From Arthrobacter sp. HY1533 (GTDB lineage: Bacteria; Actinomycetota; Actinomycetes; Actinomycetales; Micrococcaceae), in the NCBI RefSeq assembly GCF_027568515.1, contig NZ_JANKZF010000001.1, forward strand, positions 310,001 through 374,000: 64,000 nucleotides of DNA, given 5' to 3'. Below, piece after piece: positions 1 through 64,000 of this stretch (position 1 is the stretch's first letter; the number at the start of each line of letters is the position of its first letter). The notes under the pieces were generated by a model. The model did no database searches. It was not told the origin of the DNA and saw only the letters and a list, made by a program, of their open reading frames with translations. Made by a program: the position numbers and the translations under genes.

Positions 1-1240
1 CCGGCACGCCGTCGCCTTCCTGCCCGTACAGCCAGTCGTTGTACTGGTAGTTGCCGTCGCCGCGGCTCTTGAACAGCAGGTTCCGGAGCGTGCGGGCCAG
101 GCCGGAGACATGCCATGACTCGCCCCAGACGCGAGCTGTGCGCTGGACACGGGCCGTGCGGCCGGCGCGGGCTTCGTTGAAGTCCTTGAAGGCGCCTTCC
201 CAGGCACTGGCGTCGATCCCGGAATCTGTAAAGACGGTTCCCTGCGTGACTTCCTGCAAAACGGCGGCATCTTCGAGAGCCTGGCAGGCGCCCTGGGCCA
301 AGTACTGGAGCATGGGGTGGGCGGCGTCGCCAATCAACGTCATGCGGCCGCTGACCCAGTTCTCAATCGGGTTCTTGTCGTACATGGGCCAGCGGATGCC
401 GGTTGCCAGGTTCTTCAGGGCTTCCCGAACAGCAGGAACACAGTCCTTGTAGGCCTCTTCCAGCTCGTCAACGCCACCGTACTGCTCCTCGCCACGCTCA
501 AACGAGGGCGACTTGAATACGGCAACGGTGTTCAGCAGCTCGCCCTTGCGCAGCGGGTACTGGACCAGGTGGCAGTTCGGGCCGAGGTAGACAATGACGT
601 CTTCCAGGTCGGCCTTCGGGGTGGAGTCCGTGATGGGCACCGTGCCGCGGTAGGCAACATAGGACGACGGAACCGGAACATCCTCTGAAACAGCCTTGCG
701 CAGGGTTGATTTCAAACCATCCGCGGCCAGAACGGCGTCGGCCTCATAGACGTCGCCGGTGGCGGCATAGGCGCGTGCCTTGTCCCCCTGGGTCTCGACC
801 TTTTCAACGAAGACGCCGTTGAGCAGCCTCACGCCGGACTCCTGGCAGGCTTCCAGCAGGATCCTGTGGAGGTCGCTGCGGTGGATCACCACGTAGGGGG
901 CGCCGTAGCGCTCTTCGAATTCTGCGCCAAGGGTCTGGCGGGTGAGTTCTTCGCCGCTGACGGCGTCACGGAAAACCAAGTGCTTGGGCTGCACACCGAT
1001 TTCCAAGGCCTTTTCCAGCAAGCCCCAGCGCTTCAAAACACGCGAGGCATTCGGGGCCATCTGCAATCCGGCACCCACTTCGCCGAACGCCGGAGCATTT
1101 TCAACGAGAGTGACACTGGCACCGTTTTCCCGCAAGGCGAGAGCCCCAGCCAAACCGGCCATGCCGCCACCGATCACCAGAACATCCTGTGCCGGAGTGG
1201 TATTGATCTTCTCTGTGGTGGAACTGGATGAGTTAGACAT
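1..1240 (-). CDS. FAD-dependent monooxygenase, probable 3-hydroxybenzoate 6-hydroxylase (3' end outside window)
   Basis: This is a single-component flavin hydroxylase expected to convert 3-hydroxybenzoate to gentisate with NAD(P)H and O2. About 413 codons are visible, and the 3' end lies beyond base 1. The N-terminal Rossmann motif VLVIGGGMAGLAGALAL binds FAD. LAADGLKS carries the DG motif, and LIGDAAHPMLQYLAQGACQA is the second FAD-binding motif typical of salicylate/3-hydroxybenzoate hydroxylases. The ATG at 1240 overlaps the end of the upstream transporter gene by 8 bp, which implies translational coupling. The gentisate dioxygenase, isomerase and hydrolase genes nearby favour a gentisate-forming enzyme over a catechol-forming salicylate hydroxylase. 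The exact ring specificity is inferred. Confidence 0.85.
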   Translation of the reverse strand, partial: MSNSSSSTTEKINTTPAQDVLVIGGGMAGLAGALALRENGASVTLVENAPAFGEVGAGLQMAPNASRVLKRWGLLEKALEIGVQPKHLVFRDAVSGEELTRQTLGAEFEERYGAPYVVIHRSDLHRILLEACQESGVRLLNGVFVEKVETQGDKARAYAATGDVYEADAVLAADGLKSTLRKAVSEDVPVPSSYVAYRGTVPITDSTPKADLEDVIVYLGPNCHLVQYPLRKGELLNTVAVFKSPSFERGEEQYGGVDELEEAYKDCVPAVREALKNLATGIRWPMYDKNPIENWVSGRMTLIGDAAHPMLQYLAQGACQALEDAAVLQEVTQGTVFTDSGIDASAWEGAFKDFNEARAGRTARVQRTARVWGESWHVSGLARTLRNLLFKSRGDGNYQYNDWLYGQEGDGVP

Positions 1241-2543
1241 GGCTGCTTCCTACTTTTGTTGAAGAATTCGATGATGTGAATGGTGAGGGGCTGGCTTTGG
1301 CCCGGACCGAGATGACCCAGAGCAGAATCGCCGCAATCGCGGCGGCTCCGGCGAAAGCCAGGAAATTGGAGTTCACGCCAAGCCCGGCTGCGAGCAGGAA
1401 TCCGCCCGCCTGGGGGGCCGCCACGGCACCAATGCGTCCCACGCCGAGTGCCCAGCCAAGTGCCGTGCCGCGCAGGTGGCTTGGGTAACGGGTGGCGACG
1501 GCGGCGATGATGAGGCACTGTGTGCCGTGGGTGCCCACGCCGGCCAGGACCAGCATGGCGTAGACAAGGAATACGGGCGGACCGGTCATGATGACCGCCA
1601 GAGCTGCTGCCGCGACAGCTGCTGCGACAATTCCGGTGCGGATGGGCCCAAACCGGCCACCGGCCCACGCCGTGATGACAGAACCAGCCACGGCACCCAG
1701 GTTCAGGGCGATGGCAAAGGTCAGCGCCGAGCCAAGGTTGTAGCCTGCCATTTGCATGAGGTTGGGCAACCAGGTGCCCAACCCGTACCAGGCAAACAAG
1801 GTGGCAACGGTGGCCAGCGCAAATAGGACGCTGGCACCCAGGTAGGGAGCCTTCAGCAAGGCACCGAAGCCGCCACGCTCCCCCGTCGAACGCGGAGCGG
1901 CCGTCTTGGGCAGGTACTTGATTCCCAGGGGAACAACAATGACCAGTGCCAAGCCGGCGATCAAGAACATGACCGGCCAGCCGAAGAGCGGGATCAACGG
2001 GATGCCAACCAGTGCCGCCAGGGTACCGCCAATGGGGACGCCGGACATCATCAAGGTGGCAATGGCAGAACGCCATTTCTCGGGCACCAATTCAGCCACG
2101 AGGGCGTTGGCCGACGGCACCAGACCGCCCAAACCAATGCCGGCGAGCAGTCGCAAAGCGCCAAAAACGTAGGCATTGGGCGCGAAGGCACATGCGGCGC
2201 TCAAAACCGAAAAGGCGATCGCGCAGGCCAAGATGGTGCGCCGGCGGCCCAGCGCATCAGCGAGCCGGCCGGCAACGATTGCACCAATCATCATGCCCAC
2301 AAACGCCAGGGAGCCAACTGTGCCGGCAGTTGCCTTGGTCAGGCCCCAGCCGGTGTCGTTGATCAGCGAGGACTGGACGGTGCCAAAGACAATCAGGTCG
2401 TATCCATCAAAGACCACCAGCAGCCAGCAAACCAGAACGGCCATCAATGATGCACGCGGGAACTTGGCCGGCTGCGCTGCAGGCCTGGTTCGGGTCACAC
2501 CGGCGGTTTTGCCTGTTGTGACGGGGTTGTTTGTGTAATCCAT
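1233..2543 (-). CDS. MFS transporter, aromatic acid:H+ symporter family
   Basis: This 436-residue protein has about 12 hydrophobic segments. The first carries VVFDGYDLIVFGTV, the D-G-Y-D signature of the aromatic acid:H+ symporter family (PcaK, BenK, GenK). The cytoplasmic loop GRLADALGRRRT between segments 2 and 3 is the usual MFS motif. It probably imports 3-hydroxybenzoate or gentisate. The ATG at 2543 was chosen because the open frame upstream runs through the divergent IclR gene and lacks transporter character. The gene is co-directional with the hydroxylase and overlaps it by 8 bp. It is divergent from the IclR gene, and a palindromic operator lies between them. Confidence 0.88.
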   Translation of the reverse strand: MDYTNNPVTTGKTAGVTRTRPAAQPAKFPRASLMAVLVCWLLVVFDGYDLIVFGTVQSSLINDTGWGLTKATAGTVGSLAFVGMMIGAIVAGRLADALGRRRTILACAIAFSVLSAACAFAPNAYVFGALRLLAGIGLGGLVPSANALVAELVPEKWRSAIATLMMSGVPIGGTLAALVGIPLIPLFGWPVMFLIAGLALVIVVPLGIKYLPKTAAPRSTGERGGFGALLKAPYLGASVLFALATVATLFAWYGLGTWLPNLMQMAGYNLGSALTFAIALNLGAVAGSVITAWAGGRFGPIRTGIVAAAVAAAALAVIMTGPPVFLVYAMLVLAGVGTHGTQCLIIAAVATRYPSHLRGTALGWALGVGRIGAVAAPQAGGFLLAAGLGVNSNFLAFAGAAAIAAILLWVISVRAKASPSPFTSSNSSTKVGSSHV

Positions 2544-2583
2544 GCCATAAGGGTGGCCCACTTCACATTGGAGAGGCAATATA

Positions 2584-2600
2584 ATTCTATTGTGCAGAAT
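2584..2600. promoter_or_regulatory. Candidate IclR (GenR-like) operator 1
   Basis: The 17-bp imperfect palindrome ATTCTATTGTGCAGAAT lies 41 bp upstream of the transporter ATG and 22 bp upstream of the chosen IclR start. It has ATTCT/AGAAT arms separated by 7 bp and matches the perfect palindrome at 3397-3413 in 13 of 17 positions. It probably serves for autoregulation and transporter control. Confidence 0.6.
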
Positions 2601-2621
2601 AACGAGTTTCGGAAAAAACCC

Positions 2622-3389
2622 ATGTATCCCATCGAGGCCGTAGACAACGCCCTGCTCCTGTTGCAGCTGTTGCGCGACGGCGGCAAGCTGCGGCTCAAGG
2701 ATGCGGCTGCCGAACTGGGCGTGGCCCCGTCCACGGCGCACCGGCTGCTGGCGATGCTTGTCTACCGCGGGTTCGCAGTCCAGGACGAGCACAAGAACTA
2801 CGTTCCTGGAGTGGCCATTGGCGTGGGTCCTGCGGGACTTGGCTGGACAAGGCAGCTGAGGCAACTGGCCCAACCCCACATGGAGCTGCTCTCCAGCCAA
2901 CTCAATGAGACGGTCAACCTCATGGTGCGCGTGGGCACCAAGGTCAGGTTCCTCAGTACAGCCGAAGGAAGCAACGCCCTGCGGGTGGGCGACAGGCAAG
3001 GCAGCGTCATGCCAGCCCACAAGGCTTCCGGCGGCAAGGCCATTCTGGCCGAACTGGATGCGGACATGGTGCACAAGCTCTTTTCCAGCAGCAGTGCCGA
3101 GATTGGCGGCGACCACATCACGGAAGTAGACTTTCCGGCTTTCATGCGGGAATTGGAGGCAATTCGCCGCAATGGTTTTGCCGCCAACTTCGAAGGCACA
3201 GAGGAAGGAATCAGTGCCTTGGGCATGGCACTGCACAACAATGCCGGGGACGTGGTTGGCGCCATCAGTGTTGCCACGCCCATCGCCCGCTTCCGCCCGC
3301 TCTTTGATGCCGGACTGGTGCAGTGCCTGTCCGAGGCCAGGCGCCAGCTGGAGCTGGACATTGCCGCCAACCCCGTCAACAGGGACTAA
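2622..3389 (+). CDS. IclR-family transcriptional regulator of the gentisate cluster
   Basis: The 255-residue protein has an N-terminal winged helix (residues about 5-60, with LRLKDAAAELGVAPSTAHRL as the recognition region) and a C-terminal IclR effector-binding domain (about 75-250, including HKASGGKAILAEL). It sits between the transporter/hydroxylase unit and the gentisate dioxygenase operon, as GenR does in Corynebacterium. It probably responds to 3-hydroxybenzoate or gentisate. The ATG at 2622 is preferred. An upstream in-frame ATG at 2553 would place the palindromic operator inside the coding region, and homologous IclR proteins begin close to the helix-turn-helix. Confidence 0.87.
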   Translation: MYPIEAVDNALLLLQLLRDGGKLRLKDAAAELGVAPSTAHRLLAMLVYRGFAVQDEHKNYVPGVAIGVGPAGLGWTRQLRQLAQPHMELLSSQLNETVNLMVRVGTKVRFLSTAEGSNALRVGDRQGSVMPAHKASGGKAILAELDADMVHKLFSSSSAEIGGDHITEVDFPAFMRELEAIRRNGFAANFEGTEEGISALGMALHNNAGDVVGAISVATPIARFRPLFDAGLVQCLSEARRQLELDIAANPVNRD

Positions 3390-3396
3390 AGGCCGG

Positions 3397-3413
3397 ATTC
3401 TGTCAGACAGAAT
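3397..3413. promoter_or_regulatory. Candidate IclR (GenR-like) operator 2, perfect palindrome
   Basis: ATTCTGTCAGACAGAAT is a perfect 8-bp inverted repeat around one central base, about 92 bp upstream of the gentisate dioxygenase start. It shares its arms with the site at 2584-2600. The same regulator could therefore act on both transcription units. Confidence 0.65.
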
Positions 3414-3504
3414 ATGTTTGATGCTTTGACCCGCCCCCACCTACTGTTGTGACGAGAGCAACATTCTTGTCCATCAAAAACAGATCACAGCAGGAGGCCC
3501 CCAA

Positions 3505-4638
3505 GTGTCTATCGACGCCGATAACATCACGCATGAGTCAGTTGCCGCCGGGCAGGGCGTGCCTGAGGCGACGCCTGAAGAGGCCGCCGCGTTGGAGGTG
3601 TTGTATCAGGATTTTGAGCAGGAGAACTTGATTCCCCTCTGGACGCAGATCGCTGATTTGATGCCGATGGTGCCCACGCCCAAGGCTGTCCCTCATGTGT
3701 GGCGCTGGAACACGCTGTTGCCTTTGGCTGAGCGTTCCGGTGATCTGGTGCCCGTGGGTCGCGGCGGAGAACGCCGGGCGATTGCCCTGGCGAACCCGGG
3801 CCTGGACGGCAAGCCCTATGTCACCCCGACGTTGTGGGCAGCCATCCAGTACTTGGGTGGACATGAAACAGCCCCCGAGCACCGGCACTCCCAAAATGCC
3901 TTCCGCTTCGTCGTCGAGGGCGAAGGAGTCTGGACTGTAGTTAACGGTGACCCCGTCCGCATGTCGCGTGGCGATTTCCTGTTGACCCCGGGTTGGAATT
4001 TCCATGGCCACCACAATGAGACTGATCAGCCCATGGCCTGGATCGATGGCCTGGACATCCCGTTCGTGCACTACACCGATACTGCGTTCTTTGAATTCGG
4101 CACCGAGCGGGTCACGGATGAATCAACTCCCGACATCTCCCGATCAGAGCGCCTCTGGGCAAACCCCGGCCTGCGTCCGCTCTCTGGTCTGCAAAACACC
4201 ATCTCCTCCCCCATCGGCGCCTACCGTTGGGAACACACCGATCGGGCCCTGGCCGAACAACTCCGCCTCGAAGATGAGGGCCACCCGGCCACTGTTTCCC
4301 AGGGCCACGCGGCCGTGCGATTCGTGAACCCGACCACCGGCGGCGATGTCATGTCCACCATCCGGGCCCAGTTCCACCGCCTGCGTGCCGGCGCCTCGAC
4401 GGACACTGTCCGTGAAGTCGGCTCCAGTGTCTACCAGGTCTTCGAAGGCCGCGGCTCGATCGTGATCAACGGCGAAACAAACAACCTGGAAAAGGGTGAC
4501 CTGATCGTTGTCCCGTCGTGGGCCGCCTGGTCGATCCACGCCGACACCGAATTCGACTTGTTCCAGTTCGGCGACCACCCCATCATCGAACGCCTCAACC
4601 TCAACCGCAGCTTCATCGAAGGACGCACCAACTCATGA
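3505..4638 (+). CDS. gtdA: Gentisate 1,2-dioxygenase
   Basis: This Fe(II) enzyme opens the ring of gentisate to give maleylpyruvate. The 377-residue protein has the bicupin layout of the family. The first cupin carries APEHRHSQNAFRFVVEGEG and the HGHHNE segment, which supply the iron-binding histidines. The second, degenerate cupin covers about residues 270-365. Translation starts at a GTG at 3505 behind a strong AGGAGG at 3492-3497. The stop overlaps the ATG of the next gene (ATGA), so the three downstream pathway genes form one operon. A candidate IclR palindrome lies in the promoter region. Confidence 0.93.
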   Translation: MSIDADNITHESVAAGQGVPEATPEEAAALEVLYQDFEQENLIPLWTQIADLMPMVPTPKAVPHVWRWNTLLPLAERSGDLVPVGRGGERRAIALANPGLDGKPYVTPTLWAAIQYLGGHETAPEHRHSQNAFRFVVEGEGVWTVVNGDPVRMSRGDFLLTPGWNFHGHHNETDQPMAWIDGLDIPFVHYTDTAFFEFGTERVTDESTPDISRSERLWANPGLRPLSGLQNTISSPIGAYRWEHTDRALAEQLRLEDEGHPATVSQGHAAVRFVNPTTGGDVMSTIRAQFHRLRAGASTDTVREVGSSVYQVFEGRGSIVINGETNNLEKGDLIVVPSWAAWSIHADTEFDLFQFGDHPIIERLNLNRSFIEGRTNS

Positions 4639-5468
4639 AACTTCTGACTCTCCGCACCCCCAACGGCACCACCGGCACCCAGGCGGTGCGCCAGGACGAC
4701 GACACCCTCACCGAAATTGACGGCTACGCGTCCGTTGGTGAGCTGCTGAAGAACCCGGAATGGAAAGCTGTCGCCGCAGCAGCCACCGGCGCAACCCACG
4801 CCTACGACGGCGCTGACTTGGCCGCCGTCGTCCCCGCACCCGGCAAGATCATTTGCGTGGGCCACAACTACCGCAACCACATCAAGGAAATGGGTCGGGA
4901 CGTCCCGCCTTACCCCACCCTGTTTGCCAAGTACGCCGAGTCCCTGATTGGCCCCAACGATGACTTGGCCCTGCCGCCGGAATCAGAGTCCGTGGACTGG
5001 GAAGCCGAACTCGCAGTGATCATCGGCAAGCCCGGGCGCCGCATCGCCGAAGCCGATGCCAAGGACCACATCGCCGGCTACGCCGTGCTCAACGATGTCT
5101 CCATGCGCGACTACCAGTTCCGTACCATCCAGTGGCTTCAGGGCAAGACCTGGGAAAACAGCACACCGTTCGGTCCGGCCCTGGTCACCACCGACGAGTT
5201 CACCGCCGGCCCGCTCATGACCAGCGCGGTCGACGGGGAAATCATGCAGTCAACCCCCACGGGCGATGTTGTCTTCACCCCGGAATTTCTGGTTCACTAC
5301 ATCTCCACCATCATCACCCTCAACCCCGGCGACGTCATTGCCACCGGAACTCCGGGCGGCGTGGGCCACGCCCGCGAGCCCAAGCGCTACCTCGCCGAGG
5401 GCCAGATCCTGGTCACCAGCATCGAGGGCCTGGGTCAGCTGAGCAACAAAGTGGTCAAGGAAGCCTGA
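4635..5468 (+). CDS. Fumarylacetoacetate hydrolase family protein, probable fumarylpyruvate hydrolase
   Basis: It is expected to cleave fumarylpyruvate into fumarate and pyruvate, the last step of the gentisate pathway. The 277-residue protein has an N-terminal domain of about 60 residues and then the FAH fold. KIICVGHNYRNHIKEMG, DWEAELAVIIGKPGR and the NDVSMRDYQ segment include the acidic metal ligands. GDVIATGTPGGVGHAR is the C-terminal family motif. The ATG overlaps the dioxygenase stop by 4 bp, and its own stop shares a base with the ATG of the isomerase gene. Family membership is clear; the substrate is inferred from context. Confidence 0.9.
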   Translation: MKLLTLRTPNGTTGTQAVRQDDDTLTEIDGYASVGELLKNPEWKAVAAAATGATHAYDGADLAAVVPAPGKIICVGHNYRNHIKEMGRDVPPYPTLFAKYAESLIGPNDDLALPPESESVDWEAELAVIIGKPGRRIAEADAKDHIAGYAVLNDVSMRDYQFRTIQWLQGKTWENSTPFGPALVTTDEFTAGPLMTSAVDGEIMQSTPTGDVVFTPEFLVHYISTIITLNPGDVIATGTPGGVGHAREPKRYLAEGQILVTSIEGLGQLSNKVVKEA

Positions 5469-6187
5469 TGGTCGCCCGCCACGATTTGACCACCGATCCG
5501 CGCTTGCAGGACGCCCTCCTGCAAGCGCGGCGCGGTACCGCGTTCTTCGCCCGGAAACTCAACGAGCTCTCCGATGACGAGCTCGACGGCGATTCGCTGC
5601 TTCCCGGCTGGAGCCGCCGACACGTGGTCGCGCACGTTGGCTACAACGCCCGCGCGATTGCCCGGCTCATCGAGTGGGCAGCGACGGGGGTGGAGACGCC
5701 CATGTACCTCTCCCCCGCGGCACGCAACCAGGAAATCGACTTCGGCGCCACCCTGTCCCCCATTGCACTGCGCAACCTGACTGACCACGCCGCCGTGCAC
5801 CTCAGCGTGGAATGGCGCGACCTGCCCGATGCCAACTGGGGCAACCAGGTCAAAACCGCCCAGGGCCGCACCGTGCCGGCTTCGGAGACCGTGTGGATGC
5901 GCACCCGCGAAGTCTGGATCCACGCCGTCGACCTCAACAACGGCGCCACTGTTGGCGACATTCCGGCACCCATCTTGGAACGGCTGTTGACCGATATCAC
6001 GAGCGCCTGGAAAACACGCGGCACTGATGCCGGTCTCATCATCGCAGTTGAAGAAAGCAGCATCCGCTACGGGGATACTTCCAACCCCGACGCCGTCGTT
6101 GTTTCCGGACCGCTGGCAGCCATCACTGCCTGGGCAACAGGCCGCGGCACCATCCCCAACACACCCATAGCACCCGCCTGGATGTAA
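5468..6187 (+). CDS. Mycothiol-dependent maleylpyruvate isomerase
   Basis: It isomerises maleylpyruvate to fumarylpyruvate using mycothiol as cofactor, as in Corynebacterium glutamicum. The 239-residue protein has the DinB-like four-helix N-terminal domain. The metal-binding residues are in LLPGWSRRHVVAHVGYNARA (His) and WMRTREVWIHAVDL (Glu and His). A small C-terminal domain follows. The ATG at 5468 overlaps the previous stop. An upstream in-frame extension exists but runs antiparallel to the hydrolase reading frame and is rejected. A strong terminator follows 32 bp downstream. The use of mycothiol also supports actinobacterial origin. Confidence 0.9.
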   Translation: MVARHDLTTDPRLQDALLQARRGTAFFARKLNELSDDELDGDSLLPGWSRRHVVAHVGYNARAIARLIEWAATGVETPMYLSPAARNQEIDFGATLSPIALRNLTDHAAVHLSVEWRDLPDANWGNQVKTAQGRTVPASETVWMRTREVWIHAVDLNNGATVGDIPAPILERLLTDITSAWKTRGTDAGLIIAVEESSIRYGDTSNPDAVVVSGPLAAITAWATGRGTIPNTPIAPAWM

Positions 6188-6218
6188 GGCTCAGGCGAAC
6201 GTAGGCACAAGCAACAAC

Positions 6219-6253
6219 AAGATGGTGGGACTCCTCCGAGTCCCACCATCTTT
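6219..6253. terminator. Bidirectional intrinsic terminator
   Basis: A perfect 15-bp stem (6219-6233 with 6238-6252) with a 4-base loop is flanked by A and T runs on the two sides. It separates the gentisate operon from the convergent small monooxygenase gene. Confidence 0.9.
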
Positions 6254-6272
6254 ACTATCAGTCCCTGAAGCT

Positions 6273-6596
6273 TCAGCCGATCTGCAGTTCTCCCATGTCG
6301 CCCCACGCATCGCCGTCGACCTTGCGGGAGACGATCTTGGGCGTGGACGCCAGCGCGGGGCGCATGGATTCCAGGCCGGCCTTGAAATGGTCGCTGTTGA
6401 CGTGGGCGCCGGCGGCGTCGTCGTCCAGGAATGCTTCAACCAGGACGAATTCGCTGGGGTCCTCGACGCTGCGGGACCAGTCAAACCACAGGTTGCCGGG
6501 TTCCTGGCGTGTGGCGGTGGTGAACGGACCCACGAGGTCCATGAAGTTTTCGGTGTAGTCGGGCTTGGTCTGGAATTTTACGACGATAAAGTACAT
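6273..6596 (-). CDS. Putative quinol monooxygenase (ABM/YgiN family)
   Basis: The 107-residue protein is one antibiotic-biosynthesis-monooxygenase (ferredoxin-like alpha/beta) domain. Typical features are the start MYFIVVKFQTKPDY, the segment PGNLWFDWSRSVEDP, FVLVEAFLDDDAAGAHVNS and the helix with H-F-K-A-G-L. Proteins of this family oxidise quinols or other aromatics without a bound cofactor, or have no known substrate. The gene is convergent to the gentisate operon. It has a regulatory box at 6638-6659 that closely resembles one upstream of the amine permease. A role in aromatic or quinone metabolism is inferred only. Confidence 0.8.
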   Translation of the reverse strand: MYFIVVKFQTKPDYTENFMDLVGPFTTATRQEPGNLWFDWSRSVEDPSEFVLVEAFLDDDAAGAHVNSDHFKAGLESMRPALASTPKIVSRKVDGDAWGDMGELQIG

Positions 6597-6637
6597 GCTC
6601 CAATGCTAGGCAGGGCACCAGCACAGCCGAAAGTTCC

Positions 6638-6659
6638 TCTATCGGATAATGAGAATCGA
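6638..6659. promoter_or_regulatory. Candidate IclR-type box upstream of the quinol monooxygenase gene
   Basis: A 22-bp element with core ATAATGAGAAT lies 42 bp upstream of the start at 6596. It matches the element at 14276-14297 in 18 of 22 positions. Both contain short TCT/AGA inverted arms. Confidence 0.45.
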
Positions 6660-6678
6660 GCAAAACCAAGCCCGGACT

Positions 6679-7353
6679 TCACCAGCCGCGGTTGCGCCAT
6701 TCCGGCAGGGCCGGGCGTTCGGCGCCCAGCGTGGTGGCATCGCCGTGGCCGGGAAGGACGAAAGCGTCATCGGGATAGACGCCAAAGAGGCGTTCCTCAA
6801 CGTCGTTGAGCAGCGAGGTGAATCGTTCAGGATCCTGCTCCGTGTTGCCCACCCCGCCCGGGAAAAGTGAATCCCCACTGAGAATCACTGTGGCCCCACT
6901 TCCTCCCCCGGCTTCCAGCACGTAGGCGATGGAACCCGGGGTGTGGCCACGCAGATGTACCGCCTTGAGCACCAAGCCGTCAACATCCACCACGTCGCCA
7001 TGGTCCAGCAGTCGGCCTGTGACAACCCCGGATTCGGCCTCGATGGCGGCCGAGTCGGCCCTGCCTGCCACAGTTGCGGCGCCCGTCTCTGCAGTCAGCT
7101 CGGCCAGGGCGCGCACATGGTCCCAGTGGCTGTGAGTCGTGGCAATGAGCTTCAGTTCCGTAGGTTCCTGCGAGTCGTTGGCAGAGGCGTCCAGGAGTGC
7201 GCGAACGGCAGGGGCATCGTCCGCGGCGTCAACCAGGATCTGGGCTCCTGTGCGCTTCGCCGTGAGGAGGTAGACGTTGTTCGCCATGGCTGAGACGGCG
7301 ATACGTCGGATAACCACCGATGGAAGGTCAAGAACAAGGGTCGATACATTCAT
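6679..7353 (-). CDS. MBL-fold metallo-hydrolase
   Basis: The 224-residue protein is a metallo-beta-lactamase-fold hydrolase. The metal ligands are in THSHWDH, the HLRGHTPGS segment, SGDSLF and LPGHGDAT, which is the standard order. The family includes glyoxalase II and many thioester or lactone hydrolases. Nothing in the sequence fixes the substrate. The start at 7353 puts the first beta strand in the usual place. The gene lies between the small monooxygenase gene (82 bp away, same strand) and the divergent alcohol dehydrogenase gene. Confidence 0.85.
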   Translation of the reverse strand: MNVSTLVLDLPSVVIRRIAVSAMANNVYLLTAKRTGAQILVDAADDAPAVRALLDASANDSQEPTELKLIATTHSHWDHVRALAELTAETGAATVAGRADSAAIEAESGVVTGRLLDHGDVVDVDGLVLKAVHLRGHTPGSIAYVLEAGGGSGATVILSGDSLFPGGVGNTEQDPERFTSLLNDVEERLFGVYPDDAFVLPGHGDATTLGAERPALPEWRNRGW

Positions 7354-7499
7354 GGCTCAAGGCTAGCGCGGGTCGCGGCCAAAGGCCTGCCCCTGTTCTC
7401 AAAATCCGAGAGCAAACGTTCCGGCACGGTCCATGGTCGGCGAGTCTGGGAACGTCGCATCGAGAATTCCTCTGATGCACGAGCTCGAGGAGGAGCCAC

Positions 7500-8528
7500 G
7501 TGAAAGCCCTGAGACTGCATGAATATGGAAAACACCCCACGCTGGATGAAGTCGCCGAGCCGAAAATCACCGGCCCGTGGGATGTGATTGTCGACGTCGG
7601 AGCGGCAGGCCTGTGCCGCACCGACCTGCACATCATCGAAGGCCAATGGTCAGGCATCCAGGACCCCCATCTCCCCTACACTCTCGGCCACGAGAACGCG
7701 GGATGGGTCCGGGCGGTGGGAAGCGCGGTCCAAAACGTCGCCCCTGGCGACGCAGTGATCATGCACCCGCTGACCAGCTGCGGGCTGTGCCCGGCATGCC
7801 GCGTGGGCCAGGATGCACACTGTGAAAACGCCACCTTCCCCGGCGTCAGCGTTGACGGCGGCATGGCGCAGCAACTGCTGACCAATGCCCGAGCGGTTGT
7901 AAAGCTCGACGCCGGACTGGAACCGCGCCACGTCGCCGCCCTCGCCGACGCAGGCCTCACCGCCTACCACGCAGTGCGCAAGGCTTCGGAACTCCTGCAC
8001 CCGGGAACCCACGCCGTCGTGGTCGGCGCCGGCGGACTCGGCCACATTGGGGTCCAAAGCCTGGCCGCCATCACCTCGGCCCAAATCACCGTGGTGGACC
8101 GTTCCGAGGAAGCCCTGGAACTGGCCTCGAAACTCGGCGCCCACAACACTGTTCTGGCCACGGATGATGTCAGTGTCCAAAAGCAGGTCCAGGACATGAC
8201 CGGCGGCGGAGGCCATGTGCTTTTCGATTTCGTGGGCGAGGCCGGTGCTGAATTGCTGGCCCCCAGTCTGCTGCGGAACCGTGGATCACACTACGTCATC
8301 GGCTACGGAGGCGCCGTCAACGTCCCGACCATTGACATCATCTCCCGCGAAATCAACATCGTGGGAAACCTGGTCGGCACGTACAACGACCTGGTGGAAC
8401 TGATGACCCTCACCGCGGCGGGAAGCATTTCCCTGCACACCGCCGAATACCCCCTGGACGCCGCCCTGGATGCCATCGCAGACCTTGAAAACGGACGCAT
8501 CCGCGGCCGCGGCATTCTCATTCCCTAA
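7500..8528 (+). CDS. Zinc-dependent alcohol dehydrogenase (MDR superfamily, NAD(P)-dependent)
   Basis: The 342-residue medium-chain dehydrogenase has all family hallmarks. The catalytic zinc ligands are in [15 protein letters not shown] and GHENAGWV. The structural zinc cysteines are in [16 protein letters not shown]. The nucleotide-binding motif is [16 protein letters not shown]. Translation starts at a GTG at 7500 behind GAGGAGGAG. The family oxidises primary or secondary alcohols. The substrate is unknown, but an aryl or alkyl alcohol would fit the neighbourhood. A YbhB protein gene follows 32 bp downstream and is probably cotranscribed. Confidence 0.88.
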
Positions 8529-8560
8529 CCCTGCAACGCCAACACCCTCTAGGAGAAACC

Positions 8561-9091
8561 ATGACAACCACACCCTACGACTTGATCGCCACCGTTCCCG
8601 GCTTCAGCGTCAGCAGTACCGACGTCAAGGACACCGAAGTCCTGCCCACACCCCAGGTCAGCGGCATCTTCGGCGCCGGCGGCTCTGACACCTCCCCCCA
8701 GCTCTCCTGGTCCGGTTATCCGGCCGGGACCAAGAGCTTCGCGGTCACGGTTTACGACCCCACGGCACCGACCGGCAGCGGATTCTGGCACTGGGCTGTT
8801 GCCAACATCCCCGCCTCTGTCACAGAGCTGCCCACTGGCGCGGGCGACGGCGACGCCTCCTCCCTGCCGGACGGCGCCCTGCAGTTGAACAACGACGCGA
8901 GCCTGAAGCGCTACCTGGGTGCCGCCCCGCCGGCCGGCAGCGGCAAGCACAACTACTTCATCGCCGTCCACGCCCTTGATGTGGAAAAGCTTGACCTTCC
9001 GGAGAATGCCACTCCGGCATTCCTGGGCTTCAACCTCTCAGGACACACACTGGCCCGCGCCGTCATGACCCCCTGGTGGGAAGCCAAGTAA
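8561..9091 (+). CDS. YbhB/YbcL family Raf kinase inhibitor-like protein (PEBP fold)
   Basis: The 176-residue protein has the PEBP fold. Diagnostic segments are [40 protein letters not shown] and the C-terminal [17 protein letters not shown]. These line the small anion-binding pocket. The biological role of bacterial YbhB proteins is poorly defined. The start has a good AGGAGA ribosome binding site. The gene closes a two-gene unit with the alcohol dehydrogenase and is followed by a strong terminator. Confidence 0.87.
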
Positions 9092-9102
9092 GAGCGCAAC
9101 GC

Positions 9103-9142
9103 AAAGGGTGGGTGGCCGGAATATCCGGCCACCCACCCTTTT
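9103..9142. terminator. Bidirectional intrinsic terminator
   Basis: A perfect 18-bp stem (9103-9120 with 9124-9141) with a 3-base loop and flanking A/T runs lies between the convergent YbhB and IclR genes. Confidence 0.92.
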
Positions 9143-9147
9143 CGCAT

Positions 9148-9942
9148 TCACCGACCGGTTCGGAAGTACTTGCTGACCACGTTGGCCGTCTCCCTCAGGG
9201 CCAGTTCGACGTCGGCCTCCTTGCCCTGCATGAGGTGGCTCTCGGTGCTGACGGCAACGGACCCAACCACCATGCCTGCCCCGTTGTGCACTCCGACCGC
9301 TGCACACGTCTTTCCCGGCACAAACTCTTCATGTTCCCAGGCGATGCCATCGAGCATGACGGTCTCCAAATGGGTTGCCAGGGTCTGCGGGTCCGTCATG
9401 GTGTTCGCCTGGAGCCGTCGCGTTCCGTGCACGGACAGATACTGGTCCCGCTGCGGCGTATTCATTCCTGCGAGCATGATCTTGCCGAAGGCCGTGGCGT
9501 GCGCCGCTTCATGGAAACCGAAGCTCAGGGGTGTCAGTCGGGGATGCTGCGGTGAATCGACAACGTAGGCGACCACCACATCCGCGCCCCGGTACACGGC
9601 AAAGTAGGCTGCCATCCCCACACGTTTGTGGAGCTCAGCAATGACGGCCTTGACGGGGGAAGGGACACCAATCTGGCGGTGTAGCGACACAGCCAGCTGG
9701 TGCGGTTTGTAGCCCAGTTCAAATCGGCTCTGGTCCTTCAGGTGGACCAAGTATCCAGTCTGGACGAGGGCCTTGGCCAGCCGGTAAACACTGGGCATGG
9801 GGTAGCCCAGGGCATCGGAGACCTCTTTTGCGCTCGCTCCCCCGCGTTCGGCCACAAACTCCAGCACCGCAAATGTCTTTTCCAGGGGCGATGACTTCTC
9901 ATCATGCTCCTCTTGACGCCCGGTCAATAATTGAAGTGTCAC
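9148..9942 (-). CDS. IclR-family transcriptional regulator, probable regulator of the amine oxidase region
   Basis: The protein has an N-terminal winged helix (EKTFAVLEFVAERGG, then AKEVSDALGYPMPSVYRLAK) and an IclR effector domain with the HATAFGKIMLAGM segment. The start is uncertain. An ATG at 9972 is in frame, but it would place coding sequence over a box at 9967-9988 that resembles boxes upstream of neighbouring genes. The GTG at 9942 (264 residues) is therefore preferred. It lies downstream of, and in the same direction as, the amine oxidase operon. Its target genes are inferred from shared sequence boxes. Confidence 0.83.
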   Translation of the reverse strand: MTLQLLTGRQEEHDEKSSPLEKTFAVLEFVAERGGASAKEVSDALGYPMPSVYRLAKALVQTGYLVHLKDQSRFELGYKPHQLAVSLHRQIGVPSPVKAVIAELHKRVGMAAYFAVYRGADVVVAYVVDSPQHPRLTPLSFGFHEAAHATAFGKIMLAGMNTPQRDQYLSVHGTRRLQANTMTDPQTLATHLETVMLDGIAWEHEEFVPGKTCAAVGVHNGAGMVVGSVAVSTESHLMQGKEADVELALRETANVVSKYFRTGR

Positions 9943-9966
9943 AAGGCACCACTTTCCAATCGTTGC

Positions 9967-9988
9967 TCTCAATTTCCATTATCCACCG
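9967..9988. promoter_or_regulatory. Candidate IclR autoregulatory box
   Basis: Read on the minus strand, this stretch contains GGATAATGGAAATTGA and matches the box at 6638-6659 in about 14 of 22 positions. It lies about 25 bp upstream of the preferred IclR start. Confidence 0.35.
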
Positions 9989-10011
9989 GTGGCCAACGGC
10001 TGGCCCTGACT

Positions 10012-10569
10012 TCACAGTGCCATGACGGACATGGCAAGGATCATGCAGGCGGAACACAATGCGTGGGGGGCCATTCCGCGTCGGCGTTCCAGCACGGCCG
10101 GCAATGCCATGACTGCGGCACATACGGTCCAGCCCAGCAGCACCAGCATGTTCATCAGCCCACCATCAACAGCCGCCATGTGGCCCATGTGGCCTGACAT
10201 ACCGCCCATCGGTGCCCCGTCCCCGTGTGACTGCCCACCGTGGTGTGCGGTCATCATCAACAGCGCCAACGCCATAAACCCTATGTCCACGACCACCAGG
10301 CCGGCCACCGATTTCTGTGAGCCGGTCAGGGGCTCCCGGGCCTTGACCCGGTTCCGGACGATGACGGCCGCGGCAGGCACCAACAGGCTGATGGTTGCTG
10401 CGGCGCCCATGCTCGCTGAAAAGGCGGGAAAGGCCAGCACCGCCAGCATGATCGCACCCATGACCGCCGCCGTGGCGGCCAGGAGCCGGGAACATCCTGG
10501 ACGTCCGACGGCCGCGGCCATACCCACGAGAGTGAGTATGGCCGCAACAATGGAAGTCGTCAGTGGCAT
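10012..10569 (-). CDS. DUF5134-like membrane protein with Met/His-rich loop
   Basis: The 185-residue protein has about five hydrophobic helices. Between the third and fourth lies an exposed loop with TAHHGGQSHGDGAPMGGMSG, followed directly by HMGHM. That gives at least five His and several Met residues in about 25 positions, a composition seen in copper-handling proteins. Its start overlaps the copper amine oxidase gene by 10 bp, so the two should be translationally coupled. DUF5134 assignment is by resemblance only. A role in supplying copper to the oxidase is inferred from the loop and the coupling. It could instead be an unrelated membrane protein. Confidence 0.75.
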   Translation of the reverse strand: MPLTTSIVAAILTLVGMAAAVGRPGCSRLLAATAAVMGAIMLAVLAFPAFSASMGAAATISLLVPAAAVIVRNRVKAREPLTGSQKSVAGLVVVDIGFMALALLMMTAHHGGQSHGDGAPMGGMSGHMGHMAAVDGGLMNMLVLLGWTVCAAVMALPAVLERRRGMAPHALCSACMILAMSVMAL

Positions 10570-12536
10570 GTTTGCCCGTGCCCGCCGGACTCGGGCTCGG
10601 TCTTGCAGTGGGATGACGACGCCGGCACATCCAGGGTTGGGTTGCGGTCAAAGAAGCCGTGCGGCTTCAGCGTGAACTTTGCGTAGTCCACCGGCATGAC
10701 AGGCCAGTCCTCGGGCCGCGGGAAGTGGGTCGGCCCAAAGGTGTGCCACAGGACCACGTCCTCGTTTTCCAGCGAACGGTTGGCCTTCTGGAATTCGGGG
10801 ATTCCGCCGCCGCCGCTGTGCTGGTTCGGGTAGTCACCTGCCGAATAGCGTTCGGCCGGGTCGTACTGGGTGACCCACAGCTGCTTGGTGGTGAACGCGG
10901 CGCGTGAGGTCACCGACGCCGTCGGATCGGCCAACAGCGTCGGGTTCTGCTCCGGGTACAGCACGTAGGAGACCGGCTCACCGAATCGGTTGAGGCTGCC
11001 CGGGTTAGTGATGTGCCACGTCCTGCCCACGCTGGCGTCGGCCATGCGGCCGCCCTCGGACTCGCTCTTGATGGTGGTGGCGGCATTGGTGAACGCGTTT
11101 CCGTGTTCATTGCCGGGGCCCACGGGGACGCGCCGGGCTTCAACTTCCTTGACGGTGTTCTTGGTGCCGTCAACCATCATGTCCAGGCGTGCCGAGAAGA
11201 GGTGCTGGTGGTAGGGGGCTCCCAGCCCGGGTGCAACCTCGTTCGCGTAGGGGTAGTCCTTGCCGCGGTAGGAGGATGTGAACAAGATGCCCGTCAGCTT
11301 TGATTCGCACTCGATGGTTCCGTCGAGGTAGAGGTACCAGAAGAACCCGTAGTCGTAGTTGCCAACTGTGGTGAAGAAGGAGATTACGAGGCGGCGCTGC
11401 CGCCGTGTCTCGTTGGATCCGGTGACAAAGTCGGAGTGCTTCCAGAGGATTCCGTAGTCTTCCTCGTGCATGCAGATGGCGTTCTTGATGGTCTTCGGCC
11501 GGCCCTGCTCGTCCATGATGACACCGTCAAAGTACTGGATTTCCCCCACACAGTCGCAGCCCAGTTCCAGGCTGTTGGTGTAGCGGGCAAACATGTACTC
11601 GCCCGTGTCGAAGTAGTTTTGCCAGAAGCGGACGGGGCTGGGGTCTGCGTAGGGGACGACCATTTCCGCGATGGAGGCACGGTAGATGATGGGCCGTTCC
11701 TTTTCCTTGTCCTTGAAGGAGAGCTGGCGCAGGATCAGTCCCTCGCGTGCGTCGAAGCCGATGCGGAACTTCCAGTTTTCCCAGGTGACCACCTCGCCGT
11801 CGACCTGGTAGGACGGGCCTTCGGGCTGGATGATTTCCAGCGGCTTGAGGCTGGTGCGCTCGGGGCCACGGAAGTCGGGGTCGTCGTAGTTGCCTGCCTC
11901 GGCCGGGACCGGCAGGTCCATGAAGTCCACAAGCTTGATCACCCGGCCTTCGGTCATGTCCACGTAGGCACACAGGCCGTCGACGGGGTGGGCCCAACAT
12001 GCGTCCTTCGGGTGGTCCTGCATGAAGAACAGGGACCGGGCGACGCGGTGGTTGATTTCGTCCTCAAAGCCGTAGTGGCCGGCCGAGAGGGGGATGGAAA
12101 TGACCTTGGCGGCGTCGATGCCGCGCTTCTTGATGGCGGCCTGGAAGCCGGCATCGGCCTGGATGATGGTGCTGATGAGCTCGAATTCCTCATCGAGAAT
12201 GGCAACCTGACCGTCCTCCGGGGCGATGTCCTTGACGGAAACGACGGCGGACCCGTTGATGTCGACGATGACATCCCTGGAGGTTCCATCGGCCAGGTCA
12301 ATCAGGACAACGCGTGCCCAGCGCCGGACAGCGTCACCGGGTTCGAAGGCCAGGACTTCGTTCTTGTGGGGTTCTTCGAGTCCGGCGTGGACGAACCGGG
12401 TCGAGTCCTGGAGCAGGCCGGCATCGGCGATGATGCCTCGCAGGGATTCCATTTCGTGGACGGTGAGATTTCCCAGTGGATGATCGACGGCATTCATGGT
12501 GTTTACCTTTTCACTTTCAGATATTTGCGTTGACAT
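10560..12536 (-). CDS. Primary-amine oxidase, copper/topaquinone type
   Basis: It oxidises primary amines to aldehydes, releasing ammonia and H2O2. The 658-residue protein has the full family architecture. The catalytic base is Asp310 in NYFDTGEYMF. The topaquinone precursor is Tyr394 in VGNYDYGFFWY. The copper ligands are His443 and His445 in PYHQHLF and His598 in VLWHTFGPTHF. It resembles the phenylethylamine/tyramine/histamine oxidases of Arthrobacter. The last 16 residues contain two Cys and two His. The start at 12536 is 3 bp beyond the permease stop, and an internal ATG at 12497 with AAAAGG upstream is an alternative. The exact amine is unknown. Confidence 0.94.
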   Translation of the reverse strand: MSTQISESEKVNTMNAVDHPLGNLTVHEMESLRGIIADAGLLQDSTRFVHAGLEEPHKNEVLAFEPGDAVRRWARVVLIDLADGTSRDVIVDINGSAVVSVKDIAPEDGQVAILDEEFELISTIIQADAGFQAAIKKRGIDAAKVISIPLSAGHYGFEDEINHRVARSLFFMQDHPKDACWAHPVDGLCAYVDMTEGRVIKLVDFMDLPVPAEAGNYDDPDFRGPERTSLKPLEIIQPEGPSYQVDGEVVTWENWKFRIGFDAREGLILRQLSFKDKEKERPIIYRASIAEMVVPYADPSPVRFWQNYFDTGEYMFARYTNSLELGCDCVGEIQYFDGVIMDEQGRPKTIKNAICMHEEDYGILWKHSDFVTGSNETRRQRRLVISFFTTVGNYDYGFFWYLYLDGTIECESKLTGILFTSSYRGKDYPYANEVAPGLGAPYHQHLFSARLDMMVDGTKNTVKEVEARRVPVGPGNEHGNAFTNAATTIKSESEGGRMADASVGRTWHITNPGSLNRFGEPVSYVLYPEQNPTLLADPTASVTSRAAFTTKQLWVTQYDPAERYSAGDYPNQHSGGGGIPEFQKANRSLENEDVVLWHTFGPTHFPRPEDWPVMPVDYAKFTLKPHGFFDRNPTLDVPASSSHCKTEPESGGHGQTCH

Positions 12537-12539
12537 GGT

Positions 12540-14171
12540 TTAGTCCTTGTCCATGAGGAGGGAGTGTTCGGAGTACACGCGGGGCAGTTCCGCGTCGGTG
12601 TCTTCAAGGGTGACGCGGCCCACGAGGGCGTAAATTTCAGGTCGCTTGGCCCGCAGCCAGAAACCGAGGCCCAGCCCGGCCAGGACAAACGCCCCGACAA
12701 TGTAGGGGATGGCAATGAATATGGGGTCGGAAACGGCGCTGCCGGCCGCAAACGCCGCGTTCTGCAAGAGCAGGTAGCACACGTACAGCATGCCCACCCC
12801 GCCCAGTCCCGGCGCCAGGAACGTCTTGAACCAGTGGGCGCTCTCGGGATGTTCCTTGCGTCCGTGGAAGTAGCCGATGACAGCAAACGCCGCCATCGCC
12901 TGGACGATGAGAATGGCACCTGTGCCAAGAATCGCCATCAGGGTGTACAGGCCGGTGTAGGGATCGCGGCCCGTGGCAAAGAAGAGCAGGACAATCACGG
13001 TGGCCAGGCCGCTCTGCAGGAAGCCGGCAATGTGCGGCGAACCGTGGCGCGGGTGGGTCCGGCCAATGGTTTCGGCCAGTCCGGGCAAATGCCCCTCACG
13101 GCCAAGTGCGTAGATGTAGCGAGCTGCGCAGTTGTGGAATGCCATGCCGCAGGCGAAGGATCCCGAGAGCAGCAGGATCTGGAACATGACCACGGCCCAG
13201 TGCCCGATGTTGCTCTCCACGGGTCCGAAGAAGATCCACGGCGCCGTCGCACTGTCCTGGGCGAGCGCGATTGCGTTCTGCGGCCCGGTGCCAACAATGG
13301 CCAGCCACGACACGAGCACGTAGAACACGCCGATTCCGAGAACCGAGGTCATGATCGCGATCGGAATGATCTTTTTCGGGTTCTTGGATTCTTCCCCGTA
13401 CATGGCGGTCGATTCAAAACCGACCCATGACCAAAAAGCAAAGAACAGTCCCACGCCGGCAGTGCCTGCGGCCGCAACAGTTGTCCCTGTCATCGGGTTC
13501 TGGAATGCGCCCGTCACGCTGCGGAACGCACTGAGTGGATTCAGGGATTCCAGCGACCATCCTTGGGGGCCGCCGCCATGGGCCACGACAGTCACGGCCA
13601 GCAGTGCCAGCATGAAGACTTCCGCCACCAGGAAGACGCCCAGGACCTTGGCCGCCAGGCTCAGGTCAAAGTAGGTCAAGACCGCGTTGACAACCAGCAT
13701 GCCGATGGAAAAGTACACCCAGCTGATGTCGGCGTGAAACAAGTCCATGGCCAGCTGGTTGCCGAAGTATCCGAAAATGCCAACCAATGCGGCTTCAAAA
13801 ACGATGTACGCCAACGAGGTGAGCAGGCCGCCCACCAAACCCGGGATGCGCCCCAGCCCCTGGGAGACGAACCCATAGAAGGCGCCTGTGGAGGTGATGT
13901 GCTTCGCCATGGTGGCGTAGCCGATGGCGAAAAGGCCAAGAACAATGGTTGCAACCATGTACCCCGCCGGGGCGCCGGCACCGTTGCCGAATCCAATGGC
14001 GATCGGAACGTTGCCAACCATGGCGGTGATGGGGGCGGCCGTGGCCACCGAAAGGAACAGGACTCCGATGAGTCCTATCGAATTGGCCTTGAGCCGGTGC
14101 ACTTGCTTGCCGGGCTCAGCGCCGGAATCTGCGACGCCCTTCCCGGCTCGCGTGCTGTTGTCGTTCGACAT
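12540..14171 (-). CDS. APC-family amino acid/amine permease
   Basis: The 543-residue protein has about 12-14 membrane segments. It begins after a short polar N-terminus with SIGLIGVLFLSVATAAPITA, the APC consensus for helix 1. The segment WVGFESTAMYGEES with the following ...NPKKIIP is the family loop between helices 6 and 7. It probably imports the amine or amino acid oxidised by the downstream copper amine oxidase, whose gene starts 3 bp after its stop. The ATG at 14171 has AGGAG upstream. A longer frame to 14270 has no transporter character and is rejected. Confidence 0.88.
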   Translation of the reverse strand: MSNDNSTRAGKGVADSGAEPGKQVHRLKANSIGLIGVLFLSVATAAPITAMVGNVPIAIGFGNGAGAPAGYMVATIVLGLFAIGYATMAKHITSTGAFYGFVSQGLGRIPGLVGGLLTSLAYIVFEAALVGIFGYFGNQLAMDLFHADISWVYFSIGMLVVNAVLTYFDLSLAAKVLGVFLVAEVFMLALLAVTVVAHGGGPQGWSLESLNPLSAFRSVTGAFQNPMTGTTVAAAGTAGVGLFFAFWSWVGFESTAMYGEESKNPKKIIPIAIMTSVLGIGVFYVLVSWLAIVGTGPQNAIALAQDSATAPWIFFGPVESNIGHWAVVMFQILLLSGSFACGMAFHNCAARYIYALGREGHLPGLAETIGRTHPRHGSPHIAGFLQSGLATVIVLLFFATGRDPYTGLYTLMAILGTGAILIVQAMAAFAVIGYFHGRKEHPESAHWFKTFLAPGLGGVGMLYVCYLLLQNAAFAAGSAVSDPIFIAIPYIVGAFVLAGLGLGFWLRAKRPEIYALVGRVTLEDTDAELPRVYSEHSLLMDKD

Positions 14172-14275
14172 GGCAACTCCTGTGCAAAAGCGGGACCGCG
14201 TCCCGAACCAGAGCTTGATGATGTGATGCAAGCTACATTCAACGGTAGGGTTCGGGTCCTTCACGCGCACTCCGG

Positions 14276-14297
14276 TCTCTCAAATAATGAGAATGGA
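14276..14297. promoter_or_regulatory. Candidate IclR-type box upstream of the amine permease operon
   Basis: This 22-bp element with core ATAATGAGAAT lies about 105 bp upstream of the permease start. It matches the box at 6638-6659 in 18 of 22 positions. It includes the inverted arms TCTC and GAGA. Confidence 0.45.
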
Positions 14298-14387
14298 TTC
14301 GCCAGTTGTTTTCGGCAACGAGTTTCGGGATTCGAGAACACAGCTAAGGGCCGGCAACCGGCGCCTTGGTTCGGCCAGACTACGCCC

Positions 14388-17267
14388 CTAATGACCCAAT
14401 GTCGCTGGGTTTGTTGCCTCATCGAGCAGTTCCAGGATGTGCCGGTATTGCTGCCCGGTGGCCTCGCGCATGCCCAGCTCACAGGTCCGGTTGGTTGATG
14501 CGTAGGCCGAATGCTGGCGCTCATTGATTTCGGCGGCCTGGGTGGCGGTGGCGGATGCGGTCAGTTCAGGGTGCAGCAGGCCGCGGTCGCCCGCGTAGGC
14601 GCAGCAACCCCAGCTGGGCGGCACAACAACTTCGCCGGCCAGGGCCGTGGCGATCGCGGTGAAGTCGTCATTGATGCCCAACCGGGTGGAGGAGCATGTC
14701 GGGTGCAGGGCCAGCGATTCCAGCCCGGGGTGCACCTCAAGATGGGGCAAAAGCCGTTCCCGGGCAAACTGCACGGAGTCGACGAACGTCAGGTGCGAGT
14801 ATTCCGCGGGAGCGTCGGGCGATGTCGCCGTGTCCCGCAGCGTTTCAAGCCCCTCCGTGCAGGAAGAGGCATCGCAGACTATCGGCAGCCGTCCCTGCCG
14901 GCTTGCCTCCCAGAGAGCGGGCAGGACCCTCTCCCCCATGGTGGTATATCCGGTGGTGAATCCCTTGGATTTCCAGGGCGTCCCGCAGCAGAGATCGCCG
15001 ACGGCGTCAGGAATGGTGAGCGCAACGCCGGCGCGCTCGGCGAGGTTCCGGAAGGCCTGCGTGACCCCGTTCCCGGGTTGTCCGGCGTCGTCATTGGCGG
15101 CCCCGAACATGGCGCCAATGCAGGCCGGGAAGTACACGGCCTCCGCCACGGCCCCGGACTTCGAAGCAACGTCGCCGGCGCTGGGCCGTTTGTGCCCGCC
15201 CCGGGGCAGCGCGGCGGTGTAGAGGGGCACGTTTTCCGCGCCCAGGGCGTGGCGCCCAAGCTGGGTGGCTGCCTTCACCAGCGTCAACGGCATGGCCTTG
15301 GCGGCGCTGAGCCCCAGGGAACCTGCCTTCGTGGCCGCGCCCCAGTGCTTGGCCGCGGCGTTCCATCCCTTGTCCGCAACAGGGTTGCGACCTTCGGCAC
15401 GGAGCCGGCGCACCAGGTCCCCGGTGTTGATGAGGACCGGGCACGCACTCTGGCACATGCCGTCCACGGCGCAGGTCTGGACGCCGTCGTATTGATAGTC
15501 CTTCTCCAGCCGGGCCGCCAGATCGTGGTCGCCGCGCTGTTGCGCGGCGGCAATTTCACGCCGGATGACGATCCTCTGGCGCGGCGTGATCGTGACGTCC
15601 TTGCTGGGGCAGGCCGGCTCGCAGTAGCCGCACTCGACGCAGCGGTCCACTTCCTCCTCAACCGTGGGAGCTGTTTTCAGGTGGTCCAGGTAGGACCGCG
15701 GCTCGTCGGAGAGCACGACGCCGGGGTTCAGCAGCCCGTTCGGGTCGAGGAGGCGCTTGACGCTGCCCATGACGTCGTAGAGTTCCTGCCCGTATTGGCG
15801 GGCCACGAAGGGTGCCATGATCCGCCCGGTGCCGTGTTCGGCCTTGAGCGTGCCGTCCATGCCCAGGACCAGGGAGACCATGTCCTCGGTGAACGCCTCA
15901 TAGCGCCCAAGCTTGGCCGGGTCGTCGAAGCGCTCCGTGAGCATGAAGTGGATGTTGCCGTCCTTGGCGTGGCCAAAGATCACGCTGTCCTGGTAGTCGT
16001 GCCGGTCAAAGAGGCCCAGCAGCTGCTTGCACGTTTCGGCGAGCACGGGGACGGGAACGGCAATGTCCTCCAGCAGCGCATTTGTCCCGGCAGGGCGGTT
16101 TCCCGCCACGGTGGTGTACAGGCCCTTGCGGATGTGCCACAGGGCGGCCCGTTCCTTAGGGCCGGTTGACAGTTCGAACGGTGCGGCCAGATCCAGGGAT
16201 GTGAACAGGGCCTGGCTGAGCTGTTGCTTGCTCAGGAGCTCTTCCGGGGATGAGGCCTGGTGTTCCACTAAAAGTGCGGCGTGGCCCACGATGTCCAGCC
16301 CGGCCAGCACAGCCGGCGTGTCGGCCTGGCGTTGGGCCACCCTCAATGAGGCGGCGTCCATCAACTCCACCGTGGACAGGCCGGAGGCAACCAGCTCGGG
16401 CAGGGCCGAGGCTGCCGCGTTCAGCGAGGCAAACGTCATCAGGCCGGTGGCTGCGTGCGCCCGCGCCTCGACTGTCCGGAAGGTGGCTCCGGCGATGAAT
16501 CCGAGCGTCCCCTCGGATCCAATCATGAGGTGTTCCAGGATCTTGGCGGGCGCCTGGAAGTCGAGGAATGAATTGAGCCCGTACCCCATGGTGTTCTTCA
16601 TGGCGAACTGGCGCTCGATTGTCCGCACGGATTCCGGGTTGGAAACAACCCGGCGGCGAAGCCGCAGCAGGCCCTCGTGCAGCTCGGGCTCCTTCTCCCG
16701 CAGCAGCCGGTCGGCGTGGGGGTCGGCGGTGTCCACCACTGTGCCCGAGAGCAGCACCATCACCATGGATTCCAAAGTCCGGTAGCTGTTGAATTCAGTG
16801 CCGCAGGCCATGCCGGAGGAGTTGTTGGCCACCACGCCCCCAATGGTGCACGCGACTTCGCTGGCCGGGTCGGGGCCCAACTTGCGGCCATGGACGGCAA
16901 GGCGGGCGTTGACGCTGCGCACCGTGGCCCCGGGGCCCACGGAAACCCGGGCGCCGGCGTCGAGCACTTGGATGGACCTGAAGTTCTTGCGGACGTCCAC
17001 CAAGAGCCCGTCGCTGAGGGCCTGGCCGCTCAGCGATGTGCCGCCGGAGCGGAAGACCAGGGGGACGTTGGCCGAGGCCGCCGCCGCCATGACCCTCCCG
17101 ACCTCGGCCGGATCCGCCGGAACAACGACGGCGCGCGGCGCAAGCAGGTAGTGCGATGCGTCGTGGGCCATGGCCAGCCGGTCCAATTCCCGTCTCGAGT
17201 ACCCCGAAAATCCACTGAGGGAGCCGACGCCGTCGACAGTGTCCGCGGCCAGTTTGCTCTTGCCCAT
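14388..17267 (-). CDS. FAD-binding and (Fe-S)-binding oxidoreductase, D-lactate dehydrogenase-like
   Basis: This 959-residue fused flavo-iron-sulfur protein has three parts. A PCMH-type FAD domain covers about residues 40-230 (PLVFRSGGTSLSGQAL, GGVVANNSSGM). An FAD-oxidase C-terminal domain follows (GHAKDGNIHFMLTERF, LKAEHGTGR). Next come two ferredoxin clusters, CVECGYCEPACPS and CAVDGMCQSACP. CCG-type cysteine motifs near the end are YFPACIG, DLCCGTPW, HPTCSSTR and WGCCAYAG. Such proteins oxidise D-lactate or other D-2-hydroxyacids at the membrane. The ATG at 17267 (AAAGGAAA upstream) is preferred to a GTG at 17285. An SDR gene lies upstream on the same strand. The substrate is inferred. 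Confidence 0.87.
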   Translation of the reverse strand: MGKSKLAADTVDGVGSLSGFSGYSRRELDRLAMAHDASHYLLAPRAVVVPADPAEVGRVMAAAASANVPLVFRSGGTSLSGQALSDGLLVDVRKNFRSIQVLDAGARVSVGPGATVRSVNARLAVHGRKLGPDPASEVACTIGGVVANNSSGMACGTEFNSYRTLESMVMVLLSGTVVDTADPHADRLLREKEPELHEGLLRLRRRVVSNPESVRTIERQFAMKNTMGYGLNSFLDFQAPAKILEHLMIGSEGTLGFIAGATFRTVEARAHAATGLMTFASLNAAASALPELVASGLSTVELMDAASLRVAQRQADTPAVLAGLDIVGHAALLVEHQASSPEELLSKQQLSQALFTSLDLAAPFELSTGPKERAALWHIRKGLYTTVAGNRPAGTNALLEDIAVPVPVLAETCKQLLGLFDRHDYQDSVIFGHAKDGNIHFMLTERFDDPAKLGRYEAFTEDMVSLVLGMDGTLKAEHGTGRIMAPFVARQYGQELYDVMGSVKRLLDPNGLLNPGVVLSDEPRSYLDHLKTAPTVEEEVDRCVECGYCEPACPSKDVTITPRQRIVIRREIAAAQQRGDHDLAARLEKDYQYDGVQTCAVDGMCQSACPVLINTGDLVRRLRAEGRNPVADKGWNAAAKHWGAATKAGSLGLSAAKAMPLTLVKAATQLGRHALGAENVPLYTAALPRGGHKRPSAGDVASKSGAVAEAVYFPACIGAMFGAANDDAGQPGNGVTQAFRNLAERAGVALTIPDAVGDLCCGTPWKSKGFTTGYTTMGERVLPALWEASRQGRLPIVCDASSCTEGLETLRDTATSPDAPAEYSHLTFVDSVQFARERLLPHLEVHPGLESLALHPTCSSTRLGINDDFTAIATALAGEVVVPPSWGCCAYAGDRGLLHPELTASATATQAAEINERQHSAYASTNRTCELGMREATGQQYRHILELLDEATNPATLGH

Positions 17268-17388
17268 GAGATGTTTCCTTTTCACTGCTTGCCCACACAG
17301 TGGCCCACAGATGGTTGATGCGTGCGGGACCCTTCGATGGCGTCCCGTTGTTGCGGTTTGGTTGCTGTCCTTGGTGCCGGCCGACGTG

Positions 17389-18144
17389 CTACGCCAGCGC
17401 CTCGAGCGATTCAGGGATGATCTGCCCGCCGTCGACGATCAGCGTCTGGCCGGTGATGTACCGGGCTTCCCGGGTGGCCAGGAAGCAGGCGGCGTGGCCA
17501 ATGTCGCTCGGCTCGCCCAGGCTGTTCATGGGCACGCTGGCTGCCATGGTGCGCAGGTATTCCTCGCCCTGCGCCCGGAGCCCGTCGGTGAGAACGTTTC
17601 CGGGCAGGACGGCGTTGATCGTCACGCCGTCGCGCGCACATTCCAGCGCGGCGCTTCGCATGAATCCCTGCTGGCCGGCTTTGCTTGCGCCGTAGTGGGC
17701 CCAGCCGGGGAAACCTGTGATGGACCCGGTGATTGAGGAGGTGATGACAATCCGCCCGTACTGCTGCTCCCGCATGGGGCGAAGTGCGGCCTGGACCATG
17801 AAGAAGGTGCCCTTGAGGTTGACATCCATCATCCTGTCCCATTGCGCTTCGGTCATGTCATCGATCGTTGCCTGCGGGAAAATTCCGGTGTTGGAACACA
17901 GCACGTCGATGCGGCCGAAGCGTTCCAGGACCCTGGCCACCATGTCCGCGCAGGCCTCCTTGGAGGTGACGTCGACCTCTTCGAACACGGCGCCCAGTTC
18001 CCCGGCCGTGGCCTTGCCCCGCGCGACGTCGATGTCAGCGATGACCACCTGGGCGCCGGCCCCCAGCAGGGCCTCGGCGATCCCCCGGCCGATCCCTGCC
18101 GCGGCCCCCGTGACAACTGCGACCTGGCCAAGAAGTGAAAACAT
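17389..18144 (-). CDS. SDR-family oxidoreductase (FabG-like)
   Basis: This 251-residue classical short-chain dehydrogenase has VVTGAAAGIGRG for the cofactor. An acidic residue ends the second strand (VIADIDVA), which favours NAD(H). The SNTG segment, the catalytic Ser in ITSSITGS and YGASK are also present. DVLCSNTGIF replaces the usual NNAG. The substrate is unknown; 3-hydroxyacids or polyols are common for this group. The gene precedes the D-lactate-dehydrogenase-like gene by 121 bp on the same strand, so the two may share a hydroxyacid or sugar-acid pathway. Confidence 0.83.
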   Translation of the reverse strand: MFSLLGQVAVVTGAAAGIGRGIAEALLGAGAQVVIADIDVARGKATAGELGAVFEEVDVTSKEACADMVARVLERFGRIDVLCSNTGIFPQATIDDMTEAQWDRMMDVNLKGTFFMVQAALRPMREQQYGRIVITSSITGSITGFPGWAHYGASKAGQQGFMRSAALECARDGVTINAVLPGNVLTDGLRAQGEEYLRTMAASVPMNSLGEPSDIGHAACFLATREARYITGQTLIVDGGQIIPESLEALA

Positions 18145-18246
18145 GGTGGACTCCCGTCATTTGACTGCGCCGTTTGCCGGCAATATCAGCCACCAACGTA
18201 TCGCCCAACTCAGTAATCGAGAACGGCCATTATTGGTTTGTGAGAA

Positions 18247-20631
<2,385 letters not shown>

Positions 20632-20776
20632 TGTCAGTGCTCCTTGCAGTCAAATCGCGGCTAGTAGACACCACGTCACTACATCGTCTCAGGGCGCCGG
20701 CGTGTAGACCATGGGTTCTCTCACATTCCGGGACCACCGCACCGTCTGGAATATCGGGGACCGGCAGTGCGCATGC

Positions 20777-21592
20777 CTAGTGCCGCAAACCCATCCGTTG
20801 CAGAATCACCGCTGAAATCTCCTCGACGGACATGCTGGCGGAATTCAGGTAAGGGATGTCGTGTGTGTCGTAAAGCCGTTCCGCGCTGCGCAGTTCGATG
20901 CCGCACTGCCGCAGCGAGGCATAGTCGGAGCCCGGGCGGCGCTCGGTCCGCACCTGGCTCAAACGCATGGGGTTGGACGTGAGGCCGAAGCATTTGGCCG
21001 CATACGGGCGTATGGGCGCCGGCAACGTGTCGCCCGGAAAGTCCTCGTCCACGAGCGGGAAATTGGCTGCGTAGACACCATGCTGAAGTGCCAGGTACAT
21101 GGTGGTGGGTGTCTTTCCGCACCGCGATGGCGCAATGAGTATCACCTCCGCCTTTTCCATCGCGCGCAGGCTTTGGCCGTCGTCGTGCTCCATTGCGTAC
21201 TCAACCGCAAGCATCCGCGACTGGTACCTCAACGTGTTCCCCAGGCCATGGGCCTGCCCGGGCTGGTGGCTGGCCTTGGTGTCAAGCGCTTCCTCCAACA
21301 GCTGCACGTGCGCGCCGATTAAGTCCACCAGCACGCCGTTGCACTTGGCCAACTCGTTGCGGATCTCCTCATTGACGGCAGTGGAAAACACCAGCGGCCG
21401 TTCCTGGCCCATCGCCACCTGGTCAATCTCACGGACGATCGACTGGGCCTTGGCGATGGTGGATATGAACGGCACAGTGGTCCGGTAAAACCGCTGCTGG
21501 GGAAATTGGGTCAGCAAGGTGCTGCCCAGGGTTTCCGCGGTGATGCCCGTCCCGTCGGACAGAAAGTACACGTGGCGAAGTGAATCTTGCAT
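20777..21592 (-). CDS. ppsR: Pyruvate, water dikinase regulatory protein (PSRP/DUF299)
   Basis: This bifunctional kinase/pyrophosphorylase controls PEP synthase by phosphorylating or dephosphorylating it. The 271-residue protein begins with VYFLSDGTGITAETLGSTLL, which is diagnostic. It carries the ADP-binding P-loop-like motif LIAPSRCGKTPTTMYLA. SMSVEEISAVIL is the conserved C-terminal segment. The ATG at 21592 has GAGGAG upstream and matches the family start; the frame open to 21685 is ignored. It lies 145 bp upstream of ppsA in the same direction. Confidence 0.93.
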   Translation of the reverse strand: MQDSLRHVYFLSDGTGITAETLGSTLLTQFPQQRFYRTTVPFISTIAKAQSIVREIDQVAMGQERPLVFSTAVNEEIRNELAKCNGVLVDLIGAHVQLLEEALDTKASHQPGQAHGLGNTLRYQSRMLAVEYAMEHDDGQSLRAMEKAEVILIAPSRCGKTPTTMYLALQHGVYAANFPLVDEDFPGDTLPAPIRPYAAKCFGLTSNPMRLSQVRTERRPGSDYASLRQCGIELRSAERLYDTHDIPYLNSASMSVEEISAVILQRMGLRH

Positions 21593-21768
21593 GGTTGCGC
21601 TCCTCGGCGAAAACTTGTGGTCACATCCTAGCGTCCAGGGGACGCGGACAGGCTGCCGATGCGCAACACCCGAGTCAACCGACACCCCTAGGCGGCATCA
21701 GCTCGGGCAGGTCCTGTGGCAGAATGCGGGCATGCGAGAATTGGCCGGCCCTGAGGAGGAACCAGTAA

Positions 21769-22116
21769 TTGGGTTCCATCCGAACGATGAGTGATCGACG
21801 TCCCTTTCGTCCCAAGAATGCAGTGTTCTTGCTGTGCTTGATCGGGCCCCTTGCATTGGGTGTCGTCCTCAATGCACTCCTGCGTCCGGGGCTTGCACGC
21901 GTGCTCGGTGGCCAGCGACATTCCACCGGAAACAGTGCTAGTTCCCGGGATGTCGCCTGGACCTTAAGCCCAGCAACCGTTACCGAACATCCAGTTCTCA
22001 CCGCAGTCCTGGGCCCCACCGACGGACAAGTAGCCATGTGTGCCCTCGCGCTCACCGCGATACTTCTCATGGCGCGGTGGCTGGTGGTTCGCAGACGGGC
22101 AAAGCGGACTCCCTAG
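21769..22116 (+). CDS. Small membrane protein of unknown function
   Basis: I do not recognise this 115-residue protein. It has a basic N-terminus (MSDRRPFRPK at residues 7-16) and a hydrophobic helix (about 20-38). A polar central part follows, then a second hydrophobic helix (about 88-103) ending in WLVVRRRAKRTP. Positively charged ends place both termini in the cytoplasm. A TTG at 21769 lies 9 bp behind a perfect AGGAGG (21754-21759). An ATG six codons later is the alternative. It lies divergent from ppsR and just before the first tRNA-derived repeat. Confidence 0.5.
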   Translation: MGSIRTMSDRRPFRPKNAVFLLCLIGPLALGVVLNALLRPGLARVLGGQRHSTGNSASSRDVAWTLSPATVTEHPVLTAVLGPTDGQVAMCALALTAILLMARWLVVRRRAKRTP

Positions 22117-22189
22117 GACAGTAGGAACTGCGTCCCCCGGTTGCTCCACTGCGATCCGCCAGGGGCCAAGCCGGAGTCGGAGTACCTGG

Positions 22190-22325
22190 GACGCGGCACA
22201 GCCCAACCCGCAGAGGAACAGCCGGGTTTCGACAAGCTCGACCAACGCGGCCGCAACAGCAGAATGACCCCCGGTTTCCCGGAGGTCATTCTGCTGGCAA
22301 ATGTGCCCGCGGTGGGACTCCAACC
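22190..22325. repeat. Partial tRNA-Leu 3'-end repeat, copy A
   Basis: This stretch repeats the region downstream of the intact tRNA-Leu at 50.7 kb. It holds the tcgacaagctcgaccaacg motif, a terminator hairpin (22261-22291), and a 22-base remnant of the tRNA T-arm and acceptor 3' strand (22304-22325, minus sense, 20 of 22 identical). It has the same orientation as copies B and C. It may mark the outer end of DNA inserted at the tRNA. Confidence 0.75.
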
Positions 22326-22447
22326 AACTTTCATCTCGTGCAACTAAGGGCAGTCCCGACATCCTGCGGCGGTACGCATGCCGAGACGGCCAGCTGAGAG
22401 CCCGCCATGCGCGGGAATCTTGCTGAGATCGATCAGCGAGTCTCTGG

Positions 22448-22621
22448 TTATGCTCCGGTCGCGCTTACGGTGAATAGGTTGGGTCCGCTGCGAGTAACCG
22501 TCACTCTGTCTCTCGGCGTGTTGGACTTGATGGAAACATGGGCAATCGCCGTTTCCAATGTGTGGTCAATCGTGGAGCTGTCCCAGATCTTCAGGGTCAG
22601 GGAATTGGATTCAAAGTTCAT
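22448..22621 (-). CDS. Hypothetical 57-residue protein
   Basis: This short open frame (begins MNFESNSLTLKIWDS, ends FTVSATGA) has the codon and residue pattern of a small beta-rich protein and no repeats. I do not recognise it. The ATG at 22621 has only a weak AAAGAAAG upstream, and AGGAGG lies about 30 bp away. It may be the remainder of a larger gene. It lies between repeat copy A and a decayed LysR gene. Confidence 0.35.
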   Translation of the reverse strand: MNFESNSLTLKIWDSSTIDHTLETAIAHVSIKSNTPRDRVTVTRSGPNLFTVSATGA

Positions 22622-22779
22622 GCGCCATTGCTTTCTTTGATTGTTTTCTGGCTACCTCCTCATTGAGGCAACCGTCCCAGCCTATGCGAGCACGCGCCAC
22701 TATCAGGGTGCCGTGTGACTGAGAACACGGCCCGCGGAGGCGTTGATACTTAACGAAGTGATCTCAGATGAGGACGTGA

Positions 22780-23028
22780 CAGAGGCGGGCCCCGCTGGCT
22801 TTTGCACTGCCGAGCACCCACCCACTTGCCCATGCCAGCCGGCTGAAAATTGCCCAACTCGCCGAAGACAGTTTCATCTCGGTCGTTCCGTTCGGGGAGG
22901 GGCTCCGCGTTCTGATCCGTCATCCTGAATGCCACAGGGTGGCGAGGAATCAATTCCGGAGGGTGGATGTTGTTCCACGGACAGCGCAGGCGATGTCTAC
23001 GATGAGTCCATCGGCATTCACCGGCTAA
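22780..23028 (+). pseudogene. Remnant of a LysR-family regulator (C-terminal part)
   Basis: The open frame encodes PLAFALPSTHPLAHASRLKI, then QLAEDSFISVVPFGEGLRVL. These match the end of a LysR substrate-binding domain, where ALPxxHPLA and the D-L-A-x-x-x-F-I pattern are conserved. A TGA stop precedes it at 22777-22779 and no helix-turn-helix region remains. The frame ends normally at 23028, 26 bp before the flavin oxidoreductase gene. It is interpreted as a truncated former regulator of that gene. Confidence 0.65.
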
Positions 23029-23054
23029 AGAAGCATTCATTCCCTAGGAGCCAC

Positions 23055-24134
23055 ATGACGAATCTTTCCGACCCGATGGTGCTGCGTCATGGGCGTCCTC
23101 TGCCCAATCGCCTGATCCTCGCTCCCATGACCAACCAGCAGAGCCATGCAAACGGGACGCTGTCAGCTGACGAGCTCTCCTGGCTGGTCGCCCGCGCCGA
23201 AGGAGGATTCGGCCTCTTGCAGACCGCGGCCGCCTACGTGCATCCAGCCGGACAGGTCTGGCCCGGCCAGCTCGGCATCTCCTCCGACGAGCATCTGCCC
23301 GGTCTGGAACGCCTTGCCGCAGCCATCTCCGCAACTGGCGCACGGTCCTCGGTGCAGCTACACCACGGAGGTGTGCGTGCGGAAAAGGCGCTGTCCGGAC
23401 ACGCGGTGGTGGGTCCCTGGAATGATGCCCAGACCGGAGTGCGAGGCATGACGACCGGTGAGGTGCAGCAAGTAGTCGAGGACTTCGCGGCAGCCGCCGC
23501 GCGCGCCGAGAAAGCCGGCGTGGACGGCATCGAAGTGCACGGGGGCCACGGCTATCTGGTCGGCCAGTTCCTCGACGCCTCGAACAATCTCCGACAAGAC
23601 GGGTACGGGACTGATCCCACCGGGCGAGCCCGGTTCGTGAAAGAGGTTGTCCATTCGATCCGGGAACGCACCGGCCCGGACTTTCACATCGGCCTCCGAC
23701 TGTCCGTCGAACGCTACGGCCTGGTCTTGACGGACATGGTCCATCTGGTCAGCGAACTCCTCGCCAGCGGGGACATCGATATTCTCGACCTGTCGTTGTG
23801 GGACGTTGCGAAGCTCCCCGCCAACGCCCCCGAAGGCAGCCGAACACTCCTCGAACACTTCCTTGAGCTGCCACGGAACGGAACAGCCCTCGGTGTCGCA
23901 GGGCACTTGGCCAGCGCCTCGGACGTGCAGCGGGTACTGGACCAGGGGGCCGACCTCGCCTATATCGGCAAGGCCGCGATCGCCGACCATGCCTTCGCTC
24001 GTCGGGCAATTGCCGACCCCGGCTATCGCGCACCGTCCTTCCCCGTGACACGGGACCACCTCCGCTCGGAGAAACTGGGCGAGTCGTTCGTGACGTACTT
24101 CGCGACAAACTGGCCTCAGCTGCTGGAAAACTGA
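23055..24134 (+). CDS. NADH:flavin oxidoreductase, old yellow enzyme family
   Basis: The 359-residue protein is a single FMN-binding TIM barrel. NRLILAPMTNQQSHANG at the start, VQLHHGGVRA, VDGIEVHGGHGYLVGQFLD and LAYIGKAAIADHAFARRA are the phosphate- and flavin-binding segments of the family. These enzymes reduce activated C=C bonds in enones, nitro compounds or degradation intermediates. The ATG at 23055 follows TAGGAG. A decayed LysR gene lies directly upstream. A second family member is encoded at 25000-26079 on the other strand. Confidence 0.88.
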   Translation: MTNLSDPMVLRHGRPLPNRLILAPMTNQQSHANGTLSADELSWLVARAEGGFGLLQTAAAYVHPAGQVWPGQLGISSDEHLPGLERLAAAISATGARSSVQLHHGGVRAEKALSGHAVVGPWNDAQTGVRGMTTGEVQQVVEDFAAAAARAEKAGVDGIEVHGGHGYLVGQFLDASNNLRQDGYGTDPTGRARFVKEVVHSIRERTGPDFHIGLRLSVERYGLVLTDMVHLVSELLASGDIDILDLSLWDVAKLPANAPEGSRTLLEHFLELPRNGTALGVAGHLASASDVQRVLDQGADLAYIGKAAIADHAFARRAIADPGYRAPSFPVTRDHLRSEKLGESFVTYFATNWPQLLEN

Positions 24135-24255
24135 CGCAACGCGACTCCTGACATGGAACCGTCCCGGGAACCTTGCTGGGGTTTTTTGGGCGACTGGGTC
24201 TCCCACTCGCTACGGCGCAGTCCGGACGGAAAGGTGATCCCGGCAGGAACAGCCC

Positions 24256-24969
24256 TTAGCGCTGCAATGCAGCCAGCTGCGGGTAGAACTTTTCGATGGG
24301 TGCGCTGAGTCCGGCCTTGAGCTGGACAGAGGTGTCGTCCGCGAGGATTTCGTACTGCCCCGACTCCACGCCGTCGAGCACTGCATGGACCAGCTCGGCG
24401 GGAGCCTTTTTCGGATCGTTCGAGTGGGCGGCCATGGCCGTGTCAACGTAGGCCACGTGCACCCCAACAACGTGAACGCCGGCCGGTGCCAGCTCCAGGC
24501 GCAACGAGTTGGTTGCCGACCACAGGGCCGCCTTCGTGGCACTGTAAATCCCGGCCACGGCATACCAGCTCAGGGCCGAGTGGATGTCGATGATGACTGC
24601 CCCGGGCTTGCCCGAAAGGATCGGCGCGAAGGCGCGGGCCAGGAAAATCGGGCCAAAGAAGTTCGTTTCCACATTGGCACGAATTTCCGCGTCCGAATGG
24701 CTCAGAATTCCGGGCGTCGGTGTGGACGCTCCGGCATTGTTGATCAAGACCGTCACATCCGGCGCCGCCTCGACCGCTGCCTGAATGGACGCCGAATCGG
24801 TGACGTCCAAAACCAGCGGCACAACGCGCTCGTCTGTCCATGCGCGCGGGGTGCGGGCCGAGGCATAGACCTTGGCCGCGCCCCGGGCCAGGGCCTGGTG
24901 GACAAAATGGGTTCCGATGCCACCGTTGGCGCCGGTGACCAGGACTACTGCTCCCTTGAGTGAGGGCAT
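24256..24969 (-). CDS. SDR-family oxidoreductase
   Basis: This 237-residue short-chain dehydrogenase carries VVLVTGANGGIGTHFVHQAL for the cofactor. An Arg after the second strand (YASARTPRAW) suggests NADP(H). NNAG follows, then SALSWYAVAGIYSATKAAL with the catalytic Ser, Tyr and Lys. It lies 30 bp downstream of the alkene reductase gene on the same strand, so the two are probably cotranscribed. They may reduce the C=C and C=O groups of the same reactive carbonyl compounds. The substrate is unknown. Confidence 0.85.
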   Translation of the reverse strand: MPSLKGAVVLVTGANGGIGTHFVHQALARGAAKVYASARTPRAWTDERVVPLVLDVTDSASIQAAVEAAPDVTVLINNAGASTPTPGILSHSDAEIRANVETNFFGPIFLARAFAPILSGKPGAVIIDIHSALSWYAVAGIYSATKAALWSATNSLRLELAPAGVHVVGVHVAYVDTAMAAHSNDPKKAPAELVHAVLDGVESGQYEILADDTSVQLKAGLSAPIEKFYPQLAALQR

Positions 24970-24999
24970 GGTTTTTCCTTCTTTCTTTCGGGTAAGGGG

Positions 25000-26079
25000 T
25001 TAGTTGGCGTTTGCCAGGACGGGGTAGTCAGTGTATCCGGATTCGCCGCCGCCATAGATGGTTGCGGGATCCAACTCATTCATGGGCGCCTCGGCGCGCA
25101 GCCGCTCGACGACGTCGGGGTTGGCAAGTGCCAAACGGCCCACAGGGGCAATGTCGGCAAAGCCGGCGTCAATGTCAGCGGCGAGCTGCTCCCGGGTTCG
25201 GCCGTAACGGACCACCAGCACCGCCGTAGGCCATGCCTCACGGAAAGACTGCAGCAACTCATCGTCGCCAACGTGGTGCAGATGCAGATAGGCAAGGTTC
25301 AGGCCGGCAAGCTCGCCCACCAGGTGGCGGTATTGTGCCCGCACATCGGCAACGTCACCTTCCTCGAGGCCACCCAGCGGCATGGACGGAGACAGGCGGA
25401 TCCCCACACGGTCCGCACCGATCTCCTCCGCCACGGCACGGGCCACCTCGATGACGAACCGGGATCGGTTCTCGACCGATCCACCGTAAGCGTCACTGCG
25501 GCGGTTCGAGTTTGGGGAAAGGAACTGGTGCAGCAGGTACCCGTTGGCACCATGGATTTCGACGCCGTCGGCACCGGCCGCGATGGCCGATGCGGCGGCA
25601 TGGCGGAATTCGGCAATCACGGCCGCAATGTCCTGGACGCTCAGTTCGCGTGGAACCGGCACCTGCTGCCGCCCGCTCGCGGTTGCAATGTCCACCCCGG
25701 CTGAGATGGCCGACGGCGCCACAGGCTGGCGGCCATGCGGGGTGTTGTCCGGGTGCGAAATCCTGCCGGCGTGCATGAGCTGGATGAACAGTGCCCCGCC
25801 TCCGGCATGGACGGCATCGGAGACTTTCCGCCAGCCTGCAATGTGCTCCGGGGTGTAGATGCCGGGGGTGTTCGCGTAGCCCTGACCGTCGGCCGAGGGC
25901 TGGGCACCTTCGGTGATCAACAGGCCTAGGGTGGCCCGCTGGCCGCAGTACCGTGCGACCAGCTCGCCCGGGGTGCCGTCGGCATTGGCCCGGTTGCGGG
26001 TCATTGGCGCCATGGCGAGTCGGTGTGAAAGTTCCACACGGCCCAGTGAGAAGGGCTGCCAAAGGGAAGTCAAAGTCAT
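25000..26079 (-). CDS. Alkene reductase, old yellow enzyme family
   Basis: This 359-residue FMN-dependent ene-reductase is closer to classical OYE/NemA than the enzyme at 23055. Segments are HRLAMAPMTRNRAN, FIQLMHAGRISHP, DGVEIHGANGYLLHQFLSP and DAYGGSVENRSRF. The substrate-binding His-Gly-Ala-Asn is present. The family reduces quinones, enones and nitro compounds with NADPH. The ATG at 26079 has AAGGAA upstream. A TetR gene is divergent, and an inverted repeat in the shared promoter region suggests control by it. Confidence 0.9.
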   Translation of the reverse strand: MTLTSLWQPFSLGRVELSHRLAMAPMTRNRANADGTPGELVARYCGQRATLGLLITEGAQPSADGQGYANTPGIYTPEHIAGWRKVSDAVHAGGGALFIQLMHAGRISHPDNTPHGRQPVAPSAISAGVDIATASGRQQVPVPRELSVQDIAAVIAEFRHAAASAIAAGADGVEIHGANGYLLHQFLSPNSNRRSDAYGGSVENRSRFVIEVARAVAEEIGADRVGIRLSPSMPLGGLEEGDVADVRAQYRHLVGELAGLNLAYLHLHHVGDDELLQSFREAWPTAVLVVRYGRTREQLAADIDAGFADIAPVGRLALANPDVVERLRAEAPMNELDPATIYGGGESGYTDYPVLANAN

Positions 26080-26203
26080 GGGGAAAATGTTCCTTTTTAG
26101 TAGGTGGGGCACGGCGCCGGTGCTGCGGGCCACGAAGCGAGGAGCTTGTGGACGTCATGGGAGAATGAGTTGACCCACTTACGAGCCCACACAGTGCCGA
26201 CTA

Positions 26204-26219
26204 CACTCATAACTGAGTG
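26204..26219. promoter_or_regulatory. Candidate TetR operator
   Basis: CACTCATAACTGAGTG is a perfect 6-bp inverted repeat with a 4-bp spacer, 30 bp upstream of the TetR start and 125 bp upstream of the divergent alkene reductase gene. Confidence 0.5.
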
Positions 26220-26249
26220 CAATCAGATTTTATTCCCGAAGGGATCGCC

Positions 26250-26852
26250 ATGCCAGAAATTTCCCCGCCGCCGGGACGGCGTGAGCGGAACAAGCAAGCC
26301 AAGCTGGACCGGATCGTGGCAGCTGCCGGCGAGCTCTTTTCCGAATACGGCGTGGATGATGTCACCACGCAGCAGATTGCCGACAAGGCCGACATCGGAG
26401 CCGGCACGCTGTTCCTCTACGCCAAATCCAAGGGTGAGCTCTTGTTGATGGTGCAAAACTCCAGCTACGCCGATTCACTCACACGGGGCATGGCCGCTGC
26501 CCAGGAGATCCCTGAAACTCTCGGGGCCGTCATGGCGATCGTTAGTGAAGTGGTTTATTGCAACCGAAAACAAGTTGACAATGGCCGGACATACCTGCGC
26601 GAGATGGTTTTCGGAGACCCGGAGGAGCCTCACCGCCGCCAGGCGCTGGACCTGGCCCAACAGACCGAGGACGCCATCGCCGTCGTTCTTCAGCGCGATC
26701 AGCACATTGACCCGGGCCATGCCACCACAATCCCCCGCATTGTCTCCGCCATCATGCTGCTGAGCATGGCCAGCGCCGCCAACCTTGCCGCTGGCACCGA
26801 GGAAATCATCTACTCCATTCGCGGCCAGATCGCGGCAATCCTGCCCCGCTGA
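26250..26852 (+). CDS. TetR-family transcriptional regulator
   Basis: The 200-residue protein has a typical N-terminal TetR helix-turn-helix. DRIVAAAGELFSEYGVDDVT is followed by QQIADKADIGAGTLFLYAKS. An all-helical ligand domain with no recognisable signature follows. It is divergent from the alkene reductase/SDR pair and is most likely their repressor, inactivated by electrophilic or quinone-like compounds. The ATG at 26250 is chosen because the earlier ATG at 26217 overlaps the candidate operator. Confidence 0.85.
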   Translation: MPEISPPPGRRERNKQAKLDRIVAAAGELFSEYGVDDVTTQQIADKADIGAGTLFLYAKSKGELLLMVQNSSYADSLTRGMAAAQEIPETLGAVMAIVSEVVYCNRKQVDNGRTYLREMVFGDPEEPHRRQALDLAQQTEDAIAVVLQRDQHIDPGHATTIPRIVSAIMLLSMASAANLAAGTEEIIYSIRGQIAAILPR

Positions 26853-26854
26853 CC

Positions 26855-27331
26855 TCAGATTGAGCTGTCCACCGCCATACGCAGAAACTCCACATCCTGC
26901 TGGCCCACAATGGCGCCATGGGCATCCACCAAGGCTGCATGCACACGCTCATGCCCGTCACGGGTCACCGGGAGCACGCTGGGACCCTTCCCCTGCGGGA
27001 GATGCACCTCCCCCCACTGCTGCATGGCCACCAGCACCACTTTTAGTTCATGGCCAGCCGCTGTCAGCTCGTAGGCATCGCGCGTGCGCTGCCCCGGCTC
27101 CTGGTAAGGCACCTTTTCCAGCACGCCGTGCTCCACAAGCGCGCCGAGCCGTGCGCTGAGAATGTCAGTGGCAATGCCCAAGGAGTCCCTGAACTGGGCG
27201 AAGGTGCGCCGCCCAAGCAGCGATTCGCGCAACAGGAGAAAACTCCAGGAGTCGCTGAGCACCCCCAGGGACCGGGTGATGGCGCACCGGTTGTCCAGGG
27301 CATCGACGAGCATTCGTGACTTGGGGGGCAT
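26855..27331 (-). CDS. HxlR-family transcriptional regulator
   Basis: This 158-residue winged-helix protein matches the HxlR/MarR-like group. The segments CAITRSLGVLSDSWSFLLLR, FAQFRDSLGIATDILSARL and VEHGVLEKVPYQEPG are family hallmarks. HxlR proteins often sense quinones, aldehydes or oxidants through cysteine; here the only Cys is near residue 16, at the position found in many members. The gene is divergent from the thioesterase/MFS unit and probably controls it. Confidence 0.86.
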   Translation of the reverse strand: MPPKSRMLVDALDNRCAITRSLGVLSDSWSFLLLRESLLGRRTFAQFRDSLGIATDILSARLGALVEHGVLEKVPYQEPGQRTRDAYELTAAGHELKVVLVAMQQWGEVHLPQGKGPSVLPVTRDGHERVHAALVDAHGAIVGQQDVEFLRMAVDSSI

Positions 27332-27516
27332 GATCCAATCCTATCCAGACGCTGTGGAGGCAACCCGGCGCCGGCAAAGGCTCCTCCCCCGGCTGGCGGC
27401 ACGTCACACACTACCTGAGTTTCTTTATCCAAGCTAGCATGGGTTCGGCAAGCCCGCCCGGCAATGTTCTGCCCTCTCGGCTGGGCGCCGTGGTCCTGTA
27501 CCAAGCAAGCAAAGGA

Positions 27517-28044
27517 ATGTCCGTGACTGAACCGTCTGAAGTGCCCGTGAACCGTTCGCGCACCATTCACTACCAAAGCCCCGACCCGGCCCAGGCAAAG
27601 CTCTTTGAACGGACGGGTCTCGAACAGTTGCGAGCCCTCATGGACGGCACAATTGCCCCTCCTCCGATCAGCAGCCACGTTGGGCTGGAGTTCGTTTCCG
27701 TGGCAGACGGCGAGGTAGTCATGACCGCACAGCCCGATGAATCGCACTACAACCCGATCGGGTCGATTCATGGAGGCTTCTTTGCCACAGTCCTCGATTC
27801 GGCCTGCGGGTGTGCCGTGCACAGCACGCTGCCGGCAGGAGTAGGCTACACGAGCCTGGAACTCAAGGTTTCCTTCCTGCGGCCCATCACGGCCGAAACG
27901 GGAATTGTCACTGCCCGCGGCTGGGTCACCCGCCGCGGCAGAAACGCCTCCTTCGCCGAGGCAGACATCCGTGACAATGAGGGCCGCGTGCTGGCCACGG
28001 CATCGAGCACCTGCCTGATCATCAATCCGGGCCGCACCCGATGA
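27517..28044 (+). CDS. PaaI-family thioesterase (hotdog fold)
   Basis: The 175-residue protein carries the hotdog signature HYNPIGSIHGGFFATVLDSA. The Gly-rich H-G-G-x-x-A turn and the acidic residue of aryl-CoA thioesterases are present. The later strands SLELKVSFLRPI and NASFAEADIRD complete the fold. It probably hydrolyses an acyl- or aryl-CoA. The ATG at 27517 follows AAAGGA; a longer frame to 27439 is possible. Its stop overlaps the ATG of the MFS gene (ATGA). Confidence 0.82.
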   Translation: MSVTEPSEVPVNRSRTIHYQSPDPAQAKLFERTGLEQLRALMDGTIAPPPISSHVGLEFVSVADGEVVMTAQPDESHYNPIGSIHGGFFATVLDSACGCAVHSTLPAGVGYTSLELKVSFLRPITAETGIVTARGWVTRRGRNASFAEADIRDNEGRVLATASSTCLIINPGRTR

Positions 28045-29303
28045 GCCGCCCTGGCACAGCCCTCCCGCAGAGGACGTCGGCGAGCCGCAGGCCAGGACGG
28101 CTGGGCAGGCGCGGGGCATTCTGGTCAGCAGCGTCCGTGCTTGCGCTGGTGCTGTGGTCCTCCGGGGCACCGAGCACGCTATATCCAAGCTACGCCGAGA
28201 AATGGGACCTCCCCGCAGTGGTGCTCACCAGCGTCTTCGCCGCGTACCCGCTGGCGCTTGTGGTGGTGTTGCCGCTCTTCGGCAACCTCTCCGACATCCA
28301 TGGCCGGCGGTTGGTCATGATCGGCGGAGTCTTCCTCATAGCCCTCACCACCCTCTTGTTCGCCTTTGCGCCGAACGTCGGCTTCCTGTTTGCCGGCCGG
28401 GCACTGCAGGGCGCTGGCTCCGGGCTGGCCATGGGCGCGGCAACAGTGTCATTGATCGAAAACAGCCCGAGAATCAACCCCCGCTTTGCCAGCACGACGG
28501 CGACAGTTGCCACAGCGGCTGGACTCACATTGGCCCTGTTCGTCAGCGGGCTGCTGGCACAATATGCACCGTGGCCCTTGTCTCTGAGCTACCTGGTCTT
28601 GCTCCTGCTGGCCGTCGCAGTGATGGCAGCCCTGTTCATGACCCCGGGCGACCGGCCAGAATCGAGGCAGCGTTGGCGGCCCCAGTCCCCCAAAGTTCCA
28701 CGCGGGATCCGGCTAAATTTCCTCATCGCGACAATGTCGGTTGCTCTGGCGTATTCCATGGGAGCCATCTTCCTGTCCCTCGGGGCGCACATGATCGCCC
28801 AGTTCGCACACACTGACAACAGGGCGGTGGTCGGCTCGCTGCTGGCGAGCTCTTCCGTGGCGATCTGCCTCACTGCGTTGTTTCTGGTGAGGGTCCCTGT
28901 TCGGTACCAAGTGTGGAGCGGGGCCCTTCTGACCATAGCCAGTCTCGCCTTGATGGTTGGTGCGAGCGTATTGGGGTCAAGCGCGCTGTTTCTCAGTTGG
29001 TGCCTGGTTGGCGGCTGCGCCTACTCGCTGGCATTCACCGGCGGGCTGGGCCTCATCAACAGCGTTGCCCCCGCACGCCATCGGGGTGCAACGCTCTCGT
29101 TGCTGTACCTCATCGCCTACGTTTTCCAGGCAGTTACCGCAGTCGGCGCCGGGGCTCTTGCCACCTCCGCAACGCTGGGAACCGCCGTGATCGCGGCAGC
29201 AGCGGCCCTGGCATTCCTGTGCATCCTGGTGCTGGTCCTGCTCAAGATTTCGCCGCTTGGTGAGCAAATGGGAAGCGGTGCAAAGCGGGCACCCACAGAG
29301 TAG
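28041..29303 (+). CDS. MFS transporter, probable drug/metabolite exporter
   Basis: The 420-residue protein has 12 predicted membrane helices. FGNLSDIHGRRLVMIGG is the conserved loop between helices 2 and 3. RALQGAGSGLAMGAATVSL covers helix 4 to 5 and resembles the efflux-type motif C region. It is translationally coupled to the thioesterase gene. Together with the HxlR and TetR regulators and the ene-reductases, it suggests a stress or detoxification function. The substrate is unknown. Confidence 0.83.
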   Translation: MSRPGTALPQRTSASRRPGRLGRRGAFWSAASVLALVLWSSGAPSTLYPSYAEKWDLPAVVLTSVFAAYPLALVVVLPLFGNLSDIHGRRLVMIGGVFLIALTTLLFAFAPNVGFLFAGRALQGAGSGLAMGAATVSLIENSPRINPRFASTTATVATAAGLTLALFVSGLLAQYAPWPLSLSYLVLLLLAVAVMAALFMTPGDRPESRQRWRPQSPKVPRGIRLNFLIATMSVALAYSMGAIFLSLGAHMIAQFAHTDNRAVVGSLLASSSVAICLTALFLVRVPVRYQVWSGALLTIASLALMVGASVLGSSALFLSWCLVGGCAYSLAFTGGLGLINSVAPARHRGATLSLLYLIAYVFQAVTAVGAGALATSATLGTAVIAAAAALAFLCILVLVLLKISPLGEQMGSGAKRAPTE

Positions 29304-29331
29304 ACCCAGGCCAGGCAACGCCGCCAGGGTG

Positions 29332-29815
29332 TCAGGCGGCGTTGAATTTCGCGGCAATCGGTCCGAACTTCTCCCAGTATTGGAAGATGCCGCCGTGGCC
29401 GGAGTTGGGGAAGGTGATCACCGCGCTGCCCTTGATGCGCTGGTGCACGTCCCACGGGGCGGAGTGTCCAAAACGCTGGATCGCCTTGAGCTGGCGGCTG
29501 AATGCCTTGTTGCTGAAGGGCATGTCACGGTCGGAGGTGCGCTCCTTGAGGCGTTCCACAAATGCGCCTTCCCGGATGGCTTGCCCGCGCTGCCGCGGTT
29601 GAAGAAGCGGAATTCCTTCGGGTCGGAACGGGTAATGACGGAGCGGAAGGTGTCGTAGTAGGTCACTCCCACCGCCTTGTTCATATCCTTCCCTCCACGG
29701 AGTCCAGTCCCGGTGAGTACCAGCTTGCGGACCATCTCCGGGTGTTTAACCACGAGGTCATGGGCGATCCTGCCGGCCATGGAACAGGAGAAAATGTCGA
29801 TCGTCGCGAATCCCA
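29332..29815 (-). pseudogene. Degraded alpha/beta-hydrolase gene
   Basis: Two frames together encode pieces of one alpha/beta hydrolase. The region near 29815-29560 reads ...FSCSMAGRIAHDLVVKHPEMVRKLVL with the nucleophile-elbow area (the Ser-containing S-M-A-G). The second frame, 29559-29332, ends with ITFPNSGHGGIFQYWEKFGP carrying the catalytic His. A frameshift near 29570 and the loss of the N-terminal third and of the acid loop make the gene non-functional. Confidence 0.7.
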
Positions 29816-30253
29816 GCGCGGCGAACTACTTCATCGTCGTCGACGACGCCCTCGACGCAGCAACAACACTCGAACCCGAAGCAGGCCAATAGCAAAGTCG
29901 CCTCCGTTGACAACTAATCAGACGCCAACATGCCCACCTTCATCAAAAAAGGCGGCGGCATCAATTCCGGGACGGTTCAGTCATGTACCGGGCAATCGGC
30001 GTTTCCTGTGGCGAGGGAGCGGGAGGGGCGCATGCTTTCAAACTGGCAAATAGCAGTAAAGTGCGCGGCCAAGGCTCGGAGTGGAGCTGTCGGCTGCGAT
30101 TGTCGAGGGCTACCGGATCCTACAGAGGATCGCGGGCGATTACGGCAATGAGTGAGTCCCTCACAGTACCCCTAAAAATGGGGACTCCCTCATCGCCACA
30201 GCGTGGCGTCTACTTGATTTGTAGACGAGACAATGCCACGGAGGAAACTCATC
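29816..30253. other. Intergenic stretch with no supported gene
   Basis: No gene can be supported here. A plus-strand frame ending at 29892 encodes a short acidic tail (NYFIVVDDALDAATTLEPEA) that could be the remainder of a lost gene. The rest contains no recognisable coding sequence. A palindrome at 30165-30186 lies in the promoter region of the next operon. Confidence 0.5.
30165..30186. promoter_or_regulatory. Inverted repeat in front of the envelope-protein operon
   Basis: The arms AGTACCCC and GGGGACT are separated by TAAAAAT, 68-89 bp upstream of the cyclophilin-like gene. It could be an operator or a short terminator for upstream reading. Confidence 0.35.
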
Positions 30254-30793
30254 TTGACAGCACGCCGACAAACGCACGCCGCACGGGCAATCACTGGACT
30301 GGCATCAAAGGCTGGGGCGGGACCAGCTGCTCGCAGCGGCACACCGGCGGACGGCAATCCTCCGTTCGAGACCACAACGGAAGATTCGGGTTCGACCGAC
30401 AAAACCAAATCGACCGCACCAAAGCAAAGCATTGCCGGAATGATTGTCAGCTTTACCGCTGGCAATGTTGTTGTCGAGGCGGTCATCGTGGAAGACAACC
30501 CCACGACACGCTCGTTCCTGTCAATGCTTCCGATGACCCTCACGTTCTCGGACTTCGGCGGAAAGGAAAAGGTCGCATCCCCGCCAGGCGATTTAGACTA
30601 CACCGGCGCCGAAGGGCTTCGACCTGAAGTAGGCGACCTGTTCTCCTACATGCCTTGGGGAAACATCGGCTTCTTCTACAACGCCGAGGGCCACACCTTC
30701 TCGAGCTCGTTGACGAAGATCGGCGAAACCGCTGACATCGATCAGATCGGACTGCTAGACGGCAAAGCAGTCACCATCGCCGCCCGCGACTAA
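30254..30793 (+). CDS. Cyclophilin-like fold protein
   Basis: The 179-residue protein has a polar Thr/Ser-rich N-terminal region (about 1-60) and then a small beta-barrel domain. Segments include MLPMTLTFSDFGGKEKVASP, GDLDYTG, the PEVGDLFSYMPWGNIGFFYN segment and FSSSLTKIGE. These are diagnostic of the bacterial cyclophilin-like family, which is not a proven peptidyl-prolyl isomerase. The start is uncertain: a TTG at 30254 behind GGAGG (30239-30243), or an ATG at 30233. The Ala/Gly-rich segment near residues 10-30 looks like a lost signal sequence. It is the first gene of a four-gene unit. Confidence 0.75.
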   Translation: MTARRQTHAARAITGLASKAGAGPAARSGTPADGNPPFETTTEDSGSTDKTKSTAPKQSIAGMIVSFTAGNVVVEAVIVEDNPTTRSFLSMLPMTLTFSDFGGKEKVASPPGDLDYTGAEGLRPEVGDLFSYMPWGNIGFFYNAEGHTFSSSLTKIGETADIDQIGLLDGKAVTIAARD

Positions 30794-30811
30794 CTCCAGG
30801 AACCACATCTG

Positions 30812-31819
30812 ATGCCAACTGTGAAAGTCACCCGACGCACCTTCTTCTTGTCCGCCACCGTCCTCGGAACAGGACTCCTGGCTGCCTGCACCAGCAGCCC
30901 CGACCCGATCGGGAACACGTCCACACCGACGACTCCCTCAGCCACCGAGACGAACGGGAGCGGCCTGTTGCCTCAGGGCGATCTCTACGGTGTGGGAATC
31001 TACAACACACAGCAGGTCGCGGACGAATTGCGTTACATCGAACAGAACATCCAGCCACTCACAGGCAGCGACACGAAGCGGGTACTGATCACCGGGTCAA
31101 CCGGCGGTATCGGGCAGCTCGCTGCCGCGTACTTCCTGCGCCGGGGACACCGCGTCGTCGTGCACGCCCGCAACGAACAGCGCGCCGCCGACGTACGCCG
31201 TGATCTGCCGGGACTGGAAGACGTCGTCATCGGCGACCTCCTCGACCTGAACCAAACCCGGGCGCTGGCCGAGCACATAAACGGGCTCGGCGGGTTCGAC
31301 GTCATCATCTACAACGCTGGCGAGTACGGGCTCACCGGCCCAGAGATCCTGAACGCGAACTCGCTGTCACCGTATCTGTTGACCGCTCTGGTCTCCACCC
31401 CGCGCGAGCAGCTGATGTACCTCTCATCCGATCTGCATCTGGGCGGAAGCTTGATGCTTGACGAGGTTCGGTCGGGCGATGGCATCACCTACGGCGACAG
31501 CAAGCTGCACCTGGCCATGATCGCGGCCGCAGCAGCCCGCCGCTGGCCCGACATACAGGTCAATGCGATTGCGCCTGGCTGGATCCCAACACTCATGGGC
31601 TTCCACAACGGCAACGCAACCACGCCCGACAGCCTGCGCGACGGCTACATGACCCAGGTCTGGCTCGCCGAAAGCGCCGAACCAGGCAGCGACATCACCG
31701 GAGAGTTCCTCTTCCACCGGCAGGTCGAGACGCGCGTGAACGACTTCGTGCACGACACCGACGCGCAGGAGCAGCTGGTCGCCGCTTACGCCGAACGCAC
31801 CGGCGTTGCATTCAGCTGA
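30812..31819 (+). CDS. SDR-family oxidoreductase with Tat-type lipoprotein signal
   Basis: The 335-residue protein begins with a twin-arginine signal (VTRRTFFLSATVLGTGLLAA) ending in a lipobox with Cys26, so the mature protein should be a lipoprotein exported already folded. A low-complexity Thr/Ser linker follows. Next comes a complete SDR domain: RVLITGSTGGIGQLAA for the cofactor, VVVHARNEQRA (Arg, NADP preference), YNAG, the LSSDLHL Ser and YGDSK. Exported SDR enzymes are rare because the dinucleotide is cytoplasmic; Tat export would carry it bound. It follows the cyclophilin-like gene by 18 bp. Confidence 0.8.
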   Translation: MPTVKVTRRTFFLSATVLGTGLLAACTSSPDPIGNTSTPTTPSATETNGSGLLPQGDLYGVGIYNTQQVADELRYIEQNIQPLTGSDTKRVLITGSTGGIGQLAAAYFLRRGHRVVVHARNEQRAADVRRDLPGLEDVVIGDLLDLNQTRALAEHINGLGGFDVIIYNAGEYGLTGPEILNANSLSPYLLTALVSTPREQLMYLSSDLHLGGSLMLDEVRSGDGITYGDSKLHLAMIAAAAARRWPDIQVNAIAPGWIPTLMGFHNGNATTPDSLRDGYMTQVWLAESAEPGSDITGEFLFHRQVETRVNDFVHDTDAQEQLVAAYAERTGVAFS

Positions 31820-31866
31820 CACACTTCCACCATCCCCACGCCTGGCGTGGAAAGGACTGAAACCCC

Positions 31867-32709
31867 ATGAAACTACACCGGACCAGCTCCTCCCCTGGCC
31901 AGCTCCCACCGACAGCCACAGATGAACCCCGGACGATGAGCGCCACGCCGGACTCTCGGCGGAGCCCTGTACGCCGATTCCTGGCCGCCGCTCTCGTTTC
32001 TGCGTCTGCGGCGGCGCTGGCCATGGTTTCTGCTTCGCCAGCTGCCGCGCACCACGGCTGGGACGGCTTCGAGACCGACAACCTCGTCTACATCGCCGGC
32101 ACGGTCAACTCGGACGGCAGCTGGGGTGAGCCACATTCGTACTTCGACGTGGATCTCGACAGCGAGCTGCCCACCCACACGCCCGAGTTGGAGATTCCCG
32201 AAGAACTGCAGGACCCCGAGGACAGCGTCCGAGTCAACGCCGCACTCGCATACCCCGGCCCCAACAACGAGCTGGAGGTCATCATCGCTCCTCCCGCATG
32301 GTCAGGCCGGTGGGGACTTGACCGGGCACTCAACATTGGCGAGAGCTTCCAGGCCGTCGGCTACATCAACCGAGAAGATGCCGGATTGTTCCGCCCCGTC
32401 GTGTTCTGGTACGGGGACGACAACGTGGCGGTGAACCAGGTACTCGGCAACACCCTGCCGGTACGCGCTCCACTTCCGGGTTCGGACCCCTCAGACGAGG
32501 ATGAAAGCGCCTCGGTGTCCCCCGCCCCAGACCCCTTGGAGACCAAGACCCCGGCCACGGACGCAACCACCGCCCCCGCCACCGCGGCGGAGGACGGAGG
32601 GACCTGGCTCGTCTGGACGGTATTCGGAATAGTGATAGTTGCAGCCGTCGGCGGCGGAGTCTTCTATGTCCGCCATCGCGCCAGGCAGGGTGGAGTGGAG
32701 GATGCCTGA
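31867..32709 (+). CDS. DUF6152-like exported protein with C-terminal membrane anchor
   Basis: The 280-residue protein has a long N-terminal region with a signal peptide (about 31-61, RRSPVRRFLAAALVSAS...). A predicted signal peptidase site AAA^HHGW leaves two histidines at the mature N-terminus. The domain up to about residue 190 (VYIAGTVNSDGSWGEPHSYF, SGRWGLDRALNIGESFQAVG) resembles the DUF6152 family. A Pro/Thr/Ala linker and one membrane helix (about 247-270) end in a basic tail. AAAGGA precedes the ATG at 31867; an ATG at 31936 is possible. A copper site at the His-His end is inferred, not shown. Confidence 0.72.
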   Translation: MKLHRTSSSPGQLPPTATDEPRTMSATPDSRRSPVRRFLAAALVSASAAALAMVSASPAAAHHGWDGFETDNLVYIAGTVNSDGSWGEPHSYFDVDLDSELPTHTPELEIPEELQDPEDSVRVNAALAYPGPNNELEVIIAPPAWSGRWGLDRALNIGESFQAVGYINREDAGLFRPVVFWYGDDNVAVNQVLGNTLPVRAPLPGSDPSDEDESASVSPAPDPLETKTPATDATTAPATAAEDGGTWLVWTVFGIVIVAAVGGGVFYVRHRARQGGVEDA

Positions 32710-33196
32710 CTGGCTCGATACGCAGCTGCGCTGGCTGCAGGCAACGCCTCTCGGCGACGCGGTGCGTAGCGCCCCATTCATGTATCCCACATTGGAGGCA
32801 CTCCACATTCTCGGGATCGCTCTCCTCGTCGGCCCAGCGTTCGCGTTCGACCTCCGGCTGCTGGGTGGCGGTCGACGCCTCATGTCGGTGACCACGGCCG
32901 CCCGCCACCTGCTGCCTCTCTCCCACGTCGGCCTGGTTGTCGCCCTTGCCACCGGGGTCGCGCTGATGAGTGCGCAGCCGATCGTGGTCGCAGGTTCCTC
33001 AGCCGCTCCATGGAAGCTCGGGCTACTACTCCTGGCGGGATTAAACATCCTGGTGTTCCACCGTGGCGTGTACCGCCGCGTCGGTCAGTGGGCAAAGGCC
33101 TCCGCGACTCCGATTGCCGCCCGCGTGGCGGCGGGTGTGTCGCTGACGGCGTGGACGGGCGTTATCTTCGCCGGGCGGTTCCTCGCCTACATCTGA
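32702..33196 (+). CDS. DUF6644-like membrane protein
   Basis: The 164-residue protein has four hydrophobic helices (about 35-55, 70-95, 100-120, 138-160). Charged loops contain FDLRLLGGGRRLM and FHRGVYRRVGQW. LEALHILGIALLVGPAFAFD near the start resembles DUF6644 proteins. The conserved His in the first helix could bind heme or metal. The ATG overlaps the previous gene by 8 bp, so the two are translationally coupled. The function is unknown. Confidence 0.75.
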   Translation: MPDWLDTQLRWLQATPLGDAVRSAPFMYPTLEALHILGIALLVGPAFAFDLRLLGGGRRLMSVTTAARHLLPLSHVGLVVALATGVALMSAQPIVVAGSSAAPWKLGLLLLAGLNILVFHRGVYRRVGQWAKASATPIAARVAAGVSLTAWTGVIFAGRFLAYI

Positions 33197-33909
33197 ACCG
33201 TGCAGTCACGCGGAGCGGAGCTGACCGGTAACAGCAAACGCCGCACAACGAATTCGTAGGTTGAAACCTGCTGGCGACGCCATCCACAGTTTTGATGCGT
33301 CAAGAACCACGAGTCATCGTTGGCGCAGCAGGAGCAATGAACCGTCTCCTGAAACTTTCAGCCGATTTGTGGGCGACGTTGTCAGGAACGGGCGGCAATC
33401 AGACTCAAAGGATGTTTGAACCTAGTCCTCGGGACGTCGTGGCCGACAGCGAAATGGCCGGCACACGCAAGTTACACACCATGCCTTCATGCAACCGGCT
33501 GAACCTCGGATCGCACTCACTTGCGCCACCGCGTTCTACAGAAGCTCACGTCGCTAAGGCTCCGGCGCCCCATGAACTGTGTGAAGGAGAAAATAGCTCC
33601 GAGCAGTCAACAAGGAGGCGCCACCGAACCAACAGCCAAATCAGCGTCAACGAACTAGGACGCGGCATGGATAGACCTAACAGGCATTGGCCGGGTCTCG
33701 ACCAGCTCGACCAACGTGGCCGCAAAAGAAGAATGACCCCCTGTTTCCAGGAGGTCAATCTTCGAAAAAAGTGCCCGAGGTTGAACTCGAACCAGAATTT
33801 CCCCCTTGCACACAAAGGCAAGCTGCGCACCACAGCGGAAGTAGGGCTCTGTACGAAGCATTGCGGACCGGTCCGGAAGGAAAAGTATTGTCACCGTCAA
33901 CAGGCAAAA
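33197..33909. other. Intergenic region containing repeat copy B
   Basis: No gene can be supported in the first 350 bases. Repeat copy B occupies 33555-33793, and the remainder leads into the HTH gene. A long plus-strand open frame crosses the whole stretch, but its translation has no coding character before about 33910. Confidence 0.6.
33555..33793. repeat. Partial tRNA-Leu 3'-end repeat, copy B
   Basis: This stretch of about 240 bp is clearly homologous to 50525-50765. It includes the ggagaaaata-ctccg block, the gccgggtct / ctcgaccaacg block, the agaatgaccccctgtttccaggag hairpin in part, and a 22-base tRNA 3'-end remnant at 33772-33793 (20 of 22 identical to the intact tRNA). The orientation is the same as in copies A and C. 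Confidence 0.8.
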
Positions 33910-34413
33910 TTGACGCCAATATCCGCGGCCGGAGCATTGATCCGCGCCCAGCGAATGGAACAAGGATGGACGCAACTGGCGTTGGCGGATGTGGCCGGCG
34001 TTTCACGGAAATTTCTCATTGACCTCGAATCGGGCTACGACAATGCCAAAATTTGCAAGACCATAGCAGTCCTAGCTGCCTTAGAACTCTTCCTCTCCAC
34101 CACCACGCCTATCCCCCGCGGCAGCCAGCGCATCCCGGAAAGCAGGGCGGTAACCCTCCCGCGAAACCCTCGACTCACAGAGCCACAGTGGTCTGCCGCT
34201 TTGGCGGGAATCACCAACTACACCGCCAACCGCCTCGACCAACCCGCACCAGCCTTGACCACACACATCCAACCTCTCAAAGAGGCTTGGATGCCAGCCG
34301 AGTCCTACCGGACCGGCCGCGAACCAATGAAACAACTCACCCGGTCTGAAACACCTCACGAGCTCGCCGCCATGAATATCCTCATCCGCGAACGCAGCCT
34401 GACCACAGCCTGA
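33910..34413 (+). CDS. XRE-family HTH transcriptional regulator
   Basis: The N-terminal half is a Cro/CI-type helix-turn-helix (LIRAQRMEQGWTQLALADVA, SRKFLIDLESGYDNAKI), similar to the HipB antitoxin-like group. The C-terminal half of about 100 residues (with TEPQWSAALAGITNYTANRL) is not recognised. The start is uncertain: a TTG at 33910 gives 167 residues, because the frame upstream runs into repeat copy B. No HipA-like kinase gene follows, so it is an orphan or the former antitoxin of a lost toxin. A hairpin overlaps its stop. Confidence 0.65.
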   Translation: MTPISAAGALIRAQRMEQGWTQLALADVAGVSRKFLIDLESGYDNAKICKTIAVLAALELFLSTTTPIPRGSQRIPESRAVTLPRNPRLTEPQWSAALAGITNYTANRLDQPAPALTTHIQPLKEAWMPAESYRTGREPMKQLTRSETPHELAAMNILIRERSLTTA

Positions 34414-34438
34414 GCGCCGGCGAACTCGCCGGCGCTCA
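34411..34438 (+). terminator. Terminator hairpin after the HTH gene
   Basis: A perfect 13-bp GC-rich stem (34411-34423 with 34426-34438) includes the TGA stop codon and is followed by a T-rich stretch (ggcttttttcc) about 15 bp downstream. Confidence 0.65.
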
Positions 34439-34885
34439 AATACTGGCTTTTTTCCATGAACTCGCCAACGGGCTCGCGGCCCGTGACATTCATGGGGCAT
34501 TGAAGATTTACCGTCCACACTCGAACGATGACCACGAGTCGGTGGCCAATGCATTCCCTTCAATGGACGACCCAATCTCAATGGTCATACTTCACCGGCC
34601 CCTTGGACAACAGCATCCACCAATGTCGATGCTGCTATGCCCCCAATAAACTGGGAACTAGGCTAGGGCAGCTTGCCCTGCGATTCCGAGTGCACCAGCT
34701 TCGACGCAAGCCAACCTGCCATGTCCCGTTTTTCACCAGTTCAGCGCACGAGTCTCGAGAAGGGCGACGCCAGACCACACCATTCGTTGCGAGAAAAACT
34801 GATCTCCAGCAGGGTGCTTGTCTGGTGCAGGACTCACTAGCTTGCCCAGGGAATCAGTGATCGAACGTCAACCTCAAGAATCCGT
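34439..34885. other. Intergenic region without a supported gene
   Basis: No RNA gene, repeat or convincing gene is seen. One plus-strand frame ending at 34649 encodes a protein-like stretch (LAFFHELANGLAARDIHGAL), but it has no start codon with a ribosome binding site. It is treated as a possible remnant only. Confidence 0.4.
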
Positions 34886-35140
34886 CTATGCGTACTGGGT
34901 GCTGGATACGTAACCGCCAGCGGGACCGTCGGGCTTGGCATCGCTGGTCACATAGCTGCCGGGGCGGTCGGGGCGGGGCGCGGCGGTGGTCACGTATTCG
35001 CCTGCCGTACGGGGGCGGGGCGCGGTGGTGGTGATGTACGAGCCCCCGAAGACCTTGTGCCCTTCCGCCGAGCCTTGGCCGTTCATTTCGTTGCCAATGA
35101 AGGTGGCGACGTGTTCCATTTGGTTCAAATAGCTGTTCAT
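34886..35140 (-). CDS. Small tandem-repeat protein with GxYVTT motifs
   Basis: I do not recognise this 84-residue protein. After an N-terminal helix-like part (MNSYLNQMEHVATFIGNEMN) it has four imperfect repeats of about 13-14 residues: GSYITTTAPRPRTA, GEYVTTAAPRPDRP, GSYVTSDAKPDGPA, GGYVSSTQYA. The unit is G-x-Y-V-T/S-T/S-x-A-x-P. There is no signal peptide or membrane helix. A strong AGGAG supports the ATG at 35140. It follows the acyl-CoA dehydrogenase gene by 132 bp on the same strand. A modified peptide or a scaffold are possibilities only. Confidence 0.7.
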   Translation of the reverse strand: MNSYLNQMEHVATFIGNEMNGQGSAEGHKVFGGSYITTTAPRPRTAGEYVTTAAPRPDRPGSYVTSDAKPDGPAGGYVSSTQYA

Positions 35141-35271
35141 TATTGCTCCTGTTTTGGGTTTGGGCGCGTGACATCGCGCCACTTGGGTGTCTGGTGCAGC
35201 GGCGTGCGGGGCTGAGAAGTGGTTGTTGGTTTAGTGCGAAGCACGCCCGTGACGGCGTCTTATTTTTGCTT

Positions 35272-36432
35272 CTACCGGAAGGCCGGGATGCCTGTGAGCT
35301 TTCGACCGAGAATGAGGGTGTGCACCTCATCGGTGCCCTCATAAGTGCGCACTGATTCGAGGTTGTTCGCATGGCGCATGGGTGAGTAGTCCAATGTGAT
35401 GCCGTTGCCGCCAAGCATGGCGCGGGCTTCCCTGCAAATTTCGATCGCCTCACGGCAATTGTTCAATTTGCCCACTGATATCTGGTCCGGCTGCAGTGTT
35501 CCGGCGTCCTTCTTGCGCCCCAGGTGCAGTGCGAGCAAGAATCCCTTGTTGATTTCCAGGGCCATGTTCACCAGCTTCTGCTGGCTGAGCTGGTAGCCAG
35601 CCAAAGGCTTTCCGAACTGCATTCGTCCGGCAGAATAGTCGAGGGCGGCCTCAAATGAGTCCCGTGCCGCTCCCATGGCCCCCCACATGATCCCGTACCT
35701 GGCTTCGTTCAGGCATGAAAAGGGCCCACCAAGTCCCAGTGTTTCGGGCAGCATTGCTGAATGGGGCAACCGGACGTTGGTGAGTTCCACATCGCACTGG
35801 ATGGATGCGCGCATAGAGAGTTTCGGGGAAATGGGCGTTGCGGTAAATCCCGGCGTCGACGTGGGCACCACAAAACCACGCACTCCCTTGTCACTCTGGG
35901 CCCAAATGATGGCAACCTGAGCCACGGAGGCCAGCCCTATCCATCGTTTCGTGCCGTTGAGCACCCAGTCACTGCCGTCCCGATGGGCAAAAGTGGCCAT
36001 GTTTCCCGGGTCCGAACCGGCGCTCGGTTCGGTCAATCCAAAACACCCGATGGCCTCCCCCTTGGCCATGGCCGGCAGCCACTCCTGCTTCTGCTCCTCC
36101 GAACCGTGCTTGTGGATGGCACTCATGGCAAGCGACCCTTGCACCGAGACGAACGTCCGCAGGCCGGAGTCCCCCGCTTCCAGCTCCGCACCCGCCAGGC
36201 CATACTCCACTGCGGTTCGGCCGGCACAACCATAACCGTCGATATGCATTCCCAGCAGGCCCAGCTTGGCCAGTTCGGGGACTATCTCCAGCGGGAAAAC
36301 GGCCTTTTCAAACCAATCGGCGATGTTGGGCTTGATCTCAGTGTCAACGAACGACCGCACGGAATCACGCAGTGTGCGCTCTTCCAGGGTGAGAAGTGAA
36401 TCGAAATCAATAAGGTCACTGGGATTGGTCAA
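35272..36432 (-). CDS. Acyl-CoA dehydrogenase, glutaryl-CoA dehydrogenase-like
   Basis: This 386-residue FAD enzyme dehydrogenates an acyl-CoA. CFGLTEPSAGSDPGNM, KRWIGLASVAQVAIIW and MQFGKPLAGYQLSQQKL are the flavin- and substrate-binding segments. SVRTYEGTDEVHTLILGRKL contains the catalytic Glu in the position used by glutaryl-CoA dehydrogenase. An R-Y-G-I-M-W-G-A-M-G-A-A stretch also matches that group. The start is a TTG at 36432 with AAAGGA upstream. It lies at the end of the ABC transporter operon. A paralogue is encoded at 44977-46179. It may be decarboxylating or not. Confidence 0.87.
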   Translation of the reverse strand: MTNPSDLIDFDSLLTLEERTLRDSVRSFVDTEIKPNIADWFEKAVFPLEIVPELAKLGLLGMHIDGYGCAGRTAVEYGLAGAELEAGDSGLRTFVSVQGSLAMSAIHKHGSEEQKQEWLPAMAKGEAIGCFGLTEPSAGSDPGNMATFAHRDGSDWVLNGTKRWIGLASVAQVAIIWAQSDKGVRGFVVPTSTPGFTATPISPKLSMRASIQCDVELTNVRLPHSAMLPETLGLGGPFSCLNEARYGIMWGAMGAARDSFEAALDYSAGRMQFGKPLAGYQLSQQKLVNMALEINKGFLLALHLGRKKDAGTLQPDQISVGKLNNCREAIEICREARAMLGGNGITLDYSPMRHANNLESVRTYEGTDEVHTLILGRKLTGIPAFR

Positions 36433-36570
36433 TTTGGGTCCTTTCGAGGTGATGGTTGGGTTGCCAGGGGAATTGGGACGGACGACGCCGGGACCTCCCG
36501 CCGTCGTGAGCTTGCGTTGGGCGAAACTCCCCTGCTGCGCGACGGCCGGCTTAGGAGAATTCCAGCCGCG

Positions 36571-37557
36571 CTACCACTTCCGTTTTACTTCTTCTGCCCA
36601 GCCAAAGATGGACTTCACGGGGATCTTCTCCCCTGATTCCGAGGTAATTTCGCCATCAAAGTACCCAAAGCATTGGTGCTCTTCGCTCAGGACAATGACT
36701 TTGTTGAAATTCGAATACCGGTCGTAAATGGGCGTGAATGTCAGATCCACCCGGGTGCCGGTGATGCGCCACGGCTTCATCCAGTCGCTGACGTCATATG
36801 TCCAGGAAAGCTCTTCACTGATCTTTTGAATTTCGCCATCAATGCGGAGCGAGTTTTCCGTGGACGGGGTCCCTTCCGTCCACTTCCCGCCAAACTGCAA
36901 GCCGATCTCGCGTCCGTTGGTCCGCCCGCTGCCCGAGGCCCAATTCCAGACGATCGAGTACGGCCACCGGCCCCTCCCATGATCCAAGGTGGCAAAGGAT
37001 TCACCGGCTTCAACCGGATACTCAACACCATCGGCAATGGTCATGCCGGACACGGGCAGGCAGTTGTCCTTGCGTGTGTACTGGAAAACCTTGTCGCTCC
37101 AAGGGACCAAAACCCCCATGGACTGGTGATTCGGCGGAACCACCACATCCAGGTCCACCTTCAACCGCGCTGAATCCATGTGCAGCCTCACGCCCCCGTC
37201 GTAGGGGATCATGCTGATCTGGATTTCCTTGCCCTTGCCGATGATGGGTTCGTTTGCCAGGCCGGTAAGCGCCTTGGTGCCGTTCTTGAACCACTGAATT
37301 TCCGCCAAGGGAATTGCCTTGAGCGTCTTCTTGTCCAAGAAGAATCCGGCGTTGGTGACCTTGTAGTCGGTGTCGGAGACATTGAGGGCCACCACATGGC
37401 TGGGTGTTGAAATGCACCAGTATTCAAAACGCTTGTTGCGACCCCATCCGCGCAAATTTGCCCGATGTTGGGGCGTTCTGCTCCAACCAACTGCTTCCGG
37501 GTTCAAGCGCCCGTTGGGCAGGCACATCTGAACCTGGCTGGTAATTTCACGTTCCAT
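36571..37557 (-). CDS. DUF2804 family protein
   Basis: The 328-residue protein matches the DUF2804 family in length and in several segments: CLPNGRLNPEAVGWSR, NKRFEYWCISTPSHVVALNV, YTRKDNCLPVSGMTIADG, DHGRGRWPYSIVWNWASGSG and GLQFGGKWTEGTPSTEN. The fold is probably a double lipocalin-like beta barrel, and no catalytic role is known. It has no signal peptide. The ATG at 37557 follows AGGAAGA. It lies 68 bp after the second permease gene, inside the ABC operon, so it may handle the imported substrate. Confidence 0.78.
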   Translation of the reverse strand: MEREITSQVQMCLPNGRLNPEAVGWSRTPQHRANLRGWGRNKRFEYWCISTPSHVVALNVSDTDYKVTNAGFFLDKKTLKAIPLAEIQWFKNGTKALTGLANEPIIGKGKEIQISMIPYDGGVRLHMDSARLKVDLDVVVPPNHQSMGVLVPWSDKVFQYTRKDNCLPVSGMTIADGVEYPVEAGESFATLDHGRGRWPYSIVWNWASGSGRTNGREIGLQFGGKWTEGTPSTENSLRIDGEIQKISEELSWTYDVSDWMKPWRITGTRVDLTFTPIYDRYSNFNKVIVLSEEHQCFGYFDGEITSESGEKIPVKSIFGWAEEVKRKW

Positions 37558-37625
37558 GAATACGGGTCTTCCTGTTGCGGCCATGTGGCCGGAGAATCAA
37601 ACGGTAAATCGTCCTCGGTGGGAGG

Positions 37626-38483
37626 TCATCCCTTGGTGGCGCCCTCGGCCAGGCCGTTGATGAGATGTTTTTGAACCATCAGGGCAAAAATAACCACGGG
37701 GATTACTGTGAGCGTGCCAACGGCCGTCAAGGCTCCCCACATGGCACCATTCTCCGTGTCGGCCGCCATGCCGGCGATTGCAACGGGAATGGTTGCTGCG
37801 TGCCTATTGGTCAGAATGAGGGCAAAGAGCAGTTCCTCCCAGGCGAGAATGATGCTGAAAATCAAGGTAGAGACAATGCCAGGCATTGAGATGGGCACAA
37901 TGATCCTAAAGAATGTGCCCAGCCTGGAGGCGCCGTCCAACATGGCGGATTCCTCAAGTTCCTTGGGCAGGGCTGCAAAGAATGAACGCATCAGCCACAT
38001 CACGTAGGGGATCAGGAAGGTGCAGTACGCCAGAATCAGCGTGATATGCATGTCGGTGATGCCCAAGGTGCGTGCCACGAGGAACATTGGCACAGCCAGT
38101 GCGATCGGCGGCACACCGCGGGAGGCAAGAATCAGGACGCCGATGGTTGCCCCGCCCTTGATGTTCAGGCGGGACAGGGCGTAGCCGGACATGGTTCCCA
38201 GCACCAGCGAGAGCACGCCTGCGCCGGCCGCAACTATGACCGTATTGACCATTCTCCGGCCGATGTCGGCCTGCTGCATGTAGCTGGTGTAGTTGTCCAT
38301 GGTGAAGGTGGAGAAGATTCTCGGCGGCGTCGTGAAAATGTCGGTGGGCAACTTGAACGACGTCGAAATCATCCAGAGGACGGGCAGGAGGAAGCCAAGA
38401 CAGATGGCTACACCGGCAACGATGCGAAACATGCGCCCTGGGTTTACTTTTCCTTTGCGAAGCTTCAGTGTCGTGGTGCTCAA
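37626..38483 (-). CDS. ABC transporter permease, CUT1 type (MalG-like)
   Basis: The 285-residue inner-membrane permease has six helices. The EAA loop LPKELEESAMLDGASRLGTF contacts the ATPase. The segment near the N-terminus (PVLWMISTSFKLPTDIFTTP) is typical of MalG-type subunits. Translation starts at a TTG that overlaps the stop of the MalF-like gene by 4 bp. The partner ATPase gene is absent from this window. Confidence 0.9.
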   Translation of the reverse strand: MSTTTLKLRKGKVNPGRMFRIVAGVAICLGFLLPVLWMISTSFKLPTDIFTTPPRIFSTFTMDNYTSYMQQADIGRRMVNTVIVAAGAGVLSLVLGTMSGYALSRLNIKGGATIGVLILASRGVPPIALAVPMFLVARTLGITDMHITLILAYCTFLIPYVMWLMRSFFAALPKELEESAMLDGASRLGTFFRIIVPISMPGIVSTLIFSIILAWEELLFALILTNRHAATIPVAIAGMAADTENGAMWGALTAVGTLTVIPVVIFALMVQKHLINGLAEGATKG

Positions 38484-39460
38484 AACCGGTCCTCAAGTTT
38501 CTTGGTTGTGCGGAGGAAGATCATCGTCATGATCATGGTGAGAACAAGAACGATGACCGCCATTGCTGATGATTCGGCGAATTTGAGCGAACGGAATGCT
38601 TCCTCGTAGATGTAGAGGTTGACGACGTTTGTCGATTGGCCCGGCCCGCCCCTGGTCGCGGCCAGGGCAATGTCAAACATTTTCACGGCGCCGAGCCAGC
38701 GAACCACGAACACCGCGCCGATGGCGCTGGCCAGCATGGGAAGGCTGACGTGGATCAGTGTGTGCCACCAGCGTGCACCGTCCACGGCCGCGGCTTCGAA
38801 AACGTCGCGGGGCAGCGCCAGCATGGCGGCCGATGCAATCAGGACGATGAACGGGGTCCAGCGCCAGGTGTCGATCAAGACAATGCTGATCATGGCAAGG
38901 TTCGGGTCACCCAGCCAGTTCAGGGGGCCGATGCCTGCAAATCCCAACACGTAGTTGACGATTCCCCAGAGCGGGTCGAGGAGCATTTTCCACACGCCGC
39001 CCGCGACAACGGGAGCCACCACCATGGGGATCAGGAACAGTGCGCGGACCAGTCCGCGCCACTTCCACTCCACGTTCAGCAGGTAGGCGATGCCAAAGCC
39101 AAGCACCATCTGCAGGGGAAGGGCAAGCACCAGGTAGATGCCGGTGACCTTCAGGGAGTTGAGGAATCCCGGATCCGTGATGGCCTCTATGTAGTTGTCC
39201 CACCCGACCCACCCCTTGGGCGCAAAAGTAGCCAGATTCAGATCGGAGAAGCTGATTTGAATCGTGTAGAAGATGGGGTAGGCCAGGAGGGCCAAAAGGA
39301 GAAGGGTGGTGGGCCCGAGAAAGGTCCACTTACTGAGCAGATCATTGACTTTCAATCTGGCACGCGAAGGCTGGGAATAACCGGCTTTCACAGCTCGCCG
39401 TGATGGTGGCGGGGTTTCGCTGGCTTCCTGCGTTTTGGGGAGGAGACTTGGGGAGCGCAT
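38480..39460 (-). CDS. ABC transporter permease, CUT1 type (MalF-like)
   Basis: The 326-residue permease has a cytoplasmic N-terminus of about 45 residues and six helices. The EAA loop is ALPRDVFEAAAVDGARWWHT. LLLLALLAYPIFYTIQISFS is the first helix with the family sequence. The ATG shares one base with the stop of the binding-protein gene (TAATG), so the two are coupled. Confidence 0.9.
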   Translation of the reverse strand: MRSPSLLPKTQEASETPPPSRRAVKAGYSQPSRARLKVNDLLSKWTFLGPTTLLLLALLAYPIFYTIQISFSDLNLATFAPKGWVGWDNYIEAITDPGFLNSLKVTGIYLVLALPLQMVLGFGIAYLLNVEWKWRGLVRALFLIPMVVAPVVAGGVWKMLLDPLWGIVNYVLGFAGIGPLNWLGDPNLAMISIVLIDTWRWTPFIVLIASAAMLALPRDVFEAAAVDGARWWHTLIHVSLPMLASAIGAVFVVRWLGAVKMFDIALAATRGGPGQSTNVVNLYIYEEAFRSLKFAESSAMAVIVLVLTMIMTMIFLRTTKKLEDRF

Positions 39461-40821
39461 TACTTGGACAGTGCTTTCTCAATTTCGGCCGCAGCGTCGT
39501 TGAGGGCCTTGGCCGTTTGGTTCGGATCCGCCATGGCAACCGCAGTCTGGTCGGCCAGGATTCGCTGCACCTCGTCGGAGTTGGTCAACCGTGGGCGCCA
39601 CATCTTGCCGGTTTCAGCGTCGGCATAGGCAATCTTCAGTGCATCGAATACTGGGCTAAGCCAGGCCTGCTCCGGGGTCGAGTCAAGTGTTGAGGTTCGT
39701 GCCGGGAACACACCCAAGGTGTTTGACTGCCACACTTCGCCTTCCTTGGAACTCAGCCATTCAACGAGCTTCCACGCAGCCTCCGTATTCTGTCCGCGGC
39801 TGGCGATGGCACCACTCCAGATGCCTCGGTGTGTTCCAGAGCTCTTGGATCCGGCCGGCATGACCTGAATGCCAACCTGGTCAGCCTTCAATGTGGTGGT
39901 CTTGGGATCGATGGCGGTTCCCCTGTAAACGCTGCCCCAGTTGAACATGGTGGCCGTTTTCCCTTGCCGAAACGCTTCCAGCGGCTCGGTGAACTGCCAG
40001 GTTGAGGCACCGGGAGGTGCGTACTTGAGCAGATCCACGTGCGTCTGAACGGCTGACACACCGGTCTCGTTGTTGAATGCGGGCTTGTTGTCCCCGTCAA
40101 GGAGCTCCCCGCCGTTGGCATTGAAGATGGTCTGCCACACAGTCGGCGTCAACGGATCACGGGTGAAGTAGGTGCCCACCGCCCAGGTGTCATCCTTGCC
40201 GTCGCCGTTGGTGTCCCGCACCAGCTTGGGCGCCTGAGCCATGTAGTCGTCCCAAGTGAGCTTGGGTGTGGGTTCGGGAACGCCGGCCTCCTTGTAGAGG
40301 GACTTGTTGTAGAACATCATCAGCATGTTGGAGCGCAACGGGACGCCGTACTGGACGCCCTCCCACTCCCCTGCGGCCAGCGGAGCGGCGTTGAAGTCGT
40401 TCCAGTCGTAGCTGGCGTCAGTCCAATCGGCCGCGTCCTTCTTCAGGTCAAGCAGGGCGCCGGTTGAAGCCATCTGCGGGATCCACGGATCATCAGCCAT
40501 GACAATGTCGTAGGTAGGGTCTGCAGCCGTCAGTTCAAGCATCGTCTTGGCCAGCTGGTCTCCGTACGGAACACCATCGATGGTCACCTTGATGTTGGGG
40601 AACTTCTTGTTGAATTCCGGAACCATTTGTTCCTGCCACTGCTTGGCGTATCCATCGTTGGCGAGAATCCTCAGCTCGACCGGCTTTTCGGCAGTACCAA
40701 CGCCGCCCGATTCCTTGGCGGGACCGCCGCATGCCGCCGTGGCCAACATTGCGGCAGCTAGGACACCAGCGCCAAGAAAGGCGCGCCGGGACGGCTGGAA
40801 GAATGAACCTGACTTATTCAT
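39460..40821 (-). CDS. Extracellular solute-binding protein (family 1) lipoprotein
   Basis: The 453-residue protein has a lipoprotein signal (SRRAFLGAGVLAAAMLATAA followed by Cys31; a twin-arginine precedes it). A cluster-B type periplasmic-binding fold follows. Typical segments are VAVAG-less IVMADDPWIPQMASTGALLD, GKTATMFNWGSVYRG and KLVEWLSSKEGEVWQSN. Family members bind sugars, polyols or glycerol phosphates. The coding context here (CoA-linked beta-oxidation genes) suggests another substrate, but this is not certain. It is the first gene of the operon, with a LysR-type box 107 bp upstream. Confidence 0.88.
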   Translation of the reverse strand: MNKSGSFFQPSRRAFLGAGVLAAAMLATAACGGPAKESGGVGTAEKPVELRILANDGYAKQWQEQMVPEFNKKFPNIKVTIDGVPYGDQLAKTMLELTAADPTYDIVMADDPWIPQMASTGALLDLKKDAADWTDASYDWNDFNAAPLAAGEWEGVQYGVPLRSNMLMMFYNKSLYKEAGVPEPTPKLTWDDYMAQAPKLVRDTNGDGKDDTWAVGTYFTRDPLTPTVWQTIFNANGGELLDGDNKPAFNNETGVSAVQTHVDLLKYAPPGASTWQFTEPLEAFRQGKTATMFNWGSVYRGTAIDPKTTTLKADQVGIQVMPAGSKSSGTHRGIWSGAIASRGQNTEAAWKLVEWLSSKEGEVWQSNTLGVFPARTSTLDSTPEQAWLSPVFDALKIAYADAETGKMWRPRLTNSDEVQRILADQTAVAMADPNQTAKALNDAAAEIEKALSK

Positions 40822-40927
40822 CGTCGAATCCTCGTTCTGTATATTTCGCGGACAACCCCCGTCACATCAACGTGATGGGGGCCACTGGACCTGCTGAAAG
40901 TCCACGATCCCAGATGAGGACTAGTCA

Positions 40928-40943
40928 AGTCCAATACTTAGTT
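40928..40943. promoter_or_regulatory. Candidate LysR box in front of the ABC transporter operon
   Basis: AGTCCAATACT is the exact reverse complement of the AGTATTGGACT core found at 42038-42048 and 43612-43622. It lies about 107 bp upstream of the binding-protein start. Its second arm is imperfect. Confidence 0.5.
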
Positions 40944-40969
40944 CTTATTTCAGTTATGCGGATTCTGTC

Positions 40970-41887
40970 TTAGTTGATGATGTAGTCAGGCACCGCCAGT
41001 GGCTGCGGCATTGCATGGCGGACAATGTTCAAAACAGCCTGCAGGTCACGGGCATTGTCATCTCGCCGCCACACCAACGCAGCGGCCAGATGGGGCACCC
41101 TGCCCCTGATCTCCTTGTAGACGAGGCCCGGAAAATTCACGTGCTGCACCGATGATGCGGTGATTGTTACGCCCACGCCCGCGGCGACCAAGCCAAGGAT
41201 CGTGTAGGAATCCGGCGCTTCCTGCAGGATCCGTGGAACGAACCCCGCTTGAAGAGCCAAATGAACTGTGGCATCCCTGATGGTGGACCCCAAAGTGCCC
41301 GGAAAAGACACGAAACGATCTTCGGCCAGGTCACGCAGGTCGATCGATGCTTCATTGGCCAGTCGATGGTCCGAGGGCAGCGCAACCACCAGGCGCTCGT
41401 ACTCGTAAATGTGGGTTGACACGCCGTCATTGGTGATGGGATACCTGGCAAATCCAATGTCGAGCTCACCACTGAGCACCTTGCGCACGGCAGCTCCACC
41501 GTAAATTTGCCCCAATAGCACTAGCTCAATTCCGGGCTGCTCCACACGGACCGCGCGGGCCAGGGTCGGCAGCGCTTCCCTGCTGCTTGCGCCTGCATAG
41601 CCAACTTTGATGCGTCCAACAATGCCGGCCCGGCCTATGGTTGCGGCCCGCATGGCGAGCTCTGCGTCGATAAGAACTGTTCGTGCCGGATCCAGGAACG
41701 CCTCACCCGCTTCGGTGAGGGTCACGGATCGTGTATTGCGTTCAAACAACTTGACGTGAAGTTCTTTTTCCAGAGCCTTGATTTGCTGGCTGAGCTGGGG
41801 CTGGGCCATTTGAAGCCGCTCTGCGGCCCTGCCGAAATGCAGTTCCTCAGCGACCATCACAAACCCCTTGAGACTGCGAAGTTCCAT
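40970..41887 (-). CDS. LysR-family transcriptional regulator of the CoA-linked catabolic cluster
   Basis: The 305-residue protein has the standard N-terminal helix-turn-helix (LKGFVMVAEELHFGRAAERL, QPQLSQQIKALEKELHVKLF) and a LysR substrate-binding domain (RIKVGYAGASSREALPTLAR). It stands between the transporter operon and the divergent aldehyde dehydrogenase gene. Sequence boxes in front of three units suggest that it activates all of them. The ATG at 41887 matches the family start; an in-frame extension to 41947 is rejected. Confidence 0.87.
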   Translation of the reverse strand: MELRSLKGFVMVAEELHFGRAAERLQMAQPQLSQQIKALEKELHVKLFERNTRSVTLTEAGEAFLDPARTVLIDAELAMRAATIGRAGIVGRIKVGYAGASSREALPTLARAVRVEQPGIELVLLGQIYGGAAVRKVLSGELDIGFARYPITNDGVSTHIYEYERLVVALPSDHRLANEASIDLRDLAEDRFVSFPGTLGSTIRDATVHLALQAGFVPRILQEAPDSYTILGLVAAGVGVTITASSVQHVNFPGLVYKEIRGRVPHLAAALVWRRDDNARDLQAVLNIVRHAMPQPLAVPDYIIN

Positions 41888-42031
41888 GCGCCACCTTCTG
41901 TAATAATTCGCCACAGTTGCTCGTGCGTTCATTTGCGATAGCAACATGCTTGTCCCGATATGCTAGCCAAACTAGACGCCTTCGGGGCCGGCGCCGCACT
42001 CATTAGTACATAATCATCATAAATTCCGCCC

Positions 42032-42048
42032 CCAATTAGTATTGGACT
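42032..42048. promoter_or_regulatory. Candidate LysR box upstream of the aldehyde dehydrogenase gene
   Basis: CCAATTAGTATTGG (42032-42045) is a palindrome with 5-bp arms and a 4-bp spacer, followed by ACT. It shares 16 of 17 bases with the box at 43606-43622. It lies 70 bp upstream of the dehydrogenase ATG in the divergent LysR promoter region. Confidence 0.6.
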
Positions 42049-42117
42049 GCATGACAGTTCTGCTGGCATCGTGAGTCCTGAGACCTAAGAATCTGCCCGC
42101 AGAAGGAACCTTGAACT

Positions 42118-43494
42118 ATGAGTAAGTATGCATCCATCAACCCGGCGACCGGCGAGCTCGTGGCCGAATTTCCCACTCTCACCGATGCGGCGGTGGAGAG
42201 CATCACAGAACGCTCCTTCACGCAGTATCAGCAGTGGCGGGCTCGCCCGCTCCCTGAGCGCGCAGCGGTCCTCGGCCGTGTGGCAGCACTTCACCGTGAG
42301 CGCTCTGCGGAACTGGCCGCCCTCCTGACTCTTGAGATAGGAAAGCCGACGACGGAGGCCCAAGGCGAGGTTGCCCTCGTCGCTTCCATCTATGACTACT
42401 ATGCCGACAATGCCGAACGGTTCCTCCAAGAGGAACCCCTGGACATCAAGGGGCCGGGCACAGCAGTGGTCCGCACTGAGGCAATCGGCCCTCTTGTTGG
42501 CATCATGCCCTGGAACTTTCCGTACTATCAGGTGGCCCGCTTTGCCGCACCGAACATCGCGCTGGGCAATACCGTCATTTTGAAGCACTCCAGCAATTGC
42601 CCACAGTCCGCATTGGCCATTGAAGCCATTTTCCGGGAGGCTGGGCTCCCGGCGGATGCCTACATCAATGCTTTCGCCACATCCGGCCAGATTGCCACCA
42701 TGATCGCTGATCCACGCATTCAGGGCGTCTCGCTGACGGGCTCGGAGAGGGCCGGATCTGCCGTTGCCGAAGTGGCAGGACGCCACCTGAAAAAGGTCTT
42801 GCTCGAACTTGGTGGTTCCGATCCGTTCATTGTGCTGCCGGATGCTGATCTGGACATTGCCGTGGCGGGTGCCGTCTCTGGCCGAATGTACAACGGAGGC
42901 CAGGCTTGCACAGCTTCCAAACGCTTCATCATTGTTGGCGATATTTATGACGAGTTCCTGAGTCGCTACGCGCAGGCGATGTCCAGCATCACCCCCGGAG
43001 ATCCCACAAACGCAGCGACGGCCTACGGACCGCTGTCTTCCAAGTCGGCTGCCGATGAAATTGCAGAAATCGTCGACGACGCAACGTCAAAGGGCGCCAT
43101 CGCGGTCGTTGGCGGACAAGGACCCGCAGGATCTGGGGCCTACTATCCCGCGACAGTACTGACCGGTGTTACTCCTGGAATGCGAGCCTACTCGGAGGAG
43201 ATCTTTGGCCCCGCGGCCGTGGTCTACCGTGTGGAGTCAACGGACGAGGCCATCGACCTGGCCAACGATTCCCCCTACGGCTTGTCCAGCTCCATTTTTA
43301 CGAGGGATGTCGAGTCCGCCAAGCTGCTTGCCGAACGGCTCGAAACCGGAATGGTCTGGATCAACAGCACCAGCCGCAGTGCCGCCGACTTACCCTTTGG
43401 CGGCGTCAAACGTTCTGGCTTTGGGCGGGAATTGGCACATTTGGGCATCAATGAATTCGCCAACAAGAAGCTCATACGGATTCCGGCGGCCTAG
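42118..43494 (+). CDS. NAD(P)-dependent aldehyde dehydrogenase, semialdehyde dehydrogenase-like
   Basis: The 458-residue protein belongs to the succinate-semialdehyde dehydrogenase group. The proton-transfer Glu is in VLLELGGSDPFIVLPDADLD and the catalytic Cys is in YNGGQACTASKRFI. IMPWNFPYYQVARFAAPNI and SLTGSERAGSAV bind the cofactor. It lacks the long N-terminal extension, as in many short ALDHs. It probably oxidises an omega-oxo acid to the dicarboxylate later activated by the CoA transferase encoded downstream. A hairpin follows it. Confidence 0.9.
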   Translation: MSKYASINPATGELVAEFPTLTDAAVESITERSFTQYQQWRARPLPERAAVLGRVAALHRERSAELAALLTLEIGKPTTEAQGEVALVASIYDYYADNAERFLQEEPLDIKGPGTAVVRTEAIGPLVGIMPWNFPYYQVARFAAPNIALGNTVILKHSSNCPQSALAIEAIFREAGLPADAYINAFATSGQIATMIADPRIQGVSLTGSERAGSAVAEVAGRHLKKVLLELGGSDPFIVLPDADLDIAVAGAVSGRMYNGGQACTASKRFIIVGDIYDEFLSRYAQAMSSITPGDPTNAATAYGPLSSKSAADEIAEIVDDATSKGAIAVVGGQGPAGSGAYYPATVLTGVTPGMRAYSEEIFGPAAVVYRVESTDEAIDLANDSPYGLSSSIFTRDVESAKLLAERLETGMVWINSTSRSAADLPFGGVKRSGFGRELAHLGINEFANKKLIRIPAA

Positions 43495-43524
43495 CAAACC
43501 TCCGCCTCCAGCCATCTTCGCTTC

Positions 43525-43554
43525 TTGCCGCCCCGAGCACGCTCCGGGCGGCAA
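43525..43554 (+). terminator. Hairpin after the aldehyde dehydrogenase gene
   Basis: A 9-bp stem TTGCCGCCC (43525-43533) pairs with GGGCGGCAA (43546-43554). The T-run after it is poor, so it may only reduce read-through. Confidence 0.45.
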
Positions 43555-43605
43555 AGCGGGTTAATGTCCTATTTGATTATTGCAGAATGCACATCAATAG
43601 GCATC

Positions 43606-43622
43606 CCAATAAGTATTGGACT
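43606..43622. promoter_or_regulatory. Candidate LysR box upstream of the CoA-transferase operon
   Basis: CCAATAAGTATTGG (43606-43619) followed by ACT repeats the palindrome at 42032-42048 with one changed base. It lies 55 bp upstream of the CoA-transferase GTG. Confidence 0.6.
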
Positions 43623-43676
43623 GGAAGTAATCCAACTGCGAAAGTTAAGGCGTCAACCAAGATTCCGAGGAGTACC

Positions 43677-44960
43677 GTGACGCTTGATCCGCACCCCACC
43701 GACAAGGCACTGCCGGACGCAGGCTTCATGCCGTCCGCAGACCATCTCACCTCTGATCTGTTCGGCCGCACCGGCACAGGGCCCTTGTCCGGGCTGCTCG
43801 TGGCCGATTTTGGGCGCGTGCTGGCGGGCCCCTATTGCACCATGCTGCTGGCCGACATGGGTGCCACAGTGGTGAAGATCGAAAGTCCGAGCGGTGACGA
43901 GACCCGGGATTGGCGCCCGCCCGTGCGCAATGGCGAATCAACTTACTACCTCTCGATCAACCGCAACAAGGGATCGATCGCCCTGGATCTGAAGGATCCT
44001 GCCGATCGAAGCGTTGCACAGGAAATCGCACGGCGGGCGGATGTCATGGTCGAAAACTTCAAGCCCGACGGGCTGAATCCCTTTGGGCTGGACTACGATT
44101 CCGTAGCCGCCACCAATCCCGCCGTAATTTACGCATCCATCACGGGTTTCGGGACGGCAGGTGGCGCTTCACTGCCCGGTTACGATCTCCTCGTCCAGGC
44201 CTTGTCCGGGCTAATGAGTGTCACGGGTTCACCTGAAACCCCCGCCTACCGTTCCGGTGTGGCCGTCTTTGACGTGATGACTGGGCTGCATACAGCCATC
44301 GGAATTTTGGCCGCACTCCAAGAACGCCAGCGCAGCGGGACAGGGCAGCGGATCGAGGTCAACTTGATGTCATCGGCACTGTCCGGAATGGTGAACCAGA
44401 CGGCCGGCTACCTGTTGAGCGGCACGGTGCCCACCAGGCTCGGAAACGAACATCCCAGCATCTACCCCTACGAGCCCATGGCCACCGGTGACGGAGAGAT
44501 TGTCATCGCCGTTGGAAACGACCCGCAGTTTCGCAGGTTGTGCCAAGCCATAGGAACTCCGGCCTTGGCCGAGGACGACCGATTTGCCGCGGCCCCCCAG
44601 CGCAGTTTGAACAGGCACCTGCTCAGGCCCCTGCTGCTCGAGGCCCTGAGGTGCCGCAGTTCGGCCGAATGGTTCGAAATGCTCACTGCCGCCCAAATCC
44701 CTTGCGCTCCCATTAACGATGTGCGCCAGGGCCTGGAATTTGCCGAGCACATTGGCTTGGATCCGGTGGTAACAGCCGGCCACGGCGCCAGCGCCTTGCC
44801 GGGGATTCGAAACCCCATAACGTTTTCGCAGACACCTGTCAGCTATGACATGGCTCCGCCTGACCACGACGGTCATCGCGAGCCAATTCTTGCCTGGCTC
44901 GGCAGGAACCCATCCCAAGCAGGAAACGCCACCCACCGCAAAAGCTCAATCACGCTCTAG
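43677..44960 (+). CDS. CoA transferase, class III (CaiB/BaiF family)
   Basis: The 427-residue protein transfers CoA from a donor acyl-CoA to a carboxylate. Family segments are LLVADFGRVLAGPYCTMLLA, GATVVKIESPSGDETRDW, INRNKGSIALDLKDP and MVENFKPDGLNPFGLDYDSV. GYDLLVQALSGLMSVTGSPE contains the catalytic Asp. The GTG at 43677 behind GAGGAG is preferred; upstream frame includes the regulatory box. It heads an operon with acyl-CoA dehydrogenase, thiolase, hydratase and hydroxyacyl-CoA dehydrogenase genes, and probably activates a dicarboxylate. Confidence 0.9.
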   Translation: MTLDPHPTDKALPDAGFMPSADHLTSDLFGRTGTGPLSGLLVADFGRVLAGPYCTMLLADMGATVVKIESPSGDETRDWRPPVRNGESTYYLSINRNKGSIALDLKDPADRSVAQEIARRADVMVENFKPDGLNPFGLDYDSVAATNPAVIYASITGFGTAGGASLPGYDLLVQALSGLMSVTGSPETPAYRSGVAVFDVMTGLHTAIGILAALQERQRSGTGQRIEVNLMSSALSGMVNQTAGYLLSGTVPTRLGNEHPSIYPYEPMATGDGEIVIAVGNDPQFRRLCQAIGTPALAEDDRFAAAPQRSLNRHLLRPLLLEALRCRSSAEWFEMLTAAQIPCAPINDVRQGLEFAEHIGLDPVVTAGHGASALPGIRNPITFSQTPVSYDMAPPDHDGHREPILAWLGRNPSQAGNATHRKSSITL

Positions 44961-44976
44961 AAGGGGCCGCAAAAAC

Positions 44977-46179
44977 ATGATCCCCAAGGCTGATCAACAA
45001 ACTGCCACATCAGACTACTTCCACCTTGACGACGACCTCACCCCGGACGAAGTTTTGGTTCGGGACAAAGTCCGCAACTTCGCCGAACAGCAAGTCCTGC
45101 CCATCATCAACGACTATTGGGAGAAGGCCGAATTCCCCGCCGAACTTCTGGCGCCGCTGGCCGGGCTCGGGATCATCGGCACAACGATCCAAGGCCACGG
45201 TTGCCCGGGGATGAGCCGCAAAGCCGCGGGCATGGTTGCCCGCGAAATGGCCAGGGCAGATGGCAGCCTCAACACGTTTCTGGGCGTGCACTCCAATCTC
45301 TGCATGGGCGCCCTGAACATTCTGGGCAGTGAGCAGCAACGCCAACGCTGGCTCCCGGCATTGGCCCGGATTGAAAAAACAGGAGCGTTCGCCCTGACCG
45401 AACCGGATCATGGCTCGGACTCGGTGGCCTTGGAAACCGAGGCTCGCCTAGAGGGAGACCACTGGGTCCTGAGCGGCCACAAGCGGTGGATCGGCAATGG
45501 CCACGCCGCCGACATCATCGTGATGTTTGCCCGGAATGTGGAGGATGGCAATGTCAATGCCTTCGTCGTTGAGAAGGACATCCACGGCAGCTACCCTGCA
45601 GGCTACTCCCCCACCGTAATCACCGGCAAAGTGGGAAAGCGTGCCATCCTGCAGGCCGATATTGTCATTGACGAGCTGCGCATCCCGTTGGCGAACAGGC
45701 TGGATGGTTGCCACTCATTCCGCGACGTATCCAGGGTCCTGCAGGCAACCCGCGGAGGGGCTGCTTGGGAAGCCGTGGGGCATGGCATGGCTGCCTATGA
45801 AATTGCAGCCAACTACGCACTGACCAGGCACCAGTTCGGCAAACCCATTGGCTCGTTCCAGTTGGTGCAGTCGCGGCTGGCGAACATGCTCAGCGAGCTC
45901 ACCTGCATGCAGTTGCTCTGCACCAGAATGGCCGAGTTGGCGGACCGCGGCCAACTGACGAATGCGCAGGCGTCCATGGTGAAGATGGCCACGGCGCAAA
46001 AGGGCAAATGGATCTGCAACGAAGCCCGTGACCTGTTGGGCGGCAACGGACTCCTTCTGGAGAATCATGTCATCCGCCACATGACTGACATGGAGGTCGT
46101 ATCCACTTATGAAGGAACGGACTTCATGCAGGCTCTGTTGGTGGGCCGTGACATCACGGGGATCTCCGCCTTCGGCTGA
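44977..46179 (+). CDS. Acyl-CoA dehydrogenase, glutaryl-CoA dehydrogenase-like
   Basis: The 400-residue FAD enzyme resembles the protein at 35272-36432. GAFALTEPDHGSDSVALETE, HKRWIGNGHAADIIVMFARN, HQFGKPIGSFQLVQSRLANM and EVVSTYEGTDFMQALLVGRD mark the flavin and acyl-CoA sites; the Glu in YEGT is the catalytic base. It starts 16 bp after the CoA-transferase stop at an ATG at 44977. It should form the 2,3-enoyl-CoA hydrated by the next enzymes of the operon. Confidence 0.9.
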   Translation: MIPKADQQTATSDYFHLDDDLTPDEVLVRDKVRNFAEQQVLPIINDYWEKAEFPAELLAPLAGLGIIGTTIQGHGCPGMSRKAAGMVAREMARADGSLNTFLGVHSNLCMGALNILGSEQQRQRWLPALARIEKTGAFALTEPDHGSDSVALETEARLEGDHWVLSGHKRWIGNGHAADIIVMFARNVEDGNVNAFVVEKDIHGSYPAGYSPTVITGKVGKRAILQADIVIDELRIPLANRLDGCHSFRDVSRVLQATRGGAAWEAVGHGMAAYEIAANYALTRHQFGKPIGSFQLVQSRLANMLSELTCMQLLCTRMAELADRGQLTNAQASMVKMATAQKGKWICNEARDLLGGNGLLLENHVIRHMTDMEVVSTYEGTDFMQALLVGRDITGISAFG

Positions 46180-46242
46180 GCGACATGCCCTTTGCACGGG
46201 CGACTATTTGAGCAGGACTATCAATGAAGACAAGGAGAAGTC

Positions 46243-47469
46243 ATGACTGAGGCCTTCCTGGTTGGCGGAGCCCGAACCCCTGTGGGCCGCTATGGCGGTG
46301 CCCTCTCTGCGGTGCGCCCCGACGATCTTGCGGCAATAGCCGTTCGCGCCGCCGTCGAACGCGCCGGACTTGATCCTGCCGTGGTGGAGGAGGTGATCTT
46401 GGGCAATGCCAACGGTGCCGGCGAGGAGAACCGCAACGTGGCGCGCATGGCATGGCTGCTGAACGGCTACCCGGACAGCGTTCCCGGCATTACCGTCAAC
46501 CGGCTGTGCGCCTCGGGCCTCTCGGCCATCATCATGGCAAGTCACATGATCAAGGCCGGCGCCGCTGACATTGTGGTGGCCGGCGGCGTGGAATCGATGA
46601 GCCGTGCGCCCTGGGTCATGGAGAAACCAGACAAGGCGTTTGCCAAGCCGGGCGCAGTCTTTGACACCTCAATTGGCTGGCGCTTCGCCAATCCTGCATT
46701 CGTCGACGGCGGGCACAGCCGCAGCGGCAAGGCCACGTTCTCCATGCCGGAAACTGCGGAGGAAGTGGCCCGAGTCTTCGACATTTCACGCGAGGACTGC
46801 GACGCATTCGCTGCACGGTCCCACCAGCACGCATTGGCAGCGATTGCTGCAGGCCATTTCGCCCAGGAGATCGTGCCCGTGAGCGTCCAGGGACGCAAGG
46901 GAATCACTCTTGTGGACACTGATGAGGGCCCCCGGCCCGGCACAACACCGGAGGTTCTTGCGGGGCTCCGGCCGGTGGTCAGGGGAGGATCCGTGGTAAC
47001 GGCCGGAAACGCTTCAACACTCAATGACGGGGCATCGGCCATCGTCGTCGCCTCCGAATCTGCCGTGAAGAAATATGGGCTGACGCCGAGGGCAAGGATC
47101 CTAGAGGGTGGCTCCTCCGGTGTGGCGCCGGAGATCATGGGGATCGGTCCCGTGCCTGCCACTCGAAAGGTTCTGCATCGCGCCGGACTCTCCGTTGGTG
47201 ACCTGGGCGCCGTCGAGCTCAATGAAGCGTTTGCCTCCCAGTCCCTGGCGGTCATGAGGGAGCTGCGCCTGGATCCGGAGATCGTAAATGCCGACGGCGG
47301 CGCCATCGCGCTCGGTCATCCGCTCGGCTCATCAGGGTCACGGTTGGTGGTGACCCTTTTGGGCCGCCTGGAGCGTGAGCTGGCCGGGGGCAGCAGCAAA
47401 ATCGGGCTGGCATCCATGTGCGTGGGAGTCGGCCAGGGCACATCGCTGCTTGTGGAAGGTATGCAATGA
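46243..47469 (+). CDS. Acetyl-CoA acyltransferase (thiolase)
   Basis: The 408-residue thiolase cleaves a 3-oxoacyl-CoA with CoA. The nucleophilic Cys is in TVNRLCASGLSAI, the His in GGAIALGHPLGSSGSR and the second Cys in ASMCVGVGQGTSLLV. The sequence is close to 3-oxoadipyl-CoA thiolases, which fits a dicarboxyl-CoA substrate giving succinyl-CoA or a shorter dicarboxyl-CoA. The gene overlaps the hydratase ATG by 4 bp. Confidence 0.92.
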   Translation: MTEAFLVGGARTPVGRYGGALSAVRPDDLAAIAVRAAVERAGLDPAVVEEVILGNANGAGEENRNVARMAWLLNGYPDSVPGITVNRLCASGLSAIIMASHMIKAGAADIVVAGGVESMSRAPWVMEKPDKAFAKPGAVFDTSIGWRFANPAFVDGGHSRSGKATFSMPETAEEVARVFDISREDCDAFAARSHQHALAAIAAGHFAQEIVPVSVQGRKGITLVDTDEGPRPGTTPEVLAGLRPVVRGGSVVTAGNASTLNDGASAIVVASESAVKKYGLTPRARILEGGSSGVAPEIMGIGPVPATRKVLHRAGLSVGDLGAVELNEAFASQSLAVMRELRLDPEIVNADGGAIALGHPLGSSGSRLVVTLLGRLERELAGGSSKIGLASMCVGVGQGTSLLVEGMQ

Positions 47470-48284
47470 CCATTGACGATGCCGCGTCGGCAGCCGCAGG
47501 CAGCTTTCTCGACGTGCACGAATTCACCACGCTGCTGGTCTCCGAGGGCCAGGATCGCCTGCTTGTTCGACTGCACCGCCCGGAGGTGCGCAATGCCATC
47601 GATGCCGCCATGGTGCGCGATTTGCACACAGTATGCGCCCACTTGGAAGCAGAGCCGAAGATCCTGATCCTCACGGGCGCAGCAGCGGACCCTGAGGCGG
47701 GCACCCAGGCGTACTTTGCCTCCGGTGCCGACATCGCCCAATTGCGCGAACGCCGTCGAAAGGACGCGTTGGCAGGAATCAATTCCTCACTGTTCGAAAG
47801 AATTGCCAACCTCCCCATGCCCGTCATCGCAGCCCTGGACGGATTCGCGCTGGGCGGTGGTGCCGAGCTGGCCTATGCCGCCGATTTCCGCCTCGGCACC
47901 GCAAACCTACGCATGGGCAACCCCGAAACCGGGCTCGGCATTCTTGCCGCGGCAGGGGCCACATGGCGGCTGAAGGAACTTGTGGGAGAGCCGTTGGCCA
48001 AGGAAATTCTCCTGGCCGGACGGACCTTGACCGGCCCGGAATGCTTGGCAGCGCAGCTCATCACCGAGATGGTCGAGTCGGAGGAGCTCCTTGATGCGGC
48101 CCATGCACTGGCCGACAACATTGCCAGGCAAGACCCCCTCGCCGTACGCCTGACCAAGTCCGCCTTCAACGCACCGCGGGAGTCGCACCCGCTGGTCGAC
48201 ACACTCGCCCAGGGCATTCTCTTCGAATCCCCCGAAAAATTTGACCGCATGCAACGGTTCCTTGACAGAAAGAACAACAAGTGA
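47466..48284 (+). CDS. Enoyl-CoA hydratase/isomerase family protein
   Basis: The 272-residue crotonase-fold protein has LVRLHRPEVRNAIDAAMV, the oxyanion-hole segments ASGADIAQL and FALGGGAELAYAADFRLG, and the Glu-containing NPETGLGI. The hydratase activity is the natural one in this operon. Translation is coupled on both sides (ATGA with the thiolase gene, GTGA with the dehydrogenase gene). Confidence 0.9.
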   Translation: MTIDDAASAAAGSFLDVHEFTTLLVSEGQDRLLVRLHRPEVRNAIDAAMVRDLHTVCAHLEAEPKILILTGAAADPEAGTQAYFASGADIAQLRERRRKDALAGINSSLFERIANLPMPVIAALDGFALGGGAELAYAADFRLGTANLRMGNPETGLGILAAAGATWRLKELVGEPLAKEILLAGRTLTGPECLAAQLITEMVESEELLDAAHALADNIARQDPLAVRLTKSAFNAPRESHPLVDTLAQGILFESPEKFDRMQRFLDRKNNK

Positions 48285-49168
48285 CGAACAGCTCCGAAGC
48301 AGCATCGCCAAGCCCTCCGGGGCACGTTCCAGCAATGGTCGGCGTACTGGGTGGTGGCCGCATGGGTGCCGGCATTGCCCATGCGTTTCTGGTCAAGGGA
48401 TCAAGGGTAGTCGTCGTGGAGCGCAACGGCGACGCTGCCCGAAGCGCCCAGGAGCGCATCATCGCGTCGGTTGACTCGTCGTTTGGGCGCGGCCTTCTGG
48501 AAGGTGACCGGGAATTGATCCTTGCCCGGTTGCGTGTGAGCATCGACTACGCCGATTTTGCACAGTGCGATCTGGCCATTGAAGCTGTCCCCGAGGATCA
48601 GGCCCTCAAAGCAACAGCCCTCCAGGCCGTGGCCCAAGCCCTTCCTCCCCATGCCTATTTGGCGACCAACACGTCGTCGTTGTCTGTCAGCGGGCTTGCG
48701 GCTTCTGTCATCAATCCGAAACGGTTCGTTGGGCTGCACTTCTTCAACCCTGTCCCTGCCTCCACGCTCATCGAAGTGGTGGTTGGCGAGGAGACTGCCG
48801 AAGATGCGGTCGACGCCGCAAGGGCGTGGGTTTCGGGATTGGGCAAGACCGCCATCGTCGTGCGTGACGTACCCGGCTTTGCTTCCTCACGTCTTGGCGT
48901 GGCAATTGCCCTCGAGGCAATGAGAATGGTGGAAGAAGGCGTGGCCAGTCCAGAAGACATCGACAACGCCATGGTGCTGGGATACAAACATCCGGTTGGG
49001 CCGCTGCGAACAACAGACATCGTTGGGCTGGACGTGCGGTTGGGCATCGCCGAGTACCTCCACTCAACTTTGGGCAGCCGGTTTGAGCCGCCGCAGATAC
49101 TCCGCGACAAGGTTGCAGCGAATCATTTGGGCCGCAAGACCGGGCGGGGCTTCTACGACTGGAATTGA
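48281..49168 (+). CDS. 3-Hydroxyacyl-CoA dehydrogenase
   Basis: The 295-residue enzyme is of the 3-hydroxybutyryl-CoA dehydrogenase (PaaH/Hbd) type. VGVLGGGRMGAGIAHAFLVK binds NAD, TNTSSLSVSGLA and HFFNPVPASTLIEVVVGEET contain the catalytic Ser/His, and VRDVPGFASSRLGVAIALEA leads into the C-terminal helical domain. The GTG at 48281 overlaps the hydratase stop by 4 bp. It provides the 3-oxoacyl-CoA for the thiolase. Confidence 0.92.
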   Translation: MTNSSEAASPSPPGHVPAMVGVLGGGRMGAGIAHAFLVKGSRVVVVERNGDAARSAQERIIASVDSSFGRGLLEGDRELILARLRVSIDYADFAQCDLAIEAVPEDQALKATALQAVAQALPPHAYLATNTSSLSVSGLAASVINPKRFVGLHFFNPVPASTLIEVVVGEETAEDAVDAARAWVSGLGKTAIVVRDVPGFASSRLGVAIALEAMRMVEEGVASPEDIDNAMVLGYKHPVGPLRTTDIVGLDVRLGIAEYLHSTLGSRFEPPQILRDKVAANHLGRKTGRGFYDWN

Positions 49169-49271
49169 CCACGATTCCATTGCCACCCCGGATAGGGCAT
49201 TATTACCGCATATCATGCTTGCCCAGCACTGGTGATACCGTTGGAGCAATAATTCCAGCGTGAGGAGACCC

Positions 49272-50171
49272 ATGGACGTCGGCCAGTTGAAGGCCTTTCT
49301 GGCCGTGGCACAGGAGCTCCACTTCGGACGAGCCGCACAGCGGTTGCATATCGCCCAACCGCCACTCAGCCGTATCATCAAACAACTTGAGACCGAACTC
49401 GGGGCTCGACTGCTGGACCGCAATACCCGTTCCGTGAAACTCACACCCAGCGGACAGGCCCTGGTATCCCCGGCCGCCGAGGTCATCGATGCCCTTCGCC
49501 GGGCTGAAGAAGCCGTCCGCTCGGTGGAGAACGGCGAAGCCGGGCTGGTTCGCATTGCCTTCGCGGGCGTATCCACCCACCCGCTGGTTGCCGAGCTCGC
49601 CCGCCGGGTGAGATCCAAACGACCAGGGATCCAACTGGAACTCTCAAGCCAAAACTTCGCCTTGCCTGCCATGAAGAAATTGATTCAGGGGGAAACGGAC
49701 ATCGTGTTGGGACGCTGGGATGCCATTCCGGCCAATGTTTCTTCCCGTGTGGTCATGCAGGACTCCCTCGTGATGGCCATGCCCAACACCCACCAGCTGG
49801 CTGCGGAGCGGCGTGTGGCGATGGGGCGGTTCGCCGGGGACAGCTTCATCTCCCTGCCACCATTCGAGGGTGCCGTCCTTCCTGACCGGCTCCGGCGGAT
49901 GGCACTCAATGCTGGCTTCGTCGCAGACATCGTTCAGGTTGCCCCTGATACGCAGACGGCACTGGCATTGGTGAGCGCCGAAGTTGGATGCCACCTGACC
50001 CTGGCCTCTGTTGCGCTCCACGCGACAGATCCTCATGTGGTGTTTGTCCCCATCGAGGACTCCACGGACAACGTGGATCTGCGGGCAGCCTGGCGCCGCG
50101 ACGATACTAGCGCGGCTCTCAAGGCCGTTCTGAACGAGGCCATTGGCCTTGATGCAGCCGTGTCAGGCTGA
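49272..50171 (+). CDS. LysR-family transcriptional regulator
   Basis: The 299-residue protein has the LysR helix-turn-helix (LKAFLAVAQELHFGRAAQRL, QPPLSRIIKQLETELGARLL) and an effector domain beginning LVRIAFAGVSTHPLVAEL. It lies downstream of the beta-oxidation operon with a 103-bp gap, and GAGGAG precedes its ATG. Its promoter region does not show the CCAAT-N4-ATTGG box of the other LysR gene. Its target is unknown. Confidence 0.87.
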   Translation: MDVGQLKAFLAVAQELHFGRAAQRLHIAQPPLSRIIKQLETELGARLLDRNTRSVKLTPSGQALVSPAAEVIDALRRAEEAVRSVENGEAGLVRIAFAGVSTHPLVAELARRVRSKRPGIQLELSSQNFALPAMKKLIQGETDIVLGRWDAIPANVSSRVVMQDSLVMAMPNTHQLAAERRVAMGRFAGDSFISLPPFEGAVLPDRLRRMALNAGFVADIVQVAPDTQTALALVSAEVGCHLTLASVALHATDPHVVFVPIEDSTDNVDLRAAWRRDDTSAALKAVLNEAIGLDAAVSG

Positions 50172-50294
50172 GCCTCTGGAGATTCGTCACTGGACGTTGA
50201 GGAAGCCTGGTCCTTGGCTGCCATGATGCACTTCTGCATTCTTGTGGCAACCCTGGCCGAGCTTCACGTCAAGGCATATGGGCGCTGAGGCAAT

Positions 50295-50462
50295 TCAATG
50301 GGTAATGACCAAGTGCGAAAGCGGGTCCCCGGCCACGACCAGGCACACCTCCGTAGCAGATCCGGGGTTGCCGCGGCTTGATTGACTAGCAACACGTACC
50401 CAAAAGTGGTTGCGCACTTCGGCGTGAAATTCATGCTGACTCCACTGGTTTCCTGTGGCCAT
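50295..50462 (-). CDS. Hypothetical 55-residue protein
   Basis: This short frame (begins MATGNQWSQHEFHAEVRNHF, ends LSHLVITH) has a GAGGT ribosome binding site before the ATG at 50462. The residue pattern is protein-like. I do not recognise it. It resembles the small frame at 22448-22621 only loosely (N-P-x-x-x-V-x-V-x-x-x-G-x-P pattern). It lies beside repeat copy C. Confidence 0.35.
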   Translation of the reverse strand: MATGNQWSQHEFHAEVRNHFWVRVASQSSRGNPGSATEVCLVVAGDPLSHLVITH

Positions 50463-50524
50463 CAAGACCTCGCCAGCACCGTACCGGAGTTGGGTGTATA
50501 TGTTCAACACCTCACAAACGTCAC

Positions 50525-50765
50525 TTAAGCCCCGGCGCACCAAGAACTTTGCGGAGGAGAAAATATCTCCGGGCAGTCGGCAAGGAGCCGCCAACAAATC
50601 AGCAGCTAATTATTCGCCGGAGTCCCCGGACGCTGCATGGGACGACCCAACAGTGGAACAGCCGGGTCTGGGAATGCTCGACCAACGGGGCCGGAAAAGA
50701 AGAATGACCCCCTGTTTCCAGGAGATCATTCTTAGAACAAAAGTGCCCGAGGTGGGACTCGAACC
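50525..50765. repeat. tRNA-Leu 3' end and downstream flank, copy C
   Basis: This is the version that includes the intact tRNA 3' end (50744-50765), its terminator hairpin (50701-50732) and about 180 bp downstream of the gene. The same block recurs at 33555-33793 and, more shortened, at 22190-22325. Confidence 0.8.
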
Positions 50766-50824
50766 CACACACCTTTCGATACTGCATTTTGAGTGCAGCG
50801 CGTCTACCATTCCGCCACTCGGGC
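50744..50824 (-). tRNA. tRNA-Leu, anticodon CAA
   Basis: The 81-base gene folds as a class II tRNA. The acceptor GCCCGAG pairs with CTCGGGC and the discriminator is A. The anticodon stem CTGCA/TGCAG encloses the loop CTCAAAA, giving anticodon CAA for UUG codons. A variable arm of about 14 bases precedes the T-arm with GGTTCGAGTCC. CCA is not encoded. A terminator hairpin lies just downstream (50701-50732). Confidence 0.95.
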
Positions 50825-51001
50825 CTTCGCAAAGTGTCATATTCGGCACCGTTACAAAGATCACGCTCTTGTTCGTCAATCGCTTCGGAACAAGTGCGCG
50901 GAACTACTCTACATGCATATAGGCTATTTGTAGAACCGAAGGCCCCGGGCGCCGGAACACTTGCTCCCGGTGGTTCACCCCACCTCTTCAAAGGAGTTTC
51001 T

Positions 51002-51604
51002 GTGTCTGAACAGACGGAATCAAAGCCCACATCCCCCAAACGCCGCGTCATTGTTGCCGAGGATGAAACCCTGATCCGTCTGGACATCATGGAGATCCTC
51101 CGCGGCGAAGGCTACGACGTGGTTGGCGAGGCCGACAACGGCGAGAAGGCCGTTGAACTGGCCAAGGAACTCAAGCCCGACCTGGTCCTCATGGACGTCA
51201 AGATGCCCGTCATGGACGGCATCACGGCCGCCGAGCACATCGTCAAGGCCCGCATTGCCCCCGTGGTCCTACTGACCGCCTTCAGCCAGAAGGAACTCGT
51301 GGAGCGCGCCCGCGACGCCGGCGCCATGGCCTACGTGGTCAAGCCCTTCACCCCCGCCGACCTCATCCCGGCACTGGAAATCGCACTCTCCCGTCACGAG
51401 GAAATCAAGGCGCTCGAGGACGAGGTTTCCGACCTCCAGGAGCAGTTCGCCACCCGCAAGCTCGTTGAGCGCGCCAAGAGCCTGCTGACCACCAAGATGG
51501 GCCTCTCCGAGCCCGAGGCCTTCCGCTGGATCCAGAAGACCTCCATGGACCGTCGCCTGAGCATGCGCGAAGTCGCCGAGACCATCATCAACCAGGTCAA
51601 CTAG
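51002..51604 (+). CDS. pdtaR: ANTAR-domain response regulator, PdtaR-like
   Basis: The 200-residue protein has a receiver domain (RVIVAEDETLIRLDIMEILR; phospho-acceptor Asp in KPDLVLMDVKMPVMDG; LLTAFSQ; Lys in YVVKPFTPADL), a helical linker and a C-terminal ANTAR RNA-binding domain (RKLVERAKSLLTTKMGLSEP, AFRWIQKTSMDRRLSMREVA). It binds RNA hairpins and acts by antitermination. The GTG at 51002 follows AAAGGAG. The cognate kinase PdtaS is not in the window. It is close to pyk, as in related genomes. Confidence 0.92.
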   Translation: MSEQTESKPTSPKRRVIVAEDETLIRLDIMEILRGEGYDVVGEADNGEKAVELAKELKPDLVLMDVKMPVMDGITAAEHIVKARIAPVVLLTAFSQKELVERARDAGAMAYVVKPFTPADLIPALEIALSRHEEIKALEDEVSDLQEQFATRKLVERAKSLLTTKMGLSEPEAFRWIQKTSMDRRLSMREVAETIINQVN

Positions 51605-51669
51605 GTCTCGACAAGCTCGACCACCGGTAGACAAGCTCGACCACCGAGTCTCGACAAGCTCGACCACCG
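51604..51669. repeat. Three tandem copies of the tcgacaagctcgaccaccg element
   Basis: Three copies of about 20-23 bp (51604-51626, 51627-51646, 51647-51669) follow the pdtaR stop. Each contains gacaagctcgaccaccg. Single variants lie in repeat copies A and B (tcgacaagctcgaccaacg). Confidence 0.85.
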
Positions 51670-51708
51670 AAAATGACACCGATCCCCCCGCGGGATCGGT
51701 GTCATTTT
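51670..51708. terminator. Strong terminator after pdtaR
   Basis: A perfect 17-bp stem (51670-51686 with 51692-51708) ends in a T-run on the plus strand and begins with an A-run, so it can act in both directions. Confidence 0.9.
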
Positions 51709-51742
51709 TCGTTCGCGCCCCCAACCTCACCGTTAAACAACC

Positions 51743-51791
51743 GATGGCGGCACCCGCCCAACGCTTGAAGCGCTGGGCGGGTGCCGCCATC
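51743..51791. terminator. Long hairpin between pdtaR and pyk
   Basis: A perfect 18-bp stem (51743-51760 with 51774-51791) with a small inner stem-loop lies 22 bp beyond the pyk stop. It has no strong T-run, so it is a terminator or an RNA-stabilising hairpin for pyk. Confidence 0.65.
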
Positions 51792-51813
51792 GTACCCTAA
51801 CGGGATGCGGAGA

Positions 51814-53295
51814 CTAGCCTACGGGCCAGGGACCGATCTTTTCCTTGCCAGAGCGGTCGCCGGCCTTGCCGAGGTCGGCGAGGTCGCCCACCTTGTGGAC
51901 CTTGACCAGGTTGGTGGAACCAGCCTGTCCGGGAGGGGAACCGGCTGCGATGACAACCAGGTCGCCCTCGGAGACAACTCCCTTTTCCAGGAGTGCGGTG
52001 TCGACCTGCTCGGTCATGGCGTCCGTGTGGGCAACCATGGGAACCAGCACGGGCTCAATGCCCCATGCCAGGGCCAGCTGGTTGCGCACGCGCTCGTCCG
52101 GGGTGAAGGCGAAGACCTGCTTGGCCGGGCGCAGGCGGGACAGGCGGTGTGCCGAGTCGCCGGACTGCGTAAACGTTGCAATGTACTTGGCATCCAGCTG
52201 GTTGGCGATCTGCACGGCAGCTGCCGTGATGACGCCGCCGCGGGTCTTCGGCTCGGAGCCGAGCTTCGGGATCAGCTTCATGCCGGCCTCGGCCTCGGCT
52301 GCCTCAATGATGCGGGCCATGACCTTGACAGTTTCGATGGGGAACTTGCCAACGCTGGTCTCGCCGGAGAGCATGACTGCATCCGCGCCGTCGAGCACGG
52401 CGTTGGCGCAGTCGGAAGCCTCTGCGCGGGTGGGGCGCGGGTTGTCGATCATGGATTCAAGCACCTGGGTGGCCACGATGACCGGCTTGGCCCAGCGGCG
52501 TGCCATCTCAACGCACTGCTTCTGCACCAGCGGGACATCTTCCAGGGGAAGCTCCACGCCCAGGTCGCCACGGGCAACCATGATGGCGTCGAATGCGTCA
52601 ACAATGGCTTCCAGATTGGCAACGGCCTGCGGCTTCTCGATCTTGGCGATGACCGGCACGCGGCGGCCTTCCTCGTCCATGATCTCGTGGACGCGGGTGA
52701 TGTCGGCCGCGTCGCGAACGAACGACAGCGCAACGAGGTCCACGCCGCACTCAAGTGCCCAGCGGAGGTCGTCCTCATCCTTTTCGCTCAGTGCGGGGAC
52801 GTTCACGGCAACGCCGGGCAGGTTGATGCCCTTGTTGTTGGAAACCTTGCCCGGAACCGTGACCTCGGTGACAACCTTGACGGCGTCAACGGCGGTGGCG
52901 CGAACGGAAACCTTGCCGTCGTCGATCAGCATGATGTCGCCGACCTTGACGTCCTCGGTGAGGGACTTCAGTGTGGTGGAGCAGATGTCCTTGGTGCCCG
53001 GGACGTCTTCGGTGGTGATGGTGAAGACGTCGCCCACGGCCAGGTCGTAGCCTTCACCATTGGCGAAGCGGCCCAAACGGATCTTCGGGCCCTGCAGGTC
53101 AGCCATGATGGCGACGGGCTTGCCCAGTGCGCCGGCGGCCTTGCGCACGTTGTCATAGGTGTTCTGGTGCACGGTGTAGTCGCCGTGGCTCATGTTCATG
53201 CGGGCTACGTTTACGCCCGCCTCCAGTACCGCAAGTGTGTTTTCATAGCTGGCGATTGCCGGCCCGAAAGTCGCAACAATTTTTGCGCGTCTCAA
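51814..53295 (-). CDS. pyk: Pyruvate kinase
   Basis: This glycolytic enzyme makes pyruvate and ATP from PEP and ADP. The 493-residue length is normal. RRAKIVATFGPAIASYENTL starts the barrel, ARMNMSHGDY and VIAKIEKPQAVANL line the active site (catalytic Lys), and MVARGDLGVELPLEDVPLVQ binds the substrate. VMLSGETSVGKFPIETVKVM precedes the C-terminal regulatory domain. The start is a TTG at 53295 with AAGGTAGG upstream. Confidence 0.95.
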   Translation of the reverse strand: MRRAKIVATFGPAIASYENTLAVLEAGVNVARMNMSHGDYTVHQNTYDNVRKAAGALGKPVAIMADLQGPKIRLGRFANGEGYDLAVGDVFTITTEDVPGTKDICSTTLKSLTEDVKVGDIMLIDDGKVSVRATAVDAVKVVTEVTVPGKVSNNKGINLPGVAVNVPALSEKDEDDLRWALECGVDLVALSFVRDAADITRVHEIMDEEGRRVPVIAKIEKPQAVANLEAIVDAFDAIMVARGDLGVELPLEDVPLVQKQCVEMARRWAKPVIVATQVLESMIDNPRPTRAEASDCANAVLDGADAVMLSGETSVGKFPIETVKVMARIIEAAEAEAGMKLIPKLGSEPKTRGGVITAAAVQIANQLDAKYIATFTQSGDSAHRLSRLRPAKQVFAFTPDERVRNQLALAWGIEPVLVPMVAHTDAMTEQVDTALLEKGVVSEGDLVVIAAGSPPGQAGSTNLVKVHKVGDLADLGKAGDRSGKEKIGPWPVG

Positions 53296-53363
53296 TGTAC
53301 CTACCTTGTGTGTGGTTTCAGCAGAAATCTTTGGTGCCCAAAGACAGCCTATCGCTTTTGCTA

Positions 53364-59445
<6,082 letters not shown>

Positions 59446-59676
59446 GACGTGTGGATCCTTCCCCTGATGTATGCGGTGGTTCGGGGACAACGCTGGCCCT
59501 TTGCGCGGGGAAAGCGGATCTTTCCCAGCGGTCCTGCTGTGGTGCGTGGTGCTGCTACTGATGTCTGCACTGTGAACTGATGGTTCTTGGTGCACTTGCA
59601 CAGTGGAGGCTGGATCGATGGGCCAGGGCCTCCTGTGCAGCGGTTTTTACTATATAGCCGGGCTGCTCGGGCCAAA

Positions 59677-59708
59677 GTGCATATCTTGCAATCCGATACT
59701 TTATGCAC
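59677..59708. promoter_or_regulatory. Inverted repeat upstream of gltB
   Basis: The half-sites GTGCATA (59677-59683) and TATGCAC (59702-59708) are separated by 18 bp, about 230 bp upstream of the gltB start in an AT-rich patch. It could bind a nitrogen-responsive regulator. The corynebacterial AmtR box was not found. Confidence 0.4.
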
Positions 59709-59830
59709 GATCAGTAATATATATGGTGCCTCCCGGTGATGCGCAGCGGATTATCGACGGAATTCCGGCCGTTCGGGCACTCCTGGGCTCGCTGCTCCCC
59801 CAACCCAAATCCAGTGGATTCCGGGCACGA

Positions 59831-59858
59831 AAAAGGCGGCCCCTTGCGGGACCGCCTT
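59831..59858 (-). terminator. Terminator after lgt
   Basis: An 11-bp GC-rich stem with one G-T pair and a GCAA loop is followed by a T-run in the minus direction. It closes the trp-lgt unit. Confidence 0.85.
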
Positions 59859-59903
59859 CAGCGGGTGGTGCTGTGTGCCGGCCACGACGGCCGGCGATGC
59901 TTC

Positions 59904-60986
59904 CTAGGCGTCCTTGCCGGACCCCTTGGTTTCTGCAGTCTCGCTTGCCGGTGCGGAGTCCGCGTCCTTGGACGCCACGCCGGCACCGGAACCGCCACCG
60001 GCCACGTCACCTGTGCCGGCAACAGCGGAGGTCTCCGCCCCGGCAACTGCCGAAGTGCCGGCGTCGTCCGCGGAGGAAACCTCCGTGGACGGCTCGCGGC
60101 CCGGCAGGAACACCGATTCCTGGTCCTTGCCGCGCTTGGCGAAGGTGATGACCAGAAAGACCACCAGGGCCGCCAGGAACACAATGATGCTGGTCCAGAC
60201 GTTCAGGCGCGTGGTGATGCCGAAGAACGTGATCTGCTCGGCGTCGTCGATCCGGAGCATTTCAATCCAGACGCGTCCAGCCGTGTAGACCATGGCGTAG
60301 AGCAGGAACATGCGGCCGCTGCGCAGGCGCAGCTTGCGGTCGATCAGCAGCAGGGCCGCAACGCCCAGCAGGTTCCAGATGCACTCGTACAGGAACGTGG
60401 GGTGGAACAGGGTGTCGGGGCTGTAGCCGGCCGGCACGAATTCCGGGGAGATGCTCAGGCCCCACGGGAGCGTGGTGGGCCCGCCGAACAGTTCCTGGTT
60501 GAAGTAGTTGCCCCAGCGGCCGATGGCCTGGGCCAGCAGGATGCCAGGGGCTGCGGCGTCGACGAACGCGGAGATCTTCACACCCGCGCGGCGGCAGCCG
60601 ATCCAGGCGCCCACGACGCCCAGGACCACGGCGCCCCAGATGCCCAGGCCGCCCAGCCAGATCTGCGGAATGAGCGATAGGTCGCCCGTGCCGTCGTAGC
60701 CGGGGCCAAAGTAGGCGTCCGGGGAGGAGAACACGTGGTAGAGCCGGCCGCCGATGATGCCGAAGGGGATGGCCCAGATGGCGATGTCCCAGATGGAGCC
60801 TTCCGGCCCGCCGCGGCGCTTCCAGCGGCGGTCGGTCAGCCACAGGGCTGCCACGATGCCGAGCAGGATGCACAGGGCGTAGGCGTGGATGCGCAGCGGG
60901 CCAATGTCGAAGCCTGACCAGGTGGGTGCCGGGATGGCGGCGGCAACGGCCCCGCCGAGCGTCTGGGCGGAGAGTGTGCCGATCAC
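59904..60986 (-). CDS. lgt: Prolipoprotein diacylglyceryl transferase
   Basis: This membrane enzyme attaches diacylglycerol to the lipobox Cys of lipoproteins. The 360-residue protein has seven helices. GGRLYHVFSSPDAYFGPGYD and the signature RWGNYFNQELFGGPTTLPWG are diagnostic. The C-terminal 70 residues form an Ala/Ser/Glu-rich tail with no conserved motif, as in many actinobacteria. The GTG at 60986 overlaps the trpA stop by 4 bp (GTGA). Confidence 0.94.
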   Translation of the reverse strand: MIGTLSAQTLGGAVAAAIPAPTWSGFDIGPLRIHAYALCILLGIVAALWLTDRRWKRRGGPEGSIWDIAIWAIPFGIIGGRLYHVFSSPDAYFGPGYDGTGDLSLIPQIWLGGLGIWGAVVLGVVGAWIGCRRAGVKISAFVDAAAPGILLAQAIGRWGNYFNQELFGGPTTLPWGLSISPEFVPAGYSPDTLFHPTFLYECIWNLLGVAALLLIDRKLRLRSGRMFLLYAMVYTAGRVWIEMLRIDDAEQITFFGITTRLNVWTSIIVFLAALVVFLVITFAKRGKDQESVFLPGREPSTEVSSADDAGTSAVAGAETSAVAGTGDVAGGGSGAGVASKDADSAPASETAETKGSGKDA

Positions 60987-61807
60987 TGGGCAGCCCCGTC
61001 CACGGCGTCGAATCCGGTGCTCAGTTCCTTGGCCAGGGCGCCAACGGCTTCCACTCCCCCGTCGCGCAGGGCTGCCACGAGGGCGGTGCCCACGATGACG
61101 CCGTCCGCGTAGGCGGCAATTTCACGCACGTGCTCGGGGCGGGAGACGCCCAGGCCCACGCAGGCGCGCTCGGCGCCGGCGTTGTGGGCGGCCGCAACAA
61201 CTGCTTCAGCCGCGCTGGAGACCGAGGTGCGGGCGCCCGTGACGCCCATGATGGAGACGGCGTAGACAAACCCGCGGCTTGCCTCAACCGTCATGGCCAC
61301 GCGCTCCGGGGTGGAGGACGGCGCCACAAGGAACACGCGGTCCAGTCCGTACTTGTCGGAGGCGGCAAACCATTCGGCTGCCTCGTCCGGGATCAAATCC
61401 GGGGTGATGAGCCCGGCGCCGCCGGTCTCGGCCAGGCGGCGGGAGAACTCGTCCACGCCCATGCGGTCCACGGGGTTCCAGTAAGTCATGACCAGCACGG
61501 CGGCGTCGGTCTCGGCCGTGACGGCGGCGACGATGTCGAAGACGTCTGCCACGCGGAATCCGTTGGCCAGCGCCTCGGTGGTGGCGGCCTGGATGACGGA
61601 GCCATCCATGACGGGGTCCGAGTACGGGATGCCGATTTCAATGATGTCGGCGCCGTTGCGGGCCACTGCGATCGCGGCGTCGATGGAGGCCTGCTTGTTA
61701 GGGTAGCCTGCGGGCAGGTAGGCGATCAGGGCCTTGCGGCCTGCGGCCTTGGCCCGGTCAATGGCGGCCGCGGACTTGCTGGCGGCCGGTGCGGTGCTTT
61801 CACTCAT
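60983..61807 (-). CDS. trpA: Tryptophan synthase alpha subunit
   Basis: The 274-residue TIM barrel cleaves indole-3-glycerol phosphate. The catalytic residues are the Glu in [20 protein letters not shown] and the Asp in the same segment. [15 protein letters not shown] and [13 protein letters not shown] bind the phosphate. The ATG at 61807 overlaps the trpB stop by 8 bp and follows AGAGGA. Confidence 0.95.
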
Positions 61808-63209
61808 GGGTGGCATCCTCTGCGTTTTCATCGGCAGCCGGGGCTGCGCCCTTGGCCGTGCGGGTGGACAGGGTGGTGCCCTTGACGTGGCCGTCTTCAT
61901 CGAGCATGCCGAACCAGGCGGCTGCCGTTTCCACGTCCTTGTCGCCGCGGCCTGAGAGGTTCACGATGATGACAACGTCCTCAGGGTTGGCGGCGTCGGC
62001 GGTGAGGCGCTTGCCCACCTTGATGGCACCGGCCAGGGCGTGCGAGGACTCGATGGCGGGAATGATGCCTTCGGTCTGGCTCAGGAGCTTGAAGGCGTCC
62101 ATGGCTTCGACGTCGGTGATGGGCTCGTAGGCGACGCGGCCGTTGTCGGCCAGGAAGGAGTGTTCCGGACCCACGCTGGGGTAGTCCAGGCCTGCGGAGA
62201 TGGAGTGCGACTCGACGGTTTGGCCGTCGTCGTCCTGCATGAGGTAGGAACGGGCACCGTGCATGACGCCGGGGCGGCCCAGGGTGATGGCAGCCGCGTG
62301 GCGGCCGGTTTCGACGCCGTCGCCGCCGGCCTCGAAGCCGTAGATCTTCACGGAGGGGTCATCCAGGAACGCATGGAACAGGCCAATGGCGTTGGAGCCG
62401 CCGCCGATGCAGGCGCACAGGGCGTCGGGCAGGCGGCCGATCTGGTCAAGGATCTGGCCGCGGGCCTCCTCGCCGATGACCTCGTGGAAGAAGCGCACCA
62501 TCGCGGGGAAGGGGTGTGCCCCGGCAACCGTGCCGAGCACGTAGTGGGTGTTGTCCACGTTGGCCACCCAGTCGCGGAGGGCGTCGTTGATGGCGTCCTT
62601 GAGCGTCTGGGAACCGTTGGTCACAGGCACCACTGTGGCGCCGAGCAGCTGCATGCGGGCCACGTTCAGGGCCTGCCGGCGGCAGTCCTCGGCACCCATG
62701 TAGACAACGCACTCGAGCCCGAGCAGCGCCGCGGCGGTGGCGCTGGCAACGCCGTGCTGGCCGGCGCCGGTTTCGGCGATGATGCGGGTCTTGCCCATGC
62801 GCTTGGCCAGCAGTGCCTGGCCCAGGACGTTGTTGATCTTGTGCGATCCGGTGTGGTTGAGGTCCTCACGCTTGAGGAAGACCCGGGCGCCGCCGGCATG
62901 TTCGCTGAAGCGCTTGGCCTCGGTGAGCAGCGAAGGGCGGCCGGAGTAGTTCTTGTTCAGCTCGGCAATCTCGGCGAGGAACTCGGGGTCAACCTTGGCC
63001 TTCTCGAAAGTTTCCTCAAGCTCGTCCAGGGCGGCGATGAGCGACTCGGGCATCCAGCGCCCGCCGTAGCTGCCAAAGTAGGGTCCGGGGGCATGCCGCA
63101 GGGAATGCTCCGGGGTTGTTCCTGCAGGGGCGCCGCCCTGCAGGAAGGCTGTTGCCGGATCCACCATGTCGGCGGGATCCTGAGACGAAGCTGCTGGCAC
63201 GTTGGCCAT
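61800..63209 (-). CDS. trpB: Tryptophan synthase beta subunit
   Basis: This PLP enzyme condenses indole with serine. The 469-residue protein has an actinobacterial N-terminal extension of about 45 residues before [14 protein letters not shown]. The PLP Lys is in [18 protein letters not shown]. The phosphate-binding loop is [24 protein letters not shown] is the strongest family motif. The C-terminal 30 residues form an acidic tail. The ATG at 63209 matches the family start; the frame upstream to 63308 is rejected. Confidence 0.95.
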
Positions 63210-63346
63210 CACTTCCACCGTCCTCTTCCTGGATATGTACTGCATTAATGGTCTGTGGGCGGTGACACGCGGCGGGCTGCATGCCGCGCGTTCCGCACGT
63301 TGCCGCATGCGCTGCGGCAGTTACTGCTCCGGCGGGTGCCGGTGTG

Positions 63347-63374
63347 GAAAAGGCCCGCCCTTCTGGACGGGCCC
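63347..63374 (-). terminator. Terminator or attenuator between trpC and trpB
   Basis: Read on the minus strand, a stem of about 12 bp (with G-T pairs) around an AGAA loop is followed by TTTT, directly after the trpC stop. It separates trpC from trpB-trpA-lgt, which begin 137 bp downstream. Confidence 0.7.
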
Positions 63375-63378
63375 TTCC

Positions 63379-64000
63379 CTAGCGTGTGCTGATGGCCAGT
63401 GCCCCGGCCGCCTTGAATTCCGCGATCCGCTCGCGCGGGCTGGCGTCCTTCACGAGCGCCTCCCCCACGAGAATCGCGTGGGCGCCGTTGGCGCTGTAAT
63501 GCTCGACGTCGGCCACGTCGCGGACACCCGACTCGGCCACCACGATGGGCCCGGCCGGAATGTCCCCGGCGAGTGCGGCGAAGATGCCGCGGTCCACGTC
63601 GAGGGTTTTCAGGTTCCGGACGTTGATGCCGATGATCTTGGCACCGACAGCCACGGCCCGTTCAATTTCTTCCGCCGTGTGTGTTTCCACCACGGCGTTC
63701 ATGCCCAGCTGGTGTGTCAGTTCCAGGTAGCTTCGAAGGTCTTCGTCGCTGAGTGCGGCCACAATGAGCAGCACCAGGTCCGCGCCGTGGGCGCGGGCCT
63801 CCCAGATCATGTACTCATCGCAGGTGAAGTCCTTGCGCAGCACGGGGATGTCCACCGCGGCGCGCACTGCGTCCAGGTCGGCGAGCGAACCGCTGAAGCG
63901 GCGCTCCTCGGTCAGGACGCTGATGACCGACGCTCCGCCGTCGCGGTAGAGCGAGGCCAGGGCTGCTGGGTCGGCGATGCCGGCCAGGTCACCCTTGGAG
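63379..64000 (-). CDS. trpC: Indole-3-glycerol phosphate synthase (5' end outside window)
   Basis: The visible 206 codons cover most of the TIM barrel. [20 protein letters not shown], the catalytic Lys in [61 protein letters not shown] and [12 protein letters not shown] are all conserved. The start lies beyond base 64000. It precedes trpB and trpA in the usual order. Confidence 0.94.

Follow-up and report, generated by a model that had tools for sequence, protein, structure and literature searches.

In CopC/CopD and the fused YcnJ protein (PF04234/PF05425), an extracytoplasmic protein binds metal through a histidine that lies at the mature N-terminus or close to it, a helical membrane partner carries a conserved transmembrane histidine, and the genes are adjacent or fused. 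The Cu(II)-binding histidine of the CopC domain and the histidine of the CopD domain are both required under copper limitation in Bacillus subtilis YcnJ (PMC13344008). The N-terminal-histidine metalloproteins DUF4198, DUF6702, Ang-1 and Ang-2 have a conserved histidine that is exposed by signal cleavage; DUF4198 is a nickel protein, and both Ang-1 and Ang-2 have a link to membrane permease domains (PMC12537917). In histidine-brace proteins, the metal is held by the N-terminal amine and two histidines. HemJ (UPF0093, PF03653) is a small helical membrane protein and a b-type haem protoporphyrinogen oxidase. Among the papers covered by a full-text literature search, none names DUF6152 and none names DUF6644, the two domains of unknown function considered here.

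The genes under study are in a 64,000-nucleotide stretch of Arthrobacter DNA, referred to here as the window. A gene pair related to PF19649 (DUF6152) and PF20349 (DUF6644) closes a four-gene cassette with the following features.

30144..30197, no strand: inverted repeat, arms 30144-30160 and 30181-30197, 17 nt each, 88% complementary, 20-nt spacer
30233..30793, + strand: PF18050 cyclophilin-like gene, 186 aa; Pfam E 5.5e-24, match from residue 75
30812..31819, + strand: Tat-type lipoprotein SDR gene, 335 aa; PF00106 E 1.6e-14
31867..32709, + strand: DUF6152-like gene, 280 aa; alternative start 31936; signal peptide and C-terminal hydrophobic anchor
32050..32055, + strand: codons of mature His1-His2, directly after an Ala-Ala-Ala signal site, with cleavage predicted by eye
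32131..32136, + strand: codons of Pro28-His29, the second invariant pair of the DUF6152 family
32702..33196, + strand: DUF6644-like gene, 164 aa, membrane protein
32804..32806, + strand: His35 codon; conserved in 82/82 DUF6644 relatives and aligned with the transmembrane His of HemJ and CopD
33014..33016, + strand: Lys105 codon; conserved in 82/82 DUF6644 relatives and aligned with the Lys of the WLHAKL-type stretch of HemJ

The four open reading frames cover 30233-33196 on the same strand, with intergenic gaps of 18 and 47 bp and an 8-bp overlap between the last two genes, as the initial annotation had described. The inverted repeat that it had reported is also real, with a left edge 21 bp to the left of the annotated start, and may be an operator upstream of the first gene. 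A promoter scan returned 0 promoter-like sites, and a terminator scan returned 2 terminator-like sites compared with 2.2 in shuffled sequences, neither of them above chance. It is thus the spacing that argues for a putative cotranscription of the four genes.

The cassette had been described as mostly exported or membrane-bound. This holds for the DUF6152-like protein, with its signal peptide and anchor, and for the SDR, whose N-terminal region, read directly in the sequence, has RRTFF and LLAAC, which we take to be a twin-arginine motif and a lipobox. The SDR also contains TGSTGGIG and YGDSK (YxxxK). No export signal was seen in the window copy of the cyclophilin-like protein, whereas many of its relatives carry one, among them the two that occupy the matching position in an identical gene order.

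The steady unit across genomes was the last pair of genes. In 26 of 28 genome loci from two phyla, a DUF6152-like gene was directly followed by a DUF6644-like gene, and the remaining 2 loci had broken DUF6152 copies. This adjacency was seen in actinobacteria and in alpha-, beta- and gamma-proteobacteria. Among 299 Pseudomonadota genomes, DUF6152 and DUF6644 were found in 31 and 22 genomes, respectively, with all 22 among the 31, and DUF6644 was directly downstream in 30 of 42 PF19649 loci. The four-gene order recurred in an Arthrobacter and in a Propionibacteriaceae MAG, giving three actinobacteria with the window, and the last three genes were also found on a Sinorhizobium plasmid. A PF18050 gene lay within 8 kb of the pair in 21 of 27 genomes, compared with 0.12 expected under a uniform-placement model, and clustering by chance was rejected on this comparison. 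Many Pseudomonadota genomes had the pair without other common neighbors. The core is the DUF6152/DUF6644 pair; SDR and cyclophilin genes often accompany it but can be exchanged. The initial annotation had proposed a four-gene module and had named random neighbors outside close relatives as one result that would speak against it. The pair was instead adjacent across actinobacteria and proteobacteria, and PF18050 clustered with it. The module idea survives this test, with the last pair as its steady unit in place of all four genes. The pair seems to have been passed between bacteria that are only distantly related, and its distribution points to horizontal spread. The link to the SDR rests on fewer loci than that of the pair or PF18050.

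The window proteins scored 22.0 bits against PF19649 and 21.7 bits against PF20349, both under the Pfam gathering cut-off of 27, and one relative of the window-type DUF6152 protein scored 33.1 bits against PF19649. This corrects the DUF6152-like and DUF6644-like labels assigned earlier, both of which fall short of a Pfam assignment. The window pair has the same motifs and gene order as the two Pfam families and is remotely similar to them in sequence. The window type departs from PF19649 by a long additional segment midway through the domain and, among actinobacteria, by a C-terminal anchor; actinobacterial members carry a C-terminal hydrophobic tail, and proteobacterial ones end where the core ends or close to it.

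The window protein reads AAA-HHGW ... GEPH, with cleavage predicted after AAA, which is the motif test defined here and not the definition used by Pfam. Of 80 distinct DUF6152 sequences, 78 had His-His at mature positions 1-2, and the remaining 2 were fragments lacking the N-terminus. Ala was at -1 in 77 of the 78 with His-His, and Pro-His was at 28-29 in 78 of the 80. In an alignment of 34 diverse members (identity to the first down to 16%), picked for the HH start and not for Pro-His, H1, H2, P28 and H29 were the sole invariant residues. This conservation makes H1, H2 and H29 a candidate N-terminal-histidine metal site, with ligands that would correspond to those of a histidine brace. DUF6152 resembles CopC in having an N-terminal His after predicted signal cleavage; unlike CopC, it had no match to CopC in Pfam for 26 members (E up to 1) or for 34 members (E up to 5). 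It shares exposure of a conserved His with DUF4198, DUF6702, Ang-1 and Ang-2, and its pairing with DUF6644 resembles the permease linkage of Ang-1 and Ang-2, with the partner of DUF6152 separately encoded. Unlike these proteins, it starts with His-His, has an invariant Pro-His, and lies outside the four classes that PMC12537917 names in its abstract and headings. Sequence searches of solved structures with alignments A3, A4 and A5 gave E 1.3 (one match), no match, and E 0.85 (one match), respectively, all at chance level. Weak OB/TOBE-type Pfam matches of one or two of the 34 members hint at a possible OB-like fold.

The partner is predicted to be a small helical membrane protein, by analogy with four helices. 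In the narrow DUF6644 alignment (A4), 26 of 27 members matched PF20349 at E up to 1, the best at 8.8e-10. A broad DUF6644 profile of 82 sequences matched HemJ (20 sequences) and all 12 CopD sequences with probabilities of 76.8 and 81.9 and E-values of 2.1e-5 and 1.1e-5, respectively, and the MFS and reversed controls gave a probability of at most 0.21%. Against seven long CopD sequences the match was weak (probability 31.5, E 5e-4), and five short CopD sequences taken alone were missed (probability 1.44). The narrow alignment alone missed both HemJ (probability 1.5) and CopD (0.3). Profile similarity and alignment of the transmembrane His place DUF6644 as a remote, putative member of the CopD/HemJ superfamily. 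H35 and K105 align with the conserved His and Lys of HemJ. Unlike HemJ, DUF6644 is tied to the gene of an exported partner, none of the 27 members had a direct Pfam match to HemJ, and an oxidase function for it would be putative.

The most likely reading, in which we have about even confidence, is that the pair may be a two-gene extracytoplasmic unit for CopC/CopD-like metal trafficking. The DUF6152-type protein would be exported, and signal cleavage would expose His1-His2. Together with His29, these would make up a histidine-brace-like site that would bind a transition metal, with Cu(II) as the likeliest candidate. By analogy with CopC and CopD, the protein would then pass the metal to its DUF6644-type partner, across or into the membrane; the metal identity, its binding and its transport are all predictions from sequence. 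In the actinobacterial cassette, a Tat-exported SDR and a cyclophilin-like protein of a usually exported kind would accompany the pair, which might, speculatively, supply or protect metal chemistry for extracytoplasmic carbonyl or redox enzymes. The conserved motifs, gene pairing, co-occurrence and spread-like distribution behind this reading were computed directly. The idea of an extracytoplasmic redox or metal-handling function, raised in the initial annotation, gains partial support from the N-terminal His-His, the Pro-His and the HemJ/CopD relationship.

The metal-trafficking reading is favored by the neighborhood of one locus (L143), where the pair lay among CusB-type/RND/OEP efflux genes, DUF6162, ZnuA, an ABC ATPase, an ABC-3 permease and DUF4198. 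Of 299 Pseudomonadota genomes, 79 carried DUF4198, and among the matches, inspected by eye, only the copy in genome G459 was near a DUF6152 gene. A metal neighborhood as a general rule was rejected, as L143 was the one such locus among the tandem-DUF6644 regions scanned in Pseudomonadota. L148, another of these regions, had TonB-receptor, PepSY and AKR genes (4 proteins scanned). No clear metal-transport gene was found in L144 (6 proteins scanned), L147 (1), L150 (2) or L152 (3); L150 had a hemerythrin-domain protein and L152 a HlyD/CusB-type protein. Recurrent neighbors of the window type were LysR, MFS, cyclophilin-like, alpha/beta hydrolase, SDR, cupin, alcohol dehydrogenase and XDH-type genes. 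Counting against the metal-trafficking reading, no copper genes were among its recurrent labeled neighbors, which were redox, hydrolase, regulator and transporter genes.

The cassette lies in an interval that had been described as bounded by tRNA-derived repeats, and both repeats were recovered as copies of the tRNA-Leu 3' end.

22190..22360, no strand: partial tRNA-Leu copy (3' end and adjacent sequence), left limit of the interval, by DNA alignment
33660..33830, no strand: partial tRNA-Leu copy (3' end and adjacent sequence), right limit of the interval, by DNA alignment
50743..50824, - strand: complete tRNA-Leu (CAA) gene, the single tRNA-Leu found by ARAGORN

Tests for an integrative element found tRNA-derived direct repeats at both ends. 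Between 27000 and 37000, Rfam detected no tRNA with an E-value of 0.5 or less, despite the partial copy aligned there, and a repeat search confined to 26000-40000 missed that copy because its counterparts are beyond this range. No integrase gene was present among the part of the ORFs between the repeats that was scanned. Two old-yellow-enzyme genes lie inside the same interval.

MsrP/MsrQ is the model for a redox protein with a haem membrane partner linked to the quinone pool, and the conserved His and Lys of HemJ are haem-related. On this pattern, DUF6152 could be a redox enzyme whose catalysis depends on copper, or another metal, in a histidine brace, and a HemJ-like haem-b DUF6644 would connect it to the quinone pool. 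We regard this as possible but doubtful. HemJ is reportedly a b-type haem protein, as the title of Skotnicova et al. 2018 names it, the alignment of H35 and K105 fits, and the neighborhoods are rich in redox genes (SDR, alcohol dehydrogenase, XDH-type subunits and AKR, with PQQ dehydrogenases in another locus). However, haem in DUF6644 is predicted by analogy, and its relationships to HemJ and CopD score about equally. A bolder form, which we consider unlikely, would see in the pair a new class of redox metalloenzyme that works outside the cytoplasm: a small beta protein, possibly OB-like and with a copper site at its N-terminal His-His, would act on a reactive carbonyl or quinone, with electrons passing via the HemJ-like haem-b partner, and the SDR and cyclophilin-like protein would work on the same substrates.

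The recurrent neighbors of the window type, the proximity of PF18050 and the two old-yellow-enzyme genes would also suit one dedicated four-gene pathway for an extracytoplasmic reactive carbonyl or aromatic substrate, with the DUF pair as metal-free accessory factors of the membrane. This seems improbable, as it leaves unexplained both the four sole invariant residues and the many pairs without other common neighbors. That the genes are unrelated members of a catabolic island at tRNA-Leu is very improbable. The flanking repeats and the differing neighbors among relatives fit such an accident, but the pair is adjacent in two phyla, the same four-gene order recurs in three actinobacteria, and dN/dS was below about 0.35 for all four genes in all pairs tested. 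The adjacency and clustering counts largely refute it for the pair and PF18050.

Herein, two domains without an assigned function are brought together as a single testable unit in which specific residues are named. Should the metal site prove real, the metal-handling pair would extend the N-terminal-histidine metalloproteins reported in 2025 (PMC12537917) by a further family that has a membrane partner of its own. It would also show such a pair spread over two phyla and would offer a way into the cyclophilin-like PF18050 family, the genes of which cluster with the pair.

Four ORFs were found head to tail in the cassette, and remeasurement returned the gaps of 18 and 47 bp and the final 8-bp overlap that the initial annotation had reported. 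The inverted repeat claimed ahead of these genes was also located.

30144–30160 / 30181–30197: inverted repeat, upstream of the four ORFs
30233–33196: four ORFs, in 5′ to 3′ order a PF18050 cyclophilin-like protein, a short-chain dehydrogenase (SDR), a DUF6152-like protein and a DUF6644-like protein (Pfam scan)
50743–50824: complete tRNA-Leu, the source of the likeness in both partial copies flanking the cassette interval

The DUF6152-like and DUF6644-like products scored 22.0 and 21.7 bits, below the Pfam cut-off of 27 bits. Comparison with as many as five loci (the cyclophilin core with two, DUF6152 over its mature core alone) gave dN of 0.13–0.29 against dS of 0.67–1.45 (Nei-Gojobori), so the cassette genes are under purifying selection. 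A scan of the cassette region found no promoter-like sites, and terminator-like sites occurred at chance frequency.

The cassette had been proposed as a four-gene module, and it was the pairing of its last two genes that held up most steadily. Among 28 genome loci of the window type, 26 carry a DUF6644 homologue as the next gene 3′ of the DUF6152-like one, in the same orientation, and the pair was present in all five plasmid loci examined. Both exceptions have broken DUF6152 copies: the L036 contig stops some 600 bases past its copy, and L038 shows no DUF6644 match in about 3.4 kb 3′ of its copy. In L037 the DUF6152 copy is interrupted, yet DUF6644 comes next. With L056, which also has a broken copy, these loci give the impression that some hosts let the unit decay. 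The full four-gene order recurred in Arthrobacter L012 and the Acidipropionibacterium MAG L013. SDR-DUF6152-DUF6644 was also seen in Arthrobacter L026 and a Sinorhizobium plasmid (L006), the SDR follows the pair in L011, and the L003 match is limited to the C-terminal part of the SDR.

The pair extends beyond the window type. Across 299 Pseudomonadota genomes, DUF6152 (PF19649) occurred in 31 and DUF6644 (PF20349) in 22, all 22 of which also had DUF6152 (hypergeometric 1.7e-26, treating as independent genomes that are not). Of 32 DUF6644 matches, 16 followed DUF6152 at ≤500 bp, and the count within 5 kb was 27. A more sensitive profile placed DUF6644 directly downstream at 30 of 42 PF19649 loci. 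Among the remaining 12, a DUF6644 hit lay at another place in the short locus in five, eight were in genomes with a more distant PF20349 match, and L098 alone had neither. Because many Pseudomonadota pairs have no neighbours common to other loci, the DUF6152/DUF6644 pair is the minimal unit. Tandem DUF6644 genes in L144 (G305), L145 (G301) and L146 (G329) lie near a gene family represented in L144 by PQQ dehydrogenases and near a second one, whose two L144 members have no Pfam match; genomes G329 and G301 hold eight and seven DUF6152 matches, respectively.

Other neighbours recur around the window-type pair. In 38 loci (L001–L038, including the window's own copy, the probable duplicates L003 and L033, two weak hits (L004, L005) and some short loci), labelled clusters comprised MFS (24), LysR (23), cyclophilin-like (22), alpha/beta hydrolase (21), SDR (19), cupin (15) and alcohol dehydrogenase (15). 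Labels were drawn from record annotation, Pfam for some members, and reading, and cover part of the neighbours. Genes here and in the neighbourhood comparison of the Pseudomonadota loci were called from length and codon position, a simple heuristic by which some were overlooked, including several DUF6152 and DUF6644 genes recovered by later scripts. Since MFS, LysR and SDR genes are common everywhere, the enrichment test was restricted to PF18050. In 27 genomes (that of the window plus the ones harbouring L011–L036), a PF18050 gene lay ≤8 kb from the window-type DUF6152 gene in 21, against 0.12 expected under uniform placement; the count was 12 at ≤5 kb and 23 at ≤15 kb. These genomes hold 40 PF18050 genes in total, and two have none.

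Judged by eye from sequence, twin-arginine signals occur in the SDR copies of the window, L006, L011, L012, L013 and L026, and the four actinobacterial copies also have a lipobox. Many cyclophilin-like relatives begin with Sec, Tat or lipoprotein signals. The window gene shows no visible export signal in its start region (30233–30430), unlike its same-position counterparts in L012 and L013, and none was found in at least five listed rows (L008|04, L012|16, L014, L020, L031|08) or in L002.

The cassette sits at one end of an approximately 11.3-kb interval (within 22190–33830) flanked by two partial tRNA-Leu copies, bearing out the tRNA-derived repeats described earlier. The interval also encodes two old-yellow-enzyme (Oxidored_FMN) proteins, an SDR, TetR, HxlR, a hotdog thioesterase and an MFS protein; no scanned ORF there matched an integrase. 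Between that interval and the complete tRNA-Leu lie acyl-CoA, aldehyde dehydrogenase and ABC-transport genes. Apparent alpha/beta hydrolase gene fragments were read at 29332–29780 (minus strand), and 33900–34300 resembles a helix-turn-helix (HipB/XRE-like) gene remnant; the single reference compared itself contained stop codons. A weak ctRNA_p42d antisense RNA match within the repeat (33722–33761; 23 bits, cut-off 50) is probably due to chance.

Matches occurred in 5 of 149 genomes of the window's family, counting its own; of the other four, two matched over nearly the full length, at 62% and 59% identity, and two weakly and in part. A species-representative collection gave 65 pattern matches, 28 encoding a relative, in Actinomycetota and alpha-, beta- and gamma-Proteobacteria, although shared descent among the sampled genomes makes such counts exaggerate independence. 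A plasmid search matched 36 records, from which the five plasmid loci above were taken. Identity to the window's mature DUF6152-like protein was 65–82% in 25 of the compared loci; L003 and L033 (Arthrobacter ruber) are very probably one locus. In a 32-row joint tree, seven actinobacterial rows formed one branch (support 100/99), which joined two Pseudomonas/Stutzerimonas rows (87/87) among the proteobacteria. With so patchy a distribution, inter-phylum transfer is the natural reading.

DUF6152 presents a candidate metal site. His-His stands at the predicted mature N-terminus in 78 of 80 distinct sequences, the other two being fragments without that end; Ala precedes it in 77 of the 78, and Pro-His occupies positions 28–29 in 78 of the 80. 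The profile was seeded with His-His sequences and the motif was sought near the match start, so a relative lacking it could be missed; many members were recovered independently by Pfam's profile. In 34 diverse aligned members (identity to the first down to 16%), from 37 picked for starting with His-His but not for Pro-His, the sole invariant residues were H1, H2, P28 and H29. The actinobacterial proteins carry a C-terminal hydrophobic tail, and the proteobacterial ones stop no more than a few residues from the core. DUF6152 falls outside the four N-terminal-histidine classes described in PMC12537917, and a full-text search found no mention of DUF6152 or DUF6644 in the papers it covered.

For the partner, annotated earlier as a four-helix membrane protein, a hydropathy scan fitted several membrane helices without cleanly resolving four. 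An 82-sequence DUF6644 profile matched the membrane-protein families HemJ (20 sequences; probability 76.8, E 2.1e-5) and CopD (12 sequences together; 81.9, E 1.1e-5). MFS and reversed controls gave ≤0.21 for DUF6644 and ≤1.41 for HemJ, and HemJ against CopD, the positive control, gave 96.0. Separate CopD subsets gave 1.44 (short) and 31.5 (long), and the narrow A4 alignment alone reached neither family (1.5 and 0.3). H35 aligns with the transmembrane His found in both HemJ and CopD, and K105 with the Lys of HemJ; the best CopD alignment stops short of K105. H35, G85, K105 and G158 are kept in all 82 sequences.

The pair resembles CopC/CopD, with DUF6152 as a predicted outside N-terminal-His protein and DUF6644 as a membrane protein that also keeps a His. 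According to PMC13344008, YcnJ of B. subtilis, a CopC/CopD fusion, requires a His of the CopC domain and one of the CopD domain under copper limitation. In L143 (G459:C1:3014001-3034000), a Pseudomonadota locus, DUF6152 and a pair of DUF6644 genes have RND-type efflux genes on one side and a metal-gene set (DUF6162, ZnuA, ABC ATPase, ABC-3 permease, DUF4198) on the other. This setting is a single case; elsewhere the pair keeps company with PQQ dehydrogenases, TonB/PepSY genes or enzymes that act on carbonyls. The second, rather unlikely reading is a redox metalloprotein paired with a haem-binding partner. Given the CopC/CopD-like architecture, YcnJ, L143 and the varied neighbours of other loci, we put metal trafficking of the CopC/CopD kind first, with about an even chance that the pair would serve this role.
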